A stretch of DNA of 26,746 bases from a virus. The notes under the pieces are model-generated. The model was not told where the DNA came from. It worked only from the letters and a program-made list of their open reading frames with translations, and made no database searches. Where the stretch lies: IMG/VR virus record IMGVR_UViG_3300018080_000524, positions 1 to 26,746 of that record. One strand, given 5' to 3'. Of the stretch, positions 1-26,746 are shown one piece after another. The translations under genes were made by a program, and so were the position numbers. How positions within the stretch are numbered: the first letter of the stretch is position 1; each line of letters begins with the position of its first letter.

Positions 1-14
1 AGGAGGATATAAAA

Positions 15-308
15 ATGATGAAAGCAAAAAAAGTAGAAGTGGAAATAGTAGAAGGCGAGGGGCTAGTAGCTTTGCTAGGGAAACGGGTATTGCTGATGTG
101 CGCTAATTATTTTTATGAGGGAATTTTAGAGGGAGTAAATGGCGAATGTGTTGCCTTGGGCGACCCCGGCATAGTTTACGAAACCGGACCGTGGTCTTCG
201 GATAAATGGCGAGACCGCCAAGCGCTAGGTATCTCAACTCATTATATTATGAAAAATGCGATTGAATCTTTCGGTGCTTTCGAAAAATCGCCAAAAGGTC
301 AATCCTGA
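15..308 (+). CDS. Small hypothetical phage protein (97 aa)
   Basis: I do not recognise the family. The start is well supported: AGGAGG at 1-6 lies 8 bases before the ATG at 15. The protein has a charged Lys/Glu N-terminus (residues 1-16), a hydrophobic core around residues 16-40, and a C-terminal segment HYIMKNAIESFG near residues 76-87. That segment reappears, with mostly synonymous base changes, in the same reading frame at about 475-510 (HYVMKRAIESFG), so the gene has a diverged paralogue immediately downstream. The phrase ETGP also occurs upstream of the shared segment in both copies. It is the first of a run of small early genes before the primase-helicase and probably has an accessory early role. 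Function unknown. Confidence 0.75.
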   Translation: MMKAKKVEVEIVEGEGLVALLGKRVLLMCANYFYEGILEGVNGECVALGDPGIVYETGPWSSDKWRDRQALGISTHYIMKNAIESFGAFEKSPKGQS

Positions 309-530
309 TGTTCACCTGTCGGGTAGGCGCCTGGAGCGGTAGCCGAAGCTTGGGCGGAAGCCAGACCTGGACCTGGAGCAGAAGCGGCAGCTGGAGCCCG
401 GTCCGGGCCTGGAGCGGATGTGGAAACCGGCGCTGGAGCCCGGGGTGGGCCTGGAGCGGATGTGGAAACCGGTCCACACTATGTTATGAAGCGCGCTATT
501 GAGTCGTTTGGCGAGGTAGATAAGCGATGA
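309..530 (+). pseudogene. Low-complexity G/A/P-rich reading frame ending in a paralogue of the first gene's C-terminus
   Basis: In the frame of the first gene, a TAG at 324-326 is followed by an open frame from 327 to the TGA at 528-530. It encodes about 50 residues of Gly/Ala/Pro/Glu-rich sequence, then GPHYVMKRAIESFG and EVDKR. The tail matches the C-terminus of the upstream protein with synonymous third-base differences, so that frame was once, or still is, translated. No ATG or convincing ribosome site opens it; only internal GTG codons (for example at 420 and 462) are available. A second frame, 308-502, starts with an ATG that shares a base with the upstream TGA and gives a Trp/Ser/Gly/Arg-rich 64-residue peptide. 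Either the paralogue's 5' half was replaced by repeat DNA, or the 308 frame is the gene. I favour a broken paralogue. Confidence 0.45.
390..472 (+). repeat. Tandem 42-bp repeat, two units, in frame
   Basis: Unit 1 is 390-430 and unit 2 is 432-472. They differ at only three positions, and a 26-base core is identical (405-430 and 447-472). The period is 42 bases, or 14 codons, so gain or loss of a unit keeps the reading frame. In the paralogue frame each unit reads AGAR(S/G)GPGADVETG. The surrounding DNA also carries a looser GGAGCN periodicity, with at least ten GGAGC occurrences between 327 and 640. Confidence 0.85.
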
Positions 531-745
531 TATTTAATAAACGTGGACGTAGCAATAGTGGACGCCGGAGTTGGAGCAAGAGTGGGAGCGGGACTTGGTT
601 CAAGAGCTGGGTCAGGAGCTGGAGCGGCAACACTGGCCAGAACGGGAGTTTTTGGAGAGTGGGCTGGGGCCAAAGCCATACCGGTAGCTGTAGCTGCTGC
701 CGGATTGGGAACAGGACTCGAAGCTCGGGCGGGGATTGGGAATAG
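527..745 (+). CDS. Low-complexity Ser/Gly/Trp/Arg-rich small protein (reading frame uncertain)
   Basis: The ATG at 527 overlaps the TGA at 528-530 and has GAGG at 513-516 ten bases upstream. The stop at 743-745 sits just before the AGGAGG of the next gene (748-753), so start and stop signals fit an operon gene. The 72-residue product is basic and rich in Ser, Gly, Trp and Arg, with SWSKSGSGTW-like repeats and no recognised domain. A competing frame (GTG at 543, running to 809) reads a Gly/Ala/Val-rich protein in which Ala and Gly codons vary mainly at their third base. That frame is the one that holds the paralogue tail upstream, but it lacks a ribosome site and overlaps the next gene by 46 bases. 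The choice of frame is unresolved. Base composition is clearly richer in G and C than the neighbouring genes. Confidence 0.35.
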   Translation: MIFNKRGRSNSGRRSWSKSGSGTWFKSWVRSWSGNTGQNGSFWRVGWGQSHTGSCSCCRIGNRTRSSGGDWE

Positions 746-763
746 ACAGGAGGATTATAAAAA

Positions 764-1270
764 ATGGCACCGAATTCGTGCAAAGACTGTAAATTTTATC
801 AATTTATGAGCGATCGCTGCGGCAATTCTGAGAGCGACCAATTTTATTCTGTCGGACCGCCGGTGATTTGTAAGGAGTATCAATCGGCTTCGTGTGGCGA
901 TTGTGACGACTGTAGCTGTGATGATAAATGCGATACGTGCGACTCAGATAAATGTGGAGATACCGATCCCCGGGGAGACTCACTCGACCGGCTATTTAAA
1001 TCGTTAACCACGGATGAGATAAATACGGGCGAATGGAAAATTGGCAGAGACCCACTCTATTTTTCCGATCTTGCTAAAATTTCAAGCCACACTATCGAAT
1101 TCGTCAAAATCAAAAATCAAGTGATAAAATCCAAGCAGGCTGTAAAATGCGCCGGCGCATCGGAGGGCATAGTAAACACATTCGACTTGCTCATTGACAT
1201 ATTGGACTCATACGAGTATACTGCTGATTATTTCGCGTGGGAAGATGCCCGCGAACCAGCAGAGGAGTGA
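764..1270 (+). CDS. Cys-rich putative zinc-binding phage protein (168 aa)
   Basis: AGGAGG at 748-753 is ten bases before the ATG, and this leader almost copies the one before the first gene. The N-terminus carries CKDCKFY (residues 6-12) followed by spaced cysteines, a pattern often seen in small phage zinc-cluster proteins. Residues about 44-66 are a dense Cys/Asp run (CGDCDDC, CDDKCDTC) resembling a metal-binding cluster. The second half (from about residue 72) is a normal-looking domain with no cluster, containing SLDRLFKSLT and a helical segment DLLIDILDSY. It lies two bases ahead of a small membrane peptide gene. Metal binding is inferred from cysteine spacing; the function is unknown. 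A related but shorter Cys-cluster protein occurs at 5994-6179. Confidence 0.8.
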   Translation: MAPNSCKDCKFYQFMSDRCGNSESDQFYSVGPPVICKEYQSASCGDCDDCSCDDKCDTCDSDKCGDTDPRGDSLDRLFKSLTTDEINTGEWKIGRDPLYFSDLAKISSHTIEFVKIKNQVIKSKQAVKCAGASEGIVNTFDLLIDILDSYEYTADYFAWEDAREPAEE

Positions 1271-1271
1271 T

Positions 1272-1445
1272 ATGTCAAAGCTGCGCTTAATAACAGGACT
1301 TATATGTGTTGTTCTGTGCCTTTTGGACGTTTTAGTAGTACTTACTTGCTTAACCTTGGGAGTGCCGGTTGAAGATCTTAAAATATTGATTCTGTCGTCA
1401 TTTGTCACTGCGTTGGGAGCGTATTTAAACTTGATTGCGAGATGA
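1272..1445 (+). CDS. Small membrane protein with two predicted transmembrane helices (57 aa)
   Basis: The ATG at 1272 has a GAGGAG ribosome site just upstream (within 1261-1267) and follows the previous stop by one base. The in-frame upstream TTG at 1194 lies inside the preceding gene and is not used here. The product is almost entirely hydrophobic, with helices at about residues 7-30 and 36-56 separated by a short VPVEDLK loop. A two-helix peptide this small could be a holin-like or membrane-altering early protein, but its position directly before the primase-helicase gene is unusual for lysis. Function unknown. Confidence 0.65.
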   Translation: MSKLRLITGLICVVLCLLDVLVVLTCLTLGVPVEDLKILILSSFVTALGAYLNLIAR

Positions 1446-1446
1446 G

Positions 1447-3831
1447 ATGAGGATGTCAAACAAGCAAATACTCCGCTGGTACCGCAAGCATAATATGGAG
1501 TTGTTGCCGGTTCGCCCGAAAGACAAACGGCCCCGCGACTCCGGCTGGCGCACGAATCAGTATACAGACGGACATCTACTCGGCTGGATGGTGACCGGCG
1601 GAAATCTGGGCTATCGCATCGGGCCTGACGAGGTTGTTATCGATGTAGATCCCAGAAATTACCGAGACGGAGATTCGCTTGAAAAATTACACAAGGACTT
1701 AGATCTGCCGAAATTCGAGACGATCGGAGTTACGACGGGGGGTGGAGGATTACACTATTACTTTAAATTACCCAACATCGAACGATATAAAAACGAATTG
1801 TCGGATAAATATCCCGGCATTGAGATAAAGGCGCACGGAAAATATGTAGTAGCCGCCGGGTCAACGCATCCCGAAACCGGGCGTCCGTATCAGCTATTCG
1901 AAAATATCGAAAATCTCAAACATGCCGAAATCCCCGAACAAATCCGCCAAACCTACCGCTCAGAAATCGGGGGACCGTCGTCCGAGCGTCAGATTATTGA
2001 CACCGCGCAGTTATCCGAGCTGCTCAAACAGTTAGATGTATACAATTATGACACCAACGACTCGTGGTTTCGCATCATGGCCGCGAGCCATGGAGCGACC
2101 GAAGGGGCCGGGATTGAGGAATTTGTAGAATGGTCGATTGGCGATTCGCAGTACGCGAATAGCGAAGATGAGATCCGAGCGCGCTGGAGGTCCCTGGGGT
2201 CGTCTGGCAAAATCAATTTATTGGGGCTCGGAGCCTTGTTGCGCGAAATCCAAAAAGCCGGCGGAAATATTGACGATTTCCAGCGGGAACAAACTGCAAC
2301 CGCGTTTGCGGAAAGTATACCGGAGGAGGTACCTTCGGCCAACGGATTTGACGCCCTTATGGATGAGATCCAGGGGGCGTCCGAGATGAAACCGCACCTC
2401 GTTATGGCGCTGGCAAAAAAGATTTCCACATACTCCGACCCCGCCGCGCGAGAGGCGCTGTTGCTCGAACTAAAACGGCGTAGCAAGTTCTCGCTTTCGA
2501 TGTTGCGAAAGGCTGCCCGGCCACCGACCGAAGACCTGGCGGATATGGCCGCAACGAAATTGCTTAACGATCGATTCTTCGGTGGCGAGCATCTCATCCG
2601 CGCAATCGATGGAAATTATTGGACTTATACCGGCAAGCACTGGCGGCTGTGGAATGTGGATCTGCTCAAAAAAGAGATAGACACGCATCTGATCGAATCG
2701 GCCCTGTGCTCTAACTCCAACCTCACGCACGCTTCCGCTCTGGACCAGATAGAAAAAATCTTACGGGCACGAACGGCCAGAGACGCCGATCTGTTTTCGC
2801 CTCCGCCGGTCAACGGACACACTCTAATTAACTGTTCCAACGGCACTGTATATTTAGACAATAGTACTGGAGCCGTAGACCTGCGGCCTCACGATCCACG
2901 AGATTATGTGCTCTCAATGTTAACTACCGACTATGACCCCAAAGCCGAGTGTCCTATGTTTGACAAGGCCCTCAAGGAGCTAATGTCTCCACTGCCTGAT
3001 GGCGAGCAAGTCATCGAGTTGATTTGGGAATTGTACGGATATACAATCCAGTGCAAAAAAGATCTGCCGCTGTTTTGTTTATTCCAGGGCGAGGGCGAGA
3101 ACGGTAAAACTTTCGTGCTGGAAGTGCTGACCCGGCTGCTGGGCGAGTCATCGCTGAATGATAGTATCGGTCAGTATGATACTTCGAAAAATCGGTTTGC
3201 TTTCGACGCGTTGGTCGGCAAGCTGGCGTTAATAGATGATGACGTAAATAAGGACACGATTCTGCCTGACGGATTTCTAAAGACGATCACCGAGAATAAG
3301 CGATTGACCGCCGAGCCGAAGGGCGGAAAAAAATTCGGATTTGTCAGCCAAGCTACGGTTTTTTTGGCGAGCAACCATTGGCCGAAAACTCGAGATCTGT
3401 CAAAGGGGATGCGGCGCCGCATGTGCGTAATTCCATTTCGTTTTGACCTAACGCAACATGGTATTGACCCCCAGCTCAAATATCGCATTTTCGATCAAGA
3501 GCTTAGCGGGGTGTTGCGTAAGGCGATCGAGGCATTTCAGCGCATGCGGCGCCGCGGCAGATTTCTGACGCCCCCCAGTTGTTTGGCAGCCACTCGCGAA
3601 TGGGAAGTCAAGGCAAATCCGGCATCGTTGTTTATGGAGGAGCTTTACAAGACCGCCGACTCGTCGGTATCTGTCGAAAATTTATGGGCCACCTATCAAG
3701 CGTGGTGTCTCGATGTCGGCGCCCGTCGCACATACACCCGACCCGGATTGGTCGCCGCGGTGAAAGAGATGGGTTACAAGCTGGACGGAAAACAGGTACA
3801 AAACCTACAAAGGAGGACGGACGATGGATGA
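1447..3831 (+). CDS. Primase-polymerase / SF3 (D5-type) helicase fusion
   Basis: This is a bifunctional replication initiator, expected to make primers and unwind the fork. Residues about 1-160 are an archaeo-eukaryotic-type primase-polymerase: DVD (D66, D68), the GGGLHYYF segment (H103) and AAGSTHPETG (H141). Residues about 180-270 resemble a PriCT_2 linker. Residues about 370-520 fit a D5_N region, and 530-680 is an SF3 ATPase with Walker A GEGENGKT (548-555), Walker B LIDDD (D597-D599), sensor FLASNHWP and an Arg-rich RRRM finger. About 795 residues is normal for such fusions. No strong ribosome site is visible; ATG 1447 and ATG 1453 are both possible, and a TTG at 1435 is less likely. It is the main replication gene of the operon and overlaps a small gene at its 3' end. 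Confidence 0.93.
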   Translation: MRMSNKQILRWYRKHNMELLPVRPKDKRPRDSGWRTNQYTDGHLLGWMVTGGNLGYRIGPDEVVIDVDPRNYRDGDSLEKLHKDLDLPKFETIGVTTGGGGLHYYFKLPNIERYKNELSDKYPGIEIKAHGKYVVAAGSTHPETGRPYQLFENIENLKHAEIPEQIRQTYRSEIGGPSSERQIIDTAQLSELLKQLDVYNYDTNDSWFRIMAASHGATEGAGIEEFVEWSIGDSQYANSEDEIRARWRSLGSSGKINLLGLGALLREIQKAGGNIDDFQREQTATAFAESIPEEVPSANGFDALMDEIQGASEMKPHLVMALAKKISTYSDPAAREALLLELKRRSKFSLSMLRKAARPPTEDLADMAATKLLNDRFFGGEHLIRAIDGNYWTYTGKHWRLWNVDLLKKEIDTHLIESALCSNSNLTHASALDQIEKILRARTARDADLFSPPPVNGHTLINCSNGTVYLDNSTGAVDLRPHDPRDYVLSMLTTDYDPKAECPMFDKALKELMSPLPDGEQVIELIWELYGYTIQCKKDLPLFCLFQGEGENGKTFVLEVLTRLLGESSLNDSIGQYDTSKNRFAFDALVGKLALIDDDVNKDTILPDGFLKTITENKRLTAEPKGGKKFGFVSQATVFLASNHWPKTRDLSKGMRRRMCVIPFRFDLTQHGIDPQLKYRIFDQELSGVLRKAIEAFQRMRRRGRFLTPPSCLAATREWEVKANPASLFMEELYKTADSSVSVENLWATYQAWCLDVGARRTYTRPGLVAAVKEMGYKLDGKQVQNLQRRTDDG

Positions 3832-3997
3832 GGATGCTAGAGTTGCAATGTGTATAACATTAAATGAGGCGCTAGCGCTTTTGTATCAATGTCACGACGC
3901 GCATCCGCAATCACTTCGATTGTCGAAAGCGATTGTAAAATTGATCGATGTCAAAAAATCACTAGACACCATCTACAAGGAGGACAAAAATGACTGA
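3824..3997 (+). CDS. Small hypothetical helical protein (57 aa)
   Basis: AGGAGG at 3811-3816 lies seven bases before the ATG at 3824, a very good start signal. The frame runs 57 codons to the TGA at 3995-3997, overlapping the primase-helicase by 8 bases and the next gene by 8 bases. The product begins MDEDARVAMCITLNEALALL and looks mainly helical, with no recognised motif. The tight overlaps and strong ribosome site indicate a real gene coupled to its neighbours; without it there would be a 158-base gap in an otherwise gapless operon. Function unknown. Confidence 0.7.
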   Translation: MDEDARVAMCITLNEALALLYQCHDAHPQSLRLSKAIVKLIDVKKSLDTIYKEDKND

Positions 3998-4358
3998 CAT
4001 CAATCTGCGAGTACCAGAGAGTATTGACGACTTTTTTCGAGCTGCCGCCGAGTTTTTGCGGTCTATCACTCGGGATTCGTCGTCCAATTATACTGTAATT
4101 ACACCAACGCCGGAAGCTCCCGAAAAACTCGAGGCACCCAAGGCGGAGCCGAAAGATATTAAAACGGAAGCATCGTTTGAATTGTCGTTCGATCAAATCC
4201 ACGAAGCGACAAACCGCACATCCATGTTGCCCGGAGTCGAAACCGCCGATATAAAGCATCTCATTTCACGATTTACCGACGGTAAGCTAGCGGATCTGCC
4301 ACATGAGAAATACATGGAATACCTGGAGGGTTTAGATGACCTCGCCAACCAAGCATAG
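3990..4358 (+). CDS. Hypothetical acidic phage protein (122 aa)
   Basis: The ATG at 3990 follows AAGGAGG (about 3977-3983) at good spacing. The N-terminus (residues 1-33) is a helical segment, DDFFRAAAEFLRSI. Residues about 38-62 form a Pro/Glu/Lys-rich linker (PTPEAPEKLEAPKAEPKD), and the C-terminal part (63-122) is a small, probably helical domain. The layout of two small domains joined by a flexible acidic linker would suit an adaptor or DNA-repair accessory protein. The 3' end overlaps the DUF2800 nuclease gene by 23 bases, so the two are probably translated together. I do not recognise the family. Confidence 0.75.
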   Translation: MTDINLRVPESIDDFFRAAAEFLRSITRDSSSNYTVITPTPEAPEKLEAPKAEPKDIKTEASFELSFDQIHEATNRTSMLPGVETADIKHLISRFTDGKLADLPHEKYMEYLEGLDDLANQA

Positions 4359-5454
4359 CCCCTATGGCCCTAGTGGCGCAGATCGTTGGATGTCGTGTCC
4401 GGGTTCGATCAGCTTAATCGAACGATTTACTAAGCAATTCGGAGAAACCCCCCCAAGCCCGGCGGCCGAAGAAGGCACTAGAGCACACGAGATTGCAGCG
4501 AAAGCGCTGCTTTCCGGCAAGCCGCCAAAAGAGGCTTTAGCGGAAATACCAAACGTCCCGGAAGATTGGATCGATCCGTTGTTGGTTTATTTGGACGCGG
4601 TCACGGTAGGGCGCGAATTAATTTCAGATCCAAACGATTTCCGGGTTGAAGCCTGGCGACAATGGGACGAAGACCCGCGGATTGCAGGTACGGCTGATTG
4701 TATATGTAGGGCGGGCAACGTACTTATTGTCAGTGACCTAAAGTTTGGGATCGGTAAATTCGTCGATGCCCGGTCAATGCAACTGAGTATCTATGCCTTT
4801 CTTGCCCTACAAGATTATCCGGAGGTAGAAACTGTAGTACAACGCATAGTGCAGCCACGCTGGAGAGGTACCGCAGAAAAAGTCCGCGAAGTTACGTATT
4901 CCGCAGCTGATTTGCAAAAAGCTGTTTCGGAGGCCTTGCGTGCTGCATTGCGCGAAGTGGACGAAAACCCACACAAATTCCACATGGGATCACACTGCGA
5001 GTGGTGCCCGGCGCAATCAATATGCCCCGAGCAGCGAGCAGATTTGACCAGGATATTGACGATGCAAGATCAAAAAAACGACATACAATATATCGATTTC
5101 GTTTTGAAAAAAGAAAAACAAATCACTAATATCATCGCATCTGCCAAGAAGGCGGCAAAGCGATTGTTGCTCGACGGCGGAAATCTACCGGATTGGGAAT
5201 TGATTGAGACGCGCGGAAGACAGCGTTGGTCCCAAGAGTCGGCCGACGTCGAGCAAGCGCTTTTAGCAGAGGGCTTTCCCTACAGTCAGATATGCCCCGC
5301 CAAGCTGGCAACCCCCGCGCAATTGCGTAAAAAAATAAACAACACAGAGTTACTGGAATCCTTGACAGTGCGAGATACCGTGGTTAAAATTGTAAGAAGG
5401 CGCCAAGAGGAGGCGCAAGAGTCGGCCGCCGCGTTTGCCGACGAGGAGGTATAA
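4336..5454 (+). CDS. DUF2800 family, Cas4/RecB-like PD-(D/E)XK nuclease
   Basis: A predicted exonuclease of phage replication and recombination cassettes. The full Cas4-like motif set is present: H51 in EGTRAHEIA, D121 in GTADC, D134-x-K136 in SDLKFG, and Q149 with Y153 in MQLSIY. Four cysteines, C21 and C221/C224/C230 (CEWC, then C), match the iron-sulphur cluster arrangement of Cas4/AddB nucleases. 372 residues is typical for DUF2800. The start has GGAGG at 4325-4329 six bases upstream, inside the preceding gene. In related phages this gene stands directly before a DUF2815 gene and a family A polymerase, as here. Likely role: processing DNA ends during replication or recombination. No CRISPR genes are nearby, so an adaptation role is not suggested. 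Confidence 0.92.
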   Translation: MTSPTKHSPYGPSGADRWMSCPGSISLIERFTKQFGETPPSPAAEEGTRAHEIAAKALLSGKPPKEALAEIPNVPEDWIDPLLVYLDAVTVGRELISDPNDFRVEAWRQWDEDPRIAGTADCICRAGNVLIVSDLKFGIGKFVDARSMQLSIYAFLALQDYPEVETVVQRIVQPRWRGTAEKVREVTYSAADLQKAVSEALRAALREVDENPHKFHMGSHCEWCPAQSICPEQRADLTRILTMQDQKNDIQYIDFVLKKEKQITNIIASAKKAAKRLLLDGGNLPDWELIETRGRQRWSQESADVEQALLAEGFPYSQICPAKLATPAQLRKKINNTELLESLTVRDTVVKIVRRRQEEAQESAAAFADEEV

Positions 5455-5459
5455 GTAAA

Positions 5460-5984
5460 ATGGCTAATATAACCCCCGCGTTTATATGTAGATTCCCGAA
5501 ATTAAACAATCCACTTGAGCGGCCGCCGACCGAATTGAGCAAAAAATACGAGGTTCGCGCCATGTGGCCGGCCGGAGCTGATTTGTCGGTTATCAAAGAG
5601 CAAGTTTTGAATGCGGCCAAAGAGCGCTTCGGTACTCCGTTGCCCAAGGGCTTGCATATGCCTTTTCGCAAAGACAAAGAGGATGTCTTTTTTGGCAACG
5701 AATGGTCTCCGATGCGAAACGAGCGGCGCCCGATGATGCACGCCCGCGATCCCAACAGGGATGCGTCCCCGGATGATTTTTATGACGGGTGTCAAGCCCG
5801 GGCCATGTACGAGGTTTTTGCGTACGACGCTCACGGCGGCCGCGGAGTGCGATTGACGCTTAAGGCGATCCAGTTTATCGCCGACGGCGATCCCCTGGGG
5901 ACAGGATCGATGAGCTTCGAATCCTCGCAGGACGCTTTTGCATCTGAGCCCGCGCCAGAAACAGACGATACTCCCGACTGGTAG
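5460..5984 (+). CDS. DUF2815 family protein, probable ssDNA-binding protein
   Basis: The sequence fits DUF2815, a phage family generally treated as a ssDNA-binding protein partnered with DUF2800. Supporting features are the early segment KYEVRAMWPAGADLS, the central FGNEWSPMRNERRP region, YEVFAYDAHGGRGVRLTLKAIQFIADGDPLG in two parts typical of the family's C-terminal core, and an acidic tail ending DDTPDW. An acidic C-terminal tip is common in single-strand binding proteins that recruit partners. GAGGAGG at 5443-5449 precedes the ATG at 5460. The 174-residue length is normal. It is cotranscribed between the nuclease and the polymerase; its expected role is to coat unwound template. Confidence 0.85.
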   Translation: MANITPAFICRFPKLNNPLERPPTELSKKYEVRAMWPAGADLSVIKEQVLNAAKERFGTPLPKGLHMPFRKDKEDVFFGNEWSPMRNERRPMMHARDPNRDASPDDFYDGCQARAMYEVFAYDAHGGRGVRLTLKAIQFIADGDPLGTGSMSFESSQDAFASEPAPETDDTPDW

Positions 5985-5993
5985 GAGAGAGAT

Positions 5994-6179
5994 ATGTTAC
6001 CGACACCATGTCAAGATTGTGATTATTGGGATCATAAAAATCAAACGTGCGGCGATTGTGAGAAGTTATGTGATTATCGGATTGAAACTCAGCTAATTCC
6101 GGAATTTGAAGAATCCGAGCTGGAAATTTTTTCATTTGATCCACTTTTTGACCTTGACATCGGTGGAGATAATGATTAG
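5994..6179 (+). CDS. Very small Cys-cluster protein, putative zinc-binding (61 aa)
   Basis: AGGAGAG (5984-5990) lies shortly before the ATG at 5994. The first 28 residues hold six cysteines in CQDCDYW, CGDC and LCDY, resembling the N-terminal cluster of the protein at 764-1270. The rest is strongly acidic (EFEESELEIF, DLDIGGDND). A short zinc knuckle with an acidic tail suggests a protein-interaction or DNA-mimic-like role, which is inference only. It ends 25 bases before a strong hairpin and 87 bases before the polymerase start. Confidence 0.7.
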   Translation: MLPTPCQDCDYWDHKNQTCGDCEKLCDYRIETQLIPEFEESELEIFSFDPLFDLDIGGDND

Positions 6180-6204
6180 ATTAAAAGTATCCTTTTTTGT
6201 CCTC

Positions 6205-6258
6205 GTCCCGGGGCGTCTTGACGCGTCCCTGTCCTCCCGCCGAATGGCGCTCCGGGAC
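6205..6258 (+). promoter_or_regulatory. Strong hairpin upstream of the DNA polymerase gene
   Basis: Bases 6205-6217 pair with 6246-6258 over 13 positions, with two G.U pairs and no mismatch, leaving a 28-base loop. The loop contains the palindrome GACGCGTC (6220-6227) and a CCTCCC stretch resembling the 16S anti-Shine-Dalgarno sequence. Only ATTTTCTA separates the stem from the polymerase ATG, and no purine-rich ribosome site is present. It could be a partial terminator, an RNA-processing site, or a structure controlling polymerase translation. Confidence 0.55.
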
Positions 6259-6266
6259 ATTTTCTA

Positions 6267-8240
6267 ATGCTAATCTCTGGCAACGATATTGTGATCGATT
6301 TCGAGACGCGGTCCGCTGCCGATCTGGCGGCAATCGGAGCCTGGAATTATTCCAAACATCCGACCACAGATTTGTTATGTGTATCCTGGACTGTGGGATT
6401 TTCCGAACCGCGGCTGTGGGTGCCCGGAGATCCGGTGCCGAGAGAGATTGTCAAAAACATAAACGATTACAGCGCATTTATGTGGGCACACAACTCCGCT
6501 TTCGAGCGATACATTTGGCAACACATCCTATGTCCTAAGTACCGCTGGCCCATTCCGACTACCAAAAGCTGGCGATGTTCGGCGGCGCTTGCGGCCCGAT
6601 GGGGCTTACCTCGCAAATTGGAGACCGCGTGTCAAGCCGCCGGCGTAGACCAGCAAAAAGACACCGACGGCCACAAGGTCATGATGAAACTCAGTCGCCC
6701 GCGCAGTCGCAAAGGCGTGACGCCGATCGTATGGTGGCAAGACGAAAAGTTGTATGAAAAATTGTATGATTACTGCAAACAAGACGTCGAGGCGGAGCGA
6801 GCCCTGATTGCAGCGTTGCCAGAATGGGACTCCCGAGAAATCGGCGCCTGGCAATGGACCGAGAAATTAAACGATTACGGAGTACATAGCGACAAAGCGC
6901 TGGTCAATGGGGCAATACAGATTTTCAACAGCCTGGCGACTTCGGCGGGCGATGAAATCCGCGGATTAACTGGAGGCGCAGTTGATTCTCCGCGCCAGGT
7001 GGCGAAAATTATAACATGGTTGAAATCCGAATTTGATTTCGATCTGCCAAATCTACAACTTCCGACGATTGCCGCGGCGCTTAAAACTGATTTGGATCCA
7101 ACAATTCGGCGCATTTTGCAACTTCGTCGGGAATTCAGTCGGTCCAGCGTGTCGAAATATTACCGTTTGGCTGACACCGCAGATGCAGAGGATTCTCGCA
7201 TTCGCGGACACGTGTTTTATTACGGGGCCCATACCGGGCGATGGTCTGGCCGCGGAATCCAAACTCAGAATTTTAAGTCGAAAAAATGGGAAGACGCCGA
7301 GCTAGAGGCCGCGACGAATACCGTATTGCGGGGGGACGCAGAATACTATTCGATGGTTTATGGTAATGACACCTCATGTTTATCTGGGTTGCTGCGCCCC
7401 GCACTATGTGCCGCACCCGGAAATATACTAGAAGTGATCGATTATTCGTCAATCGAGGCCCGGGTTCTGTTTTGGCTGGCCAACGCCCCGGAAACCGAGC
7501 TGTTTAAAAACCGAGACATTTATTGTGAGATGGCCGAAAAAATTTACGGCTATGCCGTAGCGAAAGAAACACATCCCGACGAGCGGGACATGGGGAAGCG
7601 CGCCATCCTGGGTTTGGGGTACGGCATGGGGGCTGCCAAATTCTTGGACACCTGTAGCCAATTTGGGGCGAAAGTAACCGGCAATTTTGCCGAAAGTGTG
7701 GTGCAGACGTATCGTAAATGGCTGACGTCCGTGCCGAAATTATGGAGCGACCTAGAGAGGCACATGGTTTCGGCGGTTAACGGGTCCATTACAATTCTTC
7801 GCAATAAGTTCGAATTTCGTAAGATCGACGCAGATGTGTATCTGCAACTACCAAGTGGGCGCCGATTGCGCTATAACGGATTGCACATACGAGACCGTGA
7901 AACCCCCTGGGGCGAGGTGCGCCCACAACTACACTATTACACAGAGCGCGCCCCAACATACAAATGGGCACTGGATTCCACCTACGGCGGAAAACTTGCG
8001 GAAAATGTGGCCTCGGCGACAGCTCGCGATATTATGCTTGATGCCGCGCTTCGGATTGAAAAAGAGCTGCCGAACCATCGCACCGTTTTAACTGTGCATG
8101 ACGAGCTGGTTTTCGAGGTGCCGGAAGGTGAGGCCGACTTGCAGGCCATTTGTGACATAATGAGCACTCCGCCAAAATGGGCCAGGGGGCTCCCGCTCGC
8201 CGTAGACGGGTGGGTTGGAAAAAGGTATAACAAAAAATGA
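6267..8240 (+). CDS. Family A DNA polymerase with 3'-5' proofreading domain
   Basis: Replicative polymerase of the phage. The exonuclease domain (about residues 1-190) keeps DFETRS (D11, E13), AHNSAFE (about 74-80) and YDYCKQD (D173). The polymerase domain has the primer-grip segment TGRWSGRGIQTQN (about 323-335), motif A DYSSIEAR (D392), motif B with GKRAILGLGYG (K444, Y452) and motif C HDE (611-613). All catalytic residues are present, so both activities should be intact. 657 residues is normal for this phage type, which lacks a 5'-3' exonuclease. The ATG at 6267 has no clear ribosome site, and a hairpin lies directly upstream. The gene overlaps VRR-NUC by 4 bases (ATGA). Confidence 0.96.
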   Translation: MLISGNDIVIDFETRSAADLAAIGAWNYSKHPTTDLLCVSWTVGFSEPRLWVPGDPVPREIVKNINDYSAFMWAHNSAFERYIWQHILCPKYRWPIPTTKSWRCSAALAARWGLPRKLETACQAAGVDQQKDTDGHKVMMKLSRPRSRKGVTPIVWWQDEKLYEKLYDYCKQDVEAERALIAALPEWDSREIGAWQWTEKLNDYGVHSDKALVNGAIQIFNSLATSAGDEIRGLTGGAVDSPRQVAKIITWLKSEFDFDLPNLQLPTIAAALKTDLDPTIRRILQLRREFSRSSVSKYYRLADTADAEDSRIRGHVFYYGAHTGRWSGRGIQTQNFKSKKWEDAELEAATNTVLRGDAEYYSMVYGNDTSCLSGLLRPALCAAPGNILEVIDYSSIEARVLFWLANAPETELFKNRDIYCEMAEKIYGYAVAKETHPDERDMGKRAILGLGYGMGAAKFLDTCSQFGAKVTGNFAESVVQTYRKWLTSVPKLWSDLERHMVSAVNGSITILRNKFEFRKIDADVYLQLPSGRRLRYNGLHIRDRETPWGEVRPQLHYYTERAPTYKWALDSTYGGKLAENVASATARDIMLDAALRIEKELPNHRTVLTVHDELVFEVPEGEADLQAICDIMSTPPKWARGLPLAVDGWVGKRYNKK

Positions 8241-8536
8241 GAGAATCAACGATCGAAAAATACATATGCTCAAAGCTTGAAGAGATGGGAATTATGAGCA
8301 TTAAGTTCCGCGGTTCCGGTAGAGGAGCGCCAGACCGAATAAATCTATGCAAAGGCGGGAAAACGTTTTTTATCGAATTCAAGCGCCCCGGCGAAAAGAT
8401 CCGCCGACCGGAACAAATCCAATGGCGCGTCCTGCTCGAGCACTCCGGATTCGAGGTTTTCGAAGTCTCCTCCAAAGACTGGATCGAAAAAACTTATAAA
8501 AAAATACAGCAGACCTATTGCGCCCCCGCCAAGTAA
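8237..8536 (+). CDS. VRR-NUC domain nuclease
   Basis: A compact PD-(D/E)XK-type nuclease. Motifs seen: E7 in the first helix, GAPDR with D33, the catalytic FIEFKR (E47-x-K49) and RPEQ (Q60), followed by a helical C-terminus. At 99 residues it is a stand-alone VRR-NUC as found in many phages, where it usually sits next to an SNF2-type helicase; here that helicase lies 2.5 kb further on. The start overlaps the polymerase stop (ATGA), implying translational coupling. Expected role: structure-specific DNA cleavage during replication or recombination. The exact substrate is unknown. Confidence 0.92.
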   Translation: MRESTIEKYICSKLEEMGIMSIKFRGSGRGAPDRINLCKGGKTFFIEFKRPGEKIRRPEQIQWRVLLEHSGFEVFEVSSKDWIEKTYKKIQQTYCAPAK

Positions 8537-8569
8537 GACTTACATTTATAAGCAGAAGGGGGATACAAA

Positions 8570-8758
8570 ATGATGATTTCGACGACAACAAAAATAACCG
8601 ACTTGGGTATCGACGAATTGATCGAAGACGCGAAATTGACGCTTAACACACGTCCAGATTGGATCGTGCCCGGCAGTGACCGGCCGCTCAATCCCGATGA
8701 ATTTGATCAAGAGTTTTATTCTACGGCAGAGTGGATGCTATCTGTAGCCCCGCTCTAA
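8570..8758 (+). CDS. Small hypothetical protein (62 aa)
   Basis: A purine-rich site (AGAAGGGGGA, about 8554-8563) precedes the ATG at 8570, after a 33-base gap from the previous gene that holds nothing else recognisable. The product is acidic with a helix near ITDLGIDELIEDAKLTL and a Pro-rich middle (VPGSDRPLNPDEFD). No motif is recognised. Its stop lies shortly before the AGGAGG of the exonuclease fusion gene, so it is part of the same operon. Function unknown. Confidence 0.65.
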   Translation: MMISTTTKITDLGIDELIEDAKLTLNTRPDWIVPGSDRPLNPDEFDQEFYSTAEWMLSVAPL

Positions 8759-8762
8759 TAAC

Positions 8763-8768
8763 AGGAGG
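8763..8768 (+). promoter_or_regulatory. Ribosome binding site that fixes a TTG start at 8776
   Basis: AGGAGG stands seven bases before TTG at 8776. The in-frame ATG at 8731 lies upstream of this site, within the previous gene, and has no ribosome site of its own. Confidence 0.75.
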
Positions 8769-8775
8769 ACAAATC

Positions 8776-9714
8776 TTGCAGAATTGGTCACCAGAAGAAG
8801 ACGGCATTATATCGGGTTTTGAGCCGGGCGCAAGAACAAGCGCAATTTCCGCGGCCTTACTACTCGCGGGATACCGAAGATCGGTCGCCGCAATCCACAA
8901 TAGGCGGGCCAGAATCAAAACGGCATCGCAATTTCAAGTTGTCACAAAAGCACCGAAGGCGCCCACCGTTCGGGCACGTAAACCGAAAATTCTCTACTTT
9001 GACCTAGAAACCACGGATCTAAGCGCCGGATTCGGAGATATCTTAATGATCGGGTATCGTTGGGGGCACGAAAAAAAGTACAAGCTCAAGGGCATCTGGG
9101 ATTTTCCAAAATGGGAGAAGCCAAGCATCGACAAACGTGACAAGCCTCTGGTGATGTGGATTTCAGAATTATTGCTCGAAGCAGACGTGCTTGTGGGGCA
9201 CTACTCCAAGAGATTTGATTTTAAATTTGTAAACACGCGCCGACTCATACACGACTTACCACCATTGCCCCCGATCCCACATATTGACACTTGGGAGATT
9301 GCGCGGAAAAACCTTAGGGTGGGCAGTAGCCGGCTGAAAAATCTCGCGAAATCTCTCGAGCTGCCGGAGCAAAAATCTGAGGTAACACGTATGACGTGGC
9401 GCCGGGCCAAAGCCCACGATCTGAAATCGATGAAACTCATCGGAGAATACTGCCGCCAGGATGTGCGGACTACTTACGAGTTAGCGCAAAAGATACTTCC
9501 GTATTGTCGAGATTTACCAAATTGGAATTTGATGACCGGGGAGAAAACGTACAGATGCGCCAATCCTGAATGTGGATCGATCCATGTGGTGGAAGACGGC
9601 GCTTGGCTAACCAAAGTCCATAGATACGCGCGATATCGGTGTCAAGATTGCGGTCATTGGTCGCGCGGACGAAAAACTGTAGTTGGAAAAGACGTAGAAA
9701 GGCACATGTATTAA
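8776..9714 (+). CDS. HTH - DnaQ/RNase H-like exonuclease - zinc ribbon fusion
   Basis: TTG at 8776 is the likely start because AGGAGG (8763-8768) is perfectly placed; this gives 312 residues. Domains in order: residues about 3-47 look like a SANT/Myb-type helix-turn-helix (WSPEEDG, then HNRRARI); residues about 70-245 are a 3'-5' exonuclease/RNase H-like fold of the YprB/DnaQ type with DLE (D76, E78), GHYSKRFD (D148) and YCRQD (D229); residues 260-300 form a zinc ribbon with C261/C266 and C289/C292. The acidic exonuclease residues are all present. DNA-binding modules at both ends suggest a targeted nuclease acting on replication intermediates or host DNA. It lies in the block between VRR-NUC and the SNF2 helicase. 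The domain calls are solid, the cellular role is inferred. Confidence 0.85.
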   Translation: MQNWSPEEDGIISGFEPGARTSAISAALLLAGYRRSVAAIHNRRARIKTASQFQVVTKAPKAPTVRARKPKILYFDLETTDLSAGFGDILMIGYRWGHEKKYKLKGIWDFPKWEKPSIDKRDKPLVMWISELLLEADVLVGHYSKRFDFKFVNTRRLIHDLPPLPPIPHIDTWEIARKNLRVGSSRLKNLAKSLELPEQKSEVTRMTWRRAKAHDLKSMKLIGEYCRQDVRTTYELAQKILPYCRDLPNWNLMTGEKTYRCANPECGSIHVVEDGAWLTKVHRYARYRCQDCGHWSRGRKTVVGKDVERHMY

Positions 9715-9715
9715 A

Positions 9716-10006
9716 ATGGACAGGCCGAAAACCAGGTGGGAATTGATGCTGTGGGATGAGTTGCAGGACGTAGCCGACGTGCTTACGCTCGGCGCGGAGA
9801 AATATGACGATACCAATTATCTAAAAATTGATCCGTATTTTGATTCGCACTTTGCGGCCGCCATGCGCCACCTGGTTGCCTGGCGCCGCGGAGAGAAGAT
9901 CGATCCGGAGACCGGCGTGTCCTCGTTGGCGCACGCCATTAGCCGCATCTTATTTTTGATGCATGGTGACAAAAATGTTCTCAAAGTTGTTGGACCGGAT
10001 AGATAA
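9716..10006 (+). CDS. DUF5664-type dATP/dGTP diphosphohydrolase-like protein
   Basis: The 96-residue protein matches the phage family called dATP/dGTP diphosphohydrolase N-terminal domain (DUF5664): RWELMLWDELQDVADVLTLG, then GAEKYDDTNY, then HFAAAMRHLVAWRRGEKID and SLAHAISRILFLM. These acidic helices form the metal and nucleotide site of the all-alpha, MazG-like pyrophosphatases. Expected reaction: hydrolysis of a deoxynucleoside triphosphate to the monophosphate and pyrophosphate, shaping the nucleotide pool. Some relatives (MazZ) serve diaminopurine-containing phages, but most family members are found without that pathway, and no purZ or datZ gene is in the window. AAAGG upstream gives a modest ribosome site. 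It overlaps the next gene by 44 bases. Confidence 0.8.
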   Translation: MDRPKTRWELMLWDELQDVADVLTLGAEKYDDTNYLKIDPYFDSHFAAAMRHLVAWRRGEKIDPETGVSSLAHAISRILFLMHGDKNVLKVVGPDR

Positions 10007-10397
10007 TTTACCTAACGATGTGCGGAAATTACAGTTTAGCTGTGATGTTATTCGGCACGTGTTGAAACATGCCGGCATCCGATTGTCGGAGACGGAAAAG
10101 CTGTTGCAGCAACGCGCGTATTGCGCGAAATACGGCCTTGTCGATCCAGACGTATTGCGACCCTTTTGCACACCGGCGCGCCGAGAATTAAAACGTAAAA
10201 AATCTCTGCCGTCGGCTCCCCAAATCTTATTACTTGCTATTGAAAATTGGAGTCATTGCGACCCCAAGACGGTACTTGCTACGTGCTCTTGCGCAATCAA
10301 TGCGATGCGTGAGCTATATACCAATCAAGATGGCGGCGATCATGCTGCCCACGAAAAATTGTCCCGGATTTTGGACAGGACGGAGAAGACAGAGTGA
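9963..10397 (+). CDS. Hypothetical phage protein (144 aa)
   Basis: I do not recognise this family. The protein is mostly helical, with SCDVIRHVLKHAG and SETEKLLQQRAY in the first half, a basic Pro-containing linker (RRELKRKKSLPSAPQ), and a second helical part containing WSHCDPKTVLATCSCAINAM. Six cysteines are spread through it without a clear zinc spacing. The ATG at 9963 gives a 44-base overlap with the preceding gene; an in-frame ATG at 9975 has a GGTGA site five bases upstream and may be the true start. The stop overlaps the GTG start of the protease gene (GTGA), so the two are probably coupled. Confidence 0.7.
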   Translation: MVTKMFSKLLDRIDNLPNDVRKLQFSCDVIRHVLKHAGIRLSETEKLLQQRAYCAKYGLVDPDVLRPFCTPARRELKRKKSLPSAPQILLLAIENWSHCDPKTVLATCSCAINAMRELYTNQDGGDHAAHEKLSRILDRTEKTE

Positions 10398-11092
10398 AAC
10401 AAATCGTTATTGCCCTCCTAATTATCACCGCTAGTTGTGCCCCGCCCCGACAAGCAAAAAAAATAACCCCCACGGTACAGATGGTGACGCTGGGACGAAG
10501 TTCAGAAGGCGCCGTGTGGCCGGTTTGGGGCTCAGGATTTCACGTTTCGAAATCTGAAATACTGACCGCCGCCCATGTCGCTGAACAAATCGCACGCAGC
10601 GGCGGATTTTTTGCCCACACTTATTACGTCAGCGGCAAAATCGCCCGAACTGAAATTATCGAAGAAGCCGAAATTTACTTTCATGATTACGCAGATTTGG
10701 CGCTTATTCGCATCCCAGAGCCAAATTTCGAACCAAAGACGCATACGCTCTGCCAAAATTTCGAACCGGGAGAGCGAATTGTAATCGAGGGATACCCGGC
10801 GCGCGGCCCCGACACTATATCGGGAAAAGTGTGGCTGTCACGCCCGGATGAATTTTCGATGATTTCTGCCAAGGTGGAACACGGATTTTCTGGAGGTCCT
10901 GTTGTATCCAGAAGACAAAATTGTGTTGTGGGCGTCATATCGGGCGGAGATCAGGAAGAGATCGGAATCGCTGTCGGATTGTACACGATTAAAGCGTTTC
11001 TCGAGGAAATCAAAGATCCTACGGCATTTATTGGTATTCGCTCGTCCGGCGGCATGATTGTCTATTTTCAGATGAGTTTTCTCGCTCGATAA
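10394..11092 (+). CDS. Trypsin-like serine protease, probable lipoprotein
   Basis: The GTG start at 10394 has GGAG at 10382-10385 eight bases upstream and overlaps the previous stop. Residues 1-14 are a hydrophobic signal (IVIALLIITAS) ending at C15, which satisfies the broad lipobox pattern although position -3 is Thr. The mature part is a chymotrypsin-fold protease with an intact triad: H61 in TAAHV, D101 in DYADLALI, S166 in GFSGGPV. It should be exported and membrane-anchored, so in a Gram-negative host it would act in the periplasm. There is no PDZ domain, unlike DegP/HtrA. It lies between an unknown gene and the SNF2 helicase, overlapping the latter by one base (TAATG). Possible roles are superinfection exclusion or envelope-protein cleavage (inferred). 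Confidence 0.85.
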   Translation: MKQIVIALLIITASCAPPRQAKKITPTVQMVTLGRSSEGAVWPVWGSGFHVSKSEILTAAHVAEQIARSGGFFAHTYYVSGKIARTEIIEEAEIYFHDYADLALIRIPEPNFEPKTHTLCQNFEPGERIVIEGYPARGPDTISGKVWLSRPDEFSMISAKVEHGFSGGPVVSRRQNCVVGVISGGDQEEIGIAVGLYTIKAFLEEIKDPTAFIGIRSSGGMIVYFQMSFLAR

Positions 11093-12447
11093 TGCCGCTA
11101 CGCCCCTACCAGCGTGACGCCGTAAATTTTTTAATATCACACCCCCGCTCCGCTCTGTTTGCCGACCCCGGACTTGGAAAGACGTTGATTGTGCTCGCCC
11201 TAAAGCGCCGACTTCGGCTAGCCGGCGAAATGCAGCGAACCCTTATTGTTGCCCCGCTCCCGGTATGTCACCTGGTTTGGCCAGAAGAAATCGAGCAGTG
11301 GGGGTTCGACTTTTCTTTTCGAGTGCTCCACGGGCGTTCGAAAAATAAGCCGGGACGGGCAGATGTAGAGCTGGTCAATTTCGAGGGACTCAAATGGTTT
11401 GCGGACCGGGGCGACTGGGCTTATGATTCGCTCATCATAGACGAATCCAGTCGTTTAAAAAATCCGGGTTCGAAGCGTTTGAAACTTTTAAAACCACATT
11501 TATCAAAATTCAAACGCCGGCACATTCTAACAGGCACGCCGACGCCCCGAAGTCTTATGGACTTGTGGGCTCAATTTTTGTTAGTGGACCGCGGAGAATC
11601 CCTGGGAAAGTTCATCACCCACTTCCGCAACAAGTATTTTTATCCAATCCAGCGGTATAATTATTTCGACTGGGAACCCCGCAAGGGCTCCGACAAGAAA
11701 ATATTCGATGCGATCGCCGGAAAGACCTTTCGAATAGATGCCGAATCCAATCTCGAGTTGCCGCCTCTTATCGAAAATACAATAAAACTAGAATTCACTC
11801 CCGCTGTAGAAAAACAGTATAAAACTATGGAAAAAGAGTTGTATGCCGAGCTGGAATCGGGCGAGATGTTACTTGCTAGCACCGCCGCGAATAAGTACTT
11901 AAAGTGCGTACAACTGACCTCGGGAGCCATTTATAACGAAGAAAAGCAGGTTTTGGCCGTCCATGACGCTAAGATTAAAGCGCTGAAGGCGCTCATAGAC
12001 GAGTTACATCAAAAACCAATACTTATTGGATATCGCTTTTCGCACGAAGGTGATCGACTTCGCAAGACATTCTCTCCGCACATATCCATAATCGACGGCA
12101 AGACGTCCGCTCCGCAAACCGCCGAAATCGTGCGCAAATGGAACCGCGGAAAAGTGCTGATCTTAGCGGCACAATGTCAAGCGATCTCTCACGGGCTCAA
12201 TCTACAAAAAGGCGGCTGTGCAGACGTGTGTTGGTTTTCGCTAACCGACGATTTTGACGTTTATGAGCAATTCAATCGCCGGATCTATCGCCAGGGTAAC
12301 GTATCCGAGCAAGTACGGATCCATCATTTATTGATGCGCGGGACGATTGACGAGGTGATTTTATACCGGCTGCGAAATAAAGATGCTAGGCAACAGGGGT
12401 TGTTTTCATTCCTAGCGGATTTTTGGCGCCTGGCTAAAGCACCTTGA
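11092..12447 (+). CDS. SNF2/DEAD-type helicase
   Basis: A superfamily 2 helicase/translocase of phage replication cassettes. Motifs in order: Q-like RPYQRDAV (residues 4-11), Walker A DPGLGKT (25-31), motif Ia VAPLPV, motif II DESS (117-120), motif III TGTP (147-150), and in the second RecA lobe the HGLNLQ segment and motif VI QFNRRIYRQG (393-402). All ATPase residues are present; 451 residues is normal. It is the last gene of the + strand operon and runs 14 bases into the convergent gene on the other strand. The family often pairs with VRR-NUC, suggesting joint action in fork processing or recombination. Confidence 0.94.
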   Translation: MPLRPYQRDAVNFLISHPRSALFADPGLGKTLIVLALKRRLRLAGEMQRTLIVAPLPVCHLVWPEEIEQWGFDFSFRVLHGRSKNKPGRADVELVNFEGLKWFADRGDWAYDSLIIDESSRLKNPGSKRLKLLKPHLSKFKRRHILTGTPTPRSLMDLWAQFLLVDRGESLGKFITHFRNKYFYPIQRYNYFDWEPRKGSDKKIFDAIAGKTFRIDAESNLELPPLIENTIKLEFTPAVEKQYKTMEKELYAELESGEMLLASTAANKYLKCVQLTSGAIYNEEKQVLAVHDAKIKALKALIDELHQKPILIGYRFSHEGDRLRKTFSPHISIIDGKTSAPQTAEIVRKWNRGKVLILAAQCQAISHGLNLQKGGCADVCWFSLTDDFDVYEQFNRRIYRQGNVSEQVRIHHLLMRGTIDEVILYRLRNKDARQQGLFSFLADFWRLAKAP

Positions 12448-12826
12448 TTAATGCCGTTGCCGCCGCCGCCAAAGCCCCGATGGCCCCCAATAAAAACTTA
12501 AATTGTGCCGGAGTCATGAGTGTTTTTAGCTCGTGATCGCAAGCGGCAACGTGGTTCGAGATTATATGATCAGCCTGATCTTTCGTCACCATTTTCGCTT
12601 TAATTTCGGCGACGTCAATCTGAGTATCTCGCATCGAATCGGACATTGTATCCAATCGTCGATGTACCTGCATCATAGCGTTGTGCACATGATCTCGAGT
12701 TTCTTGGGCCGTGTCGGCTGCGGTTACAGCGGCCTGGTTGATCATGGAGTATAGCTCAAAAACTTCATTTTTTTCTCGCCGCGTCAAAATCTCCCCCGCA
12801 TCTTCCGTCGTATTAGTATTCTGCAC
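12434..12826 (-). CDS. Coiled-coil protein with C-terminal membrane helix, holin/XhlA-like candidate
   Basis: The start is a GTG at 12826, inside the end of the propeller gene (14-base overlap), with only a weak GGGG site before it. Residues about 15-95 are long helices with heptad character (VHRRLDTMSDSMRDTQIDVAEIKAKM). Residues about 108-130 are a single hydrophobic helix, LGAIGALAAAATALI. A helical cytoplasmic part with one C-terminal membrane helix is the arrangement of XhlA-like holin-associated proteins, and the last position in a tail operon fits a lysis gene. No endolysin is seen in the window. Function is inferred, not demonstrated. The other possibility is a structural anchor. Confidence 0.7.
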   Translation of the reverse strand: MQNTNTTEDAGEILTRREKNEVFELYSMINQAAVTAADTAQETRDHVHNAMMQVHRRLDTMSDSMRDTQIDVAEIKAKMVTKDQADHIISNHVAACDHELKTLMTPAQFKFLLGAIGALAAAATALIKVL

Positions 12827-13982
12827 CGATCGACCCCGATCTTGCCAAAACTTCTTCTGTGCCCACAGCCATCACCGTAGTTCCGTCGCACCACATATTG
12901 TAAATTAATACGTTGTTGGTTATTCCGGAATTGTCGTATGTCATACTAACCGGATACCAATTCGCCGCATCGTCAATCGAAATCCAAAGACTTAAACAAC
13001 GACTCGTCCTGGCGACCGGGATCAGCGGCCCACTGGCTTCGGCGGCGATCCAACATTTATTTCCCAGGGGTAACACTCTAAGAAACGCTGAGGAAGTCGT
13101 CGGATAGAAAGGTTCGTAGTTCGCGGCCGTCCAGGTAGTGCTTTCGTCTGTGCTGTATGCAATCCTCGGTGTAGCTCCGGTAAAGCCCACTGCTACCAGA
13201 GTGCCGTCATCGTATCCTAGTGCGATTGTCTGAAATCCCGCAATAACGCTTGCCGGATCGGCCGGCGCCGCGGTCCAGTTATCTCCGTCGTCTGAGCTTA
13301 AATGTATGCTTCCGGAGGCCGCGGCTTCTGCCAGTGCCCAGTTTGTGGTCGAATCGCCGCGTCCCGTTATGTCGGCAATGGCTGTTCCGCCCCAAGACGT
13401 AGAGCTGGGAGCCGTTGCACCTCCGCCGATTCCGGTCAACCAGCGGCTTAGAGTGCTGCCGGTTGACGACAAAAAGAAATCATTAACGCCTTTATTTGCT
13501 AATACTGCTGCCGCGGTTCCGGTGCTTGACCACGCCGAAGCGCTTTGTGTGTATTCGATCGTGGTGGCTGTGCCGACTAATACGCCGTCTGTGGTGTTAT
13601 TGATCATTCGGCAAAACGTGACCGGCGCTACACTTGTGGACCCAACGGTCTCCCACGACACGCCATCATAACTTCGGTACGATTGGCCGGTGCTGTCTAC
13701 AATAATCCAGTATCCATTGGTGTCGTTACGGACAATCCCCCGTAAATCGACGCCGCTACCCGCAACTTGATCTGTCAACCCCGTCCAGGTTCCGGCGGCT
13801 GTTGCAACAGCCCTTTGTGCCCACCGCCCCTGGATGTTGTGGATGTAGTTCATCATTCTCGGCGCCGGCCGCTGAGAATAATCATGACCAAAAGATGCCG
13901 TTATTCCCGCCGAGGCGGGTGTCTGGGTTCTGTTGGCCTGGGTGGCCCACGTAAAATATTCAGGTAAATCCAAAATTGGCAT
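12813..13982 (-). CDS. Tail fibre / receptor-binding protein with Asp-box propeller repeats
   Basis: The 389-residue protein follows the gp48-like baseplate gene, the usual place for a tail fibre. Residues 1-60 are an N-terminal adaptor (FTWATQANRTQTPASAG). The rest has repeated Asp-box (BNR) signatures: SYDGVSW (104-110), SSDDGDNW (229-236, a full match), STDESTTW (277-284) and SIDDAANW (335-342), the last two lacking the usual Gly. Asp boxes mark beta-propeller blades like those in sialidases, but no sialidase catalytic set is evident, so binding rather than cleavage is likely. GAAGGGG precedes the ATG at 13982. Expected role: receptor recognition at the baseplate. Confidence 0.8.
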   Translation of the reverse strand: MPILDLPEYFTWATQANRTQTPASAGITASFGHDYSQRPAPRMMNYIHNIQGRWAQRAVATAAGTWTGLTDQVAGSGVDLRGIVRNDTNGYWIIVDSTGQSYRSYDGVSWETVGSTSVAPVTFCRMINNTTDGVLVGTATTIEYTQSASAWSSTGTAAAVLANKGVNDFFLSSTGSTLSRWLTGIGGGATAPSSTSWGGTAIADITGRGDSTTNWALAEAAASGSIHLSSDDGDNWTAAPADPASVIAGFQTIALGYDDGTLVAVGFTGATPRIAYSTDESTTWTAANYEPFYPTTSSAFLRVLPLGNKCWIAAEASGPLIPVARTSRCLSLWISIDDAANWYPVSMTYDNSGITNNVLIYNMWCDGTTVMAVGTEEVLARSGSIGAEY

Positions 13983-13994
13983 TAAAAACCCCTT

Positions 13995-15092
13995 CTATCC
14001 GTCCAGCAGATACACCGACGTTGCATCGTCGAGTAATAGTGCGTCTGTTGCATCGTCTTTTAACACATATGGTCCCGGAGCATCGTACCAAAATCCGCCG
14101 GTAGTTTGATCTTCGTTGGCGAAACCCATGGTTGTGCTCGTCCCCACGGTATCATTTTCCGACCAGGTAAACCATCGATCGTCGTCGTGTATTACTCCGA
14201 TGCCCCAAGCGTGCACTGGTTTGTATTTCATAACAAGCTCGCGGAAAGTAAGACGTAGGGCATCGGATACTATATACGGAGCAACATGTACTAGTTTTCC
14301 GCTGTTGTCATAAACCGCCTCTTCCCCGAGCACGAAAACGTATGGCCAAAGAGCTTGTTCTTTGACCGTCTCTAGTATGGTACGATCATAAAGCTCATTA
14401 TTCGTGATCATCTCGCCGCCGTGGCCGCCGAAGAAATTTCCGGGACTTGAGGCGAGGTTGTTGGGATGTACTTGCACCAGATCGAATCCGGCATTCCGCA
14501 GCTGATCTTGCATGTACTCATGAGTGCCGGTGCTCGGAGGTGCATAAACAACACCGTGCAGTTTTTCTCTCCGTTCGGTTTCTGAGAGCCCGGCATTATT
14601 GAGTAACCCGTATTCTTTCTCCAAATCGGACAAATATGGGGTAAGCAAGGGCTCCCGTAGGTATGCGAGTTCTTTAAGAAAATCTCGAATCTCTTGATGA
14701 TTATCTCCCATCCCGAGGATGAGATTCATTAGATCACTGGTATTGCGACTTTTATTTATAGTTGTCGGCCCAAAATGATTGGCGGGAAAAGTGCCGTGGA
14801 TTGTAACCCGCGCTGTCAACCCGGCTTCTTCATAACTTTCAACCGCATATACTCCGTCAATTACATTCCCGACGGAATTGCTGATTGTCATTGTGTCGCC
14901 AGCAAAAAACGGGCCGGCTGAAATCGGGCCGCCGCCCGTAAGCAATATGGCTAGATTGCCGCCCGATGTTGTGGTACAAATCACCGAGGTGGACGTGCCA
15001 TAATCGGCTACTTCCGCTTCGCTTGGCCGCCACGCAGCGCCGCGCGGAAGTAGCGATAAAATCGTCGCCGCAAAATCTAGATAACTAGACAT
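13995..15092 (-). CDS. Mu gp48-like / YmfQ-type (DUF2313) baseplate protein
   Basis: Family signatures: LLPRGAAWRP at residues about 14-23, an ERREKLHGVVYAPPSTGTHEY segment in the middle (about 181-202) and the C-terminal MKYKPVHAWGIGVI. It directly follows the J-like gene and overlaps it by 8 bases, exactly as in Mu-type tails, where this protein links the baseplate to fibres. At 365 residues it is longer than the usual roughly 200. Extra length lies in an early insertion (about residues 35-105, a beta-rich stretch GPISAGPFFAGDTMTISNS) and in a C-terminal extension containing two DDAT repeats (DDATDALLLDDATSVYLL). These additions may hold the fibre. Confidence 0.85.
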   Translation of the reverse strand: MSSYLDFAATILSLLPRGAAWRPSEAEVADYGTSTSVICTTTSGGNLAILLTGGGPISAGPFFAGDTMTISNSVGNVIDGVYAVESYEEAGLTARVTIHGTFPANHFGPTTINKSRNTSDLMNLILGMGDNHQEIRDFLKELAYLREPLLTPYLSDLEKEYGLLNNAGLSETERREKLHGVVYAPPSTGTHEYMQDQLRNAGFDLVQVHPNNLASSPGNFFGGHGGEMITNNELYDRTILETVKEQALWPYVFVLGEEAVYDNSGKLVHVAPYIVSDALRLTFRELVMKYKPVHAWGIGVIHDDDRWFTWSENDTVGTSTTMGFANEDQTTGGFWYDAPGPYVLKDDATDALLLDDATSVYLLDG

Positions 15093-16656
15093 ATGTTATG
15101 GTTCCCAGCTTGGCCAGTTCGTTTTCGTCCACTGTATATCGAGTAACGGGAGAACCTCCCGTCAATTCGAACGTAATGTCGTCCACGGTGGCCCCGTATG
15201 CAGCAAGTATGTCTTGGATTACTTGCGACAATTTGACGCTCGTTATGACATCGTTTCGATCAATTTCAGCGTCAATCCCCGTCACGAACGGTACGACAGA
15301 GCGAAAATACTCATCCACGCCCGTATCCAGGCTGGCCTTCAACGCTGTTTCTTGCGATGCCTCGACCACTAGGCCATCAATTTCCACATCGAATTCCGAA
15401 CGAATAATCGGCTCAACAAAAAGCTTTTCGTCTGTTGTGCCGAGTGGCATTCGAGCTACCCCGGTATCCGGATCCGTGTTTAGGTCGGTTCGAACATCGT
15501 CCAGAATGGCTTCCGTCGGAATTCCGTCCGCATCAATCGCGGTAGTCACTTCTACATAAACTGTGCGATCACCGGGAAGCGAATCAGTAACTCCTAATTC
15601 CAGCGCATCAAATTGTGCATATCCCGCCGCGCTAGCAGTGCTACCAAACCACAATTGATTGCTTTGAGCCGTAAATGCTATTGGACCCCAAAGCTGCCAG
15701 CCAGTCGTAGTGCTCCCCGTCCATAGTGTCGCTAGACCCCCATCGCTTACTGTCGGAGCATACGTTCCGTCTCCGGTTGCATATCCGCCAATGGTGTAAT
15801 CTCGTCCGATTTCCAGGGATATTTGATATGCGTATGGGCTGGCTGTGCCGTTATAGGCCACACGGAGATGTTGCACCCCGCTGGGATGGAATCCTGTCGT
15901 TTCGTATGTCAATGTAGCGTCATTTCCGGCGGTCCAATACGAAAGTGACTCTTCCATATCCGGATCTTGTATTTTGTGGCTTGGCGACACCGGGGCTCCG
16001 GAAAAGGGGAAAACCCGAAATACCCCGGTGACCGCCTCACCCCAGGTTCTGTAATCTACGGCATTTCCGCCTCCGCCGACCGTGCGGATCTCTTGTAATA
16101 TCCGGCGACGATATTCTGCGTCACTTTCACGATCCACGCCTGTTGTAATTGTGGCGTCATACGTTGCGGTTGTGCTGGTGATGCCGGCGATTTGCGTGCC
16201 GATGGTTAGCGTATCGCTTGCTGACAGATTACCGTTTGCTCCGGGCTCTGTCGCAGTGACTTCGACAACAGCAACACCGCCGGCCGCGACTGCCGCAGCA
16301 TTTACAATATATCGTATCCCGCTAGCATCGGCCACATAATCCACTGTGATTGGAATCGTTGTCCCATTAACCGCCGGCTGATCGATGGTCCCCACAAAAG
16401 CAATCGCGGCTTTCCGCGTCACTCCATAATTAGACCCAATCCTATCCAGGTCGTCGCCGGTCGCGGTGAGCGCCAGGGTTTGCAAAATGCGGTCTGATGC
16501 AAATTTGTAGTGAGAGGTAAACAGGCCGGCTTCGATCGCCGCCAAAACACGCACGAACGCTTTGGCATTGAGCGGGATTGTTTGGCCGATCCGAACCTCG
16601 AAATTTGCAATATTTTGAGCGGCAATTTCCGCGGTGGTTGGTATACTAATTGCCAT
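15085..16656 (-). CDS. Baseplate J-like (Mu gp47-like) protein with an inserted jelly-roll-like domain
   Basis: Baseplate wedge protein. The family core is seen at residues about 1-220 (ATGDDLDRIGSNYGVTRKAA, TEPGANGNLS, DRESDAEYRRRIL, GGGNAVDYRTWGEAV) and 358-523 (TVYVEVTTAIDADGIPTEAIL and onward). Between them, residues about 223-357 do not belong to the usual family. This segment has the features of a CBM4_9-type carbohydrate-binding jelly-roll: DPDMEESLSYWTAG near its start, a GVQHLRVA strand, EIGRDYTIGGYA, and AQFDALEL at its end. The insertion falls in the surface loop before the GTV-like strand. It starts inside the gp46-like gene (11-base overlap) and ends in gp48-like. Sugar binding is inferred from pattern only. 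Confidence 0.9.
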   Translation of the reverse strand: MAISIPTTAEIAAQNIANFEVRIGQTIPLNAKAFVRVLAAIEAGLFTSHYKFASDRILQTLALTATGDDLDRIGSNYGVTRKAAIAFVGTIDQPAVNGTTIPITVDYVADASGIRYIVNAAAVAAGGVAVVEVTATEPGANGNLSASDTLTIGTQIAGITSTTATYDATITTGVDRESDAEYRRRILQEIRTVGGGGNAVDYRTWGEAVTGVFRVFPFSGAPVSPSHKIQDPDMEESLSYWTAGNDATLTYETTGFHPSGVQHLRVAYNGTASPYAYQISLEIGRDYTIGGYATGDGTYAPTVSDGGLATLWTGSTTTGWQLWGPIAFTAQSNQLWFGSTASAAGYAQFDALELGVTDSLPGDRTVYVEVTTAIDADGIPTEAILDDVRTDLNTDPDTGVARMPLGTTDEKLFVEPIIRSEFDVEIDGLVVEASQETALKASLDTGVDEYFRSVVPFVTGIDAEIDRNDVITSVKLSQVIQDILAAYGATVDDITFELTGGSPVTRYTVDENELAKLGTITYV

Positions 16657-17110
16657 CGGTTATCCTTTTGTATGCTGGATTTTCTTTCTGTGCGACCCAG
16701 TTCGCACCGTTTTTCTCGGCCAAAAGTACTGTCAAATCCCGGCCGGGAGGTTCGATCAGGCCCGCCACTTCGATCCGATCCGACGCCGGATTGCGCGCCA
16801 GGGCGACCACTTTAGACGCCAACTTAGTTTCAAGCATCCATTTTAGAGCCCGCTGCGCCGCGTTTTGAATTTGTTGCAGTGCGCTAATGGTAATGGCCTG
16901 GCGACACGAGGTTTCAAAATCCGAGCCAACCTGTTGATTGGGGTCCTGAAAAAGGTCGTTGCCCCACCACCCACGTTGGGTAAACCACGAGATAAACGCG
17001 GCATTTTCAAGGCCTTGGTCCATGACCGGTTGACCGCCTTGAAATTCGATATTGGACCCGTCCTCTGTTATAATAATTTTCGGGTCGCCTTGAGTATAAT
17101 CAAACGCCAT
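16646..17110 (-). CDS. Mu gp46-like baseplate protein
   Basis: This fits the phage GP46 family (baseplate wedge initiator). Signs are the early DPKIIITEDG, then LENAAFISWFTQRGWWGND typical of the family, a helical middle (QIQNAAQRALKWMLETKLA) and a final AYKRITDG. 154 residues is the usual length. It starts at the stop of the preceding gene (TAATG) and overlaps the J-like gene by 11 bases. With the gp45-, gp47- and gp48-like neighbours it completes a Mu-order baseplate cluster. Confidence 0.9.
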   Translation of the reverse strand: MAFDYTQGDPKIIITEDGSNIEFQGGQPVMDQGLENAAFISWFTQRGWWGNDLFQDPNQQVGSDFETSCRQAITISALQQIQNAAQRALKWMLETKLASKVVALARNPASDRIEVAGLIEPPGRDLTVLLAEKNGANWVAQKENPAYKRITDGN

Positions 17111-17538
17111 TATTGGGCCTTTGCTTTCGTTTGGCCCGCATCAGAAATTTCAATAGAGCAGGCACAGGCAATCGGAGTATTTGGGGGCGCCGTTAAATTC
17201 CAAACACCAATACACCCAGCAACAGCAGTGTCTGTTTTCCGTAACACCAATTGGCCTTCGGCCTTAACTTTCGTGGCGCCGGGAAGGATAGTCGCCGCCC
17301 CGGATACAAAGGTATAAGTTGCGGAGGTATGTGGGCAATCTTGACCGCCGACGGCCCAAACAAAAATCAAATCTTTCGTGCACACGCCTTTTCCGGCCGC
17401 CTTACATTTCGTAGACACCGTTGCTGTACATGCCGGATCGGTTATACCTACGTCTCCCGTATATACCAAGTCCGGAGGTCCGGCAGAATTGGTAAGTTTG
17501 ACCGCAAGGTCTTCGTTGGCCACATCTTCTAAACTCAT
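17110..17538 (-). CDS. Cys-rich baseplate protein, probable PAAR-like spike tip
   Basis: The 142-residue protein lies between the gp45-like spike gene and the gp46-like gene, overlapping the spike by 4 bases. It has seven cysteines (C37, C45, C53, C68, C109, C125, C127) and H70. Its second half, with AATILPGATKVKAEGQLVLR and SIEISDAGQTKAKA, resembles PAAR-type proteins, where a GATKVKAxG strand and a metal-bound point form the sharp tip of the spike. Metal binding and tip function are inferred from Cys content, strand pattern and position. Alternatively it is a small baseplate protein of unknown fold. Confidence 0.65.
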   Translation of the reverse strand: MSLEDVANEDLAVKLTNSAGPPDLVYTGDVGITDPACTATVSTKCKAAGKGVCTKDLIFVWAVGGQDCPHTSATYTFVSGAATILPGATKVKAEGQLVLRKTDTAVAGCIGVWNLTAPPNTPIACACSIEISDAGQTKAKAQ

Positions 17539-17897
17539 AAATCCACCGTAAAATTACCGTTAATGTCCACTTGGCCTGTCGTATACAGCGTAATCACCGC
17601 TTGCTTCGCCCCGCCCGAGTCGAACGAATATAGAATTTTCTCCCCATCTGACGCGGACGGAGTCACTTCGTCATCCATCGCCACCGCAACTTTGTACGCC
17701 GGCGCCAAGGTAAGCACTATAACTCGGGCGCCAACTTGTGGCGCGGAATCATCGCCCGGGGCTCGAAACTGCTCAATCGACTGCACGTCTTCAGAGTTCG
17801 TCATCTCCACCTGTAGCATACGGACAGTATCATCGCCGTCACGATTCGTCGTTAGCTCGCTACCTACGACGGTCCCAATGTCAATTCCTAAAGCCAC
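17535..17897 (-). CDS. Mu gp45-like baseplate spike protein
   Basis: A short protein (120 residues) whose C-terminal half, GEKILYSFDSGGAKQAVITLYTTGQVDING in two strands, is the OB-fold/beta-helix transition of gp45-like spikes. The N-terminal half has VQSIEQFRAPGDDSAPQVGARVIVL, also typical of the OB fold. It would trimerise below the hub and pierce the outer membrane. It is shorter than Mu gp45 (about 200), so the beta-helical needle must be brief and is probably finished by the Cys-rich protein encoded next. It overlaps the hub gene by 10 bases. Confidence 0.85.
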   Translation of the reverse strand: MALGIDIGTVVGSELTTNRDGDDTVRMLQVEMTNSEDVQSIEQFRAPGDDSAPQVGARVIVLTLAPAYKVAVAMDDEVTPSASDGEKILYSFDSGGAKQAVITLYTTGQVDINGNFTVDL

Positions 17898-19180
17898 GGT
17901 TCGTCGATCTCCCCTCCAGTGTACACCTCTGGCGGAACTAGCGTCAAAATCGCGGTTGTTCCGTTCGCATCGAAAATATATTCGACAGACTTAATTAAAA
18001 AATCAAATCCGTTCGGCACAAAAATTGTTGGTGATTTGACCGTAACCAGTGTATTTTCGCGCCATAAGTCCCCATCGGCGGTATACCAACTCGAAACCGG
18101 GAATGGGATCGTCAAAGACTCGGCTACCTGCTTAGACCGCCGCCATTCCGCGACCGATTGGATATTTCCGGCCGTCGCATCGTGTGCGCGGAAAGTCTGA
18201 AATCTGGATTTCGGCACCGTCTCATCCTTGGCAACTGCCTCTAACATATTTGTGCCGCCCTTTTTCCTCATCTTTTTCGGTGTCGGACAGATGGCGCGAT
18301 ACGAATTAAACCGCTTTCGCCCGTCGAAGCTGGCCTCGAGAGATTGATACGGTGGAAACTCCTCCTCTAACACGCCCGCCGGGGGGGCAGTCGTGGTCTG
18401 ATAAAAAATCACCTCGCCCTTAATCGTCGAAGAAATTAACACGCTCCGCTGGGTGGCAAGCGTTGCAAGATGTTCGAATATTGTATCTTCCGGCTCTGCT
18501 GTGATTCGGTCGAACGCTTCGCCCTCATCCACCTCAAATACAGTTTTCAGGCCCAGGGGCTTGAGAAGATCTTCGGCCCGTTGCTTAAGCGTGAGCTTAG
18601 CTTTCTCCGGCGGTATATTAGCGGACAAAGTCGAGTCGGCACAATCCGCCGTCAACGAATAGCCCTCCAGCACCAATACATTGCCGTCGGGAGATAATTT
18701 CGGCCGGGGGTTATATATGCGGCCGGTAATAACTAGATATTGTCCGACGTACACTTTTACATCTTGATACCCGTAGGGTTTAACCAGCTCGGTAAAATCG
18801 GCGTCTGTCGGATCCCATAACAGCTCAGCCGTAAAGCCGTCGGTTACAGTATCCATCGTGCGGAGTACTCGTCCGCTCGTGCAAATAACTTCAGTATTGT
18901 TGATGATTACTGTGAAATCCTCCGGGTCTTTCCCGGGCAACAGCTCGTCAGATCCAGGTAACCCCAACTCCTCGAGGACATCAGATTGTAGAGTGTCCGG
19001 AGGAATTTGTAAAATCTCGCCGGGATAAATAAGATTTGGGTCGCCAGACCTCAATGACGACTGATTAGCCTGCCAAATATCCCGCCATTTTTTCGGGTCG
19101 CCATACGCCTGTTTCGCGATACCGGTAAGCGTATCTCCGGATACTACGGTATACGGCGCCCCTGGTATAGCTCTAGGCAT
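17888..19180 (-). CDS. Baseplate hub (Mu gp44 / gpD-like) with N-terminal LysM domain
   Basis: Residues about 9-60 are a LysM domain (YTVVSGDTLTGIAKQAYGDP at its start, NLIYPGEILQIP at its end). The rest resembles the gp44/late-control D hub: ELLWDPTDADFTELVKPYGYQDVKVYVG in pieces, TGRIYNPRPKLSPDGNVLVLEGYS, and a late SWYTADGDLWRENTLVTVKSPTIFVP. The hub forms the central ring that holds the spike and ends the tail tube. In many phages LysM is on a separate XkdP-like protein; here it is fused to the hub, giving 430 residues. It overlaps the preceding circularisation-type gene by 8 bases. LysM may bind peptidoglycan or assist baseplate assembly. Confidence 0.88.
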   Translation of the reverse strand: MPRAIPGAPYTVVSGDTLTGIAKQAYGDPKKWRDIWQANQSSLRSGDPNLIYPGEILQIPPDTLQSDVLEELGLPGSDELLPGKDPEDFTVIINNTEVICTSGRVLRTMDTVTDGFTAELLWDPTDADFTELVKPYGYQDVKVYVGQYLVITGRIYNPRPKLSPDGNVLVLEGYSLTADCADSTLSANIPPEKAKLTLKQRAEDLLKPLGLKTVFEVDEGEAFDRITAEPEDTIFEHLATLATQRSVLISSTIKGEVIFYQTTTAPPAGVLEEEFPPYQSLEASFDGRKRFNSYRAICPTPKKMRKKGGTNMLEAVAKDETVPKSRFQTFRAHDATAGNIQSVAEWRRSKQVAESLTIPFPVSSWYTADGDLWRENTLVTVKSPTIFVPNGFDFLIKSVEYIFDANGTTAILTLVPPEVYTGGEIDEPWL

Positions 19181-20540
19181 AGATTAAAATCTCTCTTCCC
19201 GCCGGGAGCATATAAATTTCGTCCCCAGATAGTTCGTTCGAGCGAATGAACAGATCTAAATTCGAATCATTCTCGCCAAGGCCGCCGTACTCTTGCACCG
19301 TGATGTCTACCGGGGACCTCGGGCGGTCAAGAACTATCGTACGCTCAATAGCAAGATCGAACGACGAAATCAGCAAAAATTCGACCGTCTTGGCTACAAG
19401 TTGCGCCGCCTGCGAAAAAGTTTGAGGTTGCGAAAAATACTGTAAATCTACCGCACGCTCTTCGAAGAGCTCTTGCGTCGTCTCCATGTTTAACAACAAC
19501 GTATCAAACGCGTCGGCTATTCTCTGGGCCGCCTCAACAGCCTGTGGTCTCGTCTGGATAGGGGCTTCGGTTGTCACTTCAAAAACCGTCCCAACAGACG
19601 GGCGACCGGCCAGTGCCGCGGTGATCCCCGACGATGCAATCTTGGCTCGAGCTACTGTATTCGACAATAGCGCCAATTCGGAAATAATTGAATCGTTTCT
19701 GCGCCGGTCGTTTGCCTGCGACGGTAGCGCATCAAAAAATTCCTCGTCCAGGTCGTCATAATAATCCAAGCGAGAGTTTATGTCATTATCCGCTAAGAGC
19801 GGGGTTTGCGTAAGATTTTGAATTTGGCCCGCAAGGGACCGCACTTGCAAAACCGTCGCGTTTAATGTATCCTGGATGCCGTTATTGATCGCCAGCATGG
19901 CGTCATTGACCGCATCGACCGAGGCAAATAGCGGTTCCATGACCGCATCCGTTAGATTTGCTATACCATTAGTAAACGTATCAATACCCGTTCGAAGCGC
20001 CTCGGTAGCATCGTTTAGGCCCTCGACAAATTGGTCAACAGCAGACGCGTTAAGCTCATCACCGAGGCCGTTCAGTGCGCCGGCCGACCCGCCTGTTCCG
20101 GGGGCCGGTAGCTCCACAGGTTCGATCCACTCGGTATCAATCGTTACGATACCGCCGTTGGAAACCGGCTCGTTATTTTCTCGCAACGAAATAAGTTGTA
20201 AATCTAAAATCCCATACGTGGGGTGCTCTACAGTCCAGGTTCCGCGTTGTTTTGCTGACTCGAAAAAGCCTTGCGCGTCCGTATCGCAGTTGTCGCCGTC
20301 GAAATGTATCGGAATGGAATACCGCGTTGAGTTGACGTCCAGGTCCTGCACCACATTCCCGGCGATGCGCGGATAGATGAAAATTCCTAATTTTTTAGCC
20401 GCTTCCCGGCTGTCGCCCGTCCATTTGGCTGTATATTCGTCTCCATCGGGCGACGTAAGTGAGATGCTATCTCCGAGGCGCTCTTTCCAGTTATCCGCCC
20501 CGCCTAAAAAGGTGTCAACAATGTCGTCAATCAAGCTCAT
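19173..20540 (-). CDS. DNA circularisation N-terminal-type tail protein (Mu gpN-like)
   Basis: The N-terminal part (about residues 10-140) fits DNA_circ_N: WKERLGDSISLTSPDGDEY, KKLGIFIYPRIAGNVVQDLDV and FFESAKQRGTWTVEHPTYG. Despite the name, the family member in Mu (gpN) is a tail/baseplate protein, and the gene's place between tape measure and hub agrees with that. The central region (about 160-300) is helical, with repeated DA/ND residues, and the C-terminal end has DITVQEYGGLGENDSN, a segment that may act as a small LysM-like or hub-binding module. The ATG overlaps the tape measure stop by 4 bases. Confidence 0.85.
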   Translation of the reverse strand: MSLIDDIVDTFLGGADNWKERLGDSISLTSPDGDEYTAKWTGDSREAAKKLGIFIYPRIAGNVVQDLDVNSTRYSIPIHFDGDNCDTDAQGFFESAKQRGTWTVEHPTYGILDLQLISLRENNEPVSNGGIVTIDTEWIEPVELPAPGTGGSAGALNGLGDELNASAVDQFVEGLNDATEALRTGIDTFTNGIANLTDAVMEPLFASVDAVNDAMLAINNGIQDTLNATVLQVRSLAGQIQNLTQTPLLADNDINSRLDYYDDLDEEFFDALPSQANDRRRNDSIISELALLSNTVARAKIASSGITAALAGRPSVGTVFEVTTEAPIQTRPQAVEAAQRIADAFDTLLLNMETTQELFEERAVDLQYFSQPQTFSQAAQLVAKTVEFLLISSFDLAIERTIVLDRPRSPVDITVQEYGGLGENDSNLDLFIRSNELSGDEIYMLPAGREILIYA

Positions 20541-22618
20541 GGATTAGACCCCAGCATCTCAGTTTTAATTGGCGGTGCTCCCGGCGTACCTTTGGATGTG
20601 ACTTCGGTGCCTTTCGGCGCGTTCATAAATTTTACGCTCAACTCTTGTCTAATTTGTTGTCGCTGCATCTCGGCCCGTTGTGCGGCAGATGCCCTGACCG
20701 CGGAATCTTCGGCCGGAGATTTGAATCCAGAAAACGGATCAGCGTAGAATTTGTCGAACGCTTTTTGCTGTGGGGTGCGCAACAGCCCCGATTCGGTGGC
20801 ATGTACCAGCGGTTTCGCCCTAGCTCCTCCGGCGGGCAACTGCGGAGTTTTCGCAAACTGTTTCAACGCATCGCCGGCCTCTTTAATTCCATCTCGAATT
20901 CCGGCCAAAAATGAGATGGCCCCAGAAGTATCGATGTTAAACAAGCCTCCGAGTTTTTTAGCGCCCTCAATAATTAAATTGAGTACGGAAATAAATCCGT
21001 CCCGTATGCCGAGCCAAACAGAATCGAAAGCTTGTAGTATCGTGCGGGCCAATGATGTCAACCCGCTTGTTATATCTTCTACCAACCAGCCAACAGCAAT
21101 TTTTAAATCGTTCCAGTTTGTCGTTACTGTGTAAACCGCGGCAGCAACTCCGCCCACTGCGGCGGCGATAGCGAGCACCAATGGATTTAATCCCGCCACT
21201 GCCAAGGCTGCTTTTAATCCGCCCATGCCGGCCAGTACTTTCATAAATTTGACTAGTTGGATAACGGATAGAACTATACGTCCGATTTTAATTGTAGCCA
21301 CGGCAGCCCCCAAACCCAGGAGCGCCCCACGATAATCTTTTACAAATTGCACGCCGCCCTTGATCAAATCAACTAGCTCTTTTATTACATCAATCGTCTT
21401 TCTGATGCCGTCAATAATCGGTTGTGGGTCGAAATTTCTAATCGCCTTAATTACTGTTTCGATTCCGCCGGGTATTTGTTTTTCGAACGCCTCATAAACC
21501 GCAAATCCAACATCTATAGCGGCCGAGCGTAGCAGTTTAAGCCGACCGCCCAAAGATTTGCGCATAAACTCGGCCATTTTTTTCGACGTTCCGCCAGCTC
21601 CCGCAAGCGCCTTTTCGAATTTTACCAGTGCATCTGTAGCGCCGTCCATGGATACTGATGCTCCAGAAACGGCGCGCTTACCAAATAAGACATTTAAAGC
21701 CGCGGCCTTCTGAGCTTTACCCATACCCTCCATTGCTTTTTTAAGTTCTTGCATGATAACAACCGGATCGCGCAAATCATTAGACGCGGTTCTCAGTTCT
21801 ATGCGCAAATCTTTAAACAATTTAGTTGCGGCTTTTGTTGGCGCGGCCATGCTGAGAAACATAGTTCGTAATGCCGTTCCGCCCAAAGATCCTTTTATGC
21901 CGGCGCCCCCTACAAAGGCGGCTATCGCTCCGAATTTCTCTAACGAGACTCCGGCGGTATTGGCAATTGGGCCGGCCATTTTGATCGTTTCGAACAGATC
22001 TTCCATGTCAATATTAGACATGTTGACCGCTTTGGCCATAACATCATTTGTTCGAATTAAATTTTCTAAATTCTTAGTTGCGTCGTCGGATTTAAGGTTA
22101 AACGCCCCCATAACATCAGTTGCAATATCGGCCGCTCTAGCAAATTCCATCTCGGATGCAGTCGCTAAATTAACAAACGACGGAAGCGCTTTCATGGCAG
22201 CGTTCGCTTCCCAGCCGGCCTTTGCTAAAAACCGTAAACCTTCCGCGCCTTGAGCACCCGTATATTCTGTCGTGGCCCCAACTTCGCGGGCGGTTTGTTG
22301 GAGGTCTTTAAAAACCTCGCTTTCGCGGTCAAATACGCCGAATTTAGCCGAAGCGGCCGTAATCGCGTCATCAAATTGTATAATTTCGTCTGTCAACCCG
22401 GCGACGCCTTGCTGGAGTAACGAAAAACCTTTGCGAATTGCGCCGGCCACCAGGATTCCGCTGACAACGGATTTGAATCCGCTCGCTGCGCGCTTGGCCT
22501 TATCGAAAGATACGCCAGCGATTTTTCCGAAATTACGAGCGGATAAGCCCATGCGTTTTAAATCCTTAGACATTTGGTCCTTGGATTTAAAAGCGGTGAC
22601 TACAACAAAATCAGGCAT
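20537..22618 (-). CDS. Tail tape measure protein (TP901 core type)
   Basis: The TP901-type core is at about residues 75-340: QQTAREVGATTEYTGAQGAEGL, FLAKAGWEANAAMKALP, DIATDVMGAFNL, and the GIKGSLGGTALRTMFLSM stretch. A hydrophobic part (about 425-500) with LLGLGAAVATIK and LNPLVLAIAAAVGGVAAAVYT may cross the host membrane during DNA entry. The last 100 residues are charged and disordered-looking. Tape measures run roughly 0.15 nm per residue, so 693 residues suggest a tail near 100 nm (rule-of-thumb inference). No lytic domain is seen. It follows the frameshifted chaperone gene, whose extended form overlaps it by 8 bases. Confidence 0.93.
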   Translation of the reverse strand: MPDFVVVTAFKSKDQMSKDLKRMGLSARNFGKIAGVSFDKAKRAASGFKSVVSGILVAGAIRKGFSLLQQGVAGLTDEIIQFDDAITAASAKFGVFDRESEVFKDLQQTAREVGATTEYTGAQGAEGLRFLAKAGWEANAAMKALPSFVNLATASEMEFARAADIATDVMGAFNLKSDDATKNLENLIRTNDVMAKAVNMSNIDMEDLFETIKMAGPIANTAGVSLEKFGAIAAFVGGAGIKGSLGGTALRTMFLSMAAPTKAATKLFKDLRIELRTASNDLRDPVVIMQELKKAMEGMGKAQKAAALNVLFGKRAVSGASVSMDGATDALVKFEKALAGAGGTSKKMAEFMRKSLGGRLKLLRSAAIDVGFAVYEAFEKQIPGGIETVIKAIRNFDPQPIIDGIRKTIDVIKELVDLIKGGVQFVKDYRGALLGLGAAVATIKIGRIVLSVIQLVKFMKVLAGMGGLKAALAVAGLNPLVLAIAAAVGGVAAAVYTVTTNWNDLKIAVGWLVEDITSGLTSLARTILQAFDSVWLGIRDGFISVLNLIIEGAKKLGGLFNIDTSGAISFLAGIRDGIKEAGDALKQFAKTPQLPAGGARAKPLVHATESGLLRTPQQKAFDKFYADPFSGFKSPAEDSAVRASAAQRAEMQRQQIRQELSVKFMNAPKGTEVTSKGTPGAPPIKTEMLGSNP

Positions 22619-23221
22619 CAGCTAGCGCATCTTTCTGGGCTCGGTGTATCGCTTCGGCAAACGAATTGTAATATTGCATTTTCGAAAATCTCATCCGCTC
22701 GATTTCGGAGGGCTGAATCCCTATTTGTATCAGGTTCCCGATCAGCCCGTTTAGCCGGGATCCTATATCTGCAAAAACAAAAACCCAATCGCTTCAGTAA
22801 TTCCTATATCGGCGCCACGAAGATTGTAAAAAAGCTTTACATTTTCGTGCGACAAAGCGGCTAAGCCGTGGTACATTTCAGCGGTTTTGCTCATATTTTT
22901 AGCGGTCTTGACGTTGGCGCGACTGGCCCCCGTGGCCTCGTGATATACGATTTCAGTCACGCTGGAACCCTTGGGCTGTATTTTGAATTTCTGAATTAAC
23001 ACCAGCGTCTGACCGCCATCATCTAGGCTGCGCTCTTGTACCTCGAGCAGCCCTTGGCGAAACGCTTTAACGAGTTTGCGCAGTACAAAATCAACCGCTT
23101 TCGGCGTCTCCGTGTCGGCAACGACCGCCCGCGTTTCGTCTAAGTCAATCCCGTACCAATCACAAAATAGATCAATCTGGGCTTGTGCCGCCTCTTCACT
23201 GATTAGAAAATCTGCTGACAT
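22611..23221 (-). CDS. Tail assembly chaperone, -1 frameshift product (G-T type)
   Basis: The zero frame ends with TAG at 22763-22765, but the -1 frame is open from just before the slip region to a TGA at 22611-22613, overlapping the tape measure start by 8 bases. It adds about 53 residues, including LNGLIGNLIQIGIQPSEIER and SKMQYYNSFAEAIHR. The extension has no start codon of its own near its beginning. A C-terminal extension of this size, made by -1 frameshifting directly before the tape measure gene, is the classic tail chaperone arrangement (lambda G/GT, P2 E/E'). The fused product would be about 203 residues. The shift must occur between the -1-frame TGA just upstream of GCG-ATT-GGG and the TAG. 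Confidence 0.8.
22763..23221 (-). CDS. Tail assembly chaperone, short zero-frame form (152 aa)
   Basis: The ATG at 23221 is preceded by AAAGGGGA. The protein is helical and acidic at the start (SEEAAQAQIDLFCDWYGIDL) with a central strand pair (GGQTLVLIQKFKIQPKG) and a helical end (YHGLAALSHENVKLFYNLR). It lies between tube and tape measure, where tail chaperones are found, and its end contains the slippery stretch GGGTTTTTGTTTTTG. The short and long forms are expected to coat the tape measure during tail assembly and to be absent from the virion. Confidence 0.85.
   Translation of the reverse strand: MSADFLISEEAAQAQIDLFCDWYGIDLDETRAVVADTETPKAVDFVLRKLVKAFRQGLLEVQERSLDDGGQTLVLIQKFKIQPKGSSVTEIVYHEATGASRANVKTAKNMSKTAEMYHGLAALSHENVKLFYNLRGADIGITEAIGFLFLQI
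22772..22784 (-). promoter_or_regulatory. Tandem slippery heptamers G-TTT-TTG for -1 frameshifting
   Basis: Two G TTT TTG heptamers, sharing a G, are in the zero reading frame: 22784-22778 and 22778-22772. They resemble T TTT TTG, used by P2-like phages, with the first base changed. Slippage on the second would give FLFL followed by ADIGSRL in the new frame. Downstream, CCCGGCTAAACGGGC could fold into a short stem that may stimulate the shift. The exact slip codon cannot be fixed by inspection. Confidence 0.6.
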
Positions 23222-23254
23222 TGAAAATCCCCTTTATTTCACCGGTCGCGCACC

Positions 23255-23629
23255 TTACGCGATAAACGAAGACCACCGCTGTGACGGCAGTATAGTTATT
23301 GATGTTCGGTTTTCTTCCGATTCGTCTGACTCAATGTTAAACGTACCTTTAGTTTTGAGAATGGTTCCGCTCGCATACTCGATAGAAAAGGTGACAAGGT
23401 CTAGTTGATCGGCAAATTCGATCAAAACTTCCTTTTCGGCCCAGTTTGTTGCAAGAACCACACTTTCAACCTTCACAATCCGACGCATTTTCTTGAGCAT
23501 CGGAGAACCGGACGTCGGAATCATGTCGTTTTCGAATTCGTTTAACAGCCCGGAAAGATTGGCGTCGCTCATCACGTCAAACGATATCCCGTCAATCGAC
23601 AATGATCTAACTGATCCTGAAGTACTCAT
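23255..23629 (-). CDS. Tail tube protein (Mu gpM-like)
   Basis: The gene stands directly after the sheath, the expected tube position. The ATG at 23629 has AGGAG nearby (AAAGGAGTAGACAATG). The sequence fits the Mu-type tail tube family: GSVRSLSIDGISFDVMSD at the N-terminus, KKMRRIVKVESVVLATNWAEKE in the middle, and a strand-rich end with TILKTKGTFNIESDESEENR. 124 residues is normal. It forms the inner tube through which DNA passes. There is a 33-base gap before the chaperone gene that carries only the ribosome site. Confidence 0.85.
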   Translation of the reverse strand: MSTSGSVRSLSIDGISFDVMSDANLSGLLNEFENDMIPTSGSPMLKKMRRIVKVESVVLATNWAEKEVLIEFADQLDLVTFSIEYASGTILKTKGTFNIESDESEENRTSITILPSQRWSSFIA

Positions 23630-23640
23630 TGTCTACTCCT

Positions 23641-25188
23641 TTACAGCAATACCGTGATGGCGGTATCAAATTCAATCTGCGTGTCGATTATGCCGCATTC
23701 CCCGGAGAGAATTACAGGCACGATGGAATCAAAACCGGTAGTGCCGGTTCGGATTTGCACGCTGATATTTGGGATGGTGTAATCGTCAACTTCGTAGACC
23801 CAAGCGTTATCTCGGAACGAATTGACCAATGCAACCAGGTCATCCTTAACGGATTCAATGCTCCGGGCCTTCTGTCGGTCAACGATATTGGCAACCTTCG
23901 CCACATCCTCCACAATCGAAACGCCTTCCCACTTCGTGCTGCGAAAGTTGTTTTTGAGATTGTAAAGCATATTCTGAATAATCGACACATTCCGCTGACT
24001 TGCGTATCCATTACTTGACGGCGGAATAGAATCGGGGCGGAAAAAGGTCAGAGTGTTTTGCATTAATACTGCTCCGCCTTCGATGATCGTCGGGCTGATG
24101 CCGCCTTGAACTGCTGTATCACGACTTGTGTAATTGCTAGTCCAGCGATCCGCCACTGCGCCCGGAATGAGGCCGGAAAGAATCTGCCAAATCGGAGACT
24201 CCTCTGCCCGGTTGTTGTTGAGTCGTGCCATAACACCCATAGCCAACGAGGCTACTTCGGCTGGATGATTGGGCGATCCGGGTACGGCAATCACGCCGCT
24301 AGTCCTATCGGTTTTTCGGCCGTCGGCTAGAGACACTAGGGCGCTCAATCCGCCGGAACCTGCCACAACATCCCCTACTAGGCTGCGAAACGGCCGAGCT
24401 ACAGTCTTGCTGTAAAGACCGACTGCGGTATTCCCGTCACCGTTATACGTAGACAGCGCGTCCAGTGTGGTGGAATCCTGCAAATAACCGTGTACGATGT
24501 CAGTGTAATGATCTTCGTTTGCGTCGTCGCCGGTGCCGAGACCGTCAAGCGCGTCAGACATCGAGGGAGTACCGGTTCCGCCGGTCATGGCAACCACAAC
24601 AGCCGAAATCCCGGCCGGAAAGGCTTCCTGGAAGCCCCAGTTAAAAGTAAGGCTGATTTTATCACCCCAAGGGCCGGTAGATTTAGCCGTGATGTCAACT
24701 TGATCCGTGGTAACTCCGTTAACTGCGGCAGTTACCGGCAGATCCGTGTCTGCTGTGATGGCCGCTACGAGTGCAGTTGCAACGTCATCAGATGTGTCGG
24801 CGTTCGCAACAGATGCCTCTACTTTGATACCTGCGATGTAACAATATACGGTTCCGGCCGCAGTAGCCGGACCACTGAATGTGATCGTCCCGGTCGCCTG
24901 GTTTCCTGCAACTTCGGATTGTGGCTGAACCCAGGTTTCCCCGTTGTTCGAGCCTAACATGTTTTGCTTCACGAGCCGATGGATCATGAATCCGGCACCG
25001 TAGGTAGCGGCAGCCTCTTCCGGGCTGGTTACCAGAGCGGGCACCTCATCGGTGATCGTGGTAATTGAGGGATCATAGGTCCCAATAATAAGCGTTTTGC
25101 GCGGCAATACTGTAGCCACCGTCCCAAAAGGTTTGTTTATGGCACTTGCGCCAACGGCGGCCGCGCGAGATGAAGAGACTAGCGGCAT
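23641..25188 (-). CDS. Contractile tail sheath protein (Mu gpL-like)
   Basis: The 515-residue protein has the family's usual layout: an N-terminal PRKTLIIGTYDPS, TYGAGFMIHRLVKQ, a central WVQPQ segment followed by ATGTITFSGPATAAGTVYCY and DLPVTAAV, then DRTSGVIAVPGSPNHP and a C-terminal domain ending IVPVILSGECGIIDTQIEFDTAITVLL (split here for brevity, family-like FDT end). This marks the phage as a myovirus. GGAG (AAAGGAGTAACGAACC) precedes the ATG. It is the first clear tail gene of the late operon. Confidence 0.93.
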   Translation of the reverse strand: MPLVSSSRAAAVGASAINKPFGTVATVLPRKTLIIGTYDPSITTITDEVPALVTSPEEAAATYGAGFMIHRLVKQNMLGSNNGETWVQPQSEVAGNQATGTITFSGPATAAGTVYCYIAGIKVEASVANADTSDDVATALVAAITADTDLPVTAAVNGVTTDQVDITAKSTGPWGDKISLTFNWGFQEAFPAGISAVVVAMTGGTGTPSMSDALDGLGTGDDANEDHYTDIVHGYLQDSTTLDALSTYNGDGNTAVGLYSKTVARPFRSLVGDVVAGSGGLSALVSLADGRKTDRTSGVIAVPGSPNHPAEVASLAMGVMARLNNNRAEESPIWQILSGLIPGAVADRWTSNYTSRDTAVQGGISPTIIEGGAVLMQNTLTFFRPDSIPPSSNGYASQRNVSIIQNMLYNLKNNFRSTKWEGVSIVEDVAKVANIVDRQKARSIESVKDDLVALVNSFRDNAWVYEVDDYTIPNISVQIRTGTTGFDSIVPVILSGECGIIDTQIEFDTAITVLL

Positions 25189-25194
25189 GGTTCG

Positions 25195-25512
25195 TTACTC
25201 CTTTGGTTGTTTAAAAATTTCGCGTATCCTGCTCAGCACTTCTGGCTGAACAAAAGATAACGCCAGTTCGTTAATCATTTCGCAGTCTTCTGCGGAAAAT
25301 TCAAATTCATCAGCGTCTTTAATCCTCTTCGCCAGTTCATACCGTCGAAGGCGCTCATACCCATCAATCTCTTGATTTGGAGAAACCAGGAGCTGACACA
25401 AGGCCATACCAACGGTTAAAGATACCGGTTTCTTTAGACGATTCGATTGGCCGGGGTCCAAGATAGGCGAACCAAACAAATCTAAAATTTCTTCTTTTGC
25501 GTTTACTTTCAT
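25195..25512 (-). CDS. Hypothetical phage protein (105 aa), helical, structural-region
   Basis: Preceded by AAAGGGGA before the ATG at 25512. The product starts MKVNAKEEILDLFGSPILD, has VSLTVGMALCQLLVS and then YERLRRYELAKRIKDADEFEFSAEDCEMINEL (read in parts). It resembles small proteins often found near phage structural genes, where a loaded-residue helix pair surrounds LRRYELAxxI and an AEDxxxI motif. A tail completion or assembly role is possible but not established. It lies between a small unknown gene and the sheath. Confidence 0.7.
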   Translation of the reverse strand: MKVNAKEEILDLFGSPILDPGQSNRLKKPVSLTVGMALCQLLVSPNQEIDGYERLRRYELAKRIKDADEFEFSAEDCEMINELALSFVQPEVLSRIREIFKQPKE

Positions 25513-25534
25513 CGTTTTCCCCTTTGCGAAAGCA

Positions 25535-25741
25535 TTAGCCGGTTACTGCGTTTAGATGTGCGATACATTCGTTTCGCGCCTGAGTAAACGCGGATTTCAG
25601 CTCATTTATTTGCGTTGGAGTTAAATTGTATTCAAAATCTACAGGACCCGGAACAGTGCCGGCCTCGTAAATTCGCACGAAATGAATCATTTGTGATACC
25701 AGCTTAGACGCGGCCTGCATGTGTTCCATATTTTCTGTCAT
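25535..25741 (-). CDS. Small hypothetical helical protein (68 aa)
   Basis: ATG at 25741 starts 3 bases after the upstream gene's stop, with GGGG six bases before it. The product is two helices, MQAASKLVSQMIHFVRIYEAG and LTPTQINELKSAFTQARNECIAHL (quoted in parts), joined by a Pro-rich turn. No family is recognised. Its place among structural genes suggests a minor assembly factor. Function unknown. Confidence 0.65.
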   Translation of the reverse strand: MTENMEHMQAASKLVSQMIHFVRIYEAGTVPGPVDFEYNLTPTQINELKSAFTQARNECIAHLNAVTG

Positions 25742-25744
25742 CTA

Positions 25745-26092
25745 TTACCCCAATCTGTGATAAATTCGTATGAATCCTCGATTATACGACGTCGCGTCGA
25801 AATCGTTGGAATCGAAAAACTGGCCGGGCATCCGGCTTAAGCATACGTTAGTTGAGTCAACACAATCGATTTGAGCAGCCAAATTCGAAGAATCTTTCCC
25901 AGCGATGTTAAAGATCTCATCATTATCGTCATTGCGGATATACGCCGTAACTGCCACAATGTCGGAAACCGCCAGTCCGTGCGCTACATTTTTCGATGTC
26001 GTAGAATCCATATTCCAATCGCCGATCTCAACCATCTTAATCCCGCACTTCACCCCATCCATGCATTCTAAAATTTTCGGTGAATGTGACAT
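25745..26092 (-). CDS. Hypothetical beta-rich structural-region protein (115 aa)
   Basis: The ATG at 26092 has GAGG about 8 bases upstream. The product carries VEIGDWNMDSTTSKNVAHGL and DIVAVTAYIRNDDNDEIFNI, then a Gly/Phe end NRGFIRIYHRLG. A GDWNM...HGL pattern followed by alternating strands is seen in small phage appendage proteins, and a decoration, adaptor or minor virion role is plausible. I cannot assign a family. A 20-base gap separates it from the preceding gene. Confidence 0.65.
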   Translation of the reverse strand: MSHSPKILECMDGVKCGIKMVEIGDWNMDSTTSKNVAHGLAVSDIVAVTAYIRNDDNDEIFNIAGKDSSNLAAQIDCVDSTNVCLSRMPGQFFDSNDFDATSYNRGFIRIYHRLG

Positions 26093-26112
26093 TTTTAAGC
26101 CTCATAATAATC

Positions 26113-26556
26113 CTAATAAGTATGATAAAATAAAGATAAAGTTACAGTCTCGCCGTCATTTGCGTCGGTAGCGAGAGCGCCGCGAATTCTGCTACCGGCC
26201 TCAACGATAGGCGTAATGACGTTTATCGATCGTAGCGCTCCGTCGGAGCCGCCCTCCCGTGAAAATCGGGCTCGAGCTATTTCAGTGTCCGAATCCCCGG
26301 CATACAATACTAACTCATAAACACCATTATCGGAGATCGCTTCCAAGCTGATAAAATGTAAATCAAAATCAGACGTAATTGTTCCGGCCGGTATAATTTG
26401 AGTTACTGTGCCTAAGGTCCAGGTGCCCCCATCATTAACCGCAGTCAACGTAATTCCGTCCGCCAGGGTTGGATATACTTGCTGCTCACTGTGAAAATGC
26501 TCATCTAGTATCTGTGCTTTATCAAACGCGGTCTCTTTTCCGGATATATGACTCAT
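26113..26556 (-). CDS. Hypothetical beta-rich structural-region protein (147 aa)
   Basis: AGGAGAT precedes the ATG at 26556. The product begins MSHISGKETAFDKAQILDEH and contains WTLGTVTQIIPAGTI, FDLHFISLEAISDNGVYELV and ARARFSREGG, ending ETVTLSLFYHTY. The long alternating strands suggest a jelly-roll or beta-sandwich virion protein. It shares the MSH start with the next protein but no wider similarity is evident. It is probably a minor structural or appendage protein; no family is recognised. Confidence 0.65.
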   Translation of the reverse strand: MSHISGKETAFDKAQILDEHFHSEQQVYPTLADGITLTAVNDGGTWTLGTVTQIIPAGTITSDFDLHFISLEAISDNGVYELVLYAGDSDTEIARARFSREGGSDGALRSINVITPIVEAGSRIRGALATDANDGETVTLSLFYHTY

Positions 26557-26565
26557 ATATATCTC

Positions 26566-26746
26566 CTATGCCGCAACCACAGAGGCGCCGGTTGAAAGCG
26601 CAGACCAGTAGCAATAAAAAGTGATCGCGCCGCTATCTACTTGAGCATCCAATGTTAAAATAATATCATCGCCGCCACTGATTATATAATCTCGTCTAGC
26701 TCCTTCTGGCTCAATTACCGATGTTGGACTCCGGTCAATCCACAAA
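26566..26746 (-). CDS. Partial structural-region protein, C-terminal 59 aa only
   Basis: An open - strand frame enters at the right edge and stops at TAG (26566-26568), just before the ribosome site of the next gene. The visible part contains SPTSVIEPEGARRDYIIS, DDIILTLDAQVDSGAITFYC and STGASVVAA. It looks beta-rich like the two genes after it. The N-terminus lies outside the window, so no identity can be given. Confidence 0.55.
   Translation of the reverse strand, partial: LWIDRSPTSVIEPEGARRDYIISGGDDIILTLDAQVDSGAITFYCYWSALSTGASVVAA

Follow-up and report, generated by a model that had tools for sequence, protein, structure and literature searches.

A degenerate phage repeat block as a probable copy of a two-gene module encoding a predicted Sm-like protein and a dipeptide-repeat protein

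The Sm/LSm proteins (archaeal SmAP, eukaryotic Sm/LSm and Hfq) include some eukaryotic members that bear RG-rich low-complexity tails, which provide a functional parallel for the phage locus described here. The likeness itself lies in the fold predicted for the first of two adjacent genes. In contrast to the Sm/LSm proteins, the product of this gene is acidic and has no sequence-profile match to them, and the low-complexity part is encoded by a separate gene of [Trp/Arg/Gly]-Ser dipeptides (XS) that overlaps its stop codon. Members of the family to which the first gene belongs (YETG) also show weak, sub-threshold or borderline profile matches to other small Sm-like domains, namely the MM0924 family, DUF6897 and RimP (best E 2e-4). 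Phage Sm-fold proteins have already been named in databases, for example as phage 'Sm-like domain containing protein'.

A similar arrangement is found where DUF6948 (PF22253) is paired with Gly-X repeat genes. Here too a small gene overlaps or nearly touches a gene for dipeptide repeats in which GG recurs at six-base intervals, but the repeat is read in the GGN frame and encodes acidic Gly-[Ser/Tyr/Asp] chains. DUF6948 phage proteins are among the viral fold matches of the Sm-like model discussed below; homology between DUF6948 and YETG is not demonstrable by profile (hhalign probability 1-14), and the first gene of our locus gave no match to PF22253, against which true DUF6948 proteins score 94-107 bits. 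Pairs of DUF6948 with acidic Gly-[Ser/Tyr/Asp] repeats were seen in contigs L118, L217, L218, L229, L231, L246 and others, and DUF6948 adjoins 12 of the 19 Gly-X arrays found. Diversity-generating retroelements and phase-variable VNTR genes share frame-keeping repeat units that vary in number, whereas XS varies in the first base of the codon preceding serine (the X codon) and in copy number.

Neither gene of the module has a clear match in Pfam, NCBIfam or PHROGs. No family, annotation or paper on the XS protein or on the Sm-like and XS pair was found in a literature search limited to open-licence papers, in which the work on phage Sm-like proteins and on phage low-complexity proteins contained nothing on such a system. 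The two-gene module is apparently undescribed. Uncultured phages in numerous metagenome samples carry it; hardly any phage isolates do, and it has therefore escaped study. In this report, we compare the module across its relatives and interpret a degenerate copy of it in a 26,746-nucleotide stretch of viral DNA (IMG/VR record IMGVR_UViG_3300018080_000524, positions 1 to 26,746), referred to as the window.

Architecture of the module in relatives

The first gene of the window (ORF1) has 10 viral relatives in IMG/VR, with 43-69% identity. An AlphaFold model built from the ten relatives (pLDDT 81) had only Sm/LSm proteins as its top PDB matches in Foldseek, and the model of a second upstream family, RTVT (pLDDT 92), has an Sm fold with an archaeal Sm heptamer as its top PDB match. 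The YETG and RTVT families are related by profile (hhalign probability 95), and both are predicted by AlphaFold, with Foldseek comparison to the PDB, to adopt the Sm-type fold, a sharply bent barrel of five beta-strands that in most cases has a helix at its N terminus. No Sm1/Sm2 sequence profile was recognised in gene 1, nor was an LSM or Hfq family returned for it by Pfam or PDB sequence searches; it is therefore called Sm-like by fold only, its product being a small acidic protein for which an Sm/LSm fold is predicted. Sm-like proteins of the module have a median pI of 4.9 and a median charge of -3, and RNA binding by them is putative because of this acidity and the missing Sm/LSm profile match.

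A profile scan starting from the first gene recovered 80 viral loci and one Elusimicrobia MAG contig, 75 of which have enough downstream sequence to be read. In 69 of these 75 matches an XS gene starts between -12 and +40 relative to the Sm-like stop, amounting to 60 distinct downstream proteins; for at least three of the remaining six, XS genes lie a short distance beyond this range. The downstream ORFs have about 30-94 codons and consist of a short leader followed by tens of [Trp/Arg/Gly]-Ser dipeptides. An offset of -3 (ATGA or GTGA) is the commonest geometry (34 of the 60 distinct cases), and relative to gene 1, XS is read in frame +2 in 42 of them, +1 in nine and 0 in nine. Since the frame varies, XS is a gene in its own right, whose start overlaps the end of gene 1 or lies close to it. 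A programmed frameshift producing an Sm-repeat fusion was rejected, given this variation and the presence of a start codon in XS itself.

The same association emerged when viral contigs were scanned for GGTCNN and GGAGCN arrays while their neighbours were ignored. Among the matches listed, mixed Trp/Arg/Gly arrays have an Sm-like gene directly upstream in 65 of 88 cases (32 YETG and 33 RTVT), and monotonous hexamer repeats in only two of 26. The monotonous GGAGCN repeats caught by the pattern scan are unrelated and were set apart from the mixed arrays. Single linkage by Blast joins the upstream genes at 127 of the 128 module loci. At the level of sequence, comparison thus shows that Sm-like and XS genes belong together. 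One such pair had been annotated by its depositors as two overlapping hypothetical proteins (MW202573.1; UOF78857 and UOF78858), the second of which is MNAAIIRAGLDASWSWSWSWSRSRSWSWSGSRSGSRSRSGSGS. XS leaders differ according to the upstream partner, being basic and IRGKKQKW-like beside YETG genes and MNAAxLRxGFDxS-like beside many RTVT genes; this difference is consistent with each leader docking on its own Sm-like partner.

The duplicated copy in the window

The G-rich block at 308-763 is flanked by ORF1 (15-308) on one side and by a new gene from 764 on the other, and none of its ORFs matches a curated family. Most of what the original prediction had described in it was borne out. GGAGC, put at ten copies or more, occurs exactly 10 times, compared with a mean of 1.3 and a maximum of 7 in 2000 mononucleotide shuffles of the block, and with at most two in any other 456-bp stretch of the window sampled. 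The distinct composition is real, with G at 39% in the block and 25% in the window, as are the 42-bp tandem repeat and the ATG codons at 308 and 527 lying on the stops of the first gene and of the tail frame. The peptides of the block are indeed of low complexity and built of frame-keeping units. The tail HYVMKRAIESFG, which had been ascribed to a paralogue, matches the Sm-like family profile with 12-14 bits (best of 1000 shuffles, 2.8), aligning to its C-terminal end; the remnant has 71% DNA identity to ORF1 over 35 bases, and an exact search with its DNA gave no match. The features are collected in Table 1.

Table 1. Features at the start of the window
Feature	Position	Strand	Description and basis
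Sm-like gene (ORF1)	15..308	+	97 aa, YETG family, acidic (pI 5.4); viral relatives, AlphaFold model (predicted fold)
TGATG overlap	306..310	+	Sm-like stop 306-308, XS1 ATG 308-310; sequence; such an overlap is what relatives show most often
XS1	308..502	+	Degenerate Trp/Arg/Gly-Ser repeat gene, 64 aa, pI 10.7; Ser parity, position and frame as in relatives
Two 42-bp direct repeats	390..473	+	390-431 and 432-473; 14 codons, seven XS1 dipeptide units; 38/42 bases identical; TRF
3' remnant of second Sm-like gene	about 477..530	+	HYVMKRAIESFGEVDKR, stop 528-530; read in the array's Gly/Ala frame
ATGA overlap	527..530	+	XS2 ATG and stop of Sm-like remnant; sequence
XS2	527..745	+	Second degenerate XS gene, 72 aa, MIFNKRGRSNSGRRSWSKSGSG..., pI 11.7; basic leader as in relatives
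Shine-Dalgarno-like aggagg	748..753	+	Ahead of next gene (ATG 764); sequence

Both repeat genes begin on a Sm-like stop, in line with the module as defined here, in which XS starts overlap that stop or lie within about 20 bp of it. Serine alternates with Trp, Arg or Gly in XS1, where all 12 serines fall in one parity (12:0; codon-shuffle p = 0.0004). The alternation is weak in XS2, with a parity of 11:4 (p = 0.08 by parity, 0.018 by best segment); this gene also holds a 24-bp TRF array at 551-606. The succession of Sm-like gene, XS1, Sm-like remnant and XS2 corresponds to a module in tandem that has undergone a deletion. Most simply, the entire module would have been duplicated, after which XS1 lost its 3' end and the second Sm-like gene most of its length, an order of events that we infer. 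The oddities of the window are that its module is duplicated, that the second Sm-like gene is without its 5' part and that both repeat genes are worn; it is a poor specimen of the module, and its degenerate XS and Sm-like copies may be losing function.

Two interpretations in the original prediction survive in part. One of the two sense frames thought to carry signals, the Ser/Trp/Arg frame (NGG-Ser), is taken as coding on the evidence given below, and not the Gly/Ala frame. The tail is a remnant of a duplicated first gene, as proposed, but the repeat has not invaded or replaced the paralogue to create new peptides: it is the standard, conserved second gene, which nearly all relatives have downstream of the Sm-like gene, as a rule in a much more regular form than in the window. 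We are close to certain that the block represents a two-gene phage module, duplicated and in part decayed. As the architecture of the module accounts for the block, an assembly error, though conceivable, is not needed to explain it; sequence of this kind, which is readily written off as junk repeats or faulty assembly, can be genic.

Duplicated modules are also present in relatives. Contig L197 (9193-10300) has two complete Sm-like and XS modules in tandem, with near-identical short DNA after each copy (gttaat.gggacggcgtgg); in L294 the stretch ends within the second of its two modules, and in L333 one XS gene directly follows another. Longer tandem batteries of XS genes with conserved leaders were seen in L096 (about 14 genes, about 5480-8960, reverse-strand coordinates), L138 (about nine genes, 1548-4114) and L109 (about six genes, 2485-3824, reverse-strand coordinates), with several 4-base ATGA overlaps between successive XS genes in L096 and L109.

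Selection on the repeat protein and competing explanations

Codon use in the arrays suggests that selection acts on the XS protein itself, a conclusion from sequence comparison that we hold to be highly probable. About 97% of the serine codons within one array are the same codon, and across phages all six are used, from both the TCN and the AGY boxes. In the gene-first set, assembled without recourse to array patterns, 85% of 1498 X codons are NGG; Gly accounts for 563, Trp for 409 and Arg for 371, and Gly is encoded by GGG in 525 of 563 cases. In a set of 108 arrays from sequences of 27-67% GC, partly fetched by patterns that fix GG and compared irrespective of relatedness, the fractions of Trp (about 0.32), Arg (about 0.31) and Gly (about 0.37) show no trend with GC (Trp over GC terciles,.33/.30/.32). 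The ratio of AGG to CGG arginine codons shifts with genome GC, from.245:.064 to.095:.233 over the terciles, and the third base of serine codons tracks GC as well (rho 0.63, p 2e-13). Constant proportions of Trp, Arg and Gly, with synonymous bases that follow GC, are as predicted by selection on the composition of the NGG-Ser frame. Among the 67 array-first matches listed, an open frame with a nearby start is the NGG frame in 47 and the other frames in 10 and six. Coding in the Gly/Ala (GGN) frame was discarded, a nearby start being rare in it (10/67) and its second residue changing between R, L, A, Q/H, P or V with the phage's serine codon.

XS offers a case in which selection on the composition of a phage low-complexity protein can be tested, and its arrays offer a natural experiment in how dipeptide repeats are maintained by slippage and codon choice. 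We found no counterpart to a Trp-Ser/Arg-Ser/Gly-Ser chain of near-constant composition over this GC range whose gene overlaps that of a protein with a predicted Sm fold; the module would parallel, in prokaryotes, the Sm proteins that bear low-complexity tails.

The same regularities could be read as properties of a nucleic acid, with the array regulating the operon as a G-quadruplex or as a site wrapped around a ring, in the manner of TRAP, and the peptide a by-product. The fixed GG of the X codon, the position of the array on the coding strand of the upstream gene and the GG that recurs every six bases, in another frame, in DUF6948-linked arrays are in keeping with this. It accounts poorly, however, for Trp/Arg/Gly fractions that stay flat while synonymous bases shift, for the occurrence of all six serine codons, for the excess of nearby starts in the NGG frame among the matches listed, and for leaders conserved in tandem paralogues. 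Moreover, XS genes of L096 and L138 with many Gln or Glu residues at X lose GG, yet keep serine. G-quadruplexes are predicted in some arrays, but none in those of the window, and were rejected as the main selected feature; regulation by the array as nucleic acid is, overall, quite improbable. The first reading of the block, neutral repeat expansion in a duplicated gene yielding meaningless low-complexity peptides, would suit the degenerate copies and truncated second Sm-like gene of the window. It is very improbable in view of the retention of XS beside the Sm-like gene across diverse phages, with constraint at the protein level.

Other alternatives accept the protein and differ in what it does. 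Trp/Arg-rich cationic peptides are known to disrupt membranes, and XS could be a membrane-active peptide that is neutralised by the acidic Sm-like protein translated ahead of it from the shared message, as in a toxin-antitoxin or lysis-like pair; the opposite charges and overlapping genes would fit. The chain is rich in serine, diluted by glycine and without hydrophobic character beyond Trp, however, and batteries such as that of L096 combine about 14 XS genes with few Sm-like genes, and the genes that recur beside the module serve recombination, not lysis, which makes such a pair rather improbable. A silk-like structure, with serine on one face of a beta-strand, Trp, Arg and Gly on the other, and assembly into sheets, fibres or condensates with the Sm-like ring as scaffold, would explain why the dipeptide alternation is strict even in uneven arrays and why the parallel DUF6948 module alternates too (Gly with Ser/Tyr/Asp). 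Hexamer slippage could also yield alternation, and high positive charge disfavours homotypic sheets; we regard this structure as unlikely.

Possible function and gene neighbourhood

The reading that we prefer, and judge to be somewhat probable as a whole, is a duplicated, partly decayed Sm-like and XS module whose repeat protein has a binding role. XS proteins are basic (median pI 12, median charge +10) and the Sm-like proteins acidic, and the neighbours of the module belong to recombination and replication; for these reasons XS is proposed as a partner of the ring and a binder of single-stranded nucleic acid. The Sm-like protein would form a ring, and XS would be its co-translated basic partner, docking on it through the leader. 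The repeat would then provide multivalent binding to single-stranded nucleic acid during phage recombination or replication, in which Trp could stack, Arg contact phosphate and Ser and Gly act as spacers, giving one side chain per two residues. The strict dipeptide may be kept by slippage and homogenisation of the NGG-Ser hexamer, under selection for roughly equal amounts of Trp, Arg and Gly. This putative nucleic-acid-binding mechanism is tentative. It is conceivable, with similar reserve, that the module represents a widespread, undescribed phage RNP or single-strand nucleic-acid machinery, in which a Sm-like ring and a co-translated dipeptide partner, in batteries of up to about 14 genes, form a multivalent assembly at a site of recombination or replication.

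Recurrent neighbours of the module are ERF, SSB, AAA_24, YqaJ, RecT-like and DUF669 genes. They vary from locus to locus, and ERF, although the commonest recombination neighbour, is present at only 11 of the 128 loci. In searches for the module beyond the viral contigs, a phage collection gave no match at the nucleotide level and one uncultured record per family at the protein level, and plasmids gave none. The only match in a species-genome collection was the Elusimicrobia MAG contig L092 (JAGWUP010000019.1), which hints at a host lineage or at a mis-binned phage. A primase query against viral contigs found no relatives. Beyond the module, the window encodes a Prim-Pol/D5 primase, a DUF2800 nuclease, an Enc34-type ssDNA-binding protein and polymerase A. 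By inspection of ORF translations, genes resembling structural genes of contractile-tail phages were seen at 12813-25188 on the reverse strand, opposite to the early region of the window.
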